Part shown: positions 1 through 64,000 of the stretch, one piece after another | How positions within the stretch are numbered: the first letter of the stretch is position 1 | Layout of the letters: every line of letters begins with the position of its first letter | DNA from: Jannaschia sp. Os4 | GTDB lineage: Bacteria > Pseudomonadota > Alphaproteobacteria > Rhodobacterales > Rhodobacteraceae | Direction: 5' to 3' | Length of the DNA: 64,000 bases | NCBI RefSeq assembly: GCF_016820245.1 | Contig: NZ_JAFCAR010000003.1 | Coordinates: 267,001-331,000 of the forward strand | Translations under genes and position numbers: made by a program | The notes under the pieces: generated by a model | Database searches by the model: none | Seen by the model: the letters and a program-made list of their open reading frames with translations, nothing else | Told to the model about the DNA's origin: nothing

Positions 1-401
1 GCCTCCTCGGCGGTGGTGCCTTCGGGAAGGCTCTCCATGATGACGCGGACGGGCGTGTAGGGGATGTCGATCGACTGCCCGAGCAGCATCCCCACGGCCT
101 GCAGGAAGCGCCCGAGCGTCGAGGCGTCGGGGCCGGTGCCGATGGCGGCCGAGATCGCGAGGAGGGTCGCGACGAGGATACCGAAGCGCACGCGGTTGAG
201 CGGCGGCGCGTCGCGGAACTCGACGAGGCCCGGGTAGACGGCGGCGTATTCCACGAGGGTGAAGAGGCCGGCGAACAGGGCGATGAGCACCGTCGCTTCC
301 ACGACGCGGGGCGGTTGTCCGGGGATCAGGACCATTGGCAGCAGGATCGCGCCGATGACCATGAGCGCCCGTACGCCCGCGCCTGGAAGCTGGGTGATCA
401 C
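1..401 (-). CDS. Membrane protein, partial (C-terminus beyond window)
   Basis: The reading frame opens at a GTG (399-401) and is still open at base 1, giving about 133 residues. GAGG lies about 11 bases upstream of the GTG. Three hydrophobic stretches are visible: one starting near residue 14 (ALMVIGAILLPMVLIPG), one near residue 37 (ATVLIALFAGLFTLVEYAA) and one near residue 70 (FGILVATLLAISAAIGTG). The tail is more polar. I do not recognise the family. The frame is not a shadow, because hydrophobic and polar segments alternate as in a real membrane protein and nothing else occupies the stretch. Function is unknown. Confidence 0.6.
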   Translation of the reverse strand, partial: MITQLPGAGVRALMVIGAILLPMVLIPGQPPRVVEATVLIALFAGLFTLVEYAAVYPGLVEFRDAPPLNRVRFGILVATLLAISAAIGTGPDASTLGRFLQAVGMLLGQSIDIPYTPVRVIMESLPEGTTAEE

Positions 402-620
402 TGCCCTGTGCACCTCGTGCCTGCGGGGTCCGGATACGTCGTCCGGGCCTCCTGATGGTTCACTGCCTGCATCGGCCCAAGGTTGATCCCCGGTGCACCT
501 GCCTCGTGGACACAGGATTGCCCGGATGAAGGTCGCCTCGCAACCGATTGGCGACATGCGAAAACCACAATGTCGGATCGGGTGTGTCCCGCCCGCCGCA
601 AGCATGGGTCCCGAAAACAG

Positions 621-653
621 ATATGGGCGCCGGATCGGATCCGGCGCCCATAT
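621..653 (-). terminator. Perfect 15-bp hairpin, leuD terminator
   Basis: Arms 621-635 and 639-653 are perfect inverted repeats around a 3-base loop. Reading on the minus strand, the stem is followed by CTGTTTTCGG, a short U-tract. It lies 40 bases past the leuD stop codon and fits a Rho-independent terminator. Transcription from the plus side would meet only GTTGTGT, so it is probably one-directional. Confidence 0.75.
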
Positions 654-692
654 GTTGTGTCTAGCGTGGAGTTGGCCCCGAAAGCTTGGGGA

Positions 693-1298
693 TCACACCC
701 AAGGACGCGCGTCGGCGGCCCCCGCCTCGAAGGCGTCGATGGCGGCAGCCTTCTGCTCCGTCAGGCCGATGTCGTCCAAGCCGTTGAGCAGGCAGTGCTT
801 CTTGAAGGCGTCGACCTCGAAGGCGAAGCTGGTGCCGTCGGTCGTGGTGACGGTCTGCGCCTCCAGGTCGACGGTGATGCGGGCGTTCTCGCCCTTCTCG
901 GCATCGGCCATCACGACGTCGACCTGCTCCTGCGGGAGCACGATGGGCAGGATGCCGTTCTTGAAGCAGTTGTTGTAGAAGATGTCCGCGTAGGACGGGG
1001 CGATCACGGCGCGGATGCCGAAGTCCTTCAGGGCCCACGGCGCGTGCTCGCGCGAGGAGCCGCAGCCGAAGTTGTCGCCCGCGACGAGGATCTCGGCGCC
1101 CCGGTAGGCGGGGCGGTTGAGGACGAAGTCGGCCACCTCCGACCCGTCGTCGGCGTAGCGCATCTCGTCGAAGAGGTGCACGCCCAGCCCCGAGCGCTTG
1201 ATCGTCTTCAGGAACTGCTTGGGGATGATCATGTCGGTGTCGACGTTGATCAGGTTCAGCGGCGCGGCGACGCCGGTCACGGTCTCGAACTTGTCCAT
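693..1298 (-). CDS. leuD: 3-isopropylmalate dehydratase small subunit (LeuD)
   Basis: This is the small (swivel) subunit of the aconitase-family isomerase that converts 2-isopropylmalate to 3-isopropylmalate in leucine synthesis. It pairs with the Fe-S subunit LeuC, which is not in this window. The 201 residues match the usual LeuD length. The N-terminus ([22 protein letters not shown]) and the block [17 protein letters not shown] near residues 73-89 are characteristic of the family. The ATG is preceded by GAGAGGG. A perfect hairpin terminator lies 40 bases past the stop. The upstream DUF4198 gene ends only 27 bases away, so readthrough from it is possible but functionally unexplained. Confidence 0.97.
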
Positions 1299-1325
1299 GG
1301 TGTCCCTCTCCGGTCGGGGCCGGGA

Positions 1326-2156
1326 TTACGCCTCCGGCACGGCGAAGGTCAACGCGGCCCACAGCGAGCGCCACATCGGCCCGTCCCCGCCGGAGAAGCC
1401 CGGACCCGGCTTCATCGCCACCGAATCGGCGAGGTAGACGTGCCCCGGCTCGACCGGCAGCACCGCGACCCCGTCCGCGTCCGCGTCGTGGAGCGTGATC
1501 TCGACCGTCCCGTCGGGCGCGCGCGCGAACAGCTCGACCTGCGCGCCGGAGCGGGGCTCCCCGTCGAGGATCACGCGCACCGGCAGGCCGTCCGCGAGGT
1601 CGTCGGTGTAGGGGTTGGCCAGCGCCACGATCTCGGTGCGCAGGCCCGTGGGCGCGTCCTGCCCCGCGCCGTCGCCCACCGCCACGAGCGCCTTCGCGTA
1701 GCGGACGTAGCCCTCGGTCACGCCCTCCTCGGGCAGGCCCGCCGCCTTGTGGGCCTCGAGGATGCCCGTCATCTGCTTGTGGGTCACGAAGCCCACGAAC
1801 CGCTCCCACCCGCTGCGCCCCGCGCGCGGGCGGTATGTGAGAGCGGACTCGCCGGTCTCGTGGACCAGCGCCACGAGGCCGTCGGGCGCCTCGTCCAGCT
1901 GGATCGCCGGGTTGTCACCGACGCGCGCGTCGATCGGCGCCGCCGCCCCGCCGGCCACGAGGTCGAGCCGCTCCGACCGCGTCGGCAGGAAGCTGAAGGT
2001 CGAGCCGACGAACGCCTCCCCGTTGCGGAAGGTGGCGGCGAGCGGATCGCCCGCCTCCACCTCGAAGGACTCCGGCTCGATCCAGAACTCGTGGGCTTGC
2101 GCCTGACCCATGGCGAGGCAGAGTGCGGCGGCGAACAACGTGGGGATGCGGGGCAT
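1326..2156 (-). CDS. DUF4198-type periplasmic protein
   Basis: A 276-residue protein with a cleavable signal peptide (about residues 1-20, ending GQAQA) followed at once by HEFWIEP, the hallmark start of mature DUF4198 proteins. Family members are secreted beta-rich proteins, often found beside nickel/cobalt or HupE-type membrane proteins and suspected of metal handling. The catalytic or binding role is not established. I chose the ATG at 2156 because it gives the signal peptide and has AGGA about 12 bases upstream; the frame extends further without a plausible start. Its start codon overlaps that of the divergent HupE-like gene, which supports a shared function and shared control. Confidence 0.85.
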   Translation of the reverse strand: MPRIPTLFAAALCLAMGQAQAHEFWIEPESFEVEAGDPLAATFRNGEAFVGSTFSFLPTRSERLDLVAGGAAAPIDARVGDNPAIQLDEAPDGLVALVHETGESALTYRPRAGRSGWERFVGFVTHKQMTGILEAHKAAGLPEEGVTEGYVRYAKALVAVGDGAGQDAPTGLRTEIVALANPYTDDLADGLPVRVILDGEPRSGAQVELFARAPDGTVEITLHDADADGVAVLPVEPGHVYLADSVAMKPGPGFSGGDGPMWRSLWAALTFAVPEA

Positions 2157-3381
2157 GGCGGCTTTCCTGAGACTGGGAGCGACGATGGCGCTGGCGCTGC
2201 TGGTGTCAATCGCCGCCGGGCGCGCGCACGAGGTGCAGCCCTCCGTGGCCGACGTCACGGTGACCGGGGACGCGCTGGTGATGGAGCTGCGCACCGCGAT
2301 CGAGCCGCTGGTCGCGGGGATCGACCTCTCGGCGGTCGAGGACACCGACGAGTCGCCCTTGGCGGGCCTGAGCGACCGCCTGCGGGCGATGGAGCCCGAG
2401 GCGCTCGCGGCGGAGCTCGCCCGCGCGTGGCCGGCCATCGCGGCCCGCATGGACCTGCGGGCGGGGGACGCCGCGCTGGACCCGGTCCTGGAGGAGGTCG
2501 TGATCCCGCCCGTGGGCGACGTCGACACCCGCCGCGACTCGCGGCTCACGATCCGGGCGGCCCTGCCCGACGACGGGTCGCCGGTGACGGTGGGATGGGA
2601 CGGCGGCCTGGGCGGCCTGATCGTGCGCCAGGGCGAGGGGGAGGACGCCTACTCCGCCTTCCTGTCGGCGGGGGGCACGACCGACCCGCTGCCACGCGGC
2701 GGCGCGGCGGAGGCGGGCTTGGGCGAGGCGGTCGCCCGCTACCTCGTGTCGGGCTTCGACCACATCGTCCCCAAGGGGCTCGACCACATCCTCTTCGTGC
2801 TGGGCCTGCTCTTCTACGCCTTCGCATGGCGGCCGCTGCTCTGGCAGGTCACCGCCTTCACCGCCGCGCATACCGTGACGCTCGCGCTGGCGACCGTGGG
2901 CGTGGTGGACATCCCCGACGGGTCCATGTGGATCGTGGAGAGCGTCATCGCGCTCTCGATCGTATACGTCGCCGTCGAGAACCTCCTCGTCGCGCATCGC
3001 ACACGGGAGCTGCCGGCGGCGGCCAACGGCAACGGTCCCATCCCCGACGCCGCGCTCGAGACCCCGGAGATCGGGTGGGCGCGCATCGGGATCGTGTTCG
3101 CGTTCGGCCTGCTGCACGGGCTCGGCTTCGCCTCCGTGCTGTCGGAGTTCGGGCTCGGCCAGCACCTCGTCGCCTCGCTGATCGCGTTCAACGTGGGCGT
3201 GGAGCTGGGCCAGCTGGCCGTCATCGCGGCGGCCGCGATCCTCGTCTGGGTCGCGTTCCGGGTGCTGCACCGCCGCTTCCACCCGGAGGCCGAGGCCTTC
3301 CGCGCGGTCTCGGTGGTCGGCTCGATCCTGATCGCGCTGGTGGGCGCGTGGTGGGTGATCGAGCGGACGCTGCTGGGCTAG
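2155..3381 (+). CDS. HupE/UreJ-family membrane protein with periplasmic domain
   Basis: A 408-residue protein. It has a signal-like N-terminus (about residues 1-25, ending GRAHEVQPS), a soluble region to about residue 200, then a C-terminal hydrophobic half beginning FDHIVPKGLDHILFVLGLLF. Motifs AFTAAHTVTLAL and GLLHGLGFASVLSEFGLG carry the conserved histidines of the HupE/UreJ group, whose members are known or suspected Ni/Co (or Cu) permeases. The ATG at 2155 gives a charged n-region for the signal peptide. An ATG at 2185 with GGGAG upstream is a credible alternative. Divergent to the DUF4198 gene, and probably working with it in metal uptake (inference). Confidence 0.8.
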   Translation: MAAFLRLGATMALALLVSIAAGRAHEVQPSVADVTVTGDALVMELRTAIEPLVAGIDLSAVEDTDESPLAGLSDRLRAMEPEALAAELARAWPAIAARMDLRAGDAALDPVLEEVVIPPVGDVDTRRDSRLTIRAALPDDGSPVTVGWDGGLGGLIVRQGEGEDAYSAFLSAGGTTDPLPRGGAAEAGLGEAVARYLVSGFDHIVPKGLDHILFVLGLLFYAFAWRPLLWQVTAFTAAHTVTLALATVGVVDIPDGSMWIVESVIALSIVYVAVENLLVAHRTRELPAAANGNGPIPDAALETPEIGWARIGIVFAFGLLHGLGFASVLSEFGLGQHLVASLIAFNVGVELGQLAVIAAAAILVWVAFRVLHRRFHPEAEAFRAVSVVGSILIALVGAWWVIERTLLG

Positions 3382-3384
3382 CGC

Positions 3385-4203
3385 TCAGGCGTAGGTCGGG
3401 TGGAACAGGCCGGCGGGGGAGGGGGTGAAGATCTCCGCCCCGTCGGCCGTCACGCCGACCGAATGCTCGAACTGCGCCGAGAGCGACTTGTCCCGCGTCA
3501 CCGCCGTCCAGTCGTCGGCCAGCACCTTGGTCTCGGCGCGCCCGAGGTTCACCATCGGCTCGATGGTGAAGAACATGCCCTCCTCCAGCACCGGCCCCTG
3601 CCCGCGCCGTCCGTAGTGAAGCACGTTGGGCGGCGCGTGGAACACCCGGCCCAGCCCGTGCCCGCAGAAGTCCCGGACGACGGACATGCGCTGCGCCTCG
3701 ACGTAGGCTTGGATGGCGAAGCCGATGTCGCCGAAGGTGTTGCCGGGGCGGACCGCCTCGATCCCCTTCATCAGGGCGTCGTGGGTCACTTGGATCAGGC
3801 GCTCGGCCTTGCGGGTGAGCGCCGGATGCCCGCCGGCCACGTACATCCGCGACGTGTCCCCGAACCAGCCGTCGACGACCACCGTGACGTCGATGTTCAG
3901 GATGTCGCCGGGCTTGAGCACCTTGTCGCCGGGGATGCCGTGGCAGACGACGTGGTTCACGCTGATGCAGGAGGCGTGCTGGTAGCCCTTGTAGCCGATC
4001 GTGGCCGAAGTCGCCCCCGCCTCCTCGACCCAGCGGGTGATGAGCCCGTCCAGCGCGCCCGTCGTCGCGCCCGGCACCACGTGCGGCGCGATCCGGTCGA
4101 GGATCTCGGCGGCGAGGCGCCCCGCCGCGCGCATCCCCTCGAAGTCCGCCTCCGCGTGGATGCGGATGCCGTCGCGGGTCAGTCTGCCGTCGTGTTCGTT
4201 CAT
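3385..4203 (-). CDS. map: Methionine aminopeptidase, type I
   Basis: Removes the initiator methionine from nascent proteins in the cytoplasm. At 272 residues it has the normal length of a type Ia enzyme. The metal ligands are all visible in order: HVVCHGIPGD (substrate-side His), NIDVTVVVDGWFGDTSRM (two Asp), FCGHGLGRVFH (His), FTIEPM (Glu) and the EHSVGVT segment ahead of the final Glu (GAEI). It ends three bases from the convergent HupE-like gene. Start at the ATG at 4203. Single housekeeping gene with no clear operon partner. Confidence 0.96.
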   Translation of the reverse strand: MNEHDGRLTRDGIRIHAEADFEGMRAAGRLAAEILDRIAPHVVPGATTGALDGLITRWVEEAGATSATIGYKGYQHASCISVNHVVCHGIPGDKVLKPGDILNIDVTVVVDGWFGDTSRMYVAGGHPALTRKAERLIQVTHDALMKGIEAVRPGNTFGDIGFAIQAYVEAQRMSVVRDFCGHGLGRVFHAPPNVLHYGRRGQGPVLEEGMFFTIEPMVNLGRAETKVLADDWTAVTRDKSLSAQFEHSVGVTADGAEIFTPSPAGLFHPTYA

Positions 4204-4258
4204 GGGGGGCCATCTAGGGTGCGGGAGCCGGGGGGTGAAGCCCCCCCGCCCGCGCCCG

Positions 4259-5833
4259 TCAGTAGCCCAGCGCGCAGCCGTCCTTGCGGGGATCGGACGC
4301 GCCCTCGAGGGGGCCGTCCGCGTGGATGCGGATCGCCTGCGCCCCGCCGATGGGGGTGGCGGGGATCTCGACCCTGTGGCCCCGCGCGGCGAGGTCGGCC
4401 CGCACGCCCTCCGCGTAGCCCCGCTCGACCTTGAGCGCGCCGCCGTCCGCGAAGCAGCGCGGCGCGTCGATCGCGGACTGCGGATCGAGCCCGAAGAGGC
4501 GCATGTTGTGAACGAAGCGCACGTGCCCGGCGGGCTGGTAGGCCCCCCCCATGACGCCGAAGGGCATGAGGTCGCCGCCCTCGCGCAGCATGGCCGGGAT
4601 GATCGTGTGCATCGGGCGCTTGCCGGGGGCCATCTCGTTGGGGTGGCCGGGCGCCAGCGAGAAGCCCGCGCCGCGGTTCTGGAACAGCAGGCCGAAGCGC
4701 TCGGAGGCGAGCCCCGAGCCGAAGCTGTGGAAGATCGAGTAGATCAGCGAGACGGCCATGCGGTCGCGGTCCACGACGGTGATGTAGATCGTGTCGCGGT
4801 GGACCGCCTCGGCCAGCGGCGCGGCGGCCGCCATCGCGCGCTTGGGGTCGATCAGGTCGGCCAGCCGGTCCGCGGTGTCCTGCGAAAGCATGTGCTCCAG
4901 CCGCGCGGTGTGGTCCGAGTCGGCGAGGATGCGGTTGCGCGCGTCGTAGGCGAGCTTGGTCGCCTCCGCCTCCAAGTGGGCGCGGTCGGCCCCCCATGGG
5001 TCGAGCGCGGCGAGGTCGAAGCGTCGCAGGACGTTCGCCATCAGCAGCGCGGTCGCGCCCTGCCCGTTGGGCGGATGCTCGACGAGGTCGGCGCCCGCGC
5101 AGTCGCCGAAGATCGGGTCGGTCCACGTCGCCTCGACGGCGGCGAGGTCGTCGAGGGTGTGGGATCCTCCGGCGGCCCGCAGCGCGGCGATCATGTCGTC
5201 GGCCACGGCGCCCGCGTAGAAGCCCGCCCGGCCCTCGGCGGCGATGCGGCGCAGCACCTCGGCTTGGCCGGGCAGCGCGAAGCGGCGGCCGGTGGCGTAG
5301 GGCGCGCCCCCGTCGAGGTAGGGGCCGCGGGCCGCCCCCTGCAGCCGGTCCGCCGCCTCGGCCCAGTCGAAGGCGACGCGCGGCGCGACGGGGACGCCCG
5401 CCTCGAAGTAGGGGATCAGGGGGGCGAGCGTGTCGCCGATCCCGAGGGTGCCGTGCGCGTCCGACAGGCGGCAGAACGCGTCGACCGCGCCGGGGAGCGT
5501 GACGGAGTCCACCGCGCCGAGCGGGACCGTCTCGTGGCCCGCGTCGCGCAGCGCCTCCGCCGAGGCCCCGGCGGGCGCGCGGCCGGAGCCGTTGAGCGCG
5601 AGGATGCCGTCGGAGCCCGCGGGCCTGAGCAGGACGAAGGCGTCGCCGCCCAGCCCCGTCATCTGCGGCTCCAGCAGCCCGAGCAGCACCGCCCCCGCGA
5701 TGGCCGCGTCGACCGCGTTGCCGCCCCGCGCCAAGGTGTCGAGGGCGACCTTGGCGGCGAGCGGGTGGGAGGTCGCCGCCATGCCCGTGTCGGAAAGGAC
5801 CGGCGAGCGGCCGGGGAGGTGGAAGTCGCGCAT
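4259..5833 (-). CDS. Gamma-glutamyltransferase family protein (YwrD-like)
   Basis: An Ntn-hydrolase of 524 residues. The N-terminal region has ATSHPLAAKVALDTLARGGNAVDAAIAG and QMTGLGGDAFVL, typical of the family. The autoprocessing and catalytic threonine is in HRDTIYITVVD near residue 350, and the oxyanion/loop segment FHSFGSGL follows. The DTxYxT form resembles the YwrD subgroup more than classical periplasmic Ggt. No signal peptide is evident, so the enzyme is probably cytoplasmic. Substrate could be glutathione or another gamma-glutamyl or cephalosporin-like amide; the sequence does not decide this. Stands alone between map and the RsbV/W pair. Confidence 0.88.
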   Translation of the reverse strand: MRDFHLPGRSPVLSDTGMAATSHPLAAKVALDTLARGGNAVDAAIAGAVLLGLLEPQMTGLGGDAFVLLRPAGSDGILALNGSGRAPAGASAEALRDAGHETVPLGAVDSVTLPGAVDAFCRLSDAHGTLGIGDTLAPLIPYFEAGVPVAPRVAFDWAEAADRLQGAARGPYLDGGAPYATGRRFALPGQAEVLRRIAAEGRAGFYAGAVADDMIAALRAAGGSHTLDDLAAVEATWTDPIFGDCAGADLVEHPPNGQGATALLMANVLRRFDLAALDPWGADRAHLEAEATKLAYDARNRILADSDHTARLEHMLSQDTADRLADLIDPKRAMAAAAPLAEAVHRDTIYITVVDRDRMAVSLIYSIFHSFGSGLASERFGLLFQNRGAGFSLAPGHPNEMAPGKRPMHTIIPAMLREGGDLMPFGVMGGAYQPAGHVRFVHNMRLFGLDPQSAIDAPRCFADGGALKVERGYAEGVRADLAARGHRVEIPATPIGGAQAIRIHADGPLEGASDPRKDGCALGY

Positions 5834-6113
5834 GGAGGCCTCGCTTGGGAAGGTCGCGCTGGAGGCTAGGGCGGCGGGGCGCGGGGGGAAAGGCGCAGGC
5901 CGCAGGAAGCGGCGCGGCGCGGCGGGCCGCGCTGCGTTCCGCGGTGCGGCGGCGGCCCCTCGGCGCGCGCCAAACGGGCGGCGGCGGACGGCCCGGCCCC
6001 CGACCGGGCCGGACGATCGCGACGTGCCCGCGTCATGGGGGTCGGGGCGCTCGGGCGGGGCCGAGCCGGGCCGGTTCCGCCGGGGCCCGTGCGGGGCACG
6101 GGGGGGCGGACCC

Positions 6114-6560
6114 TCAGGCCGTCGGCAGGCTGAAGGTCAGGCGGTTCTCCCCCGCCTCGCGCGCGTACATCATGTCCTGCGCGAGGTTGTGGATGATGAA
6201 CCAGCCGAACCCGCCCTCGGGCAGGTCGTCCATGGTCTCGCCCAACGGGGGCGCCTCGCCGCCCTCGAGGAGGGCGGGGGGCAGGGGGCGCCCCGCGTCC
6301 CGCGTCTCGACCGTGAGCCCGTCGCGCGTGCGGTGGACGTCGATCTCGATCCACCCGCCCTCGGCGCCCGCATAGGCGTGGAGGACGATGTTGTTCATCA
6401 CCTCGGCCAGCACCATCAGCAGGTCGTCGCGCGTCGCGCCGGGGATGGACTGCCCCGTCACGGCCTCGCCTAAGGCGGTGAGCTCGCCCGCGATCGCGTC
6501 GAGCGCCGCGCGCACGCGCGCGCGCCGGACGGGCTGGGGGATCGGCGAAGGGGCGTTCAT
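6114..6560 (-). CDS. Anti-sigma regulatory factor, RsbW/SpoIIAB-like ATPase
   Basis: A 148-residue GHKL (HATPase_c) domain. The N-box is visible as LAEVMNNIVLHAYAG (about residues 50-64), the G1 region as RDAGRPLPP, and the G2 region as LPEGGFGWFIIHNLAQDM. Such kinases bind a partner sigma factor or response target and phosphorylate an STAS antagonist. The ATG at 6560 overlaps the stop of the upstream STAS gene by four bases (ATGA), so the pair is translationally coupled. The usual PP2C phosphatase is not adjacent, and the 280 bases downstream hold no convincing gene. Confidence 0.88.
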   Translation of the reverse strand: MNAPSPIPQPVRRARVRAALDAIAGELTALGEAVTGQSIPGATRDDLLMVLAEVMNNIVLHAYAGAEGGWIEIDVHRTRDGLTVETRDAGRPLPPALLEGGEAPPLGETMDDLPEGGFGWFIIHNLAQDMMYAREAGENRLTFSLPTA

Positions 6561-6892
6561 GCGGCGTCCCGCGCCGAGAGCGCGGCCTCCACGTCGTCGT
6601 GCAGGGGGAACACCCGGTCCATGTGCGTCAGCGCGAGGACCTTGCGGACCAAGGGGCCCGCGCCGGCCAGCTCCAGCCCGCCCTCGCCCGCCGCCTTGGC
6701 GGAGGCCACGAGCGCGCCGAGGCCGCTGCTGTCGATGAACTCCACCGCGGACAGGTCCATCACGACCCGCCCGTCCGCGCCCGCGAGCGCGTCGCGGACC
6801 GCCTCCTTGAACGCGACGGAGCCCGCCGCGTCGACGCGGCGTCCGTTCACCGTCAGCACGAGGACCTCGCCCCGCCGCACAGATTCGATCAT
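6557..6892 (-). CDS. STAS-domain anti-anti-sigma factor, RsbV-like
   Basis: A 111-residue STAS domain. The phosphorylatable serine lies in VEFIDSSGLGALVASAK (about residues 53-69), the standard site for RsbV/SpoIIAA antagonists. When dephosphorylated such proteins sequester the RsbW-like kinase encoded immediately downstream. I chose the ATG at 6892 rather than an upstream frame extension because it follows a strong GGAGGTGG ribosome site and starts the domain cleanly. The target sigma factor or pathway is not identifiable here. Confidence 0.9.
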   Translation of the reverse strand: MIESVRRGEVLVLTVNGRRVDAAGSVAFKEAVRDALAGADGRVVMDLSAVEFIDSSGLGALVASAKAAGEGGLELAGAGPLVRKVLALTHMDRVFPLHDDVEAALSARDAA

Positions 6893-6991
6893 GGGCCACC
6901 TCCATCGGTCGGGCCGCGACTGGCACCTCCGCGGCATCGGTGGCAGGTCTGGGGCGCAAACCTTGCCACAACGTTAGCGGAGGCGGGCCGA

Positions 6992-8149
6992 ATGCCTAAA
7001 GTCGTCATCACCGGCGCGAAGCGGACCCCGATGGGCGGGTTCCAAGGGGCGCTCTCCGGCGTGGCCGCCGCCGACCTCGGCGGGGCCGCCATCGCGGGCG
7101 CGCTGGCCGACGCCGGCTCGCCCGCCCCCAACGAGGTGCTCATGGGCTGCGTGCTGCCCGCGGGCCAAGGGCAGGCCCCTGCGCGGCAGGCCGGGTTCGC
7201 GGCGGGGCTGGGCGAGTCGGTCCCGGCGACGACGCTCAACAAGATGTGCGGCTCCGGGATGAAGGCCGCGATGATGGCGCATGACCGGATCGCGCTCGGC
7301 GACGCGGGCGCGATGGTGGCGGGCGGCATGGAGTCGATGTCGAACGCCCCCTACCTGCTGCCGAAGATGCGCGGCGGCGCGCGGCTGGGCCACGGGCAGG
7401 TGGTGGACCACATGTTCCTCGACGGGCTGGAGGACGCCTACGACAGGGGCCGCCTGATGGGCACCTTCGCGGAGGACTGCGCCGCGCACTACCAGTTCAC
7501 GCGCGAGCAGCAGGACGAGTACGCGCTGGGCTCGCTCGAGCGGGCACAGGCGGCCATCGCGGACGGGGCCTTCGGGGCGGAGGTCGTCCCCTACGAGGTC
7601 CGGTCGCACAGGGGGGCCGTCACCGTCGCGGTGGACGAGCAGCCGGGATCCGCGCGGCCCGACAAGATTCCGCACCTGAAGCCCGCCTTCCGCGAGGGCG
7701 GCACGGTGACGGCGGCGAACTCCTCGTCGATCTCGGACGGGGCCGCTGCGCTGGTGCTGGCCGCCGAGGGGACGGACGCGCCCGCGCGGGCGACGGTCAT
7801 GGGCCACGCGACGCACGCGCAGGCGCCGGGCTGGTTCACGACCGCGCCGGTGCCGGCGGCGCGGAAGCTGATCGATAGGCTGGGCTGGGCGGTCTCGGAC
7901 GTGGACCTGTGGGAGGTGAACGAGGCCTTCGCCGTCGTGCCGATGGCGTTCATGCGCGAGATGGGGCTGCCCCGCGACGTGGTGAACGTGAACGGGGGCG
8001 CCTGCGCGCTGGGCCATCCGATCGGGGCGTCGGGGGCGCGCATCCTCGTGACGCTGCTGCACGCGATGGAGCGGCGGGACGTCAAGCGCGGCGTGGCCGC
8101 GATCTGCCTCGGCGGCGGCGAGGGGATCGCGATGGCGCTGGAGCGGTGA
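6992..8149 (+). CDS. Thiolase (acetyl-CoA C-acyltransferase)
   Basis: A 385-residue thiolase. The acylation cysteine is C86 in NKMCGSGMKA, the catalytic histidine is H342 in GHPIGASGAR, and the second cysteine is C372 in ICLGGGEG. The N-terminus KVVITGAKRTPMGGFQG is typical. It performs reversible Claisen condensation or cleavage of acyl-CoAs; whether biosynthetic (acetoacetyl-CoA) or degradative cannot be told from sequence alone. The ATG at 6992 has GCGGAGG upstream. The gene is separated from the fRMsr gene by 52 bases containing a GC-rich intergenic repeat. It could supply the last step of aromatic beta-oxidation, but it is 43 kb from the box cluster. Confidence 0.93.
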   Translation: MPKVVITGAKRTPMGGFQGALSGVAAADLGGAAIAGALADAGSPAPNEVLMGCVLPAGQGQAPARQAGFAAGLGESVPATTLNKMCGSGMKAAMMAHDRIALGDAGAMVAGGMESMSNAPYLLPKMRGGARLGHGQVVDHMFLDGLEDAYDRGRLMGTFAEDCAAHYQFTREQQDEYALGSLERAQAAIADGAFGAEVVPYEVRSHRGAVTVAVDEQPGSARPDKIPHLKPAFREGGTVTAANSSSISDGAAALVLAAEGTDAPARATVMGHATHAQAPGWFTTAPVPAARKLIDRLGWAVSDVDLWEVNEAFAVVPMAFMREMGLPRDVVNVNGGACALGHPIGASGARILVTLLHAMERRDVKRGVAAICLGGGEGIAMALER

Positions 8150-8155
8150 GGCCGC

Positions 8156-8190
8156 GCCGGGGGCCCACCCCCGGACCCCCGGAGTACCTG
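8156..8190. repeat. GC-rich intergenic repeat, copy 1
   Basis: Contains GGGGG, a short spacer, then CCCCCGGACCCCCGGAGTAC and a TGAGGACC tail. The same core occurs at 15746-15788. Both copies lie just after a coding region and can fold as a G5/C5 hairpin. The element resembles a family of short intergenic repeats common in Rhodobacterales; that attribution is from memory, not from a search. Confidence 0.6.
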
Positions 8191-8201
8191 AGGACCATCG
8201 A

Positions 8202-8648
8202 ATGAACTGGGACGAGCTGCGGGGGCGGGTGCTCTCGCTCTGCGAGGGCGAGACGGACGCGGTCGCGCTGATGGCGACGGTGGCGTGCGAACTGCACCGT
8301 TCGGACGACCGGTTCGACTGGACCGGGTTCTACCGGGTGGTCGCGCCGGGCCTGCTGAAGATCGGGCCTTATCAGGGCGGGCACGGATGCCTCTCGATCC
8401 CGTTCGACCGGGGCGTGTGCGGGGCCTGCGCCTCCACGCGGCAGACGCAGGTCGTGGAGGACGTGAACGCGTTCCCGGGCCACATCGCCTGCGCCTCGTC
8501 CACGCGGTCGGAGATCGTGGTGCCGGTGCTCGACCGCGCGGGCGACCTGATCGCGGTGCTGGACATCGACAGCGACAGGCCCGCCGCCTTCGACGGGGAG
8601 GACGCGCGGCGGCTGGAGGGGCTGATGGCGGAGGTCTTCGGGCGGTGA
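8202..8648 (+). CDS. msrC: Free methionine-(R)-sulfoxide reductase, GAF type (fRMsr)
   Basis: A 148-residue GAF domain that reduces free Met-R-sulfoxide with cysteine chemistry in the cytoplasm. The three cysteines of the family are present as C63 (HGCLSIPF), C73 (RGVCGAC) and C97 (HIACASSTRSEIVVPV). Their spacing of 10 and 24 matches the E. coli YebR enzyme. The extra C76 directly after C73 is unusual but tolerated. The downstream MOSC gene starts at a GTG overlapping this stop codon, so the two are translationally coupled. Confidence 0.93.
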   Translation: MNWDELRGRVLSLCEGETDAVALMATVACELHRSDDRFDWTGFYRVVAPGLLKIGPYQGGHGCLSIPFDRGVCGACASTRQTQVVEDVNAFPGHIACASSTRSEIVVPVLDRAGDLIAVLDIDSDRPAAFDGEDARRLEGLMAEVFGR

Positions 8649-9112
8649 GGACGCTGCGCGACCTGATGGCCTCCCATGCGGGGGCGGGCACGGTCGCGTG
8701 GATCGGGCTCCGGCCCGCGCGGCGCGCGCCGATGGTGCCGGTGGAGCGGGCCGAGGTCGACGCGGCGGGGCTGGTGGGCGACCGGCACCCGAGCCCCGGC
8801 AAGCGGGCGGTGACCCTGATCCAGGCGGAGCATTTGGCGGTGATCGCCGCCTTGGCGCGGCGCGAGGTCGTGGAGCCGGAGCGGCTGCGGCGCAACGTCC
8901 TCGTCGAAGGCATCAACCTCGCCGCGCTTAAGGGGCGGGACCTGCGGCTCGGCACCGCGACCGTGCGGATCGTCGGTCCCTGCGCGCCCTGCTCGCGGAT
9001 GGAGGAGACGCTGGGGCCGGGCGGCTACTCGGCGGTGCGGCACCATGGCGGCTGGTGCGCGGAGGTGGTGGCGCCGGGCGCGGTGGCGCTGGGCGACGAG
9101 GTCGGCCCGTGA
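8645..9112 (+). CDS. MOSC domain-containing protein
   Basis: A 155-residue protein consisting of a MOSC (Moco sulfurase C-terminal) domain. The conserved cysteine that binds the sulfur or molybdopterin ligand is in GPCAPCSRMEETLGPGG (about residues 115-131), and the N-terminal WIGLRPARRAPM block is typical of the short stand-alone group. The GTG start at 8645 overlaps the fRMsr stop as GTGA; the ATG at 8666 would cut into the domain start. The stop overlaps the next gene's GTG in the same way. Function of stand-alone short MOSC proteins is poorly known; a role in moving sulfur or N-oxide reduction is possible. Confidence 0.88.
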   Translation: MRTLRDLMASHAGAGTVAWIGLRPARRAPMVPVERAEVDAAGLVGDRHPSPGKRAVTLIQAEHLAVIAALARREVVEPERLRRNVLVEGINLAALKGRDLRLGTATVRIVGPCAPCSRMEETLGPGGYSAVRHHGGWCAEVVAPGAVALGDEVGP

Positions 9113-9588
9113 TCCGCGCGGCGACCCCCGACGACCGCGACGCGGTGGCGGCGCTGCACCTCGCCTCTTGGCGGGCGAACTACCGCGCCGAGCTGGACGC
9201 GGCCTACCTGCGCGACGTGCTGCCGGGCGAACTGGCGGCGAAGTGGCGCGCGCGCCGCTTCGCGTGGCCGGAGGCCATCCTCGTGGCGGACGGGCCGGAC
9301 GGGCTGGACGGCTTCGTCTGCGCGCTCGCCGACCGCGACCCGCCCTTGATCGACAACCTGCACGTCCGCCCCGGCGCGCAGGGGCGCGGGACGGGCGCCC
9401 GGCTGCTGCGGGCGGTGCGGGACGTGCTGGCGGAGCGGGGGCTCCCCCGCGCCTACCTCACGGTGCTCGAAAGCAACCCCCGGGGCCTTGCGTTCTACCT
9501 GCGGGAGGGGGGCGTCGACGAGGGCCCGGTGGGCGACACGCTGGTCGGCCATCCGGTGAGGGCGCGGCGGATCGGGTTCGGGCCCTAG
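9109..9588 (+). CDS. GNAT-family N-acetyltransferase
   Basis: A 159-residue GNAT fold. The acetyl-CoA-binding motif A is NLHVRPGAQGRGTGARLLRA (about residues 82-101), followed by motif B ending SNPRGLAFYLREGG. The substrate is not predictable. The GTG at 9109 overlaps the MOSC stop (GTGA). Its stop codon shares CTAG with the convergent VCBS-repeat gene. Last gene of a probable thiolase-fRMsr-MOSC-GNAT transcription unit, with tight coupling only across the last three. Confidence 0.87.
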   Translation: MIRAATPDDRDAVAALHLASWRANYRAELDAAYLRDVLPGELAAKWRARRFAWPEAILVADGPDGLDGFVCALADRDPPLIDNLHVRPGAQGRGTGARLLRAVRDVLAERGLPRAYLTVLESNPRGLAFYLREGGVDEGPVGDTLVGHPVRARRIGFGP

Positions 9589-11033
9589 CGGACGATCTCG
9601 ACGCGGCCGGGCGCGACGGGGCGCCACGGCCCGGCCGCGCCGCCGGGCCAGATCACGCGCAGCTCCGCCGCCTCCGCCGCGCCGATCCCGAACCAGAGCG
9701 GCGCGACCGCGTCGCCGCCATGCCCGCCGCCGACGGTCAGCTCCCGCGCCTGCACGCCCGCCTCGGTCCGCAGCTCCACCCATGCGCCGACGGCGTGGCG
9801 GTTGCCGCCCGGCTGGCGCAGCTCCACCGCCACCGCGTTCCCCGCGTCGGAGACGTTCCGCCACACCTCCAAGGGCGCGCGGCGGTTCACCACCACGAGG
9901 TCGAGCCGCCCGTCGCCGTCGAGGTCCGCCCACGCCCCGCCGCGCCCGCGATGGTCGGAGGCGACGCCCGCCTCCACCGACGCCTCGACGAAGCCGTTGC
10001 CCGTGTTCAGCAGCAGGTTGTTCGGATCCTTCATCGCCATGCCGGGCATCTGATCGACGTTGCCCTTCACGATCAGCAGGTCGAGGTCGCCGTCGTTCTC
10101 CACGTCCGCCCATTCGGCGTGCCAGCCGGTCGAGGGCCGCCCGTCCCCACCCGCATGCGGCCGGTGCGCCGTCAGCCCCGCCTCATAGGGCGCGCGGGTC
10201 AGGCCCTCGGGCGAGGACAGGTAGGCCACCTGGTCCGCCATCGAGGTCAGCACGATCTCGGGCAGGCCATCGCCCGTGGCGTCGCCCGACGCGATGCCCA
10301 TGCCCCAGAGCGAGGGCGCGTCGAACCCGTCGGCGGGGCCGAGGAAGCGGCGCTCGGCGAGCGACCACATCTGCTCGCGCCCGCCGGACAGGTAGTAGTG
10401 CCGGTCGTTCGACAGCCGCAGCGTCGGCACCCCGTCGCGGTCCTCGTCCGAGGCGAGGAGCGAGAGCGCGCAGTGACCGGGCGAAAGGACGGTCTCGCGC
10501 CAGCCGGCGCCCTCCGGCTCCAGCAGCAGGTTGTCGTCGCAGGTGCCGAACGGGCCGTCCGGGTCGGCGCGGTCGACGTAGTTGCCGAAGGCCAGCGTCG
10601 GGCGCGCGCCCTGCCAGACGGCGGTGAAGGCGGTGGTCCACGCGTCGCCGCCATCGGGCAGGGGCAGGGGGGAGAAGCCGCAGGCCCCGTCGCCCCGGAA
10701 CGCGAGGTTCGGACCGACGCGCGTCACGACGAGGTCGAGCGGGCCGTCTGCGTCGAGGTCCAGCGCGTAGAGGCCGGTCGCGCCCGTGGTCTCGGGGAAG
10801 GCCCCCGGCTCGAAGTCCATACCGCCGCGGTTCCGCCACAGCGCGACGGGGGCCTCGCCGCCCGCCGCCACGATCTCGGGCAGGGCGTCGCCGTCGCAGT
10901 CGAACACGGCCGCGCCGCCGCCGACGAAGTGCTCCCAGCCGCCGACGTATTCGTGGACCGGCACCTCCACGGGCTCGAACCGGATGTCGGCGCTCGCGGG
11001 GGCGGCGAGCAGCAGCAGGACCGCCGCCCTCAC
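9585..11033 (-). CDS. Secreted VCBS/FG-GAP repeat protein, CRTAC1-like
   Basis: A 482-residue protein with a short signal peptide (VRAAVLLLLAAPASA). It carries repeated Asp-rich calcium-binding blades such as FDCDGDALPEI, LDLDADGPLDLVV, VENDGDLDLLIVKG and LDGDGRLDLVVV, each of FG-GAP/VCBS type. The C-terminal region (HAVGAWVELR, WPGG) is an ASPIC/UnbV module. The fold is expected to be an extracellular beta-propeller that binds surface ligands or carbohydrate. The GTG at 11033 overlaps the ROK regulator stop as GTGA, so it is co-translated with the sugar regulator. That makes a link to pentose or polysaccharide use plausible, but this is inference. Confidence 0.82.
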   Translation of the reverse strand: MRAAVLLLLAAPASADIRFEPVEVPVHEYVGGWEHFVGGGAAVFDCDGDALPEIVAAGGEAPVALWRNRGGMDFEPGAFPETTGATGLYALDLDADGPLDLVVTRVGPNLAFRGDGACGFSPLPLPDGGDAWTTAFTAVWQGARPTLAFGNYVDRADPDGPFGTCDDNLLLEPEGAGWRETVLSPGHCALSLLASDEDRDGVPTLRLSNDRHYYLSGGREQMWSLAERRFLGPADGFDAPSLWGMGIASGDATGDGLPEIVLTSMADQVAYLSSPEGLTRAPYEAGLTAHRPHAGGDGRPSTGWHAEWADVENDGDLDLLIVKGNVDQMPGMAMKDPNNLLLNTGNGFVEASVEAGVASDHRGRGGAWADLDGDGRLDLVVVNRRAPLEVWRNVSDAGNAVAVELRQPGGNRHAVGAWVELRTEAGVQARELTVGGGHGGDAVAPLWFGIGAAEAAELRVIWPGGAAGPWRPVAPGRVEIVR

Positions 11034-12238
11034 GCCACCAGCCCCGGCGTGGCGTCCGACAGGGCGAGCGCGGCCGCCCCGCGCGCCCAGATGAGGTCGT
11101 CCCATGCGTTCACCTCGATGGGGGGCGGCGCGGACAGGGTGTGCGCCGCGACCGCCGCCGCGAGCGTCGCCGCGTCGGCGGGGGACCAGCGGCTGCGCGA
11201 GCCCGACAGGATCACGTGGCGCGGGTCGAACAGGTTGGACACGTTGCCCAGCCCCAAGGCGAGGTAGCGCGCGGCCTTCTCCAGCACCGCGCCCGCGACC
11301 GGGTCGCCCTGCGCCATGCGCGCCTCCAAGAGCGGGACGATCTCGCCCTCGGGGAGGTCCGGCCCCGCCTCGCGCTCCAAGGCGTAGTCGGCGACGTAGG
11401 CCTCGAGGCAACCGCGCCGCCCGCAGCGGCACAGTGCGCCGTCCAGCTCGACGCAGAGATGGCCCAGCTCCATCCCCACGCCCCGGGCGCCGCGATAGGT
11501 CGCGTGGCCCACTACGAGACCCATGCCCACCCCGTTCTCGACCGTGACGACGGCGAAGTCCGACAGGCCGCGCCCCTTGCCGAACCACAGTTCCGCGACG
11601 GTCAGCAGGTTGGTGTCGTTGTCCACGGAGGCGGCGACCCCCATCCGGTCCGACAGCAGCGCGGCGAGCGGGGCGTCCGTGCCCTCGGCGATGGGGGACC
11701 AGCGCAGGGTGCCGGAGCCGTGCTCCACGAGGCCCGGCAGGCCCACGCCGACCGCGCGGACCGCGCCGATGGCGACGCCTGCGGTCGCAAGCAGGCGGTC
11801 GAGCAGGGCGCCCGCCTCCTCCACCAGCGCGGCCACGGTGCCGTCGCCCGGCGCCCGGCCCGCCGAGGCCGAGGCGACCGTTCGCCCGGCCGCGTCGATC
11901 AGCGCGGCCGTGTGCTCGCGATCCGACAGGCGCAGGCCCGCCACGAGCGCGGCGCCCGGCTCGACGGCGAGGGTGACGGGCGGGCGGCCCCGGCCCGAGG
12001 CGGGGGCCGCGTCCGCCACCTCGCGCAGGAGGCCCGCGCCGATCAGGTCGGCGACGGCGGGCGTGACCGAGCCGGGCGAGACGCGCAGCGCCTTGGCCAG
12101 CGAGGCGCGGCTGACCCGGCCCTCGGCGCGCACCGCCTCGTAGAGTTGCAGCCGCAGCGAGGCCGCGCCGTCCCGCGGCGCGGCGCGAATCGGGCCGACC
12201 CCGGCGGAGGCGTCGGGAAGGGTGTCGTCGAGGCTCAT
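11030..12238 (-). CDS. ROK-family transcriptional regulator, probable xylose regulator
   Basis: A 402-residue ROK repressor. It has an N-terminal winged helix-turn-helix (about residues 28-80, SRASLAKALRVSPGSVTPAVADLIGAGLL) and a sugar-kinase-like ROK domain. The ROK zinc motif is GHLCVELDGALCRCGRRGCLEAY near residues 258-280, with the His and three Cys present. It faces the xylF-xylH-xylG-xylB operon across a 234-base divergent promoter that contains a perfect inverted repeat, so it most likely represses that operon and responds to xylose. The gene downstream on its own strand is coupled by a GTGA overlap. Confidence 0.9.
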   Translation of the reverse strand: MSLDDTLPDASAGVGPIRAAPRDGAASLRLQLYEAVRAEGRVSRASLAKALRVSPGSVTPAVADLIGAGLLREVADAAPASGRGRPPVTLAVEPGAALVAGLRLSDREHTAALIDAAGRTVASASAGRAPGDGTVAALVEEAGALLDRLLATAGVAIGAVRAVGVGLPGLVEHGSGTLRWSPIAEGTDAPLAALLSDRMGVAASVDNDTNLLTVAELWFGKGRGLSDFAVVTVENGVGMGLVVGHATYRGARGVGMELGHLCVELDGALCRCGRRGCLEAYVADYALEREAGPDLPEGEIVPLLEARMAQGDPVAGAVLEKAARYLALGLGNVSNLFDPRHVILSGSRSRWSPADAATLAAAVAAHTLSAPPPIEVNAWDDLIWARGAAALALSDATPGLVA

Positions 12239-12379
12239 GCGCGTGCCCCTTTCATTCGATCACCCAACATAATCCCCTCTCACGTGGGCGCGTCCGCTCA
12301 ATCCGGCGGCGTCCCCACGCTGAAATTCCATCCATCCAAGCGCTCCTTGAACGGAATGAAGAAATATTCGGCCCGCCCC

Positions 12380-12396
12380 GTCAAATTATTTTTGAC
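12380..12396. promoter_or_regulatory. Candidate ROK operator and xyl promoter
   Basis: GTCAAA (12380-12385), a 5-base spacer TTATT, and TTTGAC (12391-12396) form a perfect inverted repeat in an AT-rich patch of the divergent region. A TTGACA overlaps the right arm (12392-12397). A TATGAT lies at 12411-12416, although the 13-base spacing is too short for an ideal sigma-70 pair, so the exact promoter is uncertain. The position upstream of xylF and near the ROK gene supports an operator. Confidence 0.6.
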
Positions 12397-12472
12397 AACC
12401 GAACGAAAGATATGATCCCCTCCCCCCATCCCGTCGTGGCGGAGACCGCGGCGGACCAACGGGAGGAAATCG

Positions 12473-13501
12473 ATGAAGTACCTGATGACGACGGCCGCCG
12501 CCGTCTCGATGCTGGCCGGCATGGCCCACGCCGACGGCCATGCGCCCACCGTGGGCGTGTCGTGGTCCAACTTCCAGGAGGAGCGCTGGAAGACCGACGA
12601 AGCCGCCATCAAGGCCGCGCTCGAGGCTGCCGGCGCCACCTACATCTCGGCGGACGCGCAGCTCTCGGCCTCCAAGCAGCTCTCGGACGTCGAGTCGCTG
12701 ATCGCGCAGGGCGCCGACGCGCTCATCATCCTGTCCGTGGACAAGGACGCCGTGGGGCCGGCCGTGGACGCGGCGGACGCCGAGGGCATCCCGGTCATCG
12801 GCTACGACCGCCTGATCGAGGACGAGCGCGCCTTCTACCTGACCTTCGACAACAAGGGCGTGGGCCGGATCATCGCCGAGACCGTCACCGGCGTTCAGCC
12901 CGAGGGCAACTACGCCATCATCAAGGGCGACCAAGGCGACCCGAACGCGGGCTTCCTGCTGGAGGGCATGATGGAGGTGCTCCAGCCGTCCATCGACAGC
13001 GGCGCGATCACCGTGGTGGGCGAGTCCTTCACCGACGGCTGGCAGCCCGACAACGCGCAGGCCAACATGGAGCAGATCCTGACGGCCAACGACAACGACG
13101 TCGACGCGGTGCTGTCGCAGAACGACGGCATGGCCGGCGGCGCGATCGCGGCGCTCGAGTCCCAAGGCCTCTCGGTCCCCGTGGGCGGGCAGGACGGCGA
13201 CCACGCCGCGCTGAACCGCGTCGCGCGCGGCACCCAGACGGTGTCCGTGTGGAAGGACGCCCGCGCGCTGGGCACCGCGGCGGGCGAGATCGCCGTGGCG
13301 CTGGCCGGCGGCACCGAGATGGGCGACGTCGAGGGCGCGACCGTGTTCTCCGACGGCGAGAACGGCGTCGACATGAACGCCATCCTGCTCGACCCGACCC
13401 CGGTCACGGCGGAGAACCTGCAGGTCGTCATCGACGCGGGCCACATCGCCAAGGACAAGGTCTGCGAAGGCGCGATGGACAGCGTCGCCGCCTGCCAGTG
13501 A
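12473..13501 (+). CDS. xylF: D-xylose ABC transporter substrate-binding protein
   Basis: A 342-residue periplasmic binding protein. The signal peptide is about residues 1-20 (MKYLMTTAAAVSMLAGMAHA). The mature domain has VGVSWSNFQEERWKTDE, SQNDGMAGGAIAAL and GGQDGDHAALNRVARGTQTVSVWKD, all typical of XylF-type pentose receptors. It delivers xylose to the XylH/XylG importer. A strong GGGAGGAAA ribosome site precedes the ATG. It is the first gene of the operon opposite the ROK regulator. A 10-bp hairpin just after its stop probably protects the 5' transcript and raises binding-protein yield over the permease. Confidence 0.93.
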   Translation: MKYLMTTAAAVSMLAGMAHADGHAPTVGVSWSNFQEERWKTDEAAIKAALEAAGATYISADAQLSASKQLSDVESLIAQGADALIILSVDKDAVGPAVDAADAEGIPVIGYDRLIEDERAFYLTFDNKGVGRIIAETVTGVQPEGNYAIIKGDQGDPNAGFLLEGMMEVLQPSIDSGAITVVGESFTDGWQPDNAQANMEQILTANDNDVDAVLSQNDGMAGGAIAALESQGLSVPVGGQDGDHAALNRVARGTQTVSVWKDARALGTAAGEIAVALAGGTEMGDVEGATVFSDGENGVDMNAILLDPTPVTAENLQVVIDAGHIAKDKVCEGAMDSVAACQ

Positions 13502-13512
13502 CCTGACCACCC

Positions 13513-13537
13513 GAGGGCGCCCCGCGCGGGCGCCCTC
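13513..13537 (+). terminator. Intercistronic hairpin after xylF
   Basis: Arms 13513-13522 and 13528-13537 pair perfectly (10 bp) around a 5-base loop. No U-tract follows, so it is more likely an mRNA-stabilising or attenuating hairpin than a full terminator. Such structures commonly let binding-protein message accumulate above permease message. Confidence 0.6.
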
Positions 13538-13646
13538 GACCCCATCCGTGCGAGGGTGGGGCTGCGCGGACCGACCCTCCGGCGCGGACGACCCAAATCC
13601 CTGACCGGCGAGAGGCGCCAATCGGCCCCGCCATTCGGAGACCGAC

Positions 13647-14987
13647 ATGACCGACCAGACGAGCGACGCCCTCCCGGCGGGCGCGGGCGGCGATCCGAAC
13701 GCCCCGCGCGCCAACCCCCTCTCGCGGTTCCTGACCGCGACCGAGATCGACACCCGCCTGCTGGGCATGCTCGCCGCCTTGGCGATCATCTGGATCGGCT
13801 TCCACGTCTATGGCGGGCTGGCCAACGGCTTCGCGGCCTTCCTGACGCCCCGGAACCTGTGGAACCTGTCCGTCCAGACCTCCTCGGTCGGCATCATGGC
13901 CTGCGGCATGGTCGCGGTGATCGTGACCCGAAACATCGACCTGTCGGTCGGCTCCATGCTGGGCTTCATCGCCATCGTGATGGGCGTGGTGCAGGTGAAC
14001 GTGCTGCCCGGCATCCTCGGCCTCGGGCACCCGCTGATCTGGATCCTCGCCATCGCGGTGGGCATCGGCTTGGGCGCCCTGATCGGCGGCTTCCAAGGCG
14101 CGCTGATCGCCTACGGGCAGATCCCGGCCTTCATTGTGACGCTGGGCGGCCTGCTCGTCTGGCGGGGCGCGGCCTTCCTCGTGGCCCGTGGCGAGACGAT
14201 CTCGCCCGTGGACGAGACCTTCTCGATCCTCGGCGGCGGGCCCTACGGCGCGATCGGCAGCTTCTGGTCGTGGGTCGTGGGCCTTGCGATCTGCGCGGCC
14301 ATCGTCCTGCTGCTCGTCAACGGGCGGCGCCAGCGCAAGGCCTTCGGCTTCCCGCTCCGGCCCATCTGGGCCGAGGGCGTGCTGGCGGCCATCGGCTGCG
14401 GCGCGGTGATCGGCGCGGTGCTGCTGGTCAACGCCTATCCCTGGCCGCGCGGCATCGTCCGCCGCTACGCCGCCGACGCGGGGATCGAGATACCCGAGGG
14501 CGGGCTGTTCATCTCCCATGGCTTCGCCATCCCGGTCCTGATCCTCGCCGCCGTGGGCATCGCGATGCACGTGCTGATGACCCGCACCCGGTTCGGGCGC
14601 TACGTCTACGCCATCGGCGGCAACCCCGAGGCGGCGGAGCTGGCGGGCATCGACCGCAAGTGGATGACCATCAAGATCTTCGCGCTGATGGGCGCCCTGA
14701 CGGGCCTCGCCGCCGTCGTCGCCTCGGCCCGCCTAGGTTCGGCGACGAACAACCTCGGGCAACTCGACGAGCTCTACGTCATCGCCGCCGCCGTCATCGG
14801 AGGCACCTCGCTCGCGGGCGGCGTGGGTACGATCTACGGTGCGATCCTCGGCGCGCTGGTGATGCAGTCGCTCCAGACGGGGATGGTGCTGATCGGCTTC
14901 GATGCTGCGGTGCAGCAAGTCGTCGTCGGCTCCGTCCTCGTCCTCGCCGTGTTCCTCGACATCCTCTACCGCCGGAGGTCCGCATGA
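13647..14987 (+). CDS. xylH: D-xylose ABC transporter permease
   Basis: A 446-residue polytopic inner-membrane protein with about 10-12 hydrophobic segments. RNIDLSVGSMLGFIAIV and GGNPEAAELAGIDRKWMTIKIFALMGALTGLAAVV are signatures of the RbsC/XylH permease family, and GGTSLAGGVGTIYGAILGALVMQSL ends the domain. A larger middle loop (residues about 195-280) fits XylH rather than RbsC. It forms the channel for the XylF-delivered sugar. The stop overlaps xylG as ATGA. Confidence 0.92.
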   Translation: MTDQTSDALPAGAGGDPNAPRANPLSRFLTATEIDTRLLGMLAALAIIWIGFHVYGGLANGFAAFLTPRNLWNLSVQTSSVGIMACGMVAVIVTRNIDLSVGSMLGFIAIVMGVVQVNVLPGILGLGHPLIWILAIAVGIGLGALIGGFQGALIAYGQIPAFIVTLGGLLVWRGAAFLVARGETISPVDETFSILGGGPYGAIGSFWSWVVGLAICAAIVLLLVNGRRQRKAFGFPLRPIWAEGVLAAIGCGAVIGAVLLVNAYPWPRGIVRRYAADAGIEIPEGGLFISHGFAIPVLILAAVGIAMHVLMTRTRFGRYVYAIGGNPEAAELAGIDRKWMTIKIFALMGALTGLAAVVASARLGSATNNLGQLDELYVIAAAVIGGTSLAGGVGTIYGAILGALVMQSLQTGMVLIGFDAAVQQVVVGSVLVLAVFLDILYRRRSA

Positions 14988-15739
14988 CCACTACCCCCCT
15001 CGTGGAGATGCGCGATATCTCCATCGCCTTCGGCGGCATCAAGGCCGTGGACCACGTCTCGCTGGACCTGCACGCGGGTGAGGTCGTGGGCCTGCTCGGC
15101 CACAACGGCGCGGGCAAGTCGACGCTGATCAAGATCCTGTCGGGGGCCTACAAGAAGGATTCCGGCACGATCCGCGTCGACGGCAAGGAGGTGGAGATCG
15201 ACAGCCCCCGCGACGCGCGCGACCTCAACATCGAGACGATCTACCAGACGCTGGCCCTCGCCGATAACCTCGACGCCGCCTCCAACCTCTTCCTCGGGCG
15301 CGAGCTGACGAACGGGCTGGGCTTTGTCGACGACGCCAAGCAGGAGGCGGAGTGCCGCAAGGTGCTGGCCCGGCTGAACCCCAACTTCAAGAAGTTCAAC
15401 GTGCCCGTCTCGGCGCTCTCCGGCGGGCAGCGCCAGTCGGTCGCCATCGCGCGCGCCGTCTACTTCAACGCGCGCATCCTCATCATGGACGAGCCGACGG
15501 CCGCGCTGGGCGTGCACGAGACCAAGATGGTGGCCGACCTGATCGACGAGCTGAAGGCGCAGGGCCTCGGCATCTTCCTCATCTCCCACGACACGCGGGA
15601 GATGATGGAGCTGTGCGACCGGGTCTCGGTGATGAAGAACGGCAAGATGGTCGGGACCGAGCGCGTCGAGGACGTGACCGAGGACGACATCCTGTCGATG
15701 ATCATCCTCGGCAAGAACCCGGTGCGCGAGGCCGCCTGA
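14984..15739 (+). CDS. xylG: D-xylose ABC transporter ATP-binding protein (single ATPase domain)
   Basis: A 251-residue ABC ATPase. Walker A is GHNGAGKST (residues 39-47), the signature is LSGGQRQ near residue 145, Walker B is ILIMDEPTAALG, and the switch His is in FLISHDTREM. It energises sugar import with XylH. E. coli XylG carries two tandem ATPase domains (about 500 residues). This protein has only one, as in the alphaproteobacterial form, and probably acts as a homodimer. Coupled to xylH by a 4-base overlap. Confidence 0.92.
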   Translation: MTTTPLVEMRDISIAFGGIKAVDHVSLDLHAGEVVGLLGHNGAGKSTLIKILSGAYKKDSGTIRVDGKEVEIDSPRDARDLNIETIYQTLALADNLDAASNLFLGRELTNGLGFVDDAKQEAECRKVLARLNPNFKKFNVPVSALSGGQRQSVAIARAVYFNARILIMDEPTAALGVHETKMVADLIDELKAQGLGIFLISHDTREMMELCDRVSVMKNGKMVGTERVEDVTEDDILSMIILGKNPVREAA

Positions 15740-15745
15740 CGGACC

Positions 15746-15788
15746 GGGGGCGCCGCCCCCGGACCCCCGGGATACTTGTGCCAAGAAA
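15746..15788. repeat. GC-rich intergenic repeat, copy 2
   Basis: Shares the core CCCCCGGACCCCCGG with the copy at 8156-8190 and extends with GATACTTGTGCCAAGAAA. The GGGGGCGCCGCCCCC part folds into a hairpin directly after xylG. As with copy 1, it sits between a stop codon and the next gene, so it may act as a transcript end or processing site. Confidence 0.6.
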
Positions 15789-15849
15789 GGGGCGGCGGGC
15801 CTTGCGCGGTCCCGCCCCGTTCGCGTCTCTGGGGCGGGGAGGACACGCC

Positions 15850-17265
15850 ATGCATCTCGGGATCGATCTGGGGACCTCGTCGGTGAAGGTCCTCTTGGTG
15901 GACGGCGACCGCGCGGTGGCGGAGACCTCGGCCCCGCTCTCGGTGCAGCGGCCCCGCGACGGGTGGGCGGAGCAGGATTGCGAGTCTTGGGTGACGGCGA
16001 CCCGCGCGGCGGTGGCGGCGCTGGACCACGACCTGTCGGGGCTCGAGGGGCTCGCGATCGCGGGCCACATGCACGGGGCCTGCCTCGTCGGCGCGGACGG
16101 CACGGCGCTGCGGCCGTGCCTGCTCTGGAACGACACGCGGGCGTCTGCGGAGGCGGCGGAGTGGGACGATGCCGAGGCGCGCCGGGTCACCGGCAACATC
16201 GCCTTCCCGGGCTTCACCGCGCCCAAGGTCGAATGGGTCCGCCGCCACGAGCCGGAGGTGTTCGCCGCCACCCGCCTCGTGCTGCTGCCCAAGGACTACC
16301 TGCGCCTGCGCCTGACCGGAGAGGCATGGTCGGAGATGTCGGACGCGTCCGGGACGGCGTGGCTGGACGTCGGCGCGCGCGACTGGTCCGACGCGCTGCT
16401 GGCGCGGGGCGGGCTGTCGCGGGAGCGGATGCCGAGGCTGGCCGAAGGGTCCGAGGCGACTGCCCGCATCTCCGCCGAGGGCGCCCGGCTCACCGGGCTG
16501 CCCGAGGGCGTTCCCGTCGCCGGCGGGGCGGGCGACAACGCCGCCGCGGCGGTGGGCACGGGCGCGGTGGCGCCGGGGCGGGGCTTCGTCAGCCTCGGCA
16601 CGTCCGGCGTGCTCTTCGTGTCCTCCGCCTCCTACGACCCCGACCCGGCGACCGCCGTCCACACCTTCGCCCACGCGGTCCCCGGCACATGGCACCAGAT
16701 GGGCGTGATCCTCGCGGCGACGGACGCGCTGGAATGGGCCGCGCGCCTCACGGGGCGGGCGGCGGCGGAGCTGGCCTCCGCCGACATCGCGGCGCCGGGA
16801 CGGACAACGTTTCTGCCCTATCTCGGCGGCGAGCGGACGCCCCACAACGACGCGGCGCTGCGGGGCACGCTGCTGGGGATCGACCACGCCACGGACGCCG
16901 CGGCCTTGGGCCGGGCGGTGATGGAAGGGGTGGCCTTCGCGCTGCGCGACTGTCGCGACGCGCTCGCCGCCACGGGGACCGAGATCGGGCCGCTGCTCGC
17001 CGTGGGCGGGGGCGCGCGGTCGGAGGGGTGGCTCCGCATGGTCGCCACGGCGCTCGACCATCCGCTGGAGGTGGCGGCGGGCGCGTCCCACGGCGCGGCG
17101 CTCGGCGCGGCACGGCTCGCGCGGATGGCGGGCGGGGCGGGGGCGGAAGTCGCGGCCCCGCCGCGGATCGAGCGCGTGGTCGAGCCGGTGGCCGACCTGC
17201 GCGGCGCCTACGAGGACGGCGTGGCCCGCTACCGCGCAGCCCACGCGGCGACGCGGGGGCTCTAG
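15850..17265 (+). CDS. xylB: Xylulokinase
   Basis: An FGGY-family sugar kinase of 471 residues. The N-terminal phosphate loop is LGIDLGTSSVKVLLVDGD. The central WNDTRASAEAAEW, GGAGDNAAAAVGTG and FLPYLGGERTPHND blocks are typical of xylulokinases, and the C-terminal adenosine motif is GGGARSEGWLRM. It phosphorylates D-xylulose after xylose isomerisation, which feeds the pentose phosphate pathway. No xylA lies in the window. GGGGAGGA precedes the ATG. Its stop codon shares CTAG with the convergent VPLPA-CTERM gene. Confidence 0.92.
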   Translation: MHLGIDLGTSSVKVLLVDGDRAVAETSAPLSVQRPRDGWAEQDCESWVTATRAAVAALDHDLSGLEGLAIAGHMHGACLVGADGTALRPCLLWNDTRASAEAAEWDDAEARRVTGNIAFPGFTAPKVEWVRRHEPEVFAATRLVLLPKDYLRLRLTGEAWSEMSDASGTAWLDVGARDWSDALLARGGLSRERMPRLAEGSEATARISAEGARLTGLPEGVPVAGGAGDNAAAAVGTGAVAPGRGFVSLGTSGVLFVSSASYDPDPATAVHTFAHAVPGTWHQMGVILAATDALEWAARLTGRAAAELASADIAAPGRTTFLPYLGGERTPHNDAALRGTLLGIDHATDAAALGRAVMEGVAFALRDCRDALAATGTEIGPLLAVGGGARSEGWLRMVATALDHPLEVAAGASHGAALGAARLARMAGGAGAEVAAPPRIERVVEPVADLRGAYEDGVARYRAAHAATRGL

Positions 17266-17918
17266 GCGGTCGCCGCGGCGCGGCGGCGGCGCCACGCCAG
17301 CGCGCCGAGGGCCCCGAGGAGCAGGACGCCGGGCGCCGGGATCGGAACGGCGGCGGTCGTGCCGAAGACCGACAGCGAGGCCGAGTAGATGTTCATGCGG
17401 TCCCGACCGGTCGAGGTCTCCTCGAACCCGAAGGAGAAGTCCAAGGTCGACACGATATGCGCGAACGCGTCGATCGGCGCCGCGTCCGTCAGCGCGTCCA
17501 GCGTCAGCGTCAGCGTGTCGATCCCCGCGTCGTCCTCGAGCCGCGCCCAGCGGTTGTCGACGAAGGGGCCGGGGATGCTGCCGTAGATGTCGAGGAACCA
17601 CGTCTCCCCGTTGCTCGACCGGGCGCCGTCGAAGACGAGCGTGAACTCGAAGGAGTCGATCGTGGCGCCGCCCAAGGACGACAGGTCGAAGCGGTCGAAC
17701 GCCACGTCGCCGGGCAGGCCCGGGGAGGATTGCGTCGAGTCCTGCAGGCGCACGCTGTCGGTCTCGAGGCGGTTGAAGTCGAGCGGGACGTCGTTCCCGC
17801 CCGTGGTGCCGTTGCCGTAGTCGTAGCTGAACACGCCGAGGACCGCCGCCGGTGCGGGCATCGCGCAGGCGAGGCTGACCGCCGCCGCGCAGGCCGCCTT
17901 GGACCACCACGCGCTCAT
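17262..17918 (-). CDS. VPLPA-CTERM-type secreted protein, paralogue B
   Basis: A 218-residue secreted protein. Residues 1-25 form a signal peptide. The C-terminus has the sorting signal VPIPAPGVLLLGALGALAWRRRR: a short motif, one hydrophobic helix, and an arginine cluster. Such tails are recognised by an exosortase and mark proteins for the cell surface, often together with exopolysaccharide. The middle (LGVFSYDYGNGTTGG, FDRFDLSSLGGATIDSFEFTL, DNRWARL) is closely related to the neighbouring gene at 17915-18601. The ATG overlaps that gene's stop by four bases (ATGA), so the two are co-translated. No function is known for the core domain. Confidence 0.82.
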   Translation of the reverse strand: MSAWWSKAACAAAVSLACAMPAPAAVLGVFSYDYGNGTTGGNDVPLDFNRLETDSVRLQDSTQSSPGLPGDVAFDRFDLSSLGGATIDSFEFTLVFDGARSSNGETWFLDIYGSIPGPFVDNRWARLEDDAGIDTLTLTLDALTDAAPIDAFAHIVSTLDFSFGFEETSTGRDRMNIYSASLSVFGTTAAVPIPAPGVLLLGALGALAWRRRRAAATA

Positions 17919-18601
17919 GCGACCGCTCCCGACCCGTCCGCCGGGGACGCCCCGTCCCGGCGGCGCCACCCCAGCCAGGCGAGCGCGCCCAGAAGCAGCA
18001 CGCCGGTCGCGGGCAGGGGCACCACCTCGGGGCTGCCGTAGACGGTGATCGAGGCCGAGTAGACGCTCAGCCAGTCGGGGTTGCTCGCCGTCGCCTCCTC
18101 GAAGCCGAAGGCGAGCTCCATCGTGTTCAGGATGTGGGAGAAGGCGTCGATCCCGCCGGTGTCGGTCGATGCGTCGAGGGTGAAGGTCAGCACGTCGATC
18201 GGGTCGCCGTCGTCCGGAAGGACCTGCCAGCGGTTGTCCGTGTAGGTGCTCGGATCGCTGCCGTAGATGTCGAAGTACCACTGCTCGCCGTCGGGCGCGG
18301 TGTTCGCGCCGTTGAACTCCAAGGTGAAGTCGATGGACTCGATGGTGGCCCCGGACAGCGAGGACAGGTCGAAGGAGTCGAACGCGAAGACGTTGTTGGC
18401 GTTCGAGTCGTTGTTGAAGAAGGCGTGGTCGGCCTCGAGCGTCGTGTAGCTGCCGTTCGGCGTGTAGTCGTCCACGCCGGCGGTGCCGGACGTCCCGTTC
18501 CCGTAGTCGTGGGTGAACACGCCCAGCGTCGCCGCGCCCGCCGCCACGGGGGCGGCCGCGAGGAACGCGGCGCAGGCGAGTCGGTGGAGGACGGGTTTCA
18601 T
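17915..18601 (-). CDS. VPLPA-CTERM-type secreted protein, paralogue A
   Basis: A 228-residue secreted protein with a signal peptide (about residues 1-23) and a C-terminal VPLPATGVLLLGALAWLGWRRR sorting tail. The core LGVFTHDYGNGTSG, FDSFDLSSLSGATIESIDFTLEF, DIYGSDPSTYTDNRWQVL and YSASITVYG aligns by eye with paralogue B over nearly its whole length, so the pair arose by tandem duplication. I do not recognise the core domain. It is upstream of and coupled to paralogue B. No exosortase or polysaccharide genes are nearby. Confidence 0.82.
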   Translation of the reverse strand: MKPVLHRLACAAFLAAAPVAAGAATLGVFTHDYGNGTSGTAGVDDYTPNGSYTTLEADHAFFNNDSNANNVFAFDSFDLSSLSGATIESIDFTLEFNGANTAPDGEQWYFDIYGSDPSTYTDNRWQVLPDDGDPIDVLTFTLDASTDTGGIDAFSHILNTMELAFGFEEATASNPDWLSVYSASITVYGSPEVVPLPATGVLLLGALAWLGWRRRDGASPADGSGAVA

Positions 18602-18691
18602 GCCCCTTCGATCGCATCCGAACGGGGGCGGGGTTGGGACGGGGCCGGGCGGTTTGGGGGAATGAATCCGGCACCCGTGGCGCCCGTGCGG

Positions 18692-19879
18692 TCAGATTAC
18701 GGCGCGCTCCGCGAACGGCTCGCCCGCCAGAACCCGCTCCACGCCGAAGGGCGAGAGGTCGAGGCTGACGTAGCGCCCGTGCACGATCCGCTCGGCGAGG
18801 CCCCTGCCCATCGCCGCCGACTGCTGCAGGCCGTGGCCGGAGAAGCCGTTCATGATCGCGAAGCCCTCGAGGCCGGGGTGGAAGCCGAGGATGGCGTTGG
18901 CGTCCAGCACGTTCAGGTCGTAGTGCCCGACCCATGCCCGCTTGACGCGGATCTCCTCGAAGGCGGGGATGCGGGTGGCCAGCGCGGGCCAGATCGTCTC
19001 CTCCCACATCTCCCATTCGCCGCCGAAGTCGTCGGGATCGACGGCGGGGTCGTGCGCTGGCGTGGCGCCGGCCATGTACTGGTTGGCCGGTCCCACGCCG
19101 TCCTGGCGGCAGTGCACGCCCGAGGGGTCGATGGTCAGCGGAAGGTCCTGCCCCAAGGGCCGGGCGGCCTCGAAGACCCACGTGTAGCGCTTGCGCGGCT
19201 CGACCGGCAGGTCGAGGCCGGCCGAGCGGGCGACCGCCGCGCCGCGCGACCCGGCGGCGTTCACCACGACGTCCGCGCCGATCCGGGTGCCGTCGGCGAG
19301 GACGACGCCCGCGACGCGCCCCCCGGCGGTGTCCACGCCCGCCACCTCGCCGTGGACGAAGGACACCCCCCGCTCGCGCGCGATGCGGCGCCACCACTCG
19401 AACATCGTCGTCCCGTCGAAGTAGCCCTCGTCGCGCGACCCCCACGAGCCCAGCGTGATGCCGTCGAGATCGTAGAACGGCCACCTCGCCGCGATCTCCT
19501 CGGGCGCCATCAGGACGGTGCCGGAGCCCTGCGCCTGCTGCGCGGCGTGGGCCGCCCGCAGGCGGTCCTCCTCGGCGGGGTCGCCCGCGAGGTAGAGGTA
19601 GCCGAACGGGTGCAGCAGCACCTCGGGCACCCGCTCGTCCCCGCCCATATGGGCGCGGAAGTCCTTGAGGAACTCGACGCCGAACCGGCTGACCGCGACG
19701 TTGAGCGGGTTGCCGAACTGCTGGCGGATGCAGCTGTTGGTGTGGGCCGTGCCGCAGTTCTCGTAGGTCGGGTCGCGCTCGACCACGGTGACCCGCGCCG
19801 GGTCGTGGCCGAGCTCGGTCAGCCACCACGCGAGGCTCGACCCCATGATGGCCCCGCCCACGATCACCACGTCCGTCAT
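18692..19879 (-). CDS. FAD-dependent oxidoreductase, DAO superfamily (FOXRED1-like)
   Basis: A 395-residue flavoprotein. The dinucleotide-binding motif is VVIVGGAIMGSSLAWWL at the N-terminus, with the FAD ribose contact ERD near residue 35. C-terminal NGFSGHGLQQSAAMGRGLAE is the conserved second FAD motif of sarcosine oxidase and D-amino acid oxidase relatives. Length and the TNSCIRQQFGNPLN block suggest a FOXRED1-like group that oxidises an N-methyl or secondary amino acid. Substrate unproven. Starts at the ATG at 19879, divergent from the EamA exporter with 89 bases between. Confidence 0.85.
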   Translation of the reverse strand: MTDVVIVGGAIMGSSLAWWLTELGHDPARVTVVERDPTYENCGTAHTNSCIRQQFGNPLNVAVSRFGVEFLKDFRAHMGGDERVPEVLLHPFGYLYLAGDPAEEDRLRAAHAAQQAQGSGTVLMAPEEIAARWPFYDLDGITLGSWGSRDEGYFDGTTMFEWWRRIARERGVSFVHGEVAGVDTAGGRVAGVVLADGTRIGADVVVNAAGSRGAAVARSAGLDLPVEPRKRYTWVFEAARPLGQDLPLTIDPSGVHCRQDGVGPANQYMAGATPAHDPAVDPDDFGGEWEMWEETIWPALATRIPAFEEIRVKRAWVGHYDLNVLDANAILGFHPGLEGFAIMNGFSGHGLQQSAAMGRGLAERIVHGRYVSLDLSPFGVERVLAGEPFAERAVI

Positions 19880-19968
19880 GCCGCGTTCTCCCTCGCGTCG
19901 GAGTTGGCCCGGCGCGTCCCGTCGGCGCAAGCCTTGCCGCGCGCCGTCCCGCGCGTCAGGACGCCGCG

Positions 19969-20799
19969 ATGACACGGTCGACCGCCACCCTGATCGGCTT
20001 CGGCGCGGTCCTGCTCTGGGCCACGCTCGCCGCCTTCGCCACGCTGTCGGACGGGGTGCCGCCGCTGCAGCTGCTCGCGACGTGCTTCGGGATCGGCGGG
20101 CTGCTCGGCCTGACGCGGGGCCTGCCGCGCGGGGTGCCGGCGGGGGCGTGGGCGCTGGGGGTCGGGGGGCTGACGGCCTATCACCTGCTCTACGTGCTCG
20201 CCCTGCGGCTGGCGCCGCCGGTCGAGGCGTCGCTGGTCGCCTATCTCTGGCCTCTGCTGATCGTGCTGGCCTCGGCGCTCGTCCAGCGGCTGCGGTGGTA
20301 TCACGTGGCGGGCGCGCTGCTCGGGCTGGCGGGGGCGGCGCTGGTCGTGACCGGCGGGCGCCTCGGCTTCGCGCCCGCGCCGGGACACGCGGTGGCGCTG
20401 TTCGCCGCGTTCGTGTGGACGGGCTACTCCGTGGCGCAGCGGCGTTACGCGGACGTCCCCACGACGGCCGTGACGGGCTTCCTGCTGGTGGCCGCCCTGC
20501 TCTGCGGCGGGGCGAGCCTCGCCGTCGAGACGCCCGTGGTCCCGGACACGCGGCAATGGATCGCCATCGTGGGTCTCGGGCTCGGGCCGGTCGGCGCGGC
20601 ATTCTTCCTGTGGGACGTGGGCTGCAAGCGCGGCGACCTCGCCGTGCTGGGCGCGTCCAGCTACGCCGCGCCACTGCTCTCGACGATGCTGCTGGTGGCT
20701 CTGAGGCTGGCCGAGGCGACATGGACGCTGGCGCTGGCCTGCGTCCTGATCACCGGAGGCGCGGCGTTGGCGGCGTCCGGGATGCTGCGGCGCGGCTAG
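19969..20799 (+). CDS. EamA/DMT-family transporter
   Basis: A 276-residue inner-membrane protein with ten predicted hydrophobic helices in two EamA repeats. GLTAYHLLYVLALRLAPPVEASLVAYLWPLLIVL and the second repeat GPVGAAFFLWDVGCKRGDLAVLGASSYAAPLLSTMLL resemble the YddG-type aromatic amino acid exporters of the drug/metabolite superfamily. The exported compound cannot be assigned. The ATG at 19969 is chosen because it starts the first helix. The stop shares CTAG with the convergent TetR gene. Confidence 0.87.
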   Translation: MTRSTATLIGFGAVLLWATLAAFATLSDGVPPLQLLATCFGIGGLLGLTRGLPRGVPAGAWALGVGGLTAYHLLYVLALRLAPPVEASLVAYLWPLLIVLASALVQRLRWYHVAGALLGLAGAALVVTGGRLGFAPAPGHAVALFAAFVWTGYSVAQRRYADVPTTAVTGFLLVAALLCGGASLAVETPVVPDTRQWIAIVGLGLGPVGAAFFLWDVGCKRGDLAVLGASSYAAPLLSTMLLVALRLAEATWTLALACVLITGGAALAASGMLRRG

Positions 20800-21344
20800 C
20801 CGTCCAAGCCCCGCTTCGCCGCGTCCCGCAGCGCGCCGAGGGTCGCCGCGTCGGTCCCGCAGCGGGCCAAGGCCAGCAACCCGACCACCGCTCCGAGGAA
20901 CCCGGCCGCCCGCTCCGCGTCGTCGATGCCGTCCTCGGCCAAGGCGTCGTCGATGAAGCGCCGCATCCGGGCGAGGCGGGACAGGATGGCGGCGCGGTTC
21001 GCGTCGGTGTGCCGGTCGAGCTCGGCGGCGGAGGCGACGACGAAGCAGCCGCGCCGGTCGGGGTCCGCGACGGCGCGGTCGTGGAGCAGGTCGGCATAGG
21101 CGCGGAGCTTGGCGCGCCCGCGCCCCTCGATCTCCATCGCGCCGAGGAAGGCGGGATCGTAGGCGTCGAGCGCGGCGGCGAAGAGCGCGGGCTTCTGCCC
21201 GAACCCCGCATGCAGGCTGCCGGACCGCAGGCCCGTCGCGCCGGAGAGGGTGCCCAGCGAGGTGCCGTCGTAGCCGTGGGTCCAGAACGCGTCCCGCATG
21301 CGGGCGGCGACGGTCGCGGGGTCGTATCCCTTGGGGCGGGGCAT
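20796..21344 (-). CDS. TetR-family transcriptional regulator
   Basis: A 182-residue TetR protein. The N-terminal helix-turn-helix covers about residues 8-50 (VAARMRDAFWTHGYDGTSLGTLSGATGLRSGSLHAGFGQKPALF). This wording is typical of the subgroup with GYDGTSL and SGSLHAGFGQK. The C-terminal ligand domain is helical. AAGGAGGACCGC gives a strong ribosome site for the ATG at 21344. It faces the NTF2-like gene, and an inverted repeat in the shared promoter (21388-21403) may be its operator. Confidence 0.9.
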   Translation of the reverse strand: MPRPKGYDPATVAARMRDAFWTHGYDGTSLGTLSGATGLRSGSLHAGFGQKPALFAAALDAYDPAFLGAMEIEGRGRAKLRAYADLLHDRAVADPDRRGCFVVASAAELDRHTDANRAAILSRLARMRRFIDDALAEDGIDDAERAAGFLGAVVGLLALARCGTDAATLGALRDAAKRGLDG

Positions 21345-21387
21345 GCGGTCCTCCTTGTTATTGGCGGATCGACCATCTATCCAGTAT

Positions 21388-21403
21388 TTGGTCAAACAAC
21401 CAA
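21388..21403. promoter_or_regulatory. Candidate TetR operator
   Basis: TTGGT (21388-21392), six spacer bases, then ACCAA (21399-21403) is a perfect inverted repeat in the 72-base AT-rich gap between the TetR gene and the NTF2-like gene. TetR proteins usually autoregulate from such divergent sites. Confidence 0.5.
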
Positions 21404-21416
21404 GTAAGGACACGCG

Positions 21417-21851
21417 ATGCGCTCCATCCTCCTCGCCGCCCTCCCCCTCCTCGCGCCCGCCGCCGCGGCGGCCGATGCCGCCTCGATCGCCGCGGTCCGC
21501 GCCGCCGAGGCCCGCTTCTACGCCGCCTTCCTCGCCCGCGACGGCGCCGCGATGCGGTCCGTCTTCGCGGACGACTTCGTCTACCAGCACGGCTCGGGCG
21601 TCGAGTTCGGCCCCGACGCCTTCGCGGACCTGATCGAGGCCGAGGCGGCCGTCGTGACCCGGGCGGACACGCCGGCGCTGGCGTTCCGCGACTACGGCGA
21701 CGTGGTCGTCACCTACGGGCAGGGGCCGGTGGCGGGCCTGCTCGGGGCAGATCCGTTCGAGGGCGACCTTCGCTTCGTGAACATCTGGACCCGCGAGGGC
21801 GACGCGTGGCGCCTCGCGCATCGCAACTCCGAGTTGCTGCCGCCGGAGTGA
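21417..21851 (+). CDS. Secreted SnoaL/NTF2-like (DUF4440-type) protein
   Basis: A 144-residue protein with a signal peptide (MRSILLAALPLLAPAAAAA, about residues 1-19). The mature part is an NTF2-like fold: AAEARFYAAFLARDGAAMRSVFADDFVYQHGSG, then AVVTRADTPALAFRDYGDVVVTYGQ and FVNIWTREGDAWRLAHRNSELL. Members are often small-molecule binding or unknown. The gene is divergent to the TetR regulator, with a candidate operator between them, so it is a likely regulatory target. Only 13 bases separate the operator from the ATG, so the leader must be short. Confidence 0.83.
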   Translation: MRSILLAALPLLAPAAAAADAASIAAVRAAEARFYAAFLARDGAAMRSVFADDFVYQHGSGVEFGPDAFADLIEAEAAVVTRADTPALAFRDYGDVVVTYGQGPVAGLLGADPFEGDLRFVNIWTREGDAWRLAHRNSELLPPE

Positions 21852-21883
21852 GCGCCGGGTCGGGGCGGTGCCGCCGCCCCGCC

Positions 21884-22828
21884 TCAGTCCTTGTGGGTCA
21901 GGGCGACGAACACGTCCTCGAGGTCCGCCTCCTCGGTCCGCACGTCGCGGATCGCGACGCCCGCCCGGTGCATCGCGTCGAGCAGCGCCTCCGCCGACAC
22001 CTTCGCGCGCGAGTAGGTCAGCGCCAGCGAGCCGTCCGCGCGGCGCGCGACCTCCACGCCCTCGGGGACGGTCACGTCCGCGGGCGCCTCGCCCTCGGGC
22101 ACGATCACCATCGTCTTGCCGTCCAGCCGCGCCAAGAGGTTCTCGGTCCGGTCCCGCGCGATCAGGGCGCCGTCCCCGATGATGGCGATCTCGTCGCACA
22201 TCTCCTGCGCCTCCTCGAGGTAGTGGGTCGTCAGGATGATCGTCGTGCCCCGCTCCTCGTTCAGCCGCCGCACGTTGCGCCACAGCATCTGGCGCAGCTC
22301 GATGTCCACGCCCGCCGTCGGCTCGTCGAGCACGAGGATGCGCGGATGGTGGACCAAGGCCTTGGCCAAAAGCAGGCGGCGGCGCATGCCGCCCGACAGG
22401 GTGCGCGCATAGGCGTCGGCCTTGTCGGCGAGCCCCACGAGGTCGAGGATCTCCGCCGTCGTGCGGTCGCGCTTAGGCACCCCGTAGAGGCCCGCCTGGA
22501 CCTCCAAGGCGCCCGCGGGCGTGAAGAACGGGTCGAGGTTCAGCTCCTGCGGCATGACCCCGATGGCGGCGCGGGACTGGCGCGGGTTGCGGTCCTGGTC
22601 AAAGCCCCAGATGCGGACCTTGCCGGCGGTCTTGCGGACCAGCCCGGCCATGATGTTGATCGTGGTGGACTTGCCCGCGCCGTTGGGGCCGAGCAGCCCG
22701 AAGATGGACCCTTGGGGGATGTCGAGGTCGAGGCCCTTCAGTGCCTCCTTCTCCGGCGCGCCGCCTTCGCCCGCGTAGACCTTCCGCAGCCCCTCGATCT
22801 CGATGGCGTTGGACGTGGTGGGGGACAT
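21884..22828 (-). CDS. ABC transporter ATP-binding protein (ABC-2 exporter type)
   Basis: A 314-residue ATPase of the daunorubicin/YadG type. Walker A is GPNGAGKST, the signature is LSGGMRRRLLLAKAL, and Walker B is ILVLDEPTAGVD. The C-terminal DUF4162-like tail ends DVRTEEADLEDVFVALTHKD, normal for the group. It would power export by a separate ABC-2 permease, but no permease gene is adjacent on either side, which is unusual for this type. The ATG at 22828 follows GAGCC only weakly. The convergent NTF2-like gene ends 32 bases away. Confidence 0.9.
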   Translation of the reverse strand: MSPTTSNAIEIEGLRKVYAGEGGAPEKEALKGLDLDIPQGSIFGLLGPNGAGKSTTINIMAGLVRKTAGKVRIWGFDQDRNPRQSRAAIGVMPQELNLDPFFTPAGALEVQAGLYGVPKRDRTTAEILDLVGLADKADAYARTLSGGMRRRLLLAKALVHHPRILVLDEPTAGVDIELRQMLWRNVRRLNEERGTTIILTTHYLEEAQEMCDEIAIIGDGALIARDRTENLLARLDGKTMVIVPEGEAPADVTVPEGVEVARRADGSLALTYSRAKVSAEALLDAMHRAGVAIRDVRTEEADLEDVFVALTHKD

Positions 22829-22960
22829 GCGCGGCTCCGGTCTGGCTGGGTCGGTCTTGCGGGGCGGGGGGCGTTCCCCTAGGCCGGACGCACCTAGCCG
22901 GGGGCAGGGGGTGCGGCAACTCGGCATTCCCGCACCGACGCCCCTGCGACGGAGGACGAG

Positions 22961-23170
22961 ATGACGACCGGTACCCCCCGCTATCCCTCGCGCCAGAGCG
23001 ACCTGCCGCCGCCCGAGGTGGAGGAGGTCGACGTGCTGCGCGTGGCCTGCGACGGGGCGGGCGGCGCGCTGGGCCATCCCCGCGTCTGGCTGACCATCGA
23101 CCCGAAGGTGGGGCACGTGGACTGCGGCTACTGCGACAAGCGCTTCGTGCTGCGCGGCGACGGGCACTAG
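22961..23170 (+). CDS. Small zinc-finger protein, zf-CHCC type (NDUFS6-like)
   Basis: A 69-residue protein ending in the zinc-binding pattern CDGAGGALGHPRVWLTIDPKVGHVDCGYCDKRFVL. The Cys, His and CxxC ligands match the zf-CHCC family, related to the mitochondrial complex I subunit NDUFS6. In alphaproteobacteria the family is widespread and may accompany complex I, but no nuo gene is nearby. The ATG at 22961 has ACGGAGGACGAG upstream. Confidence 0.9.
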   Translation: MTTGTPRYPSRQSDLPPPEVEEVDVLRVACDGAGGALGHPRVWLTIDPKVGHVDCGYCDKRFVLRGDGH

Positions 23171-23215
23171 ACAGGTTCGCGCCCCCCCGGCACCAAGGCC
23201 ATCGGGGGGACGCCC

Positions 23216-25705
23216 ATGAGGACAAGCGCACGCGCCGTGGTGATCGGCGGCGGCATCGCGGGCTGCTCCGCGCTCTATCACCTGACGCGGGAGGGCTGGA
23301 CCGACGTCGTCCTGCTCGAGCGCGACGAGATCACGTCCGGCACCACGTGGCACTCGGCGGCGCAGGTGAAGTCCTTCGGGATGAACCAGACGATGGTGGC
23401 GCTGAAGGCGCGTTCCATCGCGCTCTACCGCGACCTCGCCGCCGATCCGGACCATCCCGTCGGCTACAACCACGGCGACGGGGGCATCCGTCTGGCGGGC
23501 GACGAACGGACGATGGAGGGCTACCGCCACTTCGCCTCCATGGCCGAGGGGATGGGCCAGCAATGGGAGGTGATCGACGCCGCCGAATGCGCGCGGCGCC
23601 ATCCGCTGCTGTCCACCGGGGGGATCGTCGGGGGCCTGTGGGACCCGCATGACGGGCACATCGACCCCACGCAGCTCTGCAACGCACTGCTCGCGCGGGC
23701 GCGGAGGGCCGGGGCCGAGGTCCACCGCCGCTGCCCCGTCATGGCGATCGCGCGGCGCGGCGCGGCGTGGGTCGTGACCACGCCGCAGGGCGAGATCGAG
23801 GCGGAGGTGGTCGTCAACGCGGGCGGCTACCGCTGCAACGAGATCGCCGCGATGATGGGCCACCGCCTCCCCGTGGCGTCGATGGAGCATCAGTACTTCG
23901 TTACCGAGGACATGCCCGAGGTCCGCGATGCGGGCCAGCGCATCCCGCTGATCCGGTGCCCGATCAGCGACTTCTACGCGCGGCAGGAGCGGGACGGCCT
24001 GCTGGTCGGCTTCTACGAGCAGGACTGCCGGACATGGGGCCTCGACGGGATCGATCCGGGCTTCACGATGGACCTGTCGCCCGACGACCTCGACCGGGTG
24101 ATGCCGGTGATCGAAGGGGCGATGGCCCGGATGCCCGCGCTGGCCACCGCCGGGATCAAGCAGGTGGTGAACGGGCCGATCACCTACACGATCGACGGGG
24201 CGCCCTTGGTCGGGCCGATCCCCGGGCTCGGGGGCGCCTACTGCATCACCGGCCTGCGCGCGGGGCTGGGCGAGGGGGGCGGCCACGGCTGGCTGCTCGC
24301 CCAGATGATCGTGCACGGCGCGGCGGAGGTGGACACGTGGTGCCTCGACCCGCGCCGCTTCCTCGCCCACGCGACGGTCGCCTACACGGCGGAGAAGGCC
24401 GTGGAGGACTACCGCAACGAGTTCCGCTTCCACTTCCCGCACGAGCACCGCCCGGCGGGGCGCCCCGTGCGGACGACGCCGTTGACCGAGACCTTGGTAG
24501 CCGATGGCGCGCGCATGGGCGTCGTCGCGGGATGGGAGCGGGTGGAGTACGCCGCGCCCGAGGGCTTCGCGGAGGACCATTCGTTCCGCTTCACCAACGC
24601 CGAGCCGCTGGTGGCCGCCGAGGTGCGCGCCGTCTCCGAGGACGTCGCGATCACGGAGGTGTCGGGCTTCTCGCGCTTCGAGCTGACCGGCGCGGACGTG
24701 GTCCCATTCCTCCAGCGGCTCTCGTGCTCGCGCGTCCCGACCGAGGCGGGCAAGGTCGGGCTGACCTACTGGCTGGACGATCGCGGCTGCCTGCGCTCCG
24801 AGGTCACGGTCGCCAACGTCGCGCCGGGGCGGGTCTGGCTCGGCTCCGCGGCGGCGGCGCAGTGGCACGACCGGGACTGGATGCGGGCCCACCTCCGCGC
24901 GGGCGAGGACGTGCGCGTGGCGGACCTCACCACCACGCACGCCATCCTGCTCCTGGCAGGGCCCCGGTCCCGCGAGGTGCTGTCGGCGGCGGCGCGTGGC
25001 GACTGGTCGGCGGAGGCCTTCCCGTGGCTCTCGGTCCGCGAGGCCGAGGTGGGGATCGCCCCGGCGACCGTGATGTCGGTCAGCTTCTCGGGGGAACTGG
25101 CCTACGAGATCCACGTCCCCAGCGAGAGCCTCTCCGCCGCCTACCGGGCCCTCCGCGCGGCGGGCGCGACGACGCTGTTCGGATCGCGGGCGGTCGAGTC
25201 CATGCGGCTGGAGAAGTCCTTCCTCCACTGGAAGGCCGAGGTGATCGACGAGGTGGACCCCCACGAGGCGGGCCTGTCGCGCTTCGTGCGCGCGGGCGGC
25301 GGCTACGTGGGCGCGGCGGCGCTCGCCGCCCGGACGCCCGCGCGCCGCCTCGTGACGTTGGCGGTCGAGGCCGACGACGCGCCGCCTCACGCCGGGGCGT
25401 CCGTGCGCGACGCGGACGCCGTCGTCGGGACCGTGACCTCGGGGGGCAAGGGCCATCGCACCGGGCTCGTGCTCGCCCTCGCCTACGTCCGCCCGGACCG
25501 CGCCGCGGCGGGCACGGCGCTTGCGGTGGACGTCCTCGGCACCGCCCGCCCCGCGCGCGTGATCCCGCCGTCGCCCTACGACCCAGGGTTCAGGCGGGTG
25601 CGGGACCGCGGCGGGGCGGAACCAGCGCACGGCGCGGGGGTTGGCCTGAGAACGGCACGGGAACGCCACGATCCCGTCCGACCCGGGGCCGACGGTCCGG
25701 GATGA
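23216..25705 (+). CDS. FAD oxidoreductase fused to GcvT/aminomethyltransferase (dimethylglycine/sarcosine dehydrogenase type)
   Basis: An 829-residue two-domain enzyme. The N-terminal DAO domain starts RAVVIGGGIAGCSALYHLTREG, with the SGTTWHSAAQVKSFG segment that in relatives carries the covalent FAD histidine. From about residue 440 follows a GcvT domain: RFTNAEPLVAAEVRAV, FLQRLSCSRVP, GKVGLTYWLDDRGC and SFSGELAYEIHVP. Such enzymes demethylate dimethylglycine or sarcosine and pass the one-carbon unit to tetrahydrofolate. The last 25 or so residues after SPYDPGFRRVR are unusually polar and Arg/Pro-rich compared with the normal end PYDPxxxR, so the stop may have moved downstream. Confidence 0.9.
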   Translation: MRTSARAVVIGGGIAGCSALYHLTREGWTDVVLLERDEITSGTTWHSAAQVKSFGMNQTMVALKARSIALYRDLAADPDHPVGYNHGDGGIRLAGDERTMEGYRHFASMAEGMGQQWEVIDAAECARRHPLLSTGGIVGGLWDPHDGHIDPTQLCNALLARARRAGAEVHRRCPVMAIARRGAAWVVTTPQGEIEAEVVVNAGGYRCNEIAAMMGHRLPVASMEHQYFVTEDMPEVRDAGQRIPLIRCPISDFYARQERDGLLVGFYEQDCRTWGLDGIDPGFTMDLSPDDLDRVMPVIEGAMARMPALATAGIKQVVNGPITYTIDGAPLVGPIPGLGGAYCITGLRAGLGEGGGHGWLLAQMIVHGAAEVDTWCLDPRRFLAHATVAYTAEKAVEDYRNEFRFHFPHEHRPAGRPVRTTPLTETLVADGARMGVVAGWERVEYAAPEGFAEDHSFRFTNAEPLVAAEVRAVSEDVAITEVSGFSRFELTGADVVPFLQRLSCSRVPTEAGKVGLTYWLDDRGCLRSEVTVANVAPGRVWLGSAAAAQWHDRDWMRAHLRAGEDVRVADLTTTHAILLLAGPRSREVLSAAARGDWSAEAFPWLSVREAEVGIAPATVMSVSFSGELAYEIHVPSESLSAAYRALRAAGATTLFGSRAVESMRLEKSFLHWKAEVIDEVDPHEAGLSRFVRAGGGYVGAAALAARTPARRLVTLAVEADDAPPHAGASVRDADAVVGTVTSGGKGHRTGLVLALAYVRPDRAAAGTALAVDVLGTARPARVIPPSPYDPGFRRVRDRGGAEPAHGAGVGLRTARERHDPVRPGADGPG

Positions 25706-25752
25706 CGGCAACGTCACCACCGAATTGCGAGAGGCCTGCTAGGATCGCCGAC

Positions 25753-26427
25753 ATGAGACCCCCGCCCTCGGATCACCCGGCGCAGGCCGCCGAGCGCCCC
25801 TACGACCGGGCGGAGCGCATGTCGGACGCGGTCGTCCACCTCGCCGCCCTGATCGCCGCGCTCGCCGCCGTGCCGGTGCTGATCACCCTCACCGCGGTCT
25901 GGCACGGGACGCTGACGGGGATCGTGGGCGTGTCGGTCTACGGCGCCTCGCTCATCGCGATGCTGGGCTGCTCGCTGGCCTACAACCACGTCTACCACCC
26001 CGGCTGGACCGAGCGGCTGCGGCGCCTCGACATGTCGGCGATCTACCTCAAGATCGCGGGCACGGTGACGCCGTTCGCCCTGCTCTCGGGCGCGGGCGGC
26101 ACGTTCCTCGCCGCGATGTGGACGGCGGCGCTGGTGGCGACGGTCACGGTGTTCGTCCGCCGCACCCGCTCGACCGCCGTGTCCATCGGCATCGGGCTGG
26201 CGATGGGGTGGGCCGTCCTGCTCGGCGGGCAGGGCGTGATCGAGACCGTGTCGTGGCCCGTGCTGATCCTGATGGTGGCGGGCGGGCTGCTCTACACCGC
26301 CGGGACGCCCTTCCTCGTCGCGCGCCGCCTGCGGTTCCACAACACGATCTGGCACGTCTTCGTGGTCGCCGCATCGGTGATCTACTTCGCCGCCGTGCTG
26401 CTCCACGCCGCGCAGTCCATGTCCTGA
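25753..26427 (+). CDS. Hemolysin III family (PAQR-type) membrane protein
   Basis: A 224-residue membrane protein with seven hydrophobic segments. SLAYNHVYHPGWTERLRRLDMSAIYLKIAGTVTPFAL contains the conserved Ser, His and Asp of the PAQR/hemolysin III fold, and FHNTIWHVFVVAASVIYFAAVL carries the C-terminal histidines. The original hemolytic role is doubtful for most members; a metal-dependent amidase-like or lipid-related activity is suspected. The ATG at 25753 follows CTAGGATCGCC. Confidence 0.87.
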   Translation: MRPPPSDHPAQAAERPYDRAERMSDAVVHLAALIAALAAVPVLITLTAVWHGTLTGIVGVSVYGASLIAMLGCSLAYNHVYHPGWTERLRRLDMSAIYLKIAGTVTPFALLSGAGGTFLAAMWTAALVATVTVFVRRTRSTAVSIGIGLAMGWAVLLGGQGVIETVSWPVLILMVAGGLLYTAGTPFLVARRLRFHNTIWHVFVVAASVIYFAAVLLHAAQSMS

Positions 26428-26477
26428 GCGCCGCCACGCGCGACGTGCTAGGCTGCGGCCTCAGAGGGAGGCCGGGC

Positions 26478-27584
26478 ATGGGCACGATCCGCATCGCCGT
26501 CTGGAACATGGAGTGGCTGAACACGCTGTTCACCCGCGACTCCGAGGCCGTCCGCTGGAGGGCCGACGCCTTGGACCCCGCCGAGGAGGCCGAGGCGATC
26601 CGCGTCCTGCGGCGGCGCATGGACCGGCTTGCGACGGGCCTCGCGGCGCTGGACGTCGACCTGCTGGTCGTCGTGGAGGGGCCGACCCGGCAGGCGGAGA
26701 TCGACCTGCTGTTTAGCGACCTCGCGCCCGGCGACTGGACCGGGTTCCTGCAGCCGTCCAAGTCCCCCAACGGGCCGGGGCGCCGCGACGTGTTCACCTC
26801 GCAGCAGAACGTGGCGATCATGGCCCGCACCGACCGCGGCGCCTTCGCCGACCCGCCGCTGCGGGTCTGGGACGCGATGGACCCGGAGGCGGGCGCGATC
26901 CATGCCGTATCCGAGCCGTTCTTCCTCGACACCGGGGCGGACAAGGTCGTGGAATGGTACCGCTTCGAGCGTCGCCCCGCCTATGCCGAGGTCACGTTGG
27001 CGGACGGCGCGCGGTTCCGGGTGCTGGGGGTTCACCTCAAGTCGAAGTTCGTCGCCTCGGCCTTCGAGTGGTCGCGCTACTGGGTGATGGCGGACGCGGC
27101 ACGCGAGCGGCTGCTGGCGCAGTGCCGCCACCTGCGCGAGGACTTCCTCGACCCCTACCTCCGCGATCCGGAGACCGCGGACGTCCCCCTGATCGTGTGC
27201 GGCGACGTGAACGACGGGCCGGGCTTCGACACGTCCGAGATGCGGCTGAAGGCGTCGGGGATCGAGACACTGATGGGCAGCGTCTGGAAGCCGGACCTGA
27301 CCTTGGGCAACGCCGCCTTCGACGCATTGCCGGAGGGCAGGCGCCGCGCGCTCGACTTCCGCGACCTCGCCACGACCTCGTTCCAGGACCCGATCTTCGA
27401 GGCGACGCGCCACGAGGTCTGGATCGACCACATCCTCTACAGTCGGAACGCGCCGCCGGGCTGGGTCTCGGACTGCGCCAAGGTCGAGCGGTTCGCCGAG
27501 GGCGGCGGCTCGATCCCCTTCCACTGGGTGTCGGACCACGCGCCCGTGGCGGCGACGGTGACGCTCGACCCGCCCGTGGGCTGA
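26478..27584 (+). CDS. Endonuclease/exonuclease/phosphatase family protein
   Basis: A 368-residue EEP-fold hydrolase. Motifs in order: IRIAVWNMEWLNTLF (Asn metal ligand), VVVEGPT (Glu), VHLKSKF, VCGDVNDGPG (catalytic Asp and Asn), then HWVSDHAPVAATV (Asp-His). No signal peptide is visible. It may be a nuclease or a phosphodiesterase; neither is decided by sequence. The ATG follows GAGGGAGGCCGGGC. Lies 80 bases before polA on the same strand, so a shared DNA-metabolism role is conceivable but unproven. Confidence 0.87.
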   Translation: MGTIRIAVWNMEWLNTLFTRDSEAVRWRADALDPAEEAEAIRVLRRRMDRLATGLAALDVDLLVVVEGPTRQAEIDLLFSDLAPGDWTGFLQPSKSPNGPGRRDVFTSQQNVAIMARTDRGAFADPPLRVWDAMDPEAGAIHAVSEPFFLDTGADKVVEWYRFERRPAYAEVTLADGARFRVLGVHLKSKFVASAFEWSRYWVMADAARERLLAQCRHLREDFLDPYLRDPETADVPLIVCGDVNDGPGFDTSEMRLKASGIETLMGSVWKPDLTLGNAAFDALPEGRRRALDFRDLATTSFQDPIFEATRHEVWIDHILYSRNAPPGWVSDCAKVERFAEGGGSIPFHWVSDHAPVAATVTLDPPVG

Positions 27585-27664
27585 GACGCGCGGGGCCGTC
27601 TCCCCGGTGGCCCTCCGACCCGGCCCGTGGCATCACCGCGAGGCACCGAACAAGGGGGTCCGAC

Positions 27665-30499
27665 ATGGCGTTCGGCAAGGGCTGCCACCTGCATCTGATC
27701 GACGGATCGGCCTACATCTTCCGGGCCTTCCACGCGCTGCCGCCGCTGACCCGCAAGTCGGACGGCCTGCCCGTGGGCGCGGTGCGCGGCTTCTGCGACA
27801 TGTTGGACCGCTACGTGCAGGGGAACACCGGGTCGGACGCCGCGACGCATGTGGCGGTTGTGTTCGACAAGGGCTCGGTGACCTTCCGCAACGAGATCTA
27901 CGACCAGTATAAGGCCAACCGCTCGGAGATGCCCGAGGATCTGCGCCCGCAGATCCCGCTCACGCGCGAGGCGAGCCGGGCCTTCAACCTCTTCACCGTC
28001 GAGATCGAGGGCTTCGAGGCGGACGACATCATCGCCACCCTGTCCTGCCGGGCGCGCGACGCCGGGGGGCGGGTGTCGATCCTGTCGTCGGACAAGGATC
28101 TGATGCAGCTGGTCGGCGACGGGGTCGAGATGCTCGACCCGATGAAGAACCAGCGCATCGACGTGGACGGGGTCTACGACAAGTTCGGGGTGCGCCCGGA
28201 TCAGGTGGTGGACGTGCAGGCGCTGGCGGGCGACTCGACCGACAACGTGCCGGGCGCGCCGGGGATCGGGATCAAGACGGCCGCGCAGCTGATCACCGAG
28301 TACGGAGACCTCGAGACGCTGCTGGACCGGGCCGAGGAGATCAAGCAGCCCAAGCGGCGCCAGACGCTGATCGAGAAGCGCGACCAGATCGAGATGTCGA
28401 AGCGGCTGGTGCAGCTCGATTGCGAGATGGAGTCGGACGAGGTGCCCGCCTTGGACGACCTCGAACTGCGCGATCCGGTGGCGGACGACCTGCTGGAGTT
28501 CCTCAACCGGATGGAGTTCCGCACCCTCGTCCGCAAGATCGCCGACCGCCTGGACGCGCCCGTGCCGGAGGCGCCGGAGGTGGTGCCGGTCGACGGCGAC
28601 GCCGCGCCGCGCGAGCCGGAGGAGAAGGAGCTGCCGCCGATCTCCCACGCCGACTACGAGGTCGTGCGCGACGAGGCGGCGCTGCAGGCCTGGATCGACG
28701 GGATCAACCATCTGGGCGTCGTGGCGGTGGACACCGAGACGACGTCGCTCGACGAGATGCAGGCGGAGTTGGTGGGGATCAGCCTGTCGGCGGGGCCGGG
28801 GTCGGCCTGCTACATCCCCTTGGGCCACAAGGCGCAGGCCGACGACGACACGGGCGACCTCTTCGCCGCCGCCGATCCCGACCGGCTGGCCGAGGGGCAG
28901 ATGCCACTCGAGCGGGCCGTCGAGATGCTCAAGCCGCTCTTGGAGGATCCGGCGGTCCTGAAGATCGGGCAGAACATGAAGTACGACTGGAAGATCCTGC
29001 GCCGCTACGGCGTCGACGTGGCGCCGGTCGACGACACGATGCTCATCTCCTACGCGCAGCACGCGGGCCTGCACGGGCACGGCATGGACGAGCTGTCGGA
29101 CCGCTACCTCAACCACCGGCCCATCCCGATCAAGGAGCTGATCGGCTCGGGCAAGTCCCAGATCACCTTCGACCGAGTGCCGATCGACAAGGCCGCGCCC
29201 TATGCCGCCGAGGACGCGGAGATCACGTGGCGGCTGTGGCACGTGCTCAAGCCGCGGCTGCCGCAGGCGCACGTGACCAAGGTGTACGAGACCTTGGAGC
29301 GCCCGATGATCCCGGTGCTCGCGCGGATGGAGATGGCGGGGATCAAGGTCGACCGCGACCACCTGAGCCGCATGTCGGGCGCGTTCAGCCAGAAGATGGC
29401 GGCGTTGGAGGAGGACATCCACGCGCTCGCCGGGCGGCCGTTCAACGTTGGCAGCCCCGCGCAGGTGGGCGAGATCCTCTTCGGCGAGATGGGCCTGCCC
29501 GGCGGCAAGAAGACCAAGGGCGGGCAGTGGGCCACCGGCGCGGACGTGCTGGAGGACCTCGCGACCGAGCACGACCTCGCGCGGCGGCTGCTCGACTGGC
29601 GCCAGATCAGCAAGCTGAAGAGCACCTACACCGACAACCTGCAGACCCATATCGACCCGGACACGGGGCGCATCCACACGTCCTACTCCATCGCGGGGGC
29701 GAACACGGGGCGGCTGGCCTCCAGCGACCCCAACCTCCAGAACATCCCCGTCCGTACCGAGGAGGGGCGGCGCATCCGCGAGGCCTTCGTCGCGCCGGAG
29801 GGCCGGGTGCTGGTCTCGCTCGACTACTCCCAGATCGAGCTGCGCCTGCTGACCGAGTTCGCGGACGTGCCGCGGCTGGAGGAGGCGTTCACGCGGGGCG
29901 ACGACGTCCATGCGGTGACCGCGTCGGAGATGTTCGACATCCCCCTGGACGAGATGACGCCGGACGTGCGGCGCTCGGCCAAGGCGATCAACTACGGCAT
30001 CGTCTACGGCATCAGCGGGTTCGGCCTGGCGCGGAACCTCCGCATCCCGCGCGAGCAGGCGCAGGACTTCATCGACACCTACTTCGAGAAGTTCCCCGGC
30101 ATCCGGGACTACATGTCCGAGACGACGACGTTCGCGAAGGAGCACGGCTACGTCCAGACCCTGTTCGGACGGCGGATCAACACGCCGGGCGTGGGCCAGA
30201 AGGGGCCGGCGGCGGGCTATGCGCGGCGCGCCGCGATCAACGCGCCGATCCAAGGGTCCAACGCCGACATCATCCGCCGCGCGATGGTGCGGATGGAGGA
30301 CGCCATCGCCGACCTCGACGCGACGATGCTGCTGCAGGTGCACGACGAGCTGCTGTTCGAAGCCGCCGAGGACGCCGCCGAGTCGCTGATCGAGCGGGCG
30401 CGCGAGGTGATGGTGCGCGCCCACCTGCCGGTGCGGCCGCTCTCGGTGCCGATCGTCGTGGACGGGGGCGTGGGGCGCAACTGGGCCGAGGCGCACTGA
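27665..30499 (+). CDS. polA: DNA polymerase I
   Basis: A 944-residue three-domain polymerase. The 5'-3' exonuclease (about residues 1-290) has the metal-binding Asp cluster (EGFEADDIIATL, SSDKDLMQLV). The 3'-5' exonuclease (about residues 340-530) keeps VVAVDTETTSLDEM, so proofreading should be active. The polymerase domain shows motif A (SLDYSQIELRLL), motif B (RRSAKAINYGIVYGISGFGL) and motif C (QVHDELLFE). It fills gaps after Okazaki-primer removal and in excision repair. The ATG at 27665 follows AAGGGGGTCCGAC. Confidence 0.98.
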   Translation: MAFGKGCHLHLIDGSAYIFRAFHALPPLTRKSDGLPVGAVRGFCDMLDRYVQGNTGSDAATHVAVVFDKGSVTFRNEIYDQYKANRSEMPEDLRPQIPLTREASRAFNLFTVEIEGFEADDIIATLSCRARDAGGRVSILSSDKDLMQLVGDGVEMLDPMKNQRIDVDGVYDKFGVRPDQVVDVQALAGDSTDNVPGAPGIGIKTAAQLITEYGDLETLLDRAEEIKQPKRRQTLIEKRDQIEMSKRLVQLDCEMESDEVPALDDLELRDPVADDLLEFLNRMEFRTLVRKIADRLDAPVPEAPEVVPVDGDAAPREPEEKELPPISHADYEVVRDEAALQAWIDGINHLGVVAVDTETTSLDEMQAELVGISLSAGPGSACYIPLGHKAQADDDTGDLFAAADPDRLAEGQMPLERAVEMLKPLLEDPAVLKIGQNMKYDWKILRRYGVDVAPVDDTMLISYAQHAGLHGHGMDELSDRYLNHRPIPIKELIGSGKSQITFDRVPIDKAAPYAAEDAEITWRLWHVLKPRLPQAHVTKVYETLERPMIPVLARMEMAGIKVDRDHLSRMSGAFSQKMAALEEDIHALAGRPFNVGSPAQVGEILFGEMGLPGGKKTKGGQWATGADVLEDLATEHDLARRLLDWRQISKLKSTYTDNLQTHIDPDTGRIHTSYSIAGANTGRLASSDPNLQNIPVRTEEGRRIREAFVAPEGRVLVSLDYSQIELRLLTEFADVPRLEEAFTRGDDVHAVTASEMFDIPLDEMTPDVRRSAKAINYGIVYGISGFGLARNLRIPREQAQDFIDTYFEKFPGIRDYMSETTTFAKEHGYVQTLFGRRINTPGVGQKGPAAGYARRAAINAPIQGSNADIIRRAMVRMEDAIADLDATMLLQVHDELLFEAAEDAAESLIERAREVMVRAHLPVRPLSVPIVVDGGVGRNWAEAH

Positions 30500-30575
30500 C
30501 GCCCGAGGGCCGACATGGGGCCGGCCCTGACCGGGAACGCTTGTGCCCCACGCGGGGCGCCGCGAAGGTGGCGGG

Positions 30576-31853
30576 ATGCAGCCGCCCGCCCGATCCCTCC
30601 CCGTACCGGCGCGGCGGCACGTGCGGCTGTTCCAGGTCCACCAGTTCCTCGACCGCTTCGCCGCCGGGCTGACCGTGGCGGCGACGGTGCTGGCCCTGCA
30701 GGGCCGGGGCCTCGACGTGGGCGAGGTCGGTGCCCTCTTCGCCATCTATGCGGCCGTGGCCATGGCGGCGGAGCTGCCCTTCGGCGGGCTCGCGGACGGG
30801 ATAGGGCGCAAGCCGGTCTTCCTGTCGGCCGTGGCGGCGAGCTTGGCCGCCTCGCTGGTGTTCCTCGCGTCCGGGACGTTCTGGCCCCTCGCCGCGTCCT
30901 TCGCGCTCGTGGGGCTCGGACGTGCGCTCCGCTCGGGAACCTTGGACGCGTGGTACGTCGAGGGCCTCCGCGCCCATGCGCCGGGGGCCGCGCTCCAGCC
31001 GCTCCTCGCACGGGCGCAGACGGCGGCCTTCGCCGGGCTGGGCTCGGGCGCGATCGCGGGCGGCCTCCTGCCGGGATTGCTGCCGGGCAACGCGCCGGGC
31101 GCGCCCATCGTCGGCCGGACGATCTACGACGTCTCCTACGCGGCGGGGATGGCCGTGTCCGCGGGCGTGCTCGCCTACACCGTCCTCCTCGTCCGGGAGC
31201 CGCCGCGCGAGCGGAACGGTCGGGCGGTCCTGCGCGTGGCGCGGGCGGTGCCGGCGACGATCCGGGACGGCGCCCGCCTCGCCGTCTCCGACCCGGCCCT
31301 CCGCCTCCTCCTCGCGGCGCTCGCGCTGATGCTCTTCGCCACCAATCCGGTCGAGGTGCTCTGGCCCACGGTCGTGCAGGCGATGCTGGAGCCCGAACGC
31401 GCGGCGGCGGCCGTCGGACTGCTCGCGGCGGCCTACTTCCTCGCCATCGCGCTCGGGGCGCATGTCGCCGCGCGGATCGGCGCGCGGCTCGAGGGGCGGG
31501 ACGCGTGGATGCTCGGCGCGGTGCTCGCGGGCCTCGCGCTCTGCCAGATCGCGCTCGCGTGGCAGGGCACGGCGTGGGGCTTCGTCGGTGCCTTCCTCGC
31601 CTTCTCCCTCATGCTGGGCCTGTCGGAATCGCCCGCCGCGAGCGTCCTGCACGCCCACGCGCCCGACGACCGGCGCTCCACCCTCCTGTCGCTGCAGTCC
31701 TTGGTGAAGCAGATGGGCGCGATGATCGGGCTGCTCGTGCTGGGCGGCATCGGGGACCGGGCGGGCGTCCCGGCGGCATGGGGCGCGGGCGCCGGCGCGC
31801 TGGCCGCGGCGTCGCTCCTCGCCTTCGGTCTGGCCGCGCGTCCGGGCCGGTGA
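30576..31853 (+). CDS. MFS transporter
   Basis: A 425-residue major facilitator with about 12 hydrophobic helices. The loop 2-3 signature is GGLADGIGRKPVFL, and the second half begins near residue 240 (ALRLLLAALALMLFATNPVEVLWP). QFLDRFAAGLTVAATVLALQGRGLDVGEVG suggests a drug-efflux-like subgroup. Substrate unknown. I chose the ATG at 30576 with GAAGGTG upstream over a GTG at 30543 that would add 11 residues. It lies downstream of polA with no sign of a shared function. Confidence 0.88.
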   Translation: MQPPARSLPVPARRHVRLFQVHQFLDRFAAGLTVAATVLALQGRGLDVGEVGALFAIYAAVAMAAELPFGGLADGIGRKPVFLSAVAASLAASLVFLASGTFWPLAASFALVGLGRALRSGTLDAWYVEGLRAHAPGAALQPLLARAQTAAFAGLGSGAIAGGLLPGLLPGNAPGAPIVGRTIYDVSYAAGMAVSAGVLAYTVLLVREPPRERNGRAVLRVARAVPATIRDGARLAVSDPALRLLLAALALMLFATNPVEVLWPTVVQAMLEPERAAAAVGLLAAAYFLAIALGAHVAARIGARLEGRDAWMLGAVLAGLALCQIALAWQGTAWGFVGAFLAFSLMLGLSESPAASVLHAHAPDDRRSTLLSLQSLVKQMGAMIGLLVLGGIGDRAGVPAAWGAGAGALAAASLLAFGLAARPGR

Positions 31854-31878
31854 GGCAGGGGGCGCCGCGCGCGGCCCG

Positions 31879-32766
31879 TCACCACGCCGCGGCGCGGAAC
31901 GTCTGGACGAGATGCGCCACCAGCGCGCGCAGCCGGGCCTCGCGGCGGCCGGGGAGGGTGACCGCGTAGATGGCGCCGTCATGGGTCTCGGAGCGGCCGG
32001 GGAGCAGTTCGACGAGGCGCCCGTCCCGCAGGGCGGGGCGGGCGAGGTGCTCGGCGCAGCGCATGGCCCCGTGGCCGTCAACGCAGGCGGCGAACAGAGC
32101 CTGCCCGTCGTCGGAGCGGAAGCGGCCCCGCGCATGGACCTCCGCGCCGTCGAGGAAGCGCCAGCGGTTCAGCCCGGCGCGCGGACCGGTCCATGCCAGC
32201 AGCGGCCAGCCGGCGAGGTCGGCGGGGGCGGCGGGCGTCCCGAGGCGGTCCACCAGCGACGGCGCGGCGACGAGGATCCGGTGGAGGTCGCAGAGCTTGC
32301 GCGAGACCAGCGTCGAGTCGGGCAGGCGGCCCATCCGCACGGCCACGTCGATGCGCTCGCCGATCAGGTCGACGCGGTCGTCGGTGAGGATCAGCTCCAC
32401 CTCCAGCCCCGGATGGGCGTCGAGGAAGGCGGGCAGCGCCGGACGGACGCGGTCGAGCCCGAAGGCCGACGGCGCGGTGAGGCGGAGCGTGCCGTCGAGC
32501 CGTCCGCCCGTCAGCCCCTCCTCGGCCGCGTCGGCGGCGAGCACGGCGGCGCGGGCGCCCTCGACGTAGCGCAGCCCCTCGGGCGTGGGGGCCATCGTGC
32601 GCGTCGTGCGGTCGAGCAGGCGGGCGCCCAGCCGCTCCTCCAGGCGGGCCACGGTCTCGGAGACGAAGGGCTGCGAGGCCCCGAGCGAGCGCGCGGCCGC
32701 AGAGAAGCCCCCCGTCTCGATTACCGCGAGAAGGACGCGCATCTGTGTGAGCCGGTCGTCGCGCAT
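31879..32766 (-). CDS. LysR-family transcriptional regulator
   Basis: A 295-residue LysR protein. The helix-turn-helix spans about residues 8-60 (MRVLLAVIETGGFSAAARSLGASQPFVSETVARLEERLGARLLDRTTR), followed by the effector domain. It is divergent from the class II aldolase gene (88 bases apart) and probably controls it. The ATG at 32766 was chosen; an ATG at 32778 would add four residues. Neither has a strong ribosome site. Confidence 0.9.
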   Translation of the reverse strand: MRDDRLTQMRVLLAVIETGGFSAAARSLGASQPFVSETVARLEERLGARLLDRTTRTMAPTPEGLRYVEGARAAVLAADAAEEGLTGGRLDGTLRLTAPSAFGLDRVRPALPAFLDAHPGLEVELILTDDRVDLIGERIDVAVRMGRLPDSTLVSRKLCDLHRILVAAPSLVDRLGTPAAPADLAGWPLLAWTGPRAGLNRWRFLDGAEVHARGRFRSDDGQALFAACVDGHGAMRCAEHLARPALRDGRLVELLPGRSETHDGAIYAVTLPGRREARLRALVAHLVQTFRAAAW

Positions 32767-32854
32767 GGGGTGGACCATAACAGTTATCGCCGCCGCGGCG
32801 TCGACCCGGAACCGGCGGGCGATGTAGCCCGCATGGCGGAATGGAGGACGACCC

Positions 32855-33667
32855 ATGCTCGATCTCGGCGACCGGACCAGCATCTACCAGCCCGCGCAGG
32901 AGGGCCTCGCCTTCCCGTGGGAGCCGGAGCATTCCGATCCCGCCGAGGAGCGGCTCTACCGCAAGCGGCACCTCGCGGCCGCCTGCCGCGCCTTCGCGCA
33001 GCACGGGTTCGACTACGGCTTCGCAGGGCATCTGACGGTGCGCGACCCGGAGCGGCCGGATCTCTACTGGACGAACCCGATGTGCGTGCACTTCGATCAG
33101 GTGCGGGTGTCGAACCTGATCCTCGTCGACCACGAGGGGACGGTGGTCGAGGGGTCGCACGCGGTGAACCGGGCGGGCTTCGTGCTGCACGCGAAGGTGC
33201 ACGACGCGCATCCCGACATCCTCGCCATGTGCCACGCCCACACGCCCTACGGGACGGCGTGGTGCGCGACGGGGCTGCCGATCGAGCCGATCACGCAGGA
33301 CGCCTGTGCGTTCTTCGAGGACCATGTGGTGATCGGGGACCATGCGGGGCAGGTGGCCGTCGAGGAGAACGCGGGCACGGACGTGGCGGCGGCCTTCGCG
33401 GGGGTGAAGGCGGCGCTTCACCAGAACCACGGGCTGCTGACGGCCTCGCGCCACTCGATCGACGCCGCCGCCTTCTGGTTCATCGCGCTGGAGCGGTGCT
33501 GCCAGCAGCAGCTGGCGCTGCACGCGACGCCGTTGGAGCGCATCCGCATCCCCGCGGAGCGCGCGCGGTACTCGCGGGAGCACGTGGGGTCCGAGTACAT
33601 CGGCTGGCTCCATTTCCAGACGCTCTACGCGCAGCTGGAGGCGACCCGGCCCGACTTCCTCGACTAG
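32855..33667 (+). CDS. Class II aldolase/adducin-family protein
   Basis: A 270-residue protein with the zinc ligands of the family: CHAHTPYGTAW (two His) and HQNHGLLTASRHS (third His). The domain spans about residues 35-225. Longer and more divergent than fuculose- or ribulose-phosphate aldolases, it fits the broad adducin-like group for which substrates are mostly unknown. The ATG follows GGAGGACGACCC. A LysR regulator is divergent upstream and a strong terminator follows, so it forms a single-gene unit. Confidence 0.88.
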   Translation: MLDLGDRTSIYQPAQEGLAFPWEPEHSDPAEERLYRKRHLAAACRAFAQHGFDYGFAGHLTVRDPERPDLYWTNPMCVHFDQVRVSNLILVDHEGTVVEGSHAVNRAGFVLHAKVHDAHPDILAMCHAHTPYGTAWCATGLPIEPITQDACAFFEDHVVIGDHAGQVAVEENAGTDVAAAFAGVKAALHQNHGLLTASRHSIDAAAFWFIALERCCQQQLALHATPLERIRIPAERARYSREHVGSEYIGWLHFQTLYAQLEATRPDFLD

Positions 33668-33695
33668 GGCCGCGCCGGACAGGGCGCGGACCCTC

Positions 33696-33737
33696 GGCCG
33701 CCCATGCCCCGGGAGGGGGGCGTGGGCGGCCCTTTTT
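33696..33737 (+). terminator. Rho-independent terminator after aldolase
   Basis: Arms 33696-33710 and 33717-33731 form a 15-bp stem with one G-U wobble and a 6-base loop, followed by C and TTTTT (33733-33737). This is the clearest terminator in the window. It also lies just past the stop of the convergent GATase gene, so it may serve both. Confidence 0.9.
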
Positions 33738-33739
33738 CC

Positions 33740-34576
33740 TCACCGTCCCCGCAGGTGGGCGAGGAAGTTGACGATCTCGCGGCCCCGGCGGCGGCGGTCC
33801 AGCACCTCGGCACCGACCCCGATCTGCCACGCGAGGTCGCGGCGGGACGGGTCCGCGTCGAGCGTGCGGACGGTGCGGGCGAAGGCCTTGGCCGCCGCCT
33901 CGTCCTCGGCCATCCCCTGCGCGACCAGCGTGTCGGCCTTGCTCTCTAGCGCGTCCGCGATCTCCCAGAGGGCCAGTTCGGGGTGATACTGCACCCCCCA
34001 GTGGACGCCGGGGCCGCAGCGGATCTCGGCGGCCTCGACGGGGGTGTCGGGGGTCCGGGCGACGACGGTCGTGCCCGGTGCGGGGCGGTCGACCTCGGCG
34101 GAGTGCATGGCGGGCGCGTCCCACGAGCAGGGGCGCCCCGCCAGCATCGGGTGGTCGGCCAGCGCGACGATGCCCCGGGCGAACCCGGCCTCCAGCCCCT
34201 CGGGCCGGGCGCGGGTGGTGCCGCCCGCCGCCGCCGTCGCGATCTGCAGCCCCGCGCAGGAGCCGAAGGAGGGCGTGCCGGAGGCGAAGGCCATCGCCGC
34301 GAACGCGGCGGCGGCGCGGACCTCCGGCGTGTCCTCGTGCATCTGGATGGGCGAGCCCGCGTAGAGGATCCCGTCGTGGCGCGCGAGGTCGGCCTCGGAC
34401 AGGTCCGTGCCGGTGACGCAGTTGGTCTCCGTCAGCGCCACGCCGTCGTCGAGCTGGCGCAGCGTCCCGGCGAATGTCTCGTGGGAGGCTTGGCCGCTGC
34501 GGCGGCGCCGGTCCGCCATCTGGTCGGGGGTCTCGCTCGCGACGACGAGCAGGGAGAGGGTCACGGGCGGGTCCAT
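33740..34576 (-). CDS. Type 1 glutamine amidotransferase-like protein
   Basis: A 278-residue class I glutamine amidotransferase-like domain. The nucleophile cysteine is in SFGSCAGLQIATAA (about residue 105) and the catalytic histidine in VQYHPELALWE (about residue 195). Stand-alone members include GMP synthase-like and gamma-glutamyl-amine hydrolases; the specific substrate is not evident. The chosen ATG at 34576 lacks a good ribosome site; an ATG at 34612 would add 12 residues. Convergent to the aldolase gene, sharing its terminator region. Confidence 0.85.
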   Translation of the reverse strand: MDPPVTLSLLVVASETPDQMADRRRRSGQASHETFAGTLRQLDDGVALTETNCVTGTDLSEADLARHDGILYAGSPIQMHEDTPEVRAAAAFAAMAFASGTPSFGSCAGLQIATAAAGGTTRARPEGLEAGFARGIVALADHPMLAGRPCSWDAPAMHSAEVDRPAPGTTVVARTPDTPVEAAEIRCGPGVHWGVQYHPELALWEIADALESKADTLVAQGMAEDEAAAKAFARTVRTLDADPSRRDLAWQIGVGAEVLDRRRRGREIVNFLAHLRGR

Positions 34577-34641
34577 GCGAAGGGCGGAGGCCGGAGGTAG
34601 GGCGGTGGCCATCCCGGGCGAGGCGCGTCATCCTCCGCGCG

Positions 34642-35169
34642 ATGATCCTGCTGCTGAACAAGCCGATGAACGTCCTGTCGCAGTTCACGCCCGAGGGCCG
34701 GTGGCCGGGGTTGGCCGGGCTGGGGCTGCCGAAGGACGTCTACGCGGCGGGACGGCTGGACCGGGACAGCGAGGGGCTGCTCGTGCTGACCGACGACGGG
34801 CGGCTGCAGGCGCGGATCACCGACCCGAGGCGGGAGACGCCGAAGACCTACCTCGCCTTGGTGGAGGGGGTGCCGGACGGACCGGCGCTGGACGCGCTGC
34901 GCCGCGGCGTGACGCTGAAGGACGGCGCGACGCGGCCCGCCGAGGTGGAGGCCATCGACCCGCCCGGCCTCTGGCCCCGCGATCCGCCCGTCCGCGTCCG
35001 CAAGACGGTGCCGGACGCGTGGCTGCGCCTGACGATCACCGAGGGTCGCAACCGGCAGGTGCGGCGCATGTGCGCCCATGTCGGCCTGCCGGTGCTGCGG
35101 CTGGTGCGGTGGTCGGTGGGGGAGTGGTCGGTGGACGGGCTGGCGCCGGGCGAATGGCGGGCGGCGTGA
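34642..35169 (+). CDS. rluE: 23S rRNA pseudouridine synthase, RluE-like
   Basis: A 175-residue RsuA/RluE-family enzyme without an S4 domain, the size of RluE. The catalytic aspartate is in AAGRLDRDSEGLLVLTDDG, and EGRNRQVRRMCAHVGLPVLRLVRWSVGEW is the conserved substrate-binding end. RluE modifies U2457 of 23S rRNA in E. coli; the same site is likely here but not proven. The ATG at 34642 is the only sensible start. Overlaps the next gene, so the two are probably co-translated. Confidence 0.88.
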   Translation: MILLLNKPMNVLSQFTPEGRWPGLAGLGLPKDVYAAGRLDRDSEGLLVLTDDGRLQARITDPRRETPKTYLALVEGVPDGPALDALRRGVTLKDGATRPAEVEAIDPPGLWPRDPPVRVRKTVPDAWLRLTITEGRNRQVRRMCAHVGLPVLRLVRWSVGEWSVDGLAPGEWRAA

Positions 35170-35744
35170 CGGAGGAGATCAAGGGGCGGCCCGTGGTGAC
35201 GGTGCGGTCGCGGGCGGACCTGCGGGCGTGGCTGGAGGCGAACCACGGGCGGGCCGAGGGCGTGTGGCTCACGACCTACAAGAAGGCCCATCCCGACCAT
35301 CTGCCGTGGATCGAGGCCGTCGAGGAGCTGCTCTGCTGGGGGTGGATCGACGCGGTGTCGCAGAAGGTCGATGCCGAGCGGTCCGCGCACCTGGTCGCCC
35401 CGCGCAGGCACGGCTCGGCATGGAGCCGGGTGAACAAGCGGCTGGTCGAGAAGGCGCGCGCGGCGGGCGCGATGACGGACGCGGGCGAGGCGGCGGTCGC
35501 GGCGGCGCAGGCGAGCGGCATGTGGACATGGCTCGACGACGTGGAGGACGGCGTGGTGCCCGACGACCTCGCCGCCGCGCTGGGGGACCTGCGCGGCGTC
35601 TGGGACGGCTGGCCCCGCTCGGTCACGCGCGGGACGCTGGAGTGGATCAAGCAGGCCCGGACCGCGCCGACCCGCGCCAAGCGGATCGAGGACGTCCGCG
35701 CCTCCGCGGCCGCCGGGCTGCGGCCATCGGTCTTCCGGCGGTGA
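35154..35744 (+). CDS. YdeI/OmpD-associated family protein
   Basis: A 196-residue protein with RADLRAWLEANHGRAEGVWLTTYKK, LCWGWIDAVSQKVD and a helical C-terminus ending RIEDVRASAAAGLRPSVFRR, all typical of the YdeI/YdhG-like group. Family function is unknown; some members relate to antimicrobial peptide resistance. Starts at the ATG at 35154, overlapping rluE by 16 bases. A GTG at 35166 overlapping the rluE stop (GTGA) is equally plausible and would remove four residues. Confidence 0.82.
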   Translation: MAGGVTEEIKGRPVVTVRSRADLRAWLEANHGRAEGVWLTTYKKAHPDHLPWIEAVEELLCWGWIDAVSQKVDAERSAHLVAPRRHGSAWSRVNKRLVEKARAAGAMTDAGEAAVAAAQASGMWTWLDDVEDGVVPDDLAAALGDLRGVWDGWPRSVTRGTLEWIKQARTAPTRAKRIEDVRASAAAGLRPSVFRR

Positions 35745-35797
35745 ACCCGGACCCGGCCGTCGCGCGTTGGGGCCGCGCGACACCGAGGAGACCGCCC

Positions 35798-36331
35798 ATG
35801 CCGACCACCCCCACGCCGGGCCAGCCCGCCCCCGCCCTGTCCGTCCCCCTGATCGACGGGCACCATTGGACCCTGTCCGAGCGCAGCCCGGAGGCGTTCA
35901 CGATGATCGTGTTCTACCGCGGGCGGCACTGCCCGATCTGCCTGAACCACCTCGACAAGCTGAAGGCGGACCTGCCGGAATGGCTGGAGGCGGGGATCGA
36001 CGTCCTCGCGGTGTCGATGGACGACGAGGACCGTGCGCGGGACGTCTACGAGGGGTGGGACGACCATGACGGGCTGGCGCCGCTGGCCTTGGGCCACTCG
36101 ATGGACCGGGCGACGGCGGAGGCGTGGGGCCTGTACCTGTCGTCGTCGCGCGCCGAGAAGGAGCCGGACCTGTTCTCCGAGCCGGGCCTCGCGTGGGTGA
36201 AGCCGGACGGGACGCTGTGGTTCATGGAGGTGGCGTCGACGCCCTTCGTGAGGCCCGACATGGACATGCTGCGCTCCAAGGTCGGGTTCATCCGCGAGAA
36301 CGCCTACCCGCCGCGCGGCATGGCGTCCTAG
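35798..36331 (+). CDS. Peroxiredoxin-like (AhpC/TSA) protein
   Basis: A 177-residue thioredoxin-fold protein. The active-site block is MIVFYRGRHCPICLNHLDKL (about residues 36-55), a CxxC form seen in peroxiredoxin-like proteins of unknown partner. Late regions (DLFSEPGLAWVKPDGTLWFMEVASTPFVRPD) match the same subgroup. Probably reduces peroxides or acts in disulfide exchange. The ATG at 35798 follows ACCGAGGAGACCGCCC, a strong ribosome site. Follows rluE-ydeI on the same strand with a 53-base gap. Confidence 0.87.
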   Translation: MPTTPTPGQPAPALSVPLIDGHHWTLSERSPEAFTMIVFYRGRHCPICLNHLDKLKADLPEWLEAGIDVLAVSMDDEDRARDVYEGWDDHDGLAPLALGHSMDRATAEAWGLYLSSSRAEKEPDLFSEPGLAWVKPDGTLWFMEVASTPFVRPDMDMLRSKVGFIRENAYPPRGMAS

Positions 36332-36354
36332 GCCGGCCGGGCGGGCCGTCGGAT

Positions 36355-36582
36355 CTAGTCCGCGCGCGTCAGGCGCGCGACGATCCGGCGCGCCATCGGC
36401 GCGACCACGAGCACGACCGGGAAGGCCACGGCCCACGACGTGAGCCATGCGCCCAACCACGCGGCTCCCAATCCCTCGGCCCAGCCCATCGCGCGCAGGG
36501 TCGAGATGCCCGAAACGATGAGGCTCATCAGGCCGGACAGCACGAAGCCGAAGGCGACGGGCGCGAGGCGGGCGGGAATCAT
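36355..36582 (-). CDS. Small DUF2798-type membrane protein
   Basis: A 75-residue protein with two hydrophobic helices: LAPVAFGFVLSGLMSLIVSGISTLRAMG and WLGAWLTSWAVAFPVVLVVAPMARRIVARL. The layout matches DUF2798, a small inner-membrane family without known function. The start ATG (36580-36582) overlaps the stop of the upstream SDR gene by one base (TGATG), so it is co-translated with that gene. Confidence 0.82.
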   Translation of the reverse strand: MIPARLAPVAFGFVLSGLMSLIVSGISTLRAMGWAEGLGAAWLGAWLTSWAVAFPVVLVVAPMARRIVARLTRAD

Positions 36583-37238
36583 CAGAACGTCTCGCCCATC
36601 GGGCGGACGGCGACCTCCTCGGACCACGCGGAGGGGTCTTGGTCGACGAGGTGCCGGTAGGTCCGGGCGATGGCGTCGGGGTGCAGCTGTCCCTCGCCGG
36701 TGCCGATGGCCCCGTCGACGTTGATCCACGCGACGTGCACCCCGCGGGGGTGCAGCTCCCGCGCCATGGACTGGGCGAGGCCGCGCTGGGCGAACTTGCC
36801 CATCGCGAAGGGGGCGGAGCGGGGGAAGCCCTTCACCCCGGCGGAGGCGCCGGTGAAGAGGATGGTGCCCTTGGCCGCCCCCTCGTTGGCCAGCATGGCG
36901 CGCGCGGCGAGGCGCCCCATCAGGAACGCGCCGTAGGCGGTGACGTCGAGCGCGCGGCGCACGTCCGCCGGATCGAGGTCGGTGATCGGGCCGCGCGACC
37001 GGGCGGAGGGGTTGTAGACCGCGACGCGCAGGTCGGCGGGGAGGTCGGCGAATACGGCCGCCATCGCATCCGCGTCCGAGGCGTCGGCTGCGACGAGGCG
37101 TGCCCCGGTCCCGGCCGCGAGGTCCGCGAGGTCGTCGGTCGTGCGGGCGACGAGCGTGAGGTCGTGGTCCGGCGCCAGCGCGCGGGCCACGGAGGCGGAC
37201 AGGCCGGGGCCGGCGCCGACGACGAGGGCATGGGGCAT
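36582..37238 (-). CDS. SDR-family oxidoreductase-like protein, active-site Tyr absent
   Basis: A 218-residue Rossmann fold. The N-terminal nucleotide motif is ALVVGAGPGLSASVARAL, and VYNPSARS is the NNAG-like strand. The usual catalytic YxxxK is replaced by FAMGK (Phe in place of Tyr) in GFPRSAPFAMGKFAQRGLAQSMARE. Some SDR subgroups lack the Tyr, so it may be a reductase using other residues or a non-catalytic protein. Start ATG at 37238 with AGGAGG upstream. Coupled to the DUF2798 gene downstream. Confidence 0.85.
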   Translation of the reverse strand: MPHALVVGAGPGLSASVARALAPDHDLTLVARTTDDLADLAAGTGARLVAADASDADAMAAVFADLPADLRVAVYNPSARSRGPITDLDPADVRRALDVTAYGAFLMGRLAARAMLANEGAAKGTILFTGASAGVKGFPRSAPFAMGKFAQRGLAQSMARELHPRGVHVAWINVDGAIGTGEGQLHPDAIARTYRHLVDQDPSAWSEEVAVRPMGETF

Positions 37239-37357
37239 GGGGCGGATCCTCCTGCGGGCCATGTGGCCCGAACCGTGGAGGGGCGTCCATGCGCCGTCGC
37301 GCGCAGCGACTGTGCGTCCGCCTTGATGCGGCCACGTCGGCTTGGTTGAGGACGTCC

Positions 37358-38365
37358 ATGCGCCCGCCCCATCCCGACGACGACCCCGAGCTGCGCGCCC
37401 ACGCGGCGATGCCGGAGATGCTGGCCGACCTCGGACTTCCGCCGACGGGCTGGCGCGCCACGCGCCTGATGCGGCGCACGGACCCCGACCTCGCGCGCGC
37501 GGTGCTGCGCTGCGACCACCGCGCGCACCCGTCGCTCGTGATCAAGGCGCAGACCCGGCCCTCCGACGCGGCCGAGCATGCGGGCGACGTGGCCTACCAG
37601 CGGCGCGCGCACGACGTCTTCCCCCATGCGCCGGACCTCTCGGTGCCGGAACTCGTGTGGGAGGATCCGGAGGGCCTCGCCTGCGCGCTGCGCTACGTCG
37701 AGGGCGAGAAGGGCGCGCCCCGCCTGCGCCGCCTCGCGCCCGCCGCGCGGGGCGACGCGCTGCGGCATCTGGGCCGCTGGTTCGCGGCTCTCCACGGTGC
37801 CGGCGGGGTGGAGGCCGAGCCGTTCCACCCCCGCGCGTCGATCGCGCGCTACCGGGAGATGGCCGAGGCCGTCCGGGCGGGCGCGGCGCGGGTGGCGCAG
37901 CGTCCCGTCTTCCTCGGGGCGGTGGCGGAGTTGCGCCGCCGGGCGGGCGCGCTGGCGGAGGCGGGCGCCCCGGACAGCGCCCGCGTCCTGCCGCACGGGG
38001 ACGCGCATCTCGGCAACTTCCTCTGGGGGCCGGACGGGCGGCTCTGGGGCTACGACCTCTACCCACGCGGGCGCTCGGCGGCGGCGCAGGACGTGGCCAA
38101 GCTGCTGATGGACGTGACGACCGTGGTGCACGCGCCCGAGGACGTGGAGCCCGGCGACCCGGTCCCGCCCGCGACCCGCGCCGCGTTCCTCGAGGGGTAT
38201 GGCGCGATGGAGCCGGACGATCCCGTGCTCGACCTGTTCTGCCGGGCCGAACTCGTCCGCATCCTGTCGACGGTGCCCGCGCTCCCCGCGCAGCGGTCCA
38301 CGGGGAAGGCGCGGACGCTGGCGCGGGTGCTGCCGGTGATCCGGCGGGTCTTCGGGCACGCGTGA
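37358..38365 (+). CDS. Aminoglycoside/choline kinase-like phosphotransferase family protein
   Basis: A 335-residue kinase-fold protein. The Brenner-type catalytic segment is VLPHGDAHLGNFLWGPDGRLWGYDLYPRG (about residues 211-239), with HGDxHxGN and the downstream metal Asp in YDLYPRG. The N-terminal lobe (VIKAQTRPSD) provides a Lys. The substrate could be an amino alcohol, antibiotic or sugar; not assignable. The ATG at 37358 has GAGGACGTCC upstream. Convergent with DUF1285. Confidence 0.8.
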   Translation: MRPPHPDDDPELRAHAAMPEMLADLGLPPTGWRATRLMRRTDPDLARAVLRCDHRAHPSLVIKAQTRPSDAAEHAGDVAYQRRAHDVFPHAPDLSVPELVWEDPEGLACALRYVEGEKGAPRLRRLAPAARGDALRHLGRWFAALHGAGGVEAEPFHPRASIARYREMAEAVRAGAARVAQRPVFLGAVAELRRRAGALAEAGAPDSARVLPHGDAHLGNFLWGPDGRLWGYDLYPRGRSAAAQDVAKLLMDVTTVVHAPEDVEPGDPVPPATRAAFLEGYGAMEPDDPVLDLFCRAELVRILSTVPALPAQRSTGKARTLARVLPVIRRVFGHA

Positions 38366-38378
38366 GGGGCGGCGGGCG

Positions 38379-38954
38379 TCAGTCGATCGCGCCGATGGCG
38401 AAGAAGGTGCCCGCCGACTCGACGCCGAACGTTCCGTCGCGCGCCTCGCCCATCTCGACCAGCCGGTAGAAGGACTTGCGGTCTATCAGCGCCTCCAGCC
38501 CGCGCCGCACCTCGACATAGGGCGACGGCTCGCCGTCCGGGGCCGTGTCCACCCGGATCGGGTGGTCCGCGTCGGCCACCACGCGGTCGCCCACGTTGGT
38601 CTCGAAGGCGATCCCGCCCTCGGTGCGCTCGAAGTCGACGGCGACGAAGGGCGCGTCCTCGACCGTCAGGCCGACCTTCTCGACGGGGGTCACGAGGAAG
38701 AAGCGCCCGTCCTCCTTCTTGAGGATCGAGGCGAAGAGCCGCACCAGGCCCGGCCGCCCGATCGGCGTGCCCTCGTGGATCCACGTGCCGTCGCGGCGGA
38801 TGACGATGTCGATCTCGCCGCAATAGGGGGGATTCCAGAGGTGGACGGGGGGCGGGCCCCCGCGCTTGGACCCGCCTTCTTTCCGGGCGGCCTCGGTCAG
38901 GGATGCGAGGACATTCGCCGATGGGCCCCCGCTCGCGCGCCCGTGATCGCTCAT
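38379..38954 (-). CDS. DUF1285 domain-containing protein
   Basis: A 191-residue protein with VHLWNPPYCGEIDIVIRRDGTWIHEGTPIGRPGLVRLFASILKKEDGRFFLVTPVEKV (about residues 37-95), the conserved N-terminal part of DUF1285, and a second half EALIDRKSFYRLVEMGE. The family is common next to MoxR clusters in alphaproteobacteria. Function unknown. Start ATG at 38954; the divergent MoxR gene begins 65 bases away, so the two likely share a promoter region. Confidence 0.92.
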   Translation of the reverse strand: MSDHGRASGGPSANVLASLTEAARKEGGSKRGGPPPVHLWNPPYCGEIDIVIRRDGTWIHEGTPIGRPGLVRLFASILKKEDGRFFLVTPVEKVGLTVEDAPFVAVDFERTEGGIAFETNVGDRVVADADHPIRVDTAPDGEPSPYVEVRRGLEALIDRKSFYRLVEMGEARDGTFGVESAGTFFAIGAID

Positions 38955-39019
38955 CGCCCTTTGCCCCCGTGCCCGTCCGTCATACCTGTTGCATCCTAAC
39001 GCGGAGAGGGAGCGCGCCA

Positions 39020-40021
39020 ATGGCGGACGAGTTGCTGGCCGAGATCGAGGCCTTGGGCGACCGCTTGGGCGAGGCGCGCCGCGCCGTCGCCACGCGGATC
39101 ATCGGGCAGGACGAGGTCGTGTCGCTGACGCTGGCGGCGATGCTGTCGGGGGGGCACGCGCTGCTGATGGGCCTGCCGGGCTTGGGCAAGACGCGGCTGG
39201 TCGAGACGCTGTCGACGGTGATGGGCCTGTCGGGCGCGCGCATCCAGTTCACGCCGGACCTGATGCCGTCGGACATCCTCGGGGCGGAGGTGCTGGAGAC
39301 GGCGCCGGACGGGGCGCGCAGCTTCCGCTACATCGAGGGGCCGATCTTCGCGCAGCTCCTGATGGCCGACGAGATCAACCGCGCCTCGCCCCGCACGCAG
39401 TCCGCGCTGCTGCAGGCGATGCAGGAGCGCGAGGTGACGGTGGCGGGCGAGACCCGGCCGCTGCCGTGCCCGTTCCACGTGCTGGCGACGCAGAACCCCT
39501 TGGAGCAGGAGGGCACCTACCCGCTGCCCGAGGCGCAGCTCGACCGCTTCCTCGTGCGGATCGACGTCGCCTATCCCGATCGCGACACCGAGCGGGCCAT
39601 CGTGCTGGCCACCACGGGCGTCGAGGAGGCGGAGGCGCCGATGATCTTCGACCCCCTCACCTTGATCCGGGCGCAGGAGGTGGTGCGCCGGATGCCCGTG
39701 GGGGAGAACGTGGTCGAGGCGATCCTCGACCTCGTGCGCGCCTGCCGCCCCGAGGATCCGACCGCGCCGGAGGCGGTGCGAGAGCACGTGTCGTGGGGCC
39801 CGGGGCCGCGCGCGGCGCAGGCCTTCATGCTGCTGGTCCGGGCGCAGGCGCTCTTGGAAGGGCGGCTGGCCCCGGACGCGACCGACGTGGCCCGGCTGGC
39901 GCGGCCCGTCCTGATGCACCGCATGGCGCTCAGCTTCGCAGCCAGGGCCGAGGGGATCGACCTCGGCGCCGTGATCGACGAGGCCGCCGCGCGCGCGACC
40001 CGGGCCGCAGCCGCCGCGTGA
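39020..40021 (+). CDS. MoxR-family AAA+ ATPase
   Basis: A 333-residue AAA+ ATPase. Walker A is MGLPGLGKTRL (about residues 55-65), Walker B is LMADEINRASPRTQSALLQAMQE, and sensor 1 is ATQNPLEQEGTYPLPEAQLDRFL. MoxR proteins act as chaperones for assembly of complexes with partner vWA proteins. The next three genes (DUF58, BatA/DUF4159, large membrane protein) form the usual partner operon. GGAGAGGGAG lies upstream of the ATG. The stop overlaps the DUF58 start as GTGA. Confidence 0.95.
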   Translation: MADELLAEIEALGDRLGEARRAVATRIIGQDEVVSLTLAAMLSGGHALLMGLPGLGKTRLVETLSTVMGLSGARIQFTPDLMPSDILGAEVLETAPDGARSFRYIEGPIFAQLLMADEINRASPRTQSALLQAMQEREVTVAGETRPLPCPFHVLATQNPLEQEGTYPLPEAQLDRFLVRIDVAYPDRDTERAIVLATTGVEEAEAPMIFDPLTLIRAQEVVRRMPVGENVVEAILDLVRACRPEDPTAPEAVREHVSWGPGPRAAQAFMLLVRAQALLEGRLAPDATDVARLARPVLMHRMALSFAARAEGIDLGAVIDEAAARATRAAAAA

Positions 40022-40896
40022 GCCTCTCCGCCCACACCCCCGAGACCCTACGCGCCCGCGCCGAGGGCGCCGCCGCAGGCCTGCCGCCCCTCCTGTTGGA
40101 GGCCGAGCGGCTGGCCGCGACGGTGCTCTTGGGCGAGCACGGGCGTCGCCGGGCGGGGCCGGGCGAGACGTTCTGGCAATACCGGCCCGCGCAGACGGGC
40201 GACGCGCGGCGCGCGATCGACTGGCGCGCCTCGGCACGGGGCGAGGCGCAGTTCGTGCGCGAATCCGAATGGCAGGCGGCGCAGACGCTGATGCTCTGGG
40301 TGGACGACGCGGCGTCGATGCGCTTCGCGGGCGAGGGGCGCCCGACCAAGCTGCGCCGGGCGCAGACCTTGGCGCTGGCGCTCGCCTCCCTCGCCACGCG
40401 GGCGGGCGAGCGGGCGGGCCTGGCGCAGCTGCCTGAGCCGCCGCGCGGGGGGCGGGCGCAGTTGATCCGCATCGCCGACGCGCTCTTGGAGGGGGGCGAC
40501 GCGCCGGACTACGGCGCGGTGCGGCCCCGGATCATGCCGATGGGCGCGCGGGCTGTGTTCGCGTCCGACTTCCTCGGGCCGCTGGACGCGGTGCGCCGCG
40601 CGCTGACGTCGGCCGCCGACCGCTCGGTCCGGGGCGTGCTGCTGCAGGTGCTGGACCCCGAGGAGGAGGCGTTCCCCTATGACGGGCGCACGGTGTTCGA
40701 GTCGATGGCGGGCACGCTGTCCTTCGAGACGCTGAAGGCCGGACGCCTGCGCGACGACTACCTCGCGCGGCTGGCGGCGCGGCGGGCGGAGTTGCGCGAC
40801 CTCGCGCGGCGCACCGGCTGGACGCTGATCACCCACCACACGGACCGCCCCGCCTCGACCGCGCTGCTGCCGCTCTGGACGCGGCTCGCCCGGTGA
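40018..40896 (+). CDS. DUF58 domain-containing protein (MoxR partner)
   Basis: A 292-residue protein. FWQYRPAQTGDARRAIDWRASARGEAQFVRESEWQ (about residues 58-92) is the DUF58 hallmark, followed by a vWA-like LMLWVDDAASM. DUF58 proteins are paired with MoxR ATPases. GTG start at 40018 overlapping the MoxR stop. The stop overlaps the next gene's GTG (GTGA), so the operon is translationally coupled. Confidence 0.93.
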   Translation: MSLSAHTPETLRARAEGAAAGLPPLLLEAERLAATVLLGEHGRRRAGPGETFWQYRPAQTGDARRAIDWRASARGEAQFVRESEWQAAQTLMLWVDDAASMRFAGEGRPTKLRRAQTLALALASLATRAGERAGLAQLPEPPRGGRAQLIRIADALLEGGDAPDYGAVRPRIMPMGARAVFASDFLGPLDAVRRALTSAADRSVRGVLLQVLDPEEEAFPYDGRTVFESMAGTLSFETLKAGRLRDDYLARLAARRAELRDLARRTGWTLITHHTDRPASTALLPLWTRLAR

Positions 40897-43565
40897 TCGC
40901 GTTCACCGCCCCCCTCCTGCTGCTGGCGCTGGCGGCGCTGCCGGTGCTGTGGTGGCTGCTGCGCGCCGTGCCGCCCGCGCCGATCCGGCGGCGGTTCCCC
41001 GGCATCGTCCTGCTGCTCGGCCTGCGCGACGACGAGAGCCAAGTGGCGACGACGCCGTGGTGGCTGCTGCTTCTGCGGATGCTGGCGCTGGCCGCCGCGA
41101 TCGTGGCCTTCGCGGGGCCCGTGCTGAACCCGCAGCCCGCCGGTCAGGGGCGGGGGCCGCTCTTGGTGCTGATGGACGCCTCGTGGGCGTCGGCGCGCGA
41201 CTGGGACGCGCGGATCGAGAAGGTCGACGCGATGCTGCGCGAGGCCGCGCGTGACGGGCGCCCCGCCGCCGTGCTGCCCCTGACCGATCCGGTGCCCGAG
41301 GCGGTGCCGTTCCAAGACGCGCGCACGTGGATCGAGCGGCTGCCCTCGGTGCAGCCGCGCCCGTGGGCGCCGGACTATGCCGGGCTGGCGGGCCTCGACA
41401 CCGAAGGGGCGGAGGTGGTCTGGATCTCGGACGGCTTGGCCCGCGACGGGCGCGATGCGCTGGCCGCGCGCGTGGTCGCGTCGGGCCGCCCCGTCACCGC
41501 GCTGTCGCCGCCGCGCTTCGAGGAGGGGACGATCCGACTGCGCGGCGTGCGCGCCGACGCGGGGCCGTCGCGCAGCGTGACGATCTCGGCCGTCGGGCCG
41601 GGGCCGAACGGGGCGACGGCGCAACTGGGCGTCGCCACGCTGACCTTCGTGGAAGGAGAGACGGTCGGCGAGGTGGAGGTCGCGCTGCCGCCGGAGCTGC
41701 GCAACCGCGTGGCCCGGTTCGAGGTGGCGGGCGAACGGTCCGCCGGGGCCGTCGCGCTGGCCGACTCGTCGCTGGCGCGCCGCGAGGTGGCGCTGCTGAC
41801 CCGGGCGGAGGCCGAGGCCGAGGACCTGCTCGCGCCGCTCTACTACCTGCGCCAAGCGCTCGCGCCGACCGCCGACCTGATCGAGGGCGACCTGCCCGAC
41901 CTGCTGCCCGCCGCGCCCGACGTGCTGGTGCTGGCCGACGTCGCCACCCTGTCGCCCGCCGAGGCCGAGGAGGTGACGGGGTGGGTCGAGGAGGGCGGCC
42001 TGCTGCTGCGCTTCGCCGGGCCGCGGCTGGCGGGGTCGGACATGGGCCGCGACGCCGAGGATCCGCTTCTGCCCGTGCGGCTGCGGACCGGGGGGCGGAC
42101 CGTGGGGGGCGCGCTGTCTTGGGGGGAGCCGAAGGCGCTGCGCCCCTTCGCCGAGGATTCGCCCTTCGCGGGGTTGGCGATCCCCGACGACGTGGAGGTG
42201 ACGAGCCAAGTGGTCGCGCAACCCGACCCGACGCTGGCCGACCGGGTGCTGGCCGCGCTGGAGGACGGCACCCCGCTCGTGACGCGCAAGGCGCTGGGGC
42301 AGGGGCAGGTCGTGCTGTTCCACGTCACTGCCAACGCGGAGTGGTCGACGCTGCCGCTGTCGGGGCTGTTCGTGCAGATGCTGGAGCGGCTCGCCGTCTC
42401 GACCCGGCCCGCCGCGCCCACGGCGGAGGAACTGGAAGGGACCACGTGGACCCCGCGCGTCGTGCTCGACGGGTTCGGCACCGCGTGGGAGGCGGGGACG
42501 CTCGCGGGCGTTCCGGGCGAGGCGCTGGCGGAGCCGGTGCCGGGACCCGATCTCGCGCCGGGCCTCTACGAGGGGCAGGGCCGCTCGCTCGCCGTGAACG
42601 TGCTCGGCGCCGAGAGCGTGATCGCGCCCGCGACGTACCCGGCGGGCACCGTGGTGGAGGGGCTGGACGGCGCCGAGGAGCAGGATCTCGCGCCGCCGCT
42701 CCTCGCGCTCGCGGTGCTGCTGCTCGTGATCGACGCGCTCCTGTCGCTGTGGCTGGGCGGACGCCTGCGCCGGGCGCCGCCCGCGACGGCGCTGCTCGCG
42801 CTGATGCTGCTGGGCCAGCCCGCCGACGCGCAGGACGTCCCGCCCGTCCCGGAGGAGGTGTCGCTCGCCCATGTCGTCACCGGCGACCCGCGCGTGGACG
42901 AGGTGGCGCTGGCGGGCCTCGACGGCCTGTCGCGCATCCTGACCCAGCGCACGAGCGTCGAGCCCGCGCCGCCGCGCTCGGTCAACCTCGAGACCGACGA
43001 GATCGCGTTCCTGCCCGTGCTCTACTGGCCCGTGACCGAAGATCAGCCGATCCCCTCGGCGGACGCCTACGCCAAGCTGAACCGCTACCTCCGCTCGGGC
43101 GGCATGATCCTATTCGACACGCGCGACGGCGACGGCGGCTCGCGTGCGGCCGCGCGCCTGCGCGACCTCGCCGCCCCCTTGGACGTCCCGCCCTTGGAGC
43201 CGCTGCCCGAGGACCACGTGCTGACGCGGACCTTCTACCTCCTCCAGGACTTCCCCGGCCGCTACGCCTCCCGCGACGTGTGGGTCGAGGCGGCGCCAGC
43301 GCCGGTCGAGGTCGAGGGGCTGCCCTTCCGCACGCTCAACGACGGGGTGACGCCGGTGCTGATAGGCGGCAACGACTGGGCGGCGGCGTGGGCGGTGACG
43401 CCCGGCGGCCTGCCGATGCTGCCCGTGGGGCGCGGCTTCGCGGGCGAGCAGCAGCGCGAGCTGGCCTACCGCTTCGGCGTGAACCTCGTGATGCACGCGC
43501 TGTCGGGCAACTATAAGAGCGACCAGGTCCACGTGCCCGCGCTGCTCGACCGGCTGGGGAACTAG
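40893..43565 (+). CDS. BatA-like membrane protein with C-terminal DUF4159
   Basis: An 890-residue protein. N-terminal helix (APLLLLALAALPVLWWLLRAVPPAPIRRRFPG) and a second helix near residue 60 are the BatA start. A vWA-like region follows, then a helix at about residues 600-625 (LAPPLLALAVLLLVIDALLSLWLGG). The C-terminal part from about residue 655 (VSLAHVVTGDPRVDEVALAGLDGLSRILTQRTS) is DUF4159. The region in between is probably periplasmic. The GTG start at 40893 is coupled to DUF58. Fusion of BatA and DUF4159 in one chain is typical of this cluster. Confidence 0.9.
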   Translation: MIAFTAPLLLLALAALPVLWWLLRAVPPAPIRRRFPGIVLLLGLRDDESQVATTPWWLLLLRMLALAAAIVAFAGPVLNPQPAGQGRGPLLVLMDASWASARDWDARIEKVDAMLREAARDGRPAAVLPLTDPVPEAVPFQDARTWIERLPSVQPRPWAPDYAGLAGLDTEGAEVVWISDGLARDGRDALAARVVASGRPVTALSPPRFEEGTIRLRGVRADAGPSRSVTISAVGPGPNGATAQLGVATLTFVEGETVGEVEVALPPELRNRVARFEVAGERSAGAVALADSSLARREVALLTRAEAEAEDLLAPLYYLRQALAPTADLIEGDLPDLLPAAPDVLVLADVATLSPAEAEEVTGWVEEGGLLLRFAGPRLAGSDMGRDAEDPLLPVRLRTGGRTVGGALSWGEPKALRPFAEDSPFAGLAIPDDVEVTSQVVAQPDPTLADRVLAALEDGTPLVTRKALGQGQVVLFHVTANAEWSTLPLSGLFVQMLERLAVSTRPAAPTAEELEGTTWTPRVVLDGFGTAWEAGTLAGVPGEALAEPVPGPDLAPGLYEGQGRSLAVNVLGAESVIAPATYPAGTVVEGLDGAEEQDLAPPLLALAVLLLVIDALLSLWLGGRLRRAPPATALLALMLLGQPADAQDVPPVPEEVSLAHVVTGDPRVDEVALAGLDGLSRILTQRTSVEPAPPRSVNLETDEIAFLPVLYWPVTEDQPIPSADAYAKLNRYLRSGGMILFDTRDGDGGSRAAARLRDLAAPLDVPPLEPLPEDHVLTRTFYLLQDFPGRYASRDVWVEAAPAPVEVEGLPFRTLNDGVTPVLIGGNDWAAAWAVTPGGLPMLPVGRGFAGEQQRELAYRFGVNLVMHALSGNYKSDQVHVPALLDRLGN

Positions 43566-43569
43566 GCGC

Positions 43570-45630
43570 ATGACCACCTCCATCGTCCTGGACCCGCTCC
43601 TGCCGCTCTGGCTGGTGATTGGCCTCGCCGCGCTGGCCGCCGCCATCGTCGTGCTGACGCTGTGGCGCCGCTCGCCGGGCTGGTGGCTGCGGCTGGGCTC
43701 GCTCGCCGTGCTGCTGGCCGCGCTGCTGAACCCCTCGCTCCAGTCCGAGGAGCGCGAGGCGCTTTCGGACATCCTCCTCGCCGTGGTGGACCGCTCGGCG
43801 TCGCAGACGCTCTCGGATAGGACCGAGCAGACCGACGCCGCTCTCGCCGCCTTGGAGGCCGAGGCGGAGGACGCGGGGCTGGACCTGCGCGTCACGACCG
43901 TGCGCGACGACCCGACCGGGACGCTGGCGATGGCCGCCCTGTCGGAACTCTTGGCCGAGGTGCCGCGCGACCGGGTGGCGGGCGCCGTGATCGTCTCGGA
44001 CGGGCGGGTGGCCGACGCGGGCCTCGCGCCCGACCTCCCCGCGCCGCTGCACCTGCTGCGCACCGGGCGCACCGGCGACTGGGACCGCCGCCTCGTGGTG
44101 TCGAACGCCCCGGCCTTCGCCATCCTCGACGAGGAGTTCACCATCACCTTGGAGGTGGAGGACCAAGGCGCGGCCCCGGGCGACCTGACGACGCCGATCA
44201 CCGTCTCCGTCGACGGGGGCGAGCCGCAGACCTACGAGATGCCCATCGGGCGGCCCCTCGACCTGCCGCTCGCGCTGCCCCACGGGGGGCGCAACGTCAT
44301 CGAGTTCACCATCCCCGAGGCCGAGGGCGAGCTGACGGCGCGCAACAACGCCGCCGTGGTCCAGATCAACGGGGTGCGCGACCGGCTGCGCGTGCTTCTC
44401 GTCTCGGGCGAGCCGCATCCCGGCCAGCGGACGTGGCGCAACCTGCTCAAGGCCGACTCGGCGGTGGACCTCGTGCACTTCACGATCCTGCGCCCGCCGG
44501 GCAAGCAGGACGGGGTGCCCGTGACCGAGCTGTCGCTGATCGCCTTCCCGACGCGGGAGCTGTTCATCGACAAGATCGACGAGTTCGACCTCATCATCTT
44601 CGACCGCTACCAGCGGCGCGGCATCCTGCCGGGGATCTACCTCGACAACGTGCGGCGCTACGTCGAGGACGGCGGCGCGGTGCTGATCGCCGCCGGGCCG
44701 GACTTCGCCACCGCCGATTCGCTCTACCGCTCCCCGCTCGCGCCGGTGCTGCCGGGCTCGCCCTCCTCGATCCTGCTGGAGGGGCCGTTCCAGCCGCAGG
44801 TCAGCGAGACGGGCGACCGCCACCCGGTGACCTCCGGTCTCGACCTGCAGCAGCCCGAGGACGAATGGGGCCGCTGGTTCCGGCAGGTGCAGGTCAAGCC
44901 CTCGCCCACCGCCCAGGAGGTGATGACCGGCTACGAGGACGAGCCGCTCCTGCTGCTCGACCGCGTCGGCCCGGTGCCCGAGGCGCAGGGGCGCGTGGCG
45001 CTGCTGGCGTCGGACCACGCGTGGCTGTGGGACCGGGGCTTCGAGGGCGGCGGCCCGCAGGCGGAGCTCCTGCGCCGCGTGGCCCATTGGCTGATGAAGG
45101 AGCCCGACCTCGAGGAGGAGGCGCTGCTCGCCACGGCGCTCGGGCAGGAGATCACGGTCGTGCGGCGAACGTTGGGCGACGCGCCCGGCGCGGTGACGGT
45201 GACGGCTCCGGACGGGATGGAGTCGGTGCTGGCGTTGTCGGAGACCGGCCCCGGCCAGTTCAGCGCGACCGTCGACGCGGACCAGCAGGGGCTGTGGCGC
45301 TTCGAGGAGGGCGAGCGGACGACGGTGATCGGCCTCGGCCCGCCCGCGCCGGCCGAGTTCGTGGAGACGGTGGCGACCGACGCGGTGCTGGCCGACGCCG
45401 TGGCCACGCGGCGGGGCGGGGCGATCGCGCTGGAGGCGGGGGCGCCCGACCTCCGGCCGGTGGCCGAGGGGCGCGCCGCCGCCGGGCGCGGCTGGATCGG
45501 CTACGTCCCGCGCGAGGCCTACCTCCTCGCGGACCTGCGCCTGACCCCGCTGGCGCCCGCATGGGTCATGCTCCTCCTCGCCGCGCTGCTCGCCGTCGGC
45601 GCGTGGCTGCGCGAGGGTCGGCGGACCTGA
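43570..45630 (+). CDS. Large membrane protein of the MoxR cluster, GATase-like periplasmic part
   Basis: A 686-residue protein. Two N-terminal helices (about residues 10-32 and 38-53), a vWA-like stretch (ILLAVVDRSASQTLSD), a beta-rich part, then a class I GATase-like domain at about residues 275-450 (VRDRLRVLLVSGEPHPGQRTWRNLLKADSAVDLVHF, EFDLIIFDRYQRRGILPGIYLDNVRRYVEDGGAVLIAAGPDF). One C-terminal helix (VMLLLAALLAVGAWL). No catalytic GATase cysteine is seen, so it is likely non-enzymatic. Starts four bases after the DUF4159 gene. Last gene of the operon. Confidence 0.87.
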   Translation: MTTSIVLDPLLPLWLVIGLAALAAAIVVLTLWRRSPGWWLRLGSLAVLLAALLNPSLQSEEREALSDILLAVVDRSASQTLSDRTEQTDAALAALEAEAEDAGLDLRVTTVRDDPTGTLAMAALSELLAEVPRDRVAGAVIVSDGRVADAGLAPDLPAPLHLLRTGRTGDWDRRLVVSNAPAFAILDEEFTITLEVEDQGAAPGDLTTPITVSVDGGEPQTYEMPIGRPLDLPLALPHGGRNVIEFTIPEAEGELTARNNAAVVQINGVRDRLRVLLVSGEPHPGQRTWRNLLKADSAVDLVHFTILRPPGKQDGVPVTELSLIAFPTRELFIDKIDEFDLIIFDRYQRRGILPGIYLDNVRRYVEDGGAVLIAAGPDFATADSLYRSPLAPVLPGSPSSILLEGPFQPQVSETGDRHPVTSGLDLQQPEDEWGRWFRQVQVKPSPTAQEVMTGYEDEPLLLLDRVGPVPEAQGRVALLASDHAWLWDRGFEGGGPQAELLRRVAHWLMKEPDLEEEALLATALGQEITVVRRTLGDAPGAVTVTAPDGMESVLALSETGPGQFSATVDADQQGLWRFEEGERTTVIGLGPPAPAEFVETVATDAVLADAVATRRGGAIALEAGAPDLRPVAEGRAAAGRGWIGYVPREAYLLADLRLTPLAPAWVMLLLAALLAVGAWLREGRRT

Positions 45631-45714
45631 TCGCTCCAATCCGACGGGCCGAGAGGCTTGCGAACCGTCCGCCCTCCGGCCACCCTCCCCCCGTCGCGGC
45701 GCGCAGGTGAAGGT

Positions 45715-45747
45715 TGCACTAAAGTGCCCCTCGTGCGCTATCATGCC
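45715..45747. promoter_or_regulatory. Candidate BoxR/BzdR-type operator, first TRAP operon
   Basis: TGCA-N6-TGCC at 45715-45728 and TGCG-N6-TGCC at 45734-45747. Half-sites start at 45715, 45725, 45734 and 45744, i.e. 10, 9 and 10 bases apart. A TTGCAC (45714-45719) and TATCAT (45739-45744) overlap the sites and could be the promoter (spacing 19), so a bound protein would repress. The same layout occurs before benzoate-CoA ligase and boxC. Confidence 0.55.
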
Positions 45748-45779
45748 GCAACCATGTCTCGACAGGGAGGAGAGACCCC

Positions 45780-46829
45780 ATGACCACCCGGAGAGCGCTG
45801 CTCGCCGCCGCCGCGTCCCTGACGCTGGCCCCCGCCGCCTTCGCGCAGGAGGTGACGCTCAAGCTGCACCAGTTCCTGCCCGCGCAGGCCAACGTGCCGA
45901 AGCTCGTCCTCGACGTCTGGGCCGACAACGTCGAGGCCGCCTCCGAGGGCCGCATCGAGGTGGAGCGCTACCCGTCCATGCAGCTGGGCGGCGTGCCGCC
46001 GGAGCTGATCGACCAAGCCGCCGACGGCGTGGCCGACGTGGTCTGGACCGTGGTCGGCTACACGCCCGGCCGCTTCCCCACGACCGAGGTGTTCGAGCTG
46101 CCCTTCATGGTGGGCGACGCCCGCGCCGCCTCCTACGCCTACTGGAACATGTTCGAGGAGGAGATGCAGGAGGAGTTCTCCGACGTGCACATCGTCGGCA
46201 CGTGGGTGCACGGGCCCGGCATGTTCCACACCGCCGATCCGGTGAACGTGCCCGCCGACCTCGAGGGGATGAAGATCCGCGGCGGCTCCCGCCTCGTGAA
46301 CCAGCTGCTCGAGCTGACCGGCGCCGAGCCGATCGGGATGCCCGTCCCCGCCGTGCCGGAGGGCCTGTCCAAGGGCGTGATCGACGGGACCACCATCCCG
46401 TGGGAGGTGACCGCCGCCCTGAAGATCCCCGAGTTGGTGGAGTATCACACCGAGTTCGAGGGCAACGCGCTCTACACGCTGACCTTCGTGCTGGCGATGA
46501 ACAAGGGCGTCTACGAGGGGCTCTCGGACGAGAACAAGGCCGCCATCGATTCGGTGTCCGGGCAGGCCTTCTCGATCTACGCGGGCGGCACGCAGGCCGA
46601 CGCGGACGGCCCCGCCCGTCAGGCGGCGGTCGACAACGGCAACGAGATCATCACCGTCTCCTCCGCCGACGCCGAGGCGTGGGCCGAGACGGTGCAGCCG
46701 ATCTACGACACGTGGATCGCCGAGATGTCCGAGCGCGGCAAGGACGGGCAGGCCCTGATCGACCGCGCCAAGGCGCTGATGGCCGAGTACGACCCGTCGC
46801 TCGACAGCTACGAGGCCCTGTCGAACTGA
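45780..46829 (+). CDS. TRAP transporter substrate-binding protein (DctP type), first TRAP system
   Basis: A 349-residue periplasmic receptor. Signal peptide is about residues 1-22 (RRALLAAAASLTLAPAAFA). The mature DctP fold has LKLHQFLPAQANVPKLVLDVWADNVE, YPSMQLGGVPPELIDQAADGVADVVW, and GLSKGVIDGTTIPWEV, with the Arg of MKIRGGSRLVNQ expected to bind a carboxylate. It is followed by its two permeases. The promoter carries box-like operators, so aromatic acids such as benzoate are reasonable ligands (inference). Ribosome site GGGAGGAGAGA. Confidence 0.92.
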   Translation: MTTRRALLAAAASLTLAPAAFAQEVTLKLHQFLPAQANVPKLVLDVWADNVEAASEGRIEVERYPSMQLGGVPPELIDQAADGVADVVWTVVGYTPGRFPTTEVFELPFMVGDARAASYAYWNMFEEEMQEEFSDVHIVGTWVHGPGMFHTADPVNVPADLEGMKIRGGSRLVNQLLELTGAEPIGMPVPAVPEGLSKGVIDGTTIPWEVTAALKIPELVEYHTEFEGNALYTLTFVLAMNKGVYEGLSDENKAAIDSVSGQAFSIYAGGTQADADGPARQAAVDNGNEIITVSSADAEAWAETVQPIYDTWIAEMSERGKDGQALIDRAKALMAEYDPSLDSYEALSN

Positions 46830-46848
46830 TCCCCGTCGGGATCGACCG

Positions 46849-46870
46849 GGGCACCCCTGCGGGGGTGCCC
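46849..46870 (+). terminator. Hairpin between TRAP binding protein and permease genes
   Basis: Arms 46849-46857 and 46862-46870 pair perfectly (9 bp, 4-base loop), followed by TTCGCTTG. Probably a partial terminator or stabilising structure that keeps binding-protein message above permease message. Confidence 0.55.
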
Positions 46871-46892
46871 TTCGCTTGAGGGGGGACGCGGG

Positions 46893-47468
46893 ATGCACCG
46901 GGCGGTGACCGGACTGGCGGTGGCGATGGCATGGGCCGGGGGGCTGATGCTGGTCGCGCTGATCGGGCTGACCTGCGCGTCCATCCTCGGGCGCGAGTTG
47001 AACGAGGTGGCGCAGGGGATGTCCGATGGCCCGCTGCGCGGCCTCCTGCTCGACACGCTGGGCGTGGGGGCAATCAACGGCGACTTCGAGCTCCTCGAGG
47101 CCGGCATCGCCTTCGCGATCTTCGCCTTCCTGCCGCTGGCCCACGTCACAGGCGCGCACGCCTCCGTCGACATCTTCGCCGACCGCTTCGGCCCCCGCAC
47201 CGACCGCGCCGCGCGCGCGCTGACCGAGGTGGTGTTCGCCGCCGTGCTCGTGCTCATCGCGGTGCAGCTCTGGGGCGGGCTGGAGAGCAAGCTCCGCTCG
47301 GGCCAGACGACGCTGCGGCTGCAGTTCCCGCTCTGGTGGTCCTACGCCCTCGCCATGGTGCCCGCCGCGCTGGCCGCCCTCGTGGCCTGCTGGATGGCCG
47401 CGATGCGCCTCCGGGAGATGGTCGCGGGCCGCGCGATCCTGCCCGCCGCCGAGGGGGCGGACCATTGA
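46893..47468 (+). CDS. TRAP transporter small permease (DctQ type), first TRAP system
   Basis: A 191-residue inner-membrane protein with four hydrophobic helices, as expected for DctQ. LEAGIAFAIFAFLPLAHVTGAHASVDIFADRFGPRTDRAARAL contains the typical G-H-x-xVD block. It pairs with the large permease whose TTG start overlaps its stop (TTGA). The ATG at 46893 follows GAGGGGGGACGCGGG. Confidence 0.9.
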   Translation: MHRAVTGLAVAMAWAGGLMLVALIGLTCASILGRELNEVAQGMSDGPLRGLLLDTLGVGAINGDFELLEAGIAFAIFAFLPLAHVTGAHASVDIFADRFGPRTDRAARALTEVVFAAVLVLIAVQLWGGLESKLRSGQTTLRLQFPLWWSYALAMVPAALAALVACWMAAMRLREMVAGRAILPAAEGADH

Positions 47469-48994
47469 GCGACGTCGCCGTCGGCCTGATCAGCTTCCCG
47501 GCGCTGCTGGCCCTGATCTTCCTTCGCGTGCCCATCGGGCTCGCCATGTTCGTCACCGGCCTCGTCGGCCTGGTCGTCGTGACCGGGGACACGACCGTCC
47601 CCTTCGGACGGCTCAAGTCCGAGACATACACGACCTTCTCCAACTACTCGCTCTCGATCATCCCCATGTTCCTGCTGATGGGCCACTTCGCCACGCTGGG
47701 CGGGATGTCCCAAGCCCTGTTCAAGGCCGCCGAGGGCTTCCTCGGCCACCGCAAGGGCGGGGTGGCGATGGCGAGCGTGGGCGCCTGCGCGGGGTTCGGC
47801 GCGATCTGCGGCTCGTCGCTGGCGACGGCGGCCACCATGAGCCGCGTGGCCCTGCCCGAGATGCGGCGCTACGGCTACGACGGGGGCTTCTCGACGGCGA
47901 CGCTGGCCGCCGGGGGCACGCTGGGCATCCTGATCCCGCCCTCGGTCATCCTCGTGATCTACGCGATCCTCACCGAGCAGAACATCGCCAAGCTCTTCCT
48001 CGCGGCCTTCGTCCCCGGCGTGCTCGCCGCGCTGGGCTACGTGCTGGCCATCTCCGTCTACGTCCGGATCAACCCGCACGCGGCGGGCACCCGCCCCCGC
48101 GTCCCATGGGGCGAGCGGATGCGCGCGCTGCTCGCCGTGTGGCCGGTGCTGGTGGTCTTCCTCGTGGTGGTCGGCGGCATCTACGGCGGCCTCTTCACCC
48201 CCACGGAGGGCGCCGCCGTGGGCGCGCTCGGCACCGGCCTGATCGCCTTGGCCAATCGCGGCCTCACGTGGCGCAGCTTGGGCGAGAGCTTCGTGGTCAC
48301 CGGCAAGTCCACCGCGATGATCTTCTTCATCGTGCTGGGTGCCGCCTTCTACAACGGCTTCCTCGCGCTGACCGGCGTGCCGCAGGGCATCGCCGCGTGG
48401 GTCGCCGACTCCGGCTTCGCGCCGCTGATGGTCATCGTGGTGATCCTCGCCTTCTACCTGCTGCTCGGCTGCGTGATGGACAGCCTGTCGATGATCCTCC
48501 TGACGATCCCGATCTTCTGGCCCGTGGTGCAGGGGCTGGAGTTCGGCTTCGTGTCCTTGGCCGAGCTGCACGCCCACGCCGCCGCGCCGGTGCTGGCCGA
48601 GATCGAGGCCGCGCTGGCCGCCGGGGTCGCGCCCCCCGTCGAGGTGGCCGCCGACATGCTCGCCTCCATCAAGGACACGCTGGCCGCGGGCGGCGAGCTG
48701 GCGCGCGAGCAGGTCCGCGCGCTGGAGCTGCGGCGCGTGAACCAAGCGGCGGTCAACCGCATCAACGCCGAGCAGGTCGCGATCTGGTTCGGCATCCTCG
48801 TGCTGATCGTGGTCGAGGTCGGCCTCATCACGCCGCCGGTCGGCATGAACCTCTTCGTCATCAACGCCATGGACCGCGAGACGCCGATGACCGCGACCTA
48901 CCGCGCGGTGCTCTACTTCGTCGGCAGCGACCTGATCCGCGTGGCGCTCTTGGTCGCGTTCCCGGCCATTGTGCTCTTCGTCCTGCCGTGGTGA
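47465..48994 (+). CDS. TRAP transporter large permease (DctM type) with a long insertion, first TRAP system
   Basis: A 509-residue polytopic permease. DctM proteins are usually near 430 residues. Conserved parts are GLISFPALLALIFLRVPIGLAMFVTGLVG, CGSSLATAATMSRVALPEM, IPPSVILVIYAILTEQNIAKLFLAAFVPG, GCVMDSLSMILLTIPIFWPVV and ITPPVGMNLFVINAM. The extra length is a helical, Ala/Glu-rich stretch at about residues 362-435, between IFWPVVQGLEFGF and IWFGILVLIVVEVG. The start is a TTG overlapping the DctQ stop; no better start is near. Secondary (Na+- or H+-coupled) importer of an organic acid. Confidence 0.9.
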   Translation: MSDVAVGLISFPALLALIFLRVPIGLAMFVTGLVGLVVVTGDTTVPFGRLKSETYTTFSNYSLSIIPMFLLMGHFATLGGMSQALFKAAEGFLGHRKGGVAMASVGACAGFGAICGSSLATAATMSRVALPEMRRYGYDGGFSTATLAAGGTLGILIPPSVILVIYAILTEQNIAKLFLAAFVPGVLAALGYVLAISVYVRINPHAAGTRPRVPWGERMRALLAVWPVLVVFLVVVGGIYGGLFTPTEGAAVGALGTGLIALANRGLTWRSLGESFVVTGKSTAMIFFIVLGAAFYNGFLALTGVPQGIAAWVADSGFAPLMVIVVILAFYLLLGCVMDSLSMILLTIPIFWPVVQGLEFGFVSLAELHAHAAAPVLAEIEAALAAGVAPPVEVAADMLASIKDTLAAGGELAREQVRALELRRVNQAAVNRINAEQVAIWFGILVLIVVEVGLITPPVGMNLFVINAMDRETPMTATYRAVLYFVGSDLIRVALLVAFPAIVLFVLPW

Positions 48995-49000
48995 GGGTAG

Positions 49001-49046
49001 CGCATCGCAGGGCCGTGGCGCGGCGATCTTCGCCCTGCGCGATGCG
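49001..49046 (+). terminator. Bulged hairpin after first TRAP operon
   Basis: Left arm 49001-49013 pairs with 49032-49046 except for a two-base bulge (49037-49038), followed by GTTTATCTC. It lies 7 bases past the large-permease stop and may end the operon. The U-tract is weak. Confidence 0.5.
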
Positions 49047-49184
49047 GTTTATCTCTCACCCCTGCACAACGCCCATGCGTCGCGGTACCGTTGAAGGATC
49101 GCCGTGCCGGGGGACGGCCCGGCGATGCGCGGCTCGGCTGCGCCTCGCGTTCCGCGCGGGTGCATCGCTCAAGAGGAATCTCGC

Positions 49185-49949
49185 ATGAACATCGAAGGCA
49201 TCGGCGCGATCGTCGTGGGCGGCGGCAGCGGCCTCGGCGCCGCCACGGCCCGCCACCTCGCCGAGCGCGGCGCGGACGTCACCGTGGTCGACCGCGACGG
49301 CGACCGCGCCGCGCAGGTCGCCGCCGAGGTGCTGGGCCATTCCGTGCAGGCCGACGTCTCCGTCGCCGAGGAGGTCGCCGCCGCCGTCACGACCGCGATG
49401 GCCCGCTTCGGGCAGGCCCCGCGCCTCGCGGTGAACTGCGCGGGCATCGCGGACGCCGCGCGGATCGTGGGCCGCGAGGGCAAGACCTCCGTGCCGCTCT
49501 TCCGCCGGGTGATCGAGGTGAACCTCATCGGCACCTACAACGTCATGTCCTACGCCGCCCAAGGCATGATGGACCTGCCCCCCTTGGAGACGGGCGAGCG
49601 CGGCGTGATCGTGAACACCGCCTCCATCGCCTACGAGGACGGGCAGATGGGCCAGACCGCCTATGCCGCCTCCAAGGGCGGGGTCGCGGCCATGTCGCTG
49701 CCCGCCGCCCGCGAGATGGCGCGGATGGGCGTCCGGGTCTGCGCCATCGCGCCCGGCCTGTTCGAGACGCCGATGATGGCAGGCCTGCCCGAGGACGTGG
49801 TGGCGGGCATCACCGCCAACGTGCAGTTCCCGCCCCGCCTCGGCGCGCCCGAGGAATACGCGAGGCTCGTCGCCCATATCGCCGAGAACTCCTATCTCAA
49901 CGGCGAGACGATCCGCCTCGACGGGGCGACCCGACTGCCCCCGCGCTGA
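49185..49949 (+). CDS. SDR-family oxidoreductase, 3-hydroxyacyl-CoA dehydrogenase type
   Basis: A 254-residue SDR close to type II (HSD17B10-like) 3-hydroxyacyl-CoA dehydrogenases. The nucleotide motif is AIVVGGGSGLGAATARHLAERGADVTVVDRD (NAD type, Asp after strand 2). The NNAG equivalent is VNCAG, and the active site Ser/Tyr/Lys are in VNTASIAYEDGQMGQTAYAASKGG. It may oxidise a beta-hydroxy acyl-CoA in the lower box pathway. Ribosome site AAGAGGAATCTCGC before the ATG at 49185. It lies between the first TRAP operon and the ligase operon. Confidence 0.9.
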   Translation: MNIEGIGAIVVGGGSGLGAATARHLAERGADVTVVDRDGDRAAQVAAEVLGHSVQADVSVAEEVAAAVTTAMARFGQAPRLAVNCAGIADAARIVGREGKTSVPLFRRVIEVNLIGTYNVMSYAAQGMMDLPPLETGERGVIVNTASIAYEDGQMGQTAYAASKGGVAAMSLPAAREMARMGVRVCAIAPGLFETPMMAGLPEDVVAGITANVQFPPRLGAPEEYARLVAHIAENSYLNGETIRLDGATRLPPR

Positions 49950-49958
49950 AACCGGAGG

Positions 49959-50001
49959 TGCACGATAGTGCATCTTCAGGAAAACGTTGCATCATCCTGC
50001 C
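49959..50001. promoter_or_regulatory. Candidate BoxR/BzdR-type operator, benzoate-CoA ligase operon
   Basis: TGCA-N6-TGCA at 49959-49972 is exact. A second TGCA-N6-TGCC at 49988-50001 lies 29 bases on. Half-sites start at 49959, 49969, 49988 and 49998. TTGCAT (49987-49992) followed 16 bases later by TACGCT (50009-50014) could be the promoter, overlapped by the second pair. The site sits in a short gap between the SDR stop and the ligase ATG. Confidence 0.6.
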
Positions 50002-50054
50002 ACATGGCTACGCTGAACCCGTCCGGGCCGGGGAGGGTCCGGCGGGAGGATGCC

Positions 50055-51596
50055 ATGCAGAACGCGAACGCCGCCGTCTGGCTGCTGGATCGCCATTCCG
50101 AGGAGGGCCGCGCCGACAAGACCGCCTTCCGCGAGGTGGGCGAGGGTGCGGGCCGGACCGTCACCTACGGGGACCTGAAGCACCGCTCGGCCATCGTCGC
50201 GGGCGCGCTGCGCCGGGCCGGGCTGCACCGGGAAGAGCGGGTGGCCTGCCTCGTGCTCGACCAGATCGAGTATCCCGCCCTCTTCTTCGGCGCGCTCAAG
50301 GCCGGGGTGGTGCCGGTCCTGCTCAACACGCTGCTCGCCCCCGACATCTACCGCACGATCCTCGCCGACTGCCGCGCCGCGATGCTCGTCGTCTCGGCGC
50401 CGCTCTTCGACCTCGTCCGCCCGATCCTCGGCGACCTCGCGGACCTGCGCGCCGTGGTCGTCATCGGCGACGCGCCCGCGGGGACCGTCCCGTGGGACGC
50501 CTTCCTCGACGGGGCCGAGCCGACGGAGGCGATCCCCGCCCGCGCCGACGAGGGGGCCTTCTGGCTCTACTCCTCCGGCTCGACCGGCGCGCCCAAGGGC
50601 GTGCGCCACGTCCACGGCGCGCTGCGGGCGACCGCCGAGACCTACGGCGCGCAGGTGCTCGGCCTGCGCGAGGACGACGTGGTCCATTCGGCGGCCAAGA
50701 TCTTCTTCGCCTACGGCCTCGGCAACGCGGTGACCTTCCCGATGGCGGTCGGCGCGACGACGCTGCTGAACCCCGGACGGCCCACCCCGGACGGGGTGCT
50801 CGACATCATCGCGCGCGAGGGGCCGACGGTCTATTGCGGCGTCCCCACCCTCTACGCCGCCACGCTGGCGCGCATGGCCGAGCGGGGGGTGCCGCCGGGC
50901 CGGATGCGCCTGTGCATCTCGGCGGGCGAGGCGCTGCCCTCGGACGTCGGCACGCGCTGGCTCGACGCATGGGGAGTCGACATCCTCGACGGGGTCGGCA
51001 GCACCGAGATGCTGCACATCTTCCTGTCCAACCGCCCCGGCGACGTCGAGTACGGCACCTCGGGCACGGCGGTGCCGGGCTACGACCTGCGGCTGGTGGA
51101 CGAGGGCGGGGCCGACGTGACCGGGCCGGACGAGGTGGGCGAGCTGCTGGTCCGCGGCGCCTCGGCGGCGGACGGCTACTGGAACCAGCGGGGCAAGAGC
51201 CGCGCCACCTTCGAGGGTGAGTGGACGCGCACCGGCGACAAGTACGTCCGCCGCGCCGACGGGCGCTACGTCTACTGCGGGCGCACCGACGACATGCTCA
51301 AGGTCTCGGGCATCTGGGTCTCGCCCTTCGAGGTGGAGCAGGCGCTCTGCGCCCACCCCGCCGTGCTGGAGGCCGCCGTCGTGGGCCGCGACGACGGCAC
51401 GGGCCTCACCAAGCCCGCCGCCTTCGTCGTCCTGCGGGACCGGTCGCTGGCCGAGGGCCTGGACCGCGCGCTGAAGGACCACGTCAAGGACCGCATCGGC
51501 AAGTTCAAGTATCCCCGCTGGGTCGAGGTCGTGGACGACCTGCCCAAGACCGCGACGGGCAAGATCCAGCGCTTCAAGCTCCGCGCCCCGGCGTGA
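50055..51596 (+). CDS. bclA: Benzoate-CoA ligase
   Basis: A 513-residue acyl-adenylating enzyme that forms benzoyl-CoA from benzoate, ATP and CoA. The AMP-binding P-loop is WLYSSGSTGAPKGVRHVH (about residues 173-190), followed by HSAAKIFFAYGLGNAVTFPM, which is characteristic of benzoate-CoA ligases. The A8 loop is YVYCGRTDDMLKVSGIWVSPFEVE and the catalytic C-terminal lysine is in KTATGKIQRFKLR. The ATG at 50055 follows GCGGGAGGA; the upstream frame extension is not used. Overlaps the next gene's GTG (GTGA). First committed step for the boxCBA genes downstream. Confidence 0.93.
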   Translation: MQNANAAVWLLDRHSEEGRADKTAFREVGEGAGRTVTYGDLKHRSAIVAGALRRAGLHREERVACLVLDQIEYPALFFGALKAGVVPVLLNTLLAPDIYRTILADCRAAMLVVSAPLFDLVRPILGDLADLRAVVVIGDAPAGTVPWDAFLDGAEPTEAIPARADEGAFWLYSSGSTGAPKGVRHVHGALRATAETYGAQVLGLREDDVVHSAAKIFFAYGLGNAVTFPMAVGATTLLNPGRPTPDGVLDIIAREGPTVYCGVPTLYAATLARMAERGVPPGRMRLCISAGEALPSDVGTRWLDAWGVDILDGVGSTEMLHIFLSNRPGDVEYGTSGTAVPGYDLRLVDEGGADVTGPDEVGELLVRGASAADGYWNQRGKSRATFEGEWTRTGDKYVRRADGRYVYCGRTDDMLKVSGIWVSPFEVEQALCAHPAVLEAAVVGRDDGTGLTKPAAFVVLRDRSLAEGLDRALKDHVKDRIGKFKYPRWVEVVDDLPKTATGKIQRFKLRAPA

Positions 51597-52390
51597 CCTG
51601 GGCCCCGGAGCGCATCGACGGGCTGGAGGTCGCCGCATGGGGTCCGCCCCCGGCGCAGGCGCCGACGCTGGTGCTGCTGCACGAGGGGCTGGGCTCGGTG
51701 GGCCTGTGGCGCGACTGGCCGGACGCCCTCGTGGCGGCGACGGGGCTGGGCGCGCTCGCCTACTCCCGCGCGGGGCACGGGCGATCGGTCCCCCACGACG
51801 GTCCGCGCGACGCGAGCCGGTTCGAGGCCGAGGCCGCGCGGGTCCTGCCCGCCGTGCTGGACGGCGCGGGCGTGGGCCGCTGCATCCTCCTCGGCCACTC
51901 CGACGGCGCGACCATCGCCGCGCTCCACGCGGGCCGGGTGGCCGACCCCCGCGTCCGGGGGCTGATCCTCGTCGCCCCGCACTTCTTCGCCGAACCCGAG
52001 GGGCTGTCGGCCATCGCCGCCACGAAGCGCGCCTTCGACGGGGGCGACCTGCGGTCCCGCATGGCCAAGCACCACGACGATCCCGACGCGGCCTTCGGCG
52101 GCTGGGCGGGCACGTGGCTGGACCCGGCCTTCGCGGACTGGGACGTCACCGACGCCATCGACCACTGGCGCATCCCCGCGCTGGTGATCCAAGGCGACGC
52201 CGACCCCTACGGCTCCCTCGCCCATCTGGAGGCGACGGAGGCGCGCAGCTACGCCCCCGTCGAGCGGCTGGTGCTGCCGGGCGTCGGCCACGCCCCGCAC
52301 CACGAGGCCCGGGATGCCACGACCGGCGCCGTCGCCGCCTTCTGCGCCCGGCTCATGGCGATGGAGGCGCGCCCGGGTGCCCCCGCCTGA
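51593..52390 (+). CDS. Alpha/beta hydrolase
   Basis: A 265-residue alpha/beta hydrolase. The oxyanion region is LVLLHEGLGSVGLWRDWP, the nucleophile elbow is ILLGHSDGATIAALHA (Ser about residue 103), the Asp is in ALVIQGDADPYG, and the His in VLPGVGHAPHHEA. Similar hydrolases occur in aerobic benzoyl-CoA clusters, where they may cleave a stalled CoA ester or lactone; this role is inference. GTG start at 51593 overlaps the ligase stop. Confidence 0.9.
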   Translation: MTWAPERIDGLEVAAWGPPPAQAPTLVLLHEGLGSVGLWRDWPDALVAATGLGALAYSRAGHGRSVPHDGPRDASRFEAEAARVLPAVLDGAGVGRCILLGHSDGATIAALHAGRVADPRVRGLILVAPHFFAEPEGLSAIAATKRAFDGGDLRSRMAKHHDDPDAAFGGWAGTWLDPAFADWDVTDAIDHWRIPALVIQGDADPYGSLAHLEATEARSYAPVERLVLPGVGHAPHHEARDATTGAVAAFCARLMAMEARPGAPA

Positions 52391-52796
52391 CCCGCTCGAC
52401 GGCTGGCGCCCGCCGCATGCCTACGTGCCGGGACGCACGGCGCGGCACCCCGAGGGGATGTTCGACCACCTCAAGCGGACCGACGGCCCGCCCGGATCGA
52501 CGCTCGCATGGCGGGCGGGGCTCGCGCTGATGGCGGAGGGCTACTTCTGGGAGGCGCACGAGGTCTGGGAGGCGCTGTGGCTGGCACAGCCGCCGGCGGG
52601 GGCCGAGGCCGTCGCCGTCCGCGCGGCGATCCAAGCGGCGAATGCCGGGCTGAAGGCGCGGATGGGGCAGGGGAAGGCGGCCCGCCGCCTCGCCGCGATC
52701 GCCGCCGACCTGCGCGCGGAAGCGGCCCGCCGGGGAGCGACCCTGCAGGTTCCGGGAGAGATCTCGCCCGAGGTTATGCATCATAATGCAAAATAG
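52377..52796 (+). CDS. DUF309-family protein
   Basis: A 139-residue helical protein. GYFWEAHEVWEALWLAQPPAGAEAVAVRAAIQAANAGLK (about residues 55-93) is the DUF309 core, with the conserved F-E-HE-WE pattern. Family function is unknown. A GTG at 52377 overlaps the hydrolase gene by 14 bases and fits the chain of coupled genes. The last residues (MHHNAK) and the stop codon lie inside the boxC operator. Confidence 0.85.
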   Translation: MPPPDPLDGWRPPHAYVPGRTARHPEGMFDHLKRTDGPPGSTLAWRAGLALMAEGYFWEAHEVWEALWLAQPPAGAEAVAVRAAIQAANAGLKARMGQGKAARRLAAIAADLRAEAARRGATLQVPGEISPEVMHHNAK

Positions 52797-52808
52797 CACA
52801 ATCATGCA
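52777..52808. promoter_or_regulatory. Candidate BoxR/BzdR-type operator, boxCBA
   Basis: TGCA-N6-TGCA at 52777-52790 is exact; a weaker AGCA-N6-TGCA lies at 52795-52808. Half-sites start 10, 8 and 10 bases apart. The region is strikingly AT-rich. A possible -35/-10 pair (TTATGC, 52774-52779; CACAAT, 52797-52802) overlaps it, so binding would block transcription. The boxC ATG is 58 bases downstream. Confidence 0.6.
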
Positions 52809-52865
52809 TATTCTTCCTTGATCGAGGGAGAGGGGGCCGGTAGGCCCGAACGCGGAGGAGACCCC

Positions 52866-54515
52866 ATGTCCGATCGCATCGACTTCCAGACCGACCCCTC
52901 GCGCTACCGCCACTGGCGCACGGAGGTGGAGGGCCCGGTGGCCACCGTCTGGATGGACGTCGACGAGGACGCGGGCCTGTTCGAGGGCTACCAGCTCAAG
53001 CTCAACAGCTACGACCTCGGCGTCGACATCGAGCTCAACGACATCGTGCAGCGGATGCGGTTCGAGCACCCGGAGGTCCGCGCCGTCGTCCTGCGCTCCG
53101 CCAAGGACAAGGTGTTCTGCGCGGGCGCCAACATCCGGATGCTGGGCGGCGCGAAGCACTCCCACAAGGTCGGGTTCTGCAAGTTCACCAACGAGACCCG
53201 CAACGCCTACGAGGCGGCCGAGGCGGAGTCCGGCCAGACGTGGATCGCCGCGATCCAAGGGGCCTGCGCGGGCGGGGGCTACGAGCTGGCGCTGGCCTGC
53301 AACCACCTGATGCTGGTGGACGACCGGACGTCGTCCGTGTCGCTGCCGGAGGTGCCGCTGCTCGCCGTGCTGCCGGGTACCGGTGGGCTGACGCGGGTGA
53401 CGGACAAGCGGCACGTCCGCCGCGACCGGGCCGATGTGTTCTGCTCGACCGAGGAGGGGATCAAGGGCGCGCGCGCCGTGGAATGGGGCCTCGTCGACGA
53501 GGCGGTGGGCAACAACCGCTTCGACGAGACGGTGGCCGAGCGGGCGGCGGAGATCGCCGGACGCGCCCCCCGCGAGGCGGAGGGCGTGGAGATGACCCCG
53601 TTGGACCGGACGTTCACCCCGGACGGGGTCGAGTACTCGACCGTCTCGGTGAAGGTGCTGCGCGACGCGGGCCGGGTCGAGATCACCGTGCGCGGGCCGG
53701 AGGGCGACGCCCCCGCCGACGCCGCCGCGCTGCACGCCGAGGGCGCGGCCGCGTGGCTGATGCGCTGCGCGCGGGAGGTGGAGGACGCGATCCTGCACCT
53801 GCGGATGAACGAGATGGAGTGCGGCCTCTGGGTGCTGCGGACCGAGGGCGACGCGGCCAAGGTCGCCGCCCACGAGGCGGTCATGCTCGGGTCGGACCAC
53901 TGGTTCGCGGTGGAGCTGCGCCACTACTGGAAGCGCGTGCTCAAGCGGCTCGACGTGACCTCGCGGTCGATCATCGCGCTGGTCGAGAACGGCGGCGCGT
54001 GGGCCGGGATGCTGGCCGAGATGATCTGGGCCGCCGACCGCGCCTACATGATGGAGGGCGCGTTCGAGGACGACGACCGCCCCGAGGCGGCGATCCTGCC
54101 GACGGAGGGCAACCTCGGCGCCTACCCGATGGGCAACGACCTCACCCGTCTGCGGACGCGGTTCTGGGGCGACGACGATGCGGTCGCCGCCGCCGAGGCG
54201 TCCGCGGGCGAGGCGCTGGACGCGGAGCGCGCGGACGAGCTGGGCCTCGTCACCATGATCCTCGACGACATCGACTGGGAGGACGAGGTGCGCATCGTGC
54301 TGGAGGAGCGCGCCAGCTTCTCCCCCGACGCGATGACGGGGATGGAGGCGAACCTGCGCTTCGCCGGCCCCGAGACGATGGAGACGCGCATCTTCGGGCG
54401 CCTGACGGCGTGGCAGAACTGGATCTTCAACCGTCCCAACGCCGTGGGCAAGGACGGGGCGCTGCAGCGCTACGGCTCGGGCGTGAAGGGCGATTTCGAC
54501 ATGGAGCGCGTCTAG
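52866..54515 (+). CDS. boxC: Benzoyl-CoA-dihydrodiol lyase (2,3-epoxybenzoyl-CoA dihydrolase)
   Basis: BoxC opens the ring of 2,3-epoxybenzoyl-CoA hydrolytically, releasing formate and 3,4-dehydroadipyl-CoA semialdehyde. The 549 residues match the usual 550 or so. It is an extended crotonase: VRAVVLRSAKDKVFCAGANIRMLGG and AAIQGACAGGGYELALACNHLMLVDDR form the CoA-binding and oxyanion segments, and SLPEVPLLAVLPGTGGLTRVTDKRHVRRD is specific to BoxC. The C-terminal half has the second crotonase-like module. Ribosome site GCGGAGGAGACC. First gene of boxC-boxB-small ORF-boxA, driven by the TGCA-rich promoter. Confidence 0.96.
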   Translation: MSDRIDFQTDPSRYRHWRTEVEGPVATVWMDVDEDAGLFEGYQLKLNSYDLGVDIELNDIVQRMRFEHPEVRAVVLRSAKDKVFCAGANIRMLGGAKHSHKVGFCKFTNETRNAYEAAEAESGQTWIAAIQGACAGGGYELALACNHLMLVDDRTSSVSLPEVPLLAVLPGTGGLTRVTDKRHVRRDRADVFCSTEEGIKGARAVEWGLVDEAVGNNRFDETVAERAAEIAGRAPREAEGVEMTPLDRTFTPDGVEYSTVSVKVLRDAGRVEITVRGPEGDAPADAAALHAEGAAAWLMRCAREVEDAILHLRMNEMECGLWVLRTEGDAAKVAAHEAVMLGSDHWFAVELRHYWKRVLKRLDVTSRSIIALVENGGAWAGMLAEMIWAADRAYMMEGAFEDDDRPEAAILPTEGNLGAYPMGNDLTRLRTRFWGDDDAVAAAEASAGEALDAERADELGLVTMILDDIDWEDEVRIVLEERASFSPDAMTGMEANLRFAGPETMETRIFGRLTAWQNWIFNRPNAVGKDGALQRYGSGVKGDFDMERV

Positions 54516-54538
54516 GCGCGCGGCACGGGAGGACGATC

Positions 54539-55981
54539 ATGCTGGACGTGGAATACGACACCCGGATCCCCAACAACGTGGGGCTGGGGCAGGACCGCAA
54601 GGTGCTCAAGGCCCTCGAGAAGTGGCACCCGGGCTACCTCGACTGGTGGAACAGGCTGATCCCCCAGAACTTCCAGGAGTCGATGGTCTACCTGCGGACC
54701 GCCGTCTCGGTGGACCCCAAGGGCTGGGCCAAGTTCGACTACGTGAAGATGCCCGACTACCGCTGGGGCGTGCTGCTCGCCCCCCAGGTCGAGAACCGCG
54801 TGATCCCCATGGGCGAGCACAAGGGCGAGGCCGCGTGGCAGGAGGTGCCGGGCGAGTATCGCAACATGCTCAAGCGCCTGATCGTCATCCAAGGCGACAC
54901 GGAGCCGGGCTCGGTCGAGCAGCAGCGCTTCCTCGGGCTCACCGCGCCGTCGCTCTACGACATGCGCAACCTGTTCCAAGTGAACGTGGAGGAGGGCCGC
55001 CACCTCTGGGCGATGGTCTACCTGCTGCAGAAGTACTTCGGGAAGGACGGGCGCGAGGAGGCGGACGACCTGCTGCGCCGCTCGTCGGGCTCGGACGAGG
55101 CGCCGCGGATGCTGGGCGCCTTCAACGAGGAGACGCCCGACTGGCTGTCCTTCTTCATGTTCACATACTTCACCGACCGCGACGGCAAGATGCAGCTGGA
55201 GTCCTTGGCGCAGTCGGGCTTCGACCCGCTGTCGCGCACCTGCCGCTTCATGCTGACCGAGGAGGCGCACCACATGTTCGTCGGCGAGACGGGCGTGGGG
55301 CGCACCATCCAAGCGACCTGCGAGGCGATGGCCCGCGCGGGCATCACGGACCCGCACGACGTGGGCCGCATCCGCGACATGGGCGTCATCGACCTGCCCA
55401 CCATCCAGAAGAAGCTGAACCTGCACTATTCGCTGTCGCTGGACCTGTTCGGCAACGAGGTGTCAACCAACGCGGCCAACGCCTTCAACGCGGGCATCAA
55501 GGGCCGCTACATGGAGCACCGGATCGACGACGACCACCAGCTGCGCGACGCGACCTACGTGGTGAAGTCGGTCGTGGACGGGCGCATCGTCGACGAGGAG
55601 GTGCCCGCGCTGACGGCGATCAACATGCGCCTGCGCGACGACTACGTGCGCGACGCGTCGGGCGGCGTGGGCCGCTGGAACAAGGCCATCAAGAAGGCCG
55701 GGATCGACTTCGAGCTGGCGCTCCCGCACGAGGCGTTCCACCGCCAGATCGGCGTGTTCTCGGCCATCGCGGCGACGCCGGAGGGCGACCTGATCTCCAA
55801 GGAGGAGTTCGCCCGCCGCCGCGACGAGTGGTTGCCGTCCAAGGAGGACGGCGACTACATCACCTCGCTCATGGTGCCCTGCTACGAGCCGGGCGAGTTC
55901 GCCTCGTGGATCGCGCCGCCCAAGGTCGGCATCGACAACAAGCCGGGCGACTTCGAGTACGTGAAGCTGCACATGGCGTGA
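54539..55981 (+). CDS. boxB: Benzoyl-CoA 2,3-epoxidase subunit BoxB
   Basis: The diiron oxygenase component that epoxidises benzoyl-CoA. 480 residues, close to the Azoarcus enzyme. Diiron ligands by motif are NVEEGRHLWAMV (E152 and H155) and LTEEAHHMFVGE (E241, H244). Sequence blocks NNVGLGQDRKVLKALEKWHPGYLDWWNRLIP and EVSTNAANAFNAGIKGRYME are BoxB-specific. It receives electrons from BoxA. GGGAGGACGATC precedes the ATG. A hairpin follows its stop before the small ORF and boxA. Confidence 0.97.
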   Translation: MLDVEYDTRIPNNVGLGQDRKVLKALEKWHPGYLDWWNRLIPQNFQESMVYLRTAVSVDPKGWAKFDYVKMPDYRWGVLLAPQVENRVIPMGEHKGEAAWQEVPGEYRNMLKRLIVIQGDTEPGSVEQQRFLGLTAPSLYDMRNLFQVNVEEGRHLWAMVYLLQKYFGKDGREEADDLLRRSSGSDEAPRMLGAFNEETPDWLSFFMFTYFTDRDGKMQLESLAQSGFDPLSRTCRFMLTEEAHHMFVGETGVGRTIQATCEAMARAGITDPHDVGRIRDMGVIDLPTIQKKLNLHYSLSLDLFGNEVSTNAANAFNAGIKGRYMEHRIDDDHQLRDATYVVKSVVDGRIVDEEVPALTAINMRLRDDYVRDASGGVGRWNKAIKKAGIDFELALPHEAFHRQIGVFSAIAATPEGDLISKEEFARRRDEWLPSKEDGDYITSLMVPCYEPGEFASWIAPPKVGIDNKPGDFEYVKLHMA

Positions 55982-55989
55982 GCGTCCGG

Positions 55990-56012
55990 GGGCGGGGCCG
56001 CGCGCCCCGCCC
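55990..56012 (+). terminator. Hairpin between boxB and the small Cys-rich gene
   Basis: Arms 55990-55997 and 56005-56012 pair perfectly (8 bp, extendable to 9) around a short loop. No U-tract follows. Probably separates or stabilises the boxCB message from the downstream part rather than ending transcription. Confidence 0.5.
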
Positions 56013-56042
56013 TCCGCCGTTCCGACACACGGGAGAGACGCG

Positions 56043-56198
56043 ATGCACACCCACCGGACCGCCGCCCACGCGCCCCGCGCACAGCAGGCCGCCGCCCGCG
56101 CCGCCGCCCTGACCGGCTGCCTCGGATGCGAGGGGTGCCGGGGGATGTGCCGGGTGCTCCTCGACCTCTTGACCGTGCCGGAGGCGGTGGCGCGATGA
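56043..56198 (+). CDS. 51-residue Cys-rich protein, ferredoxin-like CxxCxxCxxxC
   Basis: An ORF too short for usual gene finders, between boxB and boxA on the same strand. GGGAGAGACGCG gives a good ribosome site for the ATG at 56043. An Ala-rich N-terminus is followed by cysteines 26, 29, 32 and 36 in GCLGCEGCRGMCRVLL, exactly the spacing of a 4Fe-4S ferredoxin motif but without the usual following Pro. The C-terminus is a short amphipathic tail. I do not recognise a family. The stop (56196-56198) overlaps an ATG (56195) that begins a duplicated copy of the boxA start. Could be a metal-binding or Fe-S accessory protein for BoxA; unproven. Confidence 0.6.
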   Translation: MHTHRTAAHAPRAQQAAARAAALTGCLGCEGCRGMCRVLLDLLTVPEAVAR

Positions 56199-56208
56199 AG
56201 GACACGCC

Positions 56209-57405
56209 ATGAAGGACACGGCCCCGATCAAGCAGCATCTCATCGACCCCGAGATCTGCATCCGCTGCTACACCTGCGAGATGACCTGCCCGATCGACGC
56301 GATCGAGCACGACGACGACAACGTCGTGGTGGACCCGGACGTCTGCGACGGCTGCATGGCCTGCATCCCCGTCTGCCCCACCGGCTCGATCGACGAGTGG
56401 CGGGTGGTCGAGACGCCCTACACCTTGGAGCAGCAATACGGCTGGGACGAGCTGCCCGAGCAGGAGGACATCGTCCTCGACGCGGCCCCCGGCGCGGACG
56501 AGGCGCTCGACGGCGCGATGGCCGCGCTCCTCGCCGAGGCCCATGCGGGCGCCGGCGGCAAGCCCAAGGCCCCGGTGACCGCGGCCAAGCCTTCGATCAA
56601 CCTCTACAACCTCGGCAAGCCGGCGGTCGCCAAGGTGATCGGCAACCACCGCCTGACCGACGATCCCGACCACGACGTGCGCCACGTGATCCTCGACTTC
56701 GGCGCGCAGCCGATGCCCGTGCTCGAGGGGCAGTCCGTCGGGATCATCCCGCCAGGCGAGGACGCCGACGGCAACCCGCACCTCCCGCGCCTCTACTCGG
56801 TCAGCAGCCCGCGCGACGGGGAGCGGTCGAACTACAACTTCGTCTCGCTCACGGTGAAGCGAGACGTGCACGAGGGCGGGGGCGGCGTCTGCTCCAACTA
56901 CCTCTGCGACCTCGAACTGGGCGACGAGGTCCGCGTCACCGGCCCGTTCGGCGGCACGTTCCTGATGCCCGACGACCGCGACGCGCCGCTCCTGATGATC
57001 TGCACCGGCACCGGCTCCGCCCCGATGCGCGCCTTCACCATGCGCCGCCAGCGGACGGGCCGGGGCGCGGGGCGGATGACGATGTTCTTCGGCGCCCGCA
57101 CCCCCGACGCGCTCCCCTATTTCGGACCGCTGAAGAAGGTGCCCGCCGACCTCTTGGAGCAGCACCTCGTCTACTCCCGGACGGAGGCGAAGGAATACGT
57201 GCAGGACCGGATGCGCGCCGAGGCGGAGCGCGTGGCCGAACTGCTCCAGGACGCGCGCACCCATGTCTACGTCTGCGGCCTGAAGGGCATGGAGGAGGGG
57301 GTGGAGGCCGCCTTCACCTCCATCGCGGAGTCGATCGGCGAGCCGTGGGGCGCGTTGCGCGACCGGATGCGCGACGAGGGGCGCTATCACGTCGAGACCT
57401 ACTGA
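56209..57405 (+). CDS. boxA: Benzoyl-CoA 2,3-epoxidase reductase subunit BoxA
   Basis: Reductase that passes electrons from NADPH to BoxB. 398 residues. Two 4Fe-4S motifs: CIRCYTCEMTCP (about residues 17-28) and CDGCMACIPVCP (about residues 46-57). After an acidic linker comes a ferredoxin-NADP reductase-like module: RLYSVSSPRDG (FAD), VCSNYLCDL, GPFGGTFLMP, MICTGTGSAPMRAF (NADP) and VYVCGLKGMEEGV. The ATG at 56209 is preceded by a duplicated ATGAAGGACACG at 56195-56206 that opens a five-codon ORF ending on this ATG; expression may be coupled. Confidence 0.96.
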   Translation: MKDTAPIKQHLIDPEICIRCYTCEMTCPIDAIEHDDDNVVVDPDVCDGCMACIPVCPTGSIDEWRVVETPYTLEQQYGWDELPEQEDIVLDAAPGADEALDGAMAALLAEAHAGAGGKPKAPVTAAKPSINLYNLGKPAVAKVIGNHRLTDDPDHDVRHVILDFGAQPMPVLEGQSVGIIPPGEDADGNPHLPRLYSVSSPRDGERSNYNFVSLTVKRDVHEGGGGVCSNYLCDLELGDEVRVTGPFGGTFLMPDDRDAPLLMICTGTGSAPMRAFTMRRQRTGRGAGRMTMFFGARTPDALPYFGPLKKVPADLLEQHLVYSRTEAKEYVQDRMRAEAERVAELLQDARTHVYVCGLKGMEEGVEAAFTSIAESIGEPWGALRDRMRDEGRYHVETY

Positions 57406-57406
57406 G

Positions 57407-57826
57407 GTGGCGGACGGCTTCGTCCACGAGATCCGCGTCGGCTGGGGCGACTGCGACCCGGCGCGGATCGCCTACACGGGCCACCTGCCGGGCTTCGCGC
57501 TGCGCGCCATCGACGCGTGGTGGGAATGGGCGCTGGAGGCGCCAGGCGGCTGGTATCACATGGAGATCGACCGCGGCTTCGGCACGCCCTTCGTGGCGAT
57601 GCGGCTCGACTTCCGCGCGCCCGTCACCCCGCGCCACCCTCTGCTCTGCCACGTCCGGCCCACCCGCCTCGGGACGACCTCCGTGTCGTTCCGCGTCGAC
57701 GCGCGGCAGGACGGGCGGACCTGCTTCGAGGGGGAGTTCACCTGCGTCTTCGTCGAGGGCGGGACGCTGGAGAAGCGGACCCCGCCCGAGGACGCGGCGG
57801 CGGCGATCCGGGCGCACCTGCCTTAG
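57407..57826 (+). CDS. Hotdog-fold acyl-CoA thioesterase, 4-hydroxybenzoyl-CoA type
   Basis: A 139-residue thioesterase. VGWGDCDPARIAYTGHLPGFALRAIDAWWEW (about residues 10-40) has the Asp (GDCDPA) that is catalytic in the Pseudomonas-type 4-hydroxybenzoyl-CoA thioesterase. GTG start two bases after the boxA stop. In box clusters such enzymes are thought to release CoA from dead-end benzoyl-CoA derivatives. Last gene of the boxC operon; a possible new promoter lies before the next TRAP gene. Confidence 0.92.
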   Translation: MADGFVHEIRVGWGDCDPARIAYTGHLPGFALRAIDAWWEWALEAPGGWYHMEIDRGFGTPFVAMRLDFRAPVTPRHPLLCHVRPTRLGTTSVSFRVDARQDGRTCFEGEFTCVFVEGGTLEKRTPPEDAAAAIRAHLP

Positions 57827-57829
57827 CCG

Positions 57830-57859
57830 TTGACCCCCGGCCGTCCCGCGGTCCTACTG
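57830..57859 (+). promoter_or_regulatory. Possible sigma-70-like promoter before second TRAP permeases
   Basis: TTGACC (57830-57835) with CTACTG (57854-57859) after an 18-base spacer. The -10 match is weak. Similar to the element at 59780-59809. Confidence 0.3.
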
Positions 57860-57879
57860 CGCCGAAAGGGAGGGACGCG

Positions 57880-58464
57880 ATGGGGGCGCTGGTCGGCGCG
57901 GTCCGGGCCTTGGGCGCGGTGAACGGGGGCCTGCTCGCCGCGGGGCGGGGCGTCGGCATCGTGTTCATGGCGATCATGGTGGCCTGCATCCTCGTGCAGG
58001 TGTTCTGGCGCTACGTCCTCGACAACCCGCTCCCGTGGCCGGAGGAGGCCGCCCGCTTCTTCATGCTCTGGATGACCGGCCTCGTGGCGCCGACCGCGCT
58101 GCGGCGGGGGGGCTTCGTGGCCATCGACATGATCCAGCTCGCGCTGCCCCGCGTCGTGGGCGGGCTGCTGACGCTGGCCCTGCTGGTGCTGTCGCTGATC
58201 GTGCTGGTGATCGCCGTCCGGATCGGGTGGTCCGAGGTGACGGGCTTCTCGGGCCGGTTCAAGTCGTCCTCGCTCTACTACCTGTGGCTCGACGGGTGGG
58301 AGAAGATGCCCCGCTCGTGGATGATGGCGTCGCTGCTGGTGGGCCTCGTGCTGCTGGCCTCGGTCACGGTCGAGCTGATCCTGCGGCAGGTGGCGGTGAT
58401 CCTCGGCCGGGGCGAGGACCTGCCGGTCATCCCCGGCACCGAGATGGGCGTGGGGGCCGAATAG
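57880..58464 (+). CDS. TRAP transporter small permease (DctQ type), second TRAP system
   Basis: A 194-residue membrane protein with four helices. VFWRYVLDNPLPWPEEAARFFMLWMTGLVAPTALRRGGFVAIDMIQLALP is the typical DctQ signature with the PWPEE motif. Ribosome site AAAGGGAGGGA. It precedes the large permease by 17 bases. Its binding protein is likely the DctP gene at 62200-63267, separated by four intervening genes. Confidence 0.92.
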   Translation: MGALVGAVRALGAVNGGLLAAGRGVGIVFMAIMVACILVQVFWRYVLDNPLPWPEEAARFFMLWMTGLVAPTALRRGGFVAIDMIQLALPRVVGGLLTLALLVLSLIVLVIAVRIGWSEVTGFSGRFKSSSLYYLWLDGWEKMPRSWMMASLLVGLVLLASVTVELILRQVAVILGRGEDLPVIPGTEMGVGAE

Positions 58465-58481
58465 ATGCCCGGAGTGTCCCG

Positions 58482-59774
58482 ATGCTAGTCTGGTTCCTGC
58501 CCCTCTTCCTCGTCTTCCTGATGATCGGCCTGCCGGTCTTCTTCGCGCTGCTCGCGGCGCCGGGGATCATGCTCTGGCTCGGCGGGCAGGAGCGGGACTT
58601 CGTGCTGCTCTACCGCAACCTCTACAACGGCATGGACAGCTTCCCGCTGATGGCGATCCCGTTCTTCATGCTCGCGGGCGAGATGATGAACCGGGGCGGC
58701 ATCACGCTGCGGCTGGTGGAGTTCGCGCAGGCCTGCGTGGGGCACTTCCGCGCCGGGCTGGCGCAGGTGAACATCCTGTCCTCGATGCTGTTCGCGGGGC
58801 TGTCGGGGTCCGCCGTAGCCGACACCTCGGCGCTGGGCTCCATGCTGATCCCGGCGATGGAGCGCGAGGGCTACACCCGGCGCTTCGCCGCGGCCGTCAC
58901 GGCGGCCAGTTCGGTCATCGGGCCGATCATCCCGCCCTCGGGGATCATGATCATCTACGCCTACGTGATGGAGCAGTCGGTCGCCGCGCTCTTCCTCGCG
59001 GGGATCGTCCCAGGCGCGCTGGTGGGCATCGGGTTGATGGTCGTGACCAACATCGTGGCGCGCCGGAACCCTGCGGCGATGCCCGCGCTCAAGCGCCGGG
59101 CGACGTGGCCGGAGAAGGGGCGCGCCTCGCTCAAGGCGTTCTTCCCCCTGCTCACCCCGGTGATCATCCTCGGCGGCATCCTCGGCGGCGCGTTCACGCC
59201 CACCGAGGCCTCGGCCATCGCCGTGTTCTACGCGCTGGTCGTCAGCCTCGTGGTCCTGCGCGAGATGGGGGTGCGCGACCTGCCCGACGTGCTGCTGCGC
59301 GCGGCGCTGGCGTCGTCCGTGGTGCTCCTGCTCGTGGGCGCGGCGATCTCGTTCAAGACGGTCGTGGCGCTCTCCCACGCGCCCGAGGCGATGGCGGCGT
59401 TCATCCTGACCCTGTCCGAGAACCCGCTGATCCTGCTGTTCCTGATCAACCTGCTGCTCTTCGTGGTGGGCATGTTCCTGGACGCGGGGCCGGCGATCAT
59501 CATCCTCGGCCCGATCCTCGGGCCGATCTTCACCTCGCTGGGCGTGGACCCGGTGCACTTCGCGATCATCATGTCGGTGAACCTGACCGTGGGGCTGGCG
59601 ACGCCGCCGATGGGGCTGGTGCTGTTCGTGGCGAGTTCGGTGTCCGGCGAGCGGGTGGAGACCATCGCGAAGGCGATCCTGCCCTTCCTCGCGGTGGAGG
59701 TGCTGGTCATCTTCCTGATCACCTACGTCCCCGCGCTGTCGCTCGCGGTGCCGCGGGCGCTGGGGTTCCTGTAG
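58482..59774 (+). CDS. TRAP transporter large permease (DctM type), second TRAP system
   Basis: A 430-residue DctM permease of normal length, with about 12 helices. GMDSFPLMAIPFFMLAGEMMNRGGI, LFAGLSGSAVADTSALGSMLIPAM, VIGPIIPPSGIMIIYAYVMEQSVAALFLAGIVPG and VNLTVGLATPPMGLVLFVASS are standard. Imports a carboxylate using an ion gradient. Unlike the first system's DctM it has no long insertion. The ATG at 58482 follows GGAGTGTCCCG. Confidence 0.95.
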   Translation: MLVWFLPLFLVFLMIGLPVFFALLAAPGIMLWLGGQERDFVLLYRNLYNGMDSFPLMAIPFFMLAGEMMNRGGITLRLVEFAQACVGHFRAGLAQVNILSSMLFAGLSGSAVADTSALGSMLIPAMEREGYTRRFAAAVTAASSVIGPIIPPSGIMIIYAYVMEQSVAALFLAGIVPGALVGIGLMVVTNIVARRNPAAMPALKRRATWPEKGRASLKAFFPLLTPVIILGGILGGAFTPTEASAIAVFYALVVSLVVLREMGVRDLPDVLLRAALASSVVLLLVGAAISFKTVVALSHAPEAMAAFILTLSENPLILLFLINLLLFVVGMFLDAGPAIIILGPILGPIFTSLGVDPVHFAIIMSVNLTVGLATPPMGLVLFVASSVSGERVETIAKAILPFLAVEVLVIFLITYVPALSLAVPRALGFL

Positions 59775-59779
59775 GGGCG

Positions 59780-59809
59780 TTGACGGTCCGGTAACCCGGG
59801 CGCGCTAGG
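59780..59809 (+). promoter_or_regulatory. Possible sigma-70-like promoter before small membrane genes
   Basis: TTGACG (59780-59785) and GCTAGG (59804-59809) with an 18-base spacer, just before the ATG at 59818. Weak match. Same layout as the element at 57830-57859. Confidence 0.3.
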
Positions 59810-59817
59810 CCGGGGCC

Positions 59818-60024
59818 ATGTCGAAGGCGCGCGAGGAACGGATCAAGCTCGTGGCGGGATCGTTGAACACGGTCGGCCTCGCCTTCGTGGGCTTCGCATT
59901 GGTGCGACCCTTGGTCGAGCGGACCAACGTGGAGATCGACGCGCTGATCTACGGGGGCATCGCCTTTGCACTGCACGGGGCCGCGCACTATGTCTTGAAA
60001 CGTCTGGACGGAGCCGAACGATGA
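59818..60024 (+). CDS. Small membrane protein (68 residues)
   Basis: Two hydrophobic stretches (SLNTVGLAFVGFALVRPLVE and IDALIYGGIAFALHGAAHYVL) with a charged N-terminus (MSKAREERIKL). Family not recognised. ATG at 59818. The stop overlaps the next small ORF's ATG (ATGA), so the two are co-translated. Lies between the second TRAP permeases and the PQQ dehydrogenase. It may be a membrane partner of the electron-transfer genes that follow, but this is only positional. Confidence 0.7.
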   Translation: MSKAREERIKLVAGSLNTVGLAFVGFALVRPLVERTNVEIDALIYGGIAFALHGAAHYVLKRLDGAER

Positions 60025-60140
60025 CCGCCGTGGAAATTCAGGTCGCGCTCATGGGGCTCGCCCTCATTCCCATCGCCCTGATCTGGGTGCGGTGGCTGGA
60101 CGCGGCCGACCGCAAGGCCCGCGACCGCCGCGACCGCTGA
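60021..60140 (+). CDS. Tiny single-helix membrane protein (39 residues)
   Basis: One helix (VALMGLALIPIALIWVRWL) followed by a charged tail rich in Arg and Asp (DAADRKARDRRDR). Overlaps the 68-residue gene by four bases (ATGA), which supports translation. Too short for family recognition. Such proteins are sometimes small subunits of membrane complexes. Confidence 0.55.
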   Translation: MTAVEIQVALMGLALIPIALIWVRWLDAADRKARDRRDR

Positions 60141-60269
60141 CCCGCCGCTCGGGCCGATCCGGAACTTTTCGTTGACCTAGGGGCAGCCCCTCGCCCACGC
60201 TGGGCGGGCCGACCGCGTGCCCTTGGGGAAGGGAGGCGCGGGGTCCGCTCGGTTTGGGAGGACCGCCAC

Positions 60270-61538
60270 ATGACCATGACCCGCACCCTCGCCGCGCTCG
60301 CGGCGACGACCGCGCTCGCCTTGCCCGCCGCCGCCCAGCAGGACGTCGACACGCTGGGCGCCATGAAGCGCACCGACGCCGCCTTCACCCATGTCGATCA
60401 AGGCGGCGACCGGGCCGAGGCCCTGCGCGCGATCCTCGACCACGTGACCGTGCCCGAGGGCTTCGAGATCAGCCTCTATGCCGTCGTGCCCGACGCGAGG
60501 AGCATGGCCGTGGCGCCGCAGGGGACGGTGGTCTTCGCGGGCACGCGCAAGGACAAGGTCTGGTCCATCGTCGACCGCGACCGCGACCGGGTGGCCGACG
60601 ACGTGTTCGACTTCGCCCCGTCCATCGCCTTCGACATCCCCAACGGGCCGTGCTTCTCGCCCGACGGGTTCCTCTACATCGCCGAGCGCAACCGCGTCCT
60701 GCAGTTCCCGGCGGCCGAGTTCTTCTTCGAGTCCCCCGACATCGCCGTGGGCGAGGTCGTGCCGCAGGGCGAGTTGATCCCGCCGGAGGAGGAGTCGTTC
60801 AACCACTCCGCCCGCGTCTGCCGGATCGGGCCGGACGGGATGCTCTACGTGTCGCTGGGCCAGCCGCACAACGTGCAGCCGCCCGAGAAGGTGGACCTCT
60901 ACGACGAGATCGGGATCGGCGGGATCGTCCGCATGAACACCGACGGGTCGGGGCGCGAGGTCTATACGCGCGGCGTCCGCAACTCCGTCGGCCACGACTT
61001 CAGCCCCGCGACGGGCGAGCTGTGGTGGACGGACAACCAAGTGGACGGGATGGGCGACGACATCCCGCCGGGCGAGCTGAACCGCCAGACCGCCGCCGGG
61101 CAGCATTTCGGCTTCCCGTGGACCAACTCGCGCATCGAGATCATGTCCGAGGCCGAGCATCCGCGCCCCGAGGGCGTCGAGTTCGTGGAGCCGCAGCTGG
61201 AGCTGACGGCCCACGCCGCCGACCTCGGCATGTCCTTCTACCGCGGGAGCAGCTTCCCGGAGCAGTACCGCGACGGCATCTTCTGGGCGCAGCACGGCTC
61301 GTGGAACCGCACGGAGCCGGTGGGCGCGCGCGTGATGTTCACGCGGATCGACCCGGAGACGGGCGACGCCGTGGGGGCCGAGGTCTTCGCCGACGGCTGG
61401 CTGGACGAGGCCACGGGCGAGTATCGCGGCCGCCCGATGGACGTGGCCTTCCTGCGCGACGGCTCGATGCTGGTGTCCGACGACTTCGCGGGCGCGATCT
61501 GGCGCATCGCCTACGCCCCGCAGGACGGCGACGGGTGA
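60270..61538 (+). CDS. Secreted PQQ-dependent sugar/sorbosone dehydrogenase family protein
   Basis: A 422-residue beta-propeller protein. Signal peptide about residues 1-23 (MTMTRTLAALAATTALALPAAAQ). VTVPEGFEISLYAVVPDARSMAVAPQGTVVFAGTR is the family start. FTRGVRNSVGHDFSP-like residues (YTRGVRNSVGHDFSPATGELWWTDN) and HFGFPW are conserved in soluble glucose/sorbosone dehydrogenases that use PQQ. It probably oxidises an alcohol or aldehyde in the periplasm. The next gene is a coupled diheme cytochrome c that would accept the electrons. Ribosome site GGGAGGACCGCC. Confidence 0.88.
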   Translation: MTMTRTLAALAATTALALPAAAQQDVDTLGAMKRTDAAFTHVDQGGDRAEALRAILDHVTVPEGFEISLYAVVPDARSMAVAPQGTVVFAGTRKDKVWSIVDRDRDRVADDVFDFAPSIAFDIPNGPCFSPDGFLYIAERNRVLQFPAAEFFFESPDIAVGEVVPQGELIPPEEESFNHSARVCRIGPDGMLYVSLGQPHNVQPPEKVDLYDEIGIGGIVRMNTDGSGREVYTRGVRNSVGHDFSPATGELWWTDNQVDGMGDDIPPGELNRQTAAGQHFGFPWTNSRIEIMSEAEHPRPEGVEFVEPQLELTAHAADLGMSFYRGSSFPEQYRDGIFWAQHGSWNRTEPVGARVMFTRIDPETGDAVGAEVFADGWLDEATGEYRGRPMDVAFLRDGSMLVSDDFAGAIWRIAYAPQDGDG

Positions 61539-62104
61539 GGGCGGGCGCCCTCCTCCTCGGCGGGCTGATGCTCGCCGGGGAGGCCCCGCGCCCGGCCGCC
61601 GCGCAGGATCTCGACGCCGGGCGCGCGGTGGCGGGCATGTGCCGGACGTGCCACGGGCTGGACGGCTACGCCCGCATCCCGGTCGCCCCCCATATCGGGG
61701 GCGAGCCGGAGGCCTACCTCGCGGCCCAGCTCGCCGCGTTCAAGTCGGGCGCGCGCGAGCACGAGATGATGAGCATCGTGGCCGCCACGCTGTCCGAGCG
61801 GCAGATCGCCGACGTGGCCGCGTGGTACGCCGCGCCCACCGCGACGGCGGTCGCGCCGGAGGGCGAGGCGCCGACCCTCTGCGCGTCGTGCCACGGCGCG
61901 GACGGGATCGCGGTGGTGGCGGACGCGCCCAACCTCGCCGGCGAGGCGGCGGCCTACACCGTCACGCAACTCAAGGCGTTCCGCTCCGGCGCCCGCGCCC
62001 ACGAGGCGATGAGCGCCATCGCCGCCGACCTCTCGGACGCCGAGATGCGCGCCGCCGCCGACTGGTACGCCGCCGCCACGCTGGAGATCGCGCCGCCCGG
62101 CTGA
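61535..62104 (+). CDS. Diheme cytochrome c, secreted
   Basis: A 189-residue protein with a signal peptide (VRAGALLLGGLMLAGEAPRPAAA). Two CxxCH heme-attachment sites are seen: CRTCHG (about residue 36) and CASCHG (about residue 116), in two repeats with AYLAAQLAAFKSGAREHEMMS and AYTVTQLKAFRSGARAHEAMS. This is the cytochrome c4-like layout. GTG start at 61535 overlaps the PQQ dehydrogenase stop (GTGA), so the two form one electron-transfer unit: substrate, PQQ, cytochrome, terminal oxidase. Confidence 0.92.
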   Translation: MRAGALLLGGLMLAGEAPRPAAAQDLDAGRAVAGMCRTCHGLDGYARIPVAPHIGGEPEAYLAAQLAAFKSGAREHEMMSIVAATLSERQIADVAAWYAAPTATAVAPEGEAPTLCASCHGADGIAVVADAPNLAGEAAAYTVTQLKAFRSGARAHEAMSAIAADLSDAEMRAAADWYAAATLEIAPPG

Positions 62105-62199
62105 GCCCGCGCGCATTCCCCCCTAGCCCCACGCCTCCGCCTGTGCCTACCCTCCCCCCAGAGGGACCGGGAGGGTCCCCGCACAAGGGAGGGAGCTTC

Positions 62200-63267
62200 A
62201 TGCTCGACAAACTGCTCAAGGCCGCCTGCGTGGCGTCGATCGCGATGGGGCCCGCCACGGCCGCCTTCGCCGACGGCCACGCGATCAACATCCGCGCCAC
62301 CGCCAACTCCAACGAGAACGACGAGGACTACGACGGCCTCGTGGTGTTCAAGAACTACGTGGAGAACGCGTCCAACGGCGCGATCACCGTCGAGCTCTTC
62401 ATCGGCACGCAGCTCTGCTCCAACGGGGCCGAGTGCCTGCAGGGCGTGGCCGACGGCTCCATCGACGTCTTCGTCACCACCTCCGGGGGGGCGGCGGGCA
62501 TCTTCCCCTACGTGCAGATCTTCGACCTGCCCTACCTCATGGCCGACGACCGCATCGCGGAAGAAGTGCTCACCAACACCGACCTCGTCCGCCAGATGCG
62601 CGCCAAGGCGCTGGAGGACTCGGGCGACGCGATCCGCATCATGACGGTGGGCAACACCGGCGGCTGGCGCAACTTCGCCAACACCCAGCGCCCCGTGCAG
62701 GAGCCGGGCGACCTCGCGGGCCTCAAGATCCGCACCGTGGTGGCCGACTTGCCCCAGGAGCTGGTCCGCGCCCTGGGCGCCTCGCCCACGCCGATCCCGT
62801 GGCCCGAGCTGTTCACCTCGCTCCAGACCGGCGTGGTCGAGGGGTCCAAGAACGGCATCACCGACATCATGGGCATGAAGTTCCCCGACGCCGGCCTGCA
62901 ATACGTCACGCTCGACGGGCATGCCTACATGGCGGCCATCTGGGTCATGAACAATGAGAAGTTCATGTCGATGGACGACGACATGAAGCGCGTCATCGTC
63001 GACGGCTTCTCCGCGCTGCAGCAGGCCACCTTCGCCTCGCCCAAGCGCAAGTCGATCCAAGCCTACGAGGACTTCGTGGCCGGCGGCGGCAACCTCTACG
63101 TCCCCACGCCCGAGCAGAAGCAGGCGTTCCAGGACGCGGCGGCGCCCGTGTACGACTGGTTCGCGGCCAACGTGGACGGCGGCGAGGAGATGCTCGCCAA
63201 CTTCCGCGCGGCGATCGCCGAGGCCGAGGAGAGCATCGGCGCGGCGCGCATGGCGGACATGGAGTGA
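62200..63267 (+). CDS. TRAP transporter substrate-binding protein (DctP type), second TRAP system
   Basis: A 355-residue periplasmic receptor. Signal peptide about residues 1-26 (ending AAFADG). INIRATANSNENDEDYDGLVVFKNYVENASNGAITVELFIGTQLC and GLKIRTVVADLPQELVRALGASPTPIPWPELFTSLQTGVVEG are DctP-like, with the carboxylate-binding Arg in KIRT. Two cysteines (SNGAEC) near residue 75 are unusual. Strong ribosome site AAGGGAGGGAGC. Together with the permeases at 57880-59774 it completes a TRAP importer; a perfect hairpin terminator follows. Confidence 0.92.
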   Translation: MLDKLLKAACVASIAMGPATAAFADGHAINIRATANSNENDEDYDGLVVFKNYVENASNGAITVELFIGTQLCSNGAECLQGVADGSIDVFVTTSGGAAGIFPYVQIFDLPYLMADDRIAEEVLTNTDLVRQMRAKALEDSGDAIRIMTVGNTGGWRNFANTQRPVQEPGDLAGLKIRTVVADLPQELVRALGASPTPIPWPELFTSLQTGVVEGSKNGITDIMGMKFPDAGLQYVTLDGHAYMAAIWVMNNEKFMSMDDDMKRVIVDGFSALQQATFASPKRKSIQAYEDFVAGGGNLYVPTPEQKQAFQDAAAPVYDWFAANVDGGEEMLANFRAAIAEAEESIGAARMADME

Positions 63268-63271
63268 GAGA

Positions 63272-63303
63272 AAAGATGGAGCGGCGTTTGCCGCTCCATC
63301 TTT
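63272..63303 (+). terminator. Perfect 14-bp terminator hairpin after second TRAP binding protein
   Basis: Arms 63272-63285 and 63290-63303 pair perfectly with a GTTT loop; the right arm ends CTTT. It lies 4 bases past the stop codon of the TRAP binding protein. GC drops sharply after it. Confidence 0.8.
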
Positions 63304-63341
63304 GTAGACTATCGACACAGCCTTCTAGACGTACCGCACAC

Positions 63342-63755
63342 ATGAGCCGAACCTTTCTTGTTTCATTCTTTCTACTAATATACTTCTTCGTATCGCTCGC
63401 CGTATTTGTGATCGCCGCTACATCGGTGATAGGGCAGCCTCGTAGTGAGCTAAATAAACTTCTGACGGAAGCAATTTCTAATCCGGCGGCCTCTGGAATA
63501 TCTGGAGCAGATTCTGGCATCGAGATAGCGCATCTAACATGCTCGTTAGAGACATTTCGATTGGTCGCCGGTGTCGCAGGACAGGCCTTTTCGATGGTCT
63601 ATGAGCCTGCTTTTGTTTCCGATATCTACCGCCTGATATTTGGTGGTACACCCATACCTGGAAGTTGCGAATCGGAAACTCGAATGTTGGCAGAGCAGTT
63701 TCCTGGTTCGAGATTTGCGCAAGAATTCTATATGATTTCCCGGAGTGGCGGCTAA
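63342..63755 (+). CDS. Unrecognised membrane-anchored protein in an AT-rich island
   Basis: A 137-residue ORF. One N-terminal helix (FLVSFFLLIYFFVSLAVFVIAATSV, about residues 5-29), then a soluble region with a Cys pair (LTCSLETF and PGSCESE). Base composition and codon use are clearly different from neighbours, with many A/T-ending codons. The ATG at 63342 has no clear ribosome site; the frame starts earlier at 63264, but that part overlaps the terminator. No known family. Possibly acquired horizontally or an orphan envelope protein. Confidence 0.55.
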   Translation: MSRTFLVSFFLLIYFFVSLAVFVIAATSVIGQPRSELNKLLTEAISNPAASGISGADSGIEIAHLTCSLETFRLVAGVAGQAFSMVYEPAFVSDIYRLIFGGTPIPGSCESETRMLAEQFPGSRFAQEFYMISRSGG

Positions 63756-63759
63756 TACG

Positions 63760-64000
63760 CTATCGAAACGGATACATCCAAGCCTTGTAGTCTCCCACCA
63801 GCTCCAGCGCATAGGCCACCTGCGCGGGGGTCATCTTCTTCACCACCTCCTCCTGCGAGATGGCCGCGTCCGGGTCGCCGCCGATGGCCGAGAGCACGTA
63901 CCACATGTAGGCCCGCACGAGGTCCGGGGCGGGCAGCCCGATCCCCTCCTCGTAATACCAGCCGACCCCCGACTGCGCCCCCGGATGGCCCTTCATGGCC
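63760..64000 (-). CDS. Sel1-repeat protein, partial (N-terminus beyond window)
   Basis: The frame is open to the right edge of the window. It reads AMKGHPGAQSGVGWYYEEGIGLPAPDLVRAYMWYVLSAIGGDPDAA, a Sel1/TPR-like repeat with the usual A-x-G-W-x-Y-x-x-G and A-Y-M-W-Y-x-x-A pattern, then a C-terminal MTPAQVAYALELV tail. Sel1 proteins mediate protein-protein contacts. The AT-rich island ends just before its stop codon. Confidence 0.8.
   Translation of the reverse strand, partial: AMKGHPGAQSGVGWYYEEGIGLPAPDLVRAYMWYVLSAIGGDPDAAISQEEVVKKMTPAQVAYALELVGDYKAWMYPFR

Follow-up and report, generated by a model that had tools for sequence, protein, structure and literature searches.

Sequence comparison indicates, with a probability that we put at about nine in ten, that the paired TGCA sites ahead of the TRAP, ligase and boxC operons are BoxR operators, and that the predicted BoxR regulon comprises the TRAP importer, the ligase operon, boxCBA and boxR itself. 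Site presence tracks BoxR across the class. The preliminary description had placed the three promoters under one BoxR/BzdR-type repressor, and this is supported by the boxR gene, by the match of the motif to the published consensus and by the co-occurrence of site and BoxR.

Genes and paired sites of the window

All genes named for the window, the whole 64-kb stretch of DNA that was analysed, are on the forward strand. The transporter operon starts with dctP (45780..46829), encoding the TRAP substrate-binding protein (NF037995, 96.6 bits; PDB 7nr2 chain, 563 bits), and includes a frame at 46931..48994 whose C-terminal portion holds the large TRAP permease DctM (TIGR00786, 274 bits, strongest over residues 200-536). 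The small frame between them (46893..47468) had no NCBIfam match and is called dctQ by position only. An SDR-family dehydrogenase gene (49185..49949), with no site upstream, separates the TRAP and ligase operons. Benzoate-CoA ligase is encoded at 50055..51596 (TIGR02262, 728 bits), followed, after a further reading frame (51595-52390), by a DUF309 frame (52314..52796; PF03745, 54.9 bits), by boxC for 2,3-epoxybenzoyl-CoA dihydrolase (52866..54515; TIGR03222, 914.6 bits) and by boxB (54542..55981; TIGR03225, 900.8 bits) and boxA (56209..57405; TIGR03224, 527.5 bits), each for a benzoyl-CoA 2,3-epoxidase subunit.

Pattern searches recovered all six paired sites where they had been described, two of them exact, two with TGCC and two degenerate. 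They were scored with a matrix of 196 distinct sites from relatives, from which the own genome was left out. The dctP promoter has the predicted operator pairs TGCACTAAAGTGCC (TGCA-N6-TGCC, 45715..45728; score 16.8, rank 5 in 64 kb) and TGCGCTATCATGCC (TGCG-N6-TGCC, 45734..45747; score 10.0, rank 8), the latter being the weakest among the six. The ligase promoter has TGCACGATAGTGCA, an exact TGCA-N6-TGCA (49959..49972; score 21.5, rank 2), and TGCATCATCCTGCC, again TGCA-N6-TGCC (49988..50001; score 14.2, rank 6). By this matrix the second pair of each of these two promoters (45734 and 49988) counts as weak. At the boxC promoter the exact pair TGCATCATAATGCA (52777..52790; score 26.4, rank 1) is followed by the degenerate AGCA-N6-TGCA pair AGCACAATCATGCA (52795..52808; score 19.1, rank 3), and overlapping registers at 52787 (17.7) and 52805 (12.2) score too. 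The placement of all sites in gaps between genes did not hold entirely, as the first boxC pair lies within the last codons of the DUF309 frame and the second overlaps its stop. The spacings between the own pairs (18, 19 and 29) fall 2-3 bp below whole helical turns, unlike those of the relatives, which cluster around whole turns (at 10.5 bp, the vector length over 99 distances was 0.51).

The exact pattern TGCA-N6-TGCA was found three times in the window compared to 0.34 expected, and none of 100 shuffles reached three. For TGCA-N6-TGC(A/C/G) there were 10 matches compared to 4.7 expected, and since 3 of 100 shuffles also reached 10, the looser pattern by itself is just mildly unusual. The genome scan proposed in the preliminary description had a mixed outcome: the search for a boxR/bzdR gene was successful, and the bare TGCA-N6-TGCA pattern showed no enrichment, with 25 exact matches compared to 28 for the reversed pattern. 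Because they equal the control, the bare-pattern counts were dropped as proof. Similarly, TGCACTATAGTGCA with up to three mismatches gave 7 genome-wide matches compared to 14 for its reversed control, and four of the seven fall in the promoters of boxR, ligase, TRAP and boxC. With at most one mismatch allowed, TGCANNATNNTGCA gave 35 matches compared to 31 for its control; without mismatch it occurs four times in 3.54 Mb, namely upstream of boxR, ligase and boxC and once within a frame that we interpret from its translation as asparaginase-like. The sites thus stand out by place, pairing and AT core, not by the bare pattern.

All eight positions of the window that scored at least 9.5 are in the three promoters, the six pairs ranking 1, 2, 3, 5, 6 and 8. 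As the matrix sites were selected by the same TGCA pattern, this ranking mainly tests AT core, flanks and place, and one of 60 random windows reached 22.3, exceeding our own rank 2. The third exact match (57985-57998; score 8.2, rank 10) was ruled out as an operator, since it falls within coding sequence of the second TRAP operon; so was an exact match within a reading frame at C3:228718. Within the window the matrix did not support upstream sites for the second TRAP operon, the SDR gene or boxA (best scores 8.2, 5.6 and -3.5, respectively). A scan of 45600-53000 found no consensus sigma-70 promoter, so any overlap of operator and promoter is hypothetical; that TTGCA, present in some operators, might also serve as a -35 element is a guess by eye.

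The boxR gene and the distribution of its site

A repressor encoded outside the window had been predicted, and a BoxR-type gene with the same site upstream is indeed present on another contig (G000:C1:445644-446504; the box cluster is on C3). The 286-residue protein scored 361.4 bits with NF006015, compared to a curated cut-off of 204, and combines an N-terminal XRE-type HTH_3 domain (41.1 bits) with a C-terminal shikimate-kinase-like SKI domain (116.3 bits). Its Walker A motif, GLRGAGKST at residue 122, is identical in 44/45 relatives' BoxR proteins. Where three shikimate kinases, the own one and those of two congeners (L145 and L146), read D-S-D or D-T-D, BoxR reads E-L-N, with the N kept in 41/45 relatives; this is a hint only that BoxR may have no shikimate kinase activity. 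The site upstream of boxR, TGCACTATCGTGCA, is located at -34 to -21 relative to the ATG, and the 14 bases of the first ligase pair recur here on the opposite strand. As this single site ends 20 bases before the start codon, BoxR probably restrains its own synthesis; boxR is unlinked to its targets and probably autoregulated. The 19 other genomes of the genus that were examined showed neither boxC nor a full-length BoxR.

Within family f1, BoxR and boxC occurred together in 43/198 genomes, BoxR alone in 3 and boxC alone in 2. Sites were counted with at most one mismatch from 300 bp upstream to 20 bp into the gene, the own genome included. A site was detected before boxC in 42/44 cases (28/44 with exact TGCA at both ends), before the ligase gene in 29/41 and before boxR in 30/46, the last count including weak sites and one (L140) located only inside the gene start; the reversed pattern was found in 1/44, 1/41 and 0/46 of these promoters. 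The boxC of one genome (G188) has no site at this threshold and has a two-mismatch site scoring 22.5. Internal boxB and boxA gave 1/45 (control 0/45) and 2/43 (control 4/43), and the lone boxB match belongs to a genome (G080, L136) in which boxB is detached from boxC and comes first in a separate stretch. The possibility that the pattern is equally common in unrelated promoters, raised in the preliminary description, was partly checked: the site is near-absent before boxB, boxA and the SDR gene of the same loci and before boxC of BoxR-less genomes.

Across the class outside f1, a boxC site with at most one mismatch was present in 53/60 genomes with BoxR (34 exact), compared to 2/37 without (0 exact; Fisher p 5e-17), and by family in 24/25 compared to 2/11 (p 5e-6), the p values exaggerating independence because the genomes are akin. 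Among the seven BoxR-positive genomes without such a site, two (G234 and G529) have a site before the adjacent upstream boxR, four from one genus have only two-mismatch sites at boxC, TGCA(C/T)TATA(T/C)TTCC, and one (G267) has no convincing site before boxC. A BoxR-less genome (G347) has a good boxC site. In a wider net of 34 named loci, a site was present at 12/27 boxC starts, compared to 2 for the control.

Regulon, proposed mechanism and alternatives

Because TGCA reads the same on both strands, every pair forms an inverted repeat whose half-sites, one helical turn apart, would suit a single BoxR dimer. With two pairs, each of the TRAP, ligase and boxCBA promoters could then hold two dimers that block RNA polymerase, until benzoyl-CoA, the ligase product, binds BoxR and releases these three promoters and that of boxR. 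We infer binding, repression and benzoyl-CoA-dependent release from published BzdR/BoxR work, and benzoate would be the presumed TRAP substrate.

Among the three proposed targets, the TRAP operon is the one whose control is least certain. BoxR might be restricted to boxC, the ligase and itself, the TRAP site being weak and incidental and the importer under other control. We consider this unlikely: the two pairs score 16.8 and 10.0, and among 19 f1 dctP promoters in box neighbourhoods none has an exact site and 7 have none with up to one mismatch, but 12/19 do have such a site, compared to 1/19 for the control, and in five of these it reads GGCAATATATTGCA or AGCAATATATTGCA and is positioned at -67 to -71.

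It is very improbable that the sites belong to another aromatic-catabolism regulator, e.g. the AraC/XylS-type BenR (TGCA-N6-GGNTA). BenR/XylS operators share with the present sites a TGCA half-site and a six-base spacer in benzoate regulation, according to the excerpts of PMC6449761 and PMC6678401; however, their second half is GGNTA and their regulator an AraC-type activator, whereas by eye none of our six pairs has GGNTA, exact TGCA stands at both ends in 28/44 f1 boxC promoters and the sites track BoxR across the class. Chance repeats within AT-rich promoter DNA would fit the genome-wide parity of the bare pattern with its reversed control, but can practically be discounted given the near-absence of reversed matches in the same boxC, ligase and boxR promoters, the lack of sites in 35/37 BoxR-less boxC promoters and a relatives-only matrix that singles out these promoters within 64 kb.

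With BoxR control as the preferred reading, an impression from sequence becomes a testable regulon and the class-wide BoxR motif is borne out by where the regulator does and does not occur, with the TRAP importer joining the likely targets. The simple rule that the palindrome is present where BoxR is present may be used to find more benzoyl-CoA-controlled genes in other genomes. We lean slightly towards a broader proposal, in which BoxR of Rhodobacterales would be the sole intracellular benzoyl-CoA sensor, gating uptake and breakdown via a dedicated benzoate TRAP importer; here a self-controlled boxR would be uncoupled from its targets, the regulon being joined only by operator sequence.

Comparison with known systems

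The window motif agrees with the BoxR/BzdR consensus ATGCACTATAGTGCAT given in the excerpts of PMC6449761, where sites are nearly always multiple. As far as covered by the excerpts of PMC6678401 and PMC3602430, the PN promoter of Azoarcus sp. CIB resembles the present case in its regulator BzdR, an XRE and shikimate-kinase-like protein controlling benzoyl-CoA pathway genes, and in having several TGCA palindromes, two of its three operator regions containing TGCA(N6)TGCA. However, PN drives the anaerobic bzd operon and the target here is the aerobic box pathway; its three operator regions include TGCA-N15-TGCA, in contrast to the two close pairs per promoter found here; and bzdR is directly upstream, whereas boxR is unlinked (PMC6678401, PMC3602430).

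The BoxR regulons of Betaproteobacteria, as presented in the excerpts of PMC6449761, share the regulator family, the main motif TGCA-N6-TGCA with core CTATAG, the multiple sites and the boxCBA and ligase targets. Their clusters are divergent with boxR inside, a position of boxR beside or within the cluster being common but not essential, whereas here boxR (C1) and the box cluster (C3) are apart, and the transporters named for them are ABC and BenK in comparison to a TRAP importer here (PMC6449761). It is well supported that the regulon is a fresh instance of an already known control system and not a new kind.

Paired sites at the TRAP, ligase and boxC promoters

In the 3.54 Mb genome of Jannaschia sp. 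Os4 (G000, 10 contigs; the window is C3:267001-331000), all six TGCA-type half-site pairs that the preliminary description had assigned to three promoters were present, two each ahead of the first TRAP operon (45715, 45734), the ligase operon (49959, 49988) and boxC (52777, 52795). Downstream of them lie the TRAP operon with dctP as its first gene, the benzoate-CoA ligase gene (TIGR02262, 728 bits) and boxC, boxB and boxA of aerobic benzoyl-CoA degradation (914.6, 900.8 and 527.5 bits). The placing of all sites in gaps had to be corrected for boxC, where pair 1 falls within the final codons of a reading frame for DUF309 (window 52314-52796; Pfam 54.9 bits) and pair 2 overlaps its stop, so that operator and coding end overlap. 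The spacings between pairs (TRAP 19, ligase 29, boxC 18) are mutually consistent, but 2-3 bp below whole helical turns.

Exact TGCA-N6-TGCA was observed 3 times in the window against 0.34 expected, and TGCA-N6-TGC(A/C/G) 10 times against 4.7, a number reached in 3 of 100 shuffles. Genome-wide, the exact pattern was found 25 times versus 28 for the reversed pattern, TGCACTATAGTGCA with up to three mismatches 7 versus 14 times, and TGCANNATNNTGCA with up to one mismatch 35 versus 31 times; at this scale the case is carried by the place and quality of the sites and not by the bare pattern. Without mismatch, TGCANNATNNTGCA had four matches in the whole genome, upstream of boxR, the ligase gene and boxC and within a reading frame labelled asparaginase-like from its translation.

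We also scored the window with a matrix of 196 distinct 16-base sites from relatives, own genome excluded. The six pairs ranked 1, 2, 3, 5, 6 and 8 among all window positions, ranks 4 and 7 being overlapping registers in the boxC promoter, and the 8 positions scoring at least 9.5 were all within the three promoters. As the matrix sites were chosen by the TGCA pattern, this ranking mainly tests the AT core, the flanks and the place. Over 60 random windows (first order), the best score averaged 12.1 (maximum 22.3), and positions reaching 14.2, the score of ligase pair 2, averaged 0.15 per window versus 6 in the real one. The DNA downstream of boxA (window 57407-63267) codes for a thioesterase-like protein and a second TRAP system, with no convincing BoxR-type site upstream of them (best score 8.2, in coding DNA).

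A boxR gene outside the window

A single BoxR/BzdR-type repressor encoded outside the window had been predicted to control the three promoters, and we found such a gene on contig C1. The SKI domain search of the genome gave 4 matches, 2 of them strong: shikimate kinase (148.8 bits) and C1:445698-446135 (117.9 bits), part of a longer reading frame. This frame, boxR (C1:445644-446504; minus strand of locus L020, 9645-10505), encodes a 286-residue protein that combines an HTH_3 domain (41.1 bits) with an SKI domain (116.3 bits); against NF006015, the model named 'anaerobic benzoate catabolism transcriptional regulator', it scored 361.4 bits, above the cut-off of 204. Upstream of it, TGCACTATCGTGCA starts 34 and ends 21 bases before the ATG, and read on the other strand it is identical to the 14 bases at window 49959-49972. 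The motif GLRGAGKST is identical in 44 of 45 relatives' BoxR rows. E-L-N of the Jannaschia protein (N in 41/45 relatives) aligns with D-S-D or D-T-D of three shikimate kinases, and the alignment suggests a BoxR without kinase activity. Directly after boxR is a reading frame (C1:444850-445647; L020:8851-9648, minus strand) whose GTG start, judged by eye, overlaps the boxR stop. It weakly matches the 3-hydroxyacyl-CoA dehydrogenase C-terminal domain, at 26.9 bits for a cut-off of 22.1 and with no individual stretch reaching significance, and may be a lower-pathway dehydrogenase co-transcribed with boxR.

The boxR gene is on a different contig from boxC, well away from the contig ends. In the family taken as Rhodobacteraceae (f1) boxR and boxC usually start some 4-6 kb apart; the distance is about 1 Mb in G148, and G153 and G169 have boxR on a contig other than that of boxC. 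In G080, G044 and G069 the two genes are on two contigs that may adjoin, as the genes are near contig ends. Within the genus, boxC was found in 1 of 20 genomes, that of Os4, which may reflect gain by transfer or loss elsewhere. The BoxR query gave at most 61.5 bits in the other 19, compared with 583.6, judged by query score and not by the family cut-off; we read these matches as probable shikimate kinases and short helix-turn-helix matches. The match in G208 covers residues 25-278 at 32% identity and has an internal stop. We base the assignment of f1 to Rhodobacteraceae, and of the class to Alphaproteobacteria, on the closest BoxR carriers that have a name, among them Rhodosalinus, Mameliella and Sulfitobacter.

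Co-occurrence of BoxR and sites in relatives

Among 198 f1 genomes, one per genus, BoxR was called above curated cut-offs in 46 and boxC in 45, with both in 43. Full boxC was missing from three genomes with BoxR: G009, where boxC is split in two, and G119 and G078, which are 78% and 83% complete; G019 and G102 had boxC without BoxR. Counting sites with at most one mismatch from 300 bp upstream to 20 bp into the gene, own genome included, we found them at 42/44 boxC (28 exact; reversed control 1/44), 29/41 ligase (9 exact; control 1), 30/46 boxR (4 exact; control 0) and 12/19 dctP genes (0 exact; control 1). The SDR-family dehydrogenase gene between the TRAP and ligase operons had a site in 0/7 (control 0), boxB in 1/45 (control 0) and boxA in 2/43 (control 4). 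One siteless boxC promoter (L119, G188) has a two-mismatch site 122 bases upstream scoring 22.5; the other (L131) belongs to G102, one of the two boxC genomes without BoxR. The sole boxB match is in G080 (L136), where boxB is apart from boxC, with TGCAATATAATGCA at -201 and CGCATTATCATGCA at -99, which argues that boxB has sites only where it needs its own promoter. In this genome (L136, L093) boxC and boxA are together without boxB on one contig and boxB and boxR on another, possibly adjoining; strong BoxR-type sites are found at each part of the split box genes, boxB included.

At a score threshold of 16, the promoters of 43 boxC genes in relatives had two sites in 24 cases, three in 13, one in 3, and zero, four and five in 1 each; those of 40 ligase genes had two in 17, zero in 15, one in 7 and three in 1. 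Their 99 spacings, which are not independent, cluster near whole turns. Among five periods tried, the vector length was 0.51 for 10.5 bp, compared with 0.41 for 11.0 and 0.31 for 10.0.

In the sample of the class taken as Alphaproteobacteria (389 genomes, completeness at least 95%), boxC was present in 100, 98 of them outside f1, where BoxR was found in 61 and not in 37. Upstream DNA of boxC, compared for 60 genomes with and 37 without BoxR, had a site with at most one mismatch in 53/60 (34 exact) versus 2/37 (0 exact), the reversed control giving 2/60 and 1/37; requiring an AT, AA or TT centre as well gave 53/60 versus 1/37. Fisher p was 5e-17 by genome and 5e-6 by family (24/25 families with BoxR versus 2/11 without), and shared ancestry remains in both values. 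Three families hold genomes of both kinds. Two, f49 and f53, follow the rule. In the third, f39, a site is lacking in BoxR-less G417, but G347, in which no BoxR was found either, has a good one 51 bases upstream of boxC (L245). As the G347 assembly has 440 contigs at 95%, its boxR may be missing from it, and since the family sister G255 has BoxR, the gene is perhaps missing in this way or recently lost.

Among BoxR carriers without a boxC site, G234 and G529 have one upstream of boxR, which directly precedes boxC, and G267 had no convincing site. Four genomes of one genus (G429, G488, G540, G587; L302-L305) had no TGCA-N6-TGCA within one mismatch at boxC or boxR; all four carry TGCA(C/T)TATA(T/C)TTCC, two mismatches off, just upstream of boxR, and BoxR specificity has perhaps shifted there. 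A broader set comprised 34 named loci, many of them MAGs of beta- and gammaproteobacteria and partly overlapping f1; here sites were found at 12/27 boxC (reversed control 2), 18/32 boxR (4), 7/23 ligase (1) and 2/2 dctP starts (0). The rule is accordingly weaker in this set, which may reflect other operon layouts.

Predicted regulation and known BoxR systems

In the most likely mechanism, BoxR dimers would bind each inverted repeat and keep the promoters of the TRAP operon, the ligase operon, boxCBA and boxR closed, and benzoyl-CoA produced by the ligase would release all four. Binding and closing of the four promoters is supported by sequence and co-occurrence, and release by benzoyl-CoA is predicted from published BzdR/BoxR work (PMC6678401, PMC6449761, PMC3602430). 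Similarity of the TRAP binding protein to the chain of PDB 7nr2 is very high (563 bits, residues 23-345), and we infer benzoate as its substrate. According to a Roseobacter study, 4-hydroxybenzoate is taken up by a TRAP transporter (PMC12442348), so that this class can serve aromatic acids.

Among the open-licence PubMed Central papers listed by our searches, we found none that reports BoxR sites in Rhodobacterales or places a TRAP importer under BoxR; one of those listed, PMC7284936, mentions TRAP, benzoate and boxA. BoxR is already known, as are its motif and role, and multiple BoxR sites separated by several turns have been described in Betaproteobacteria (PMC6449761).
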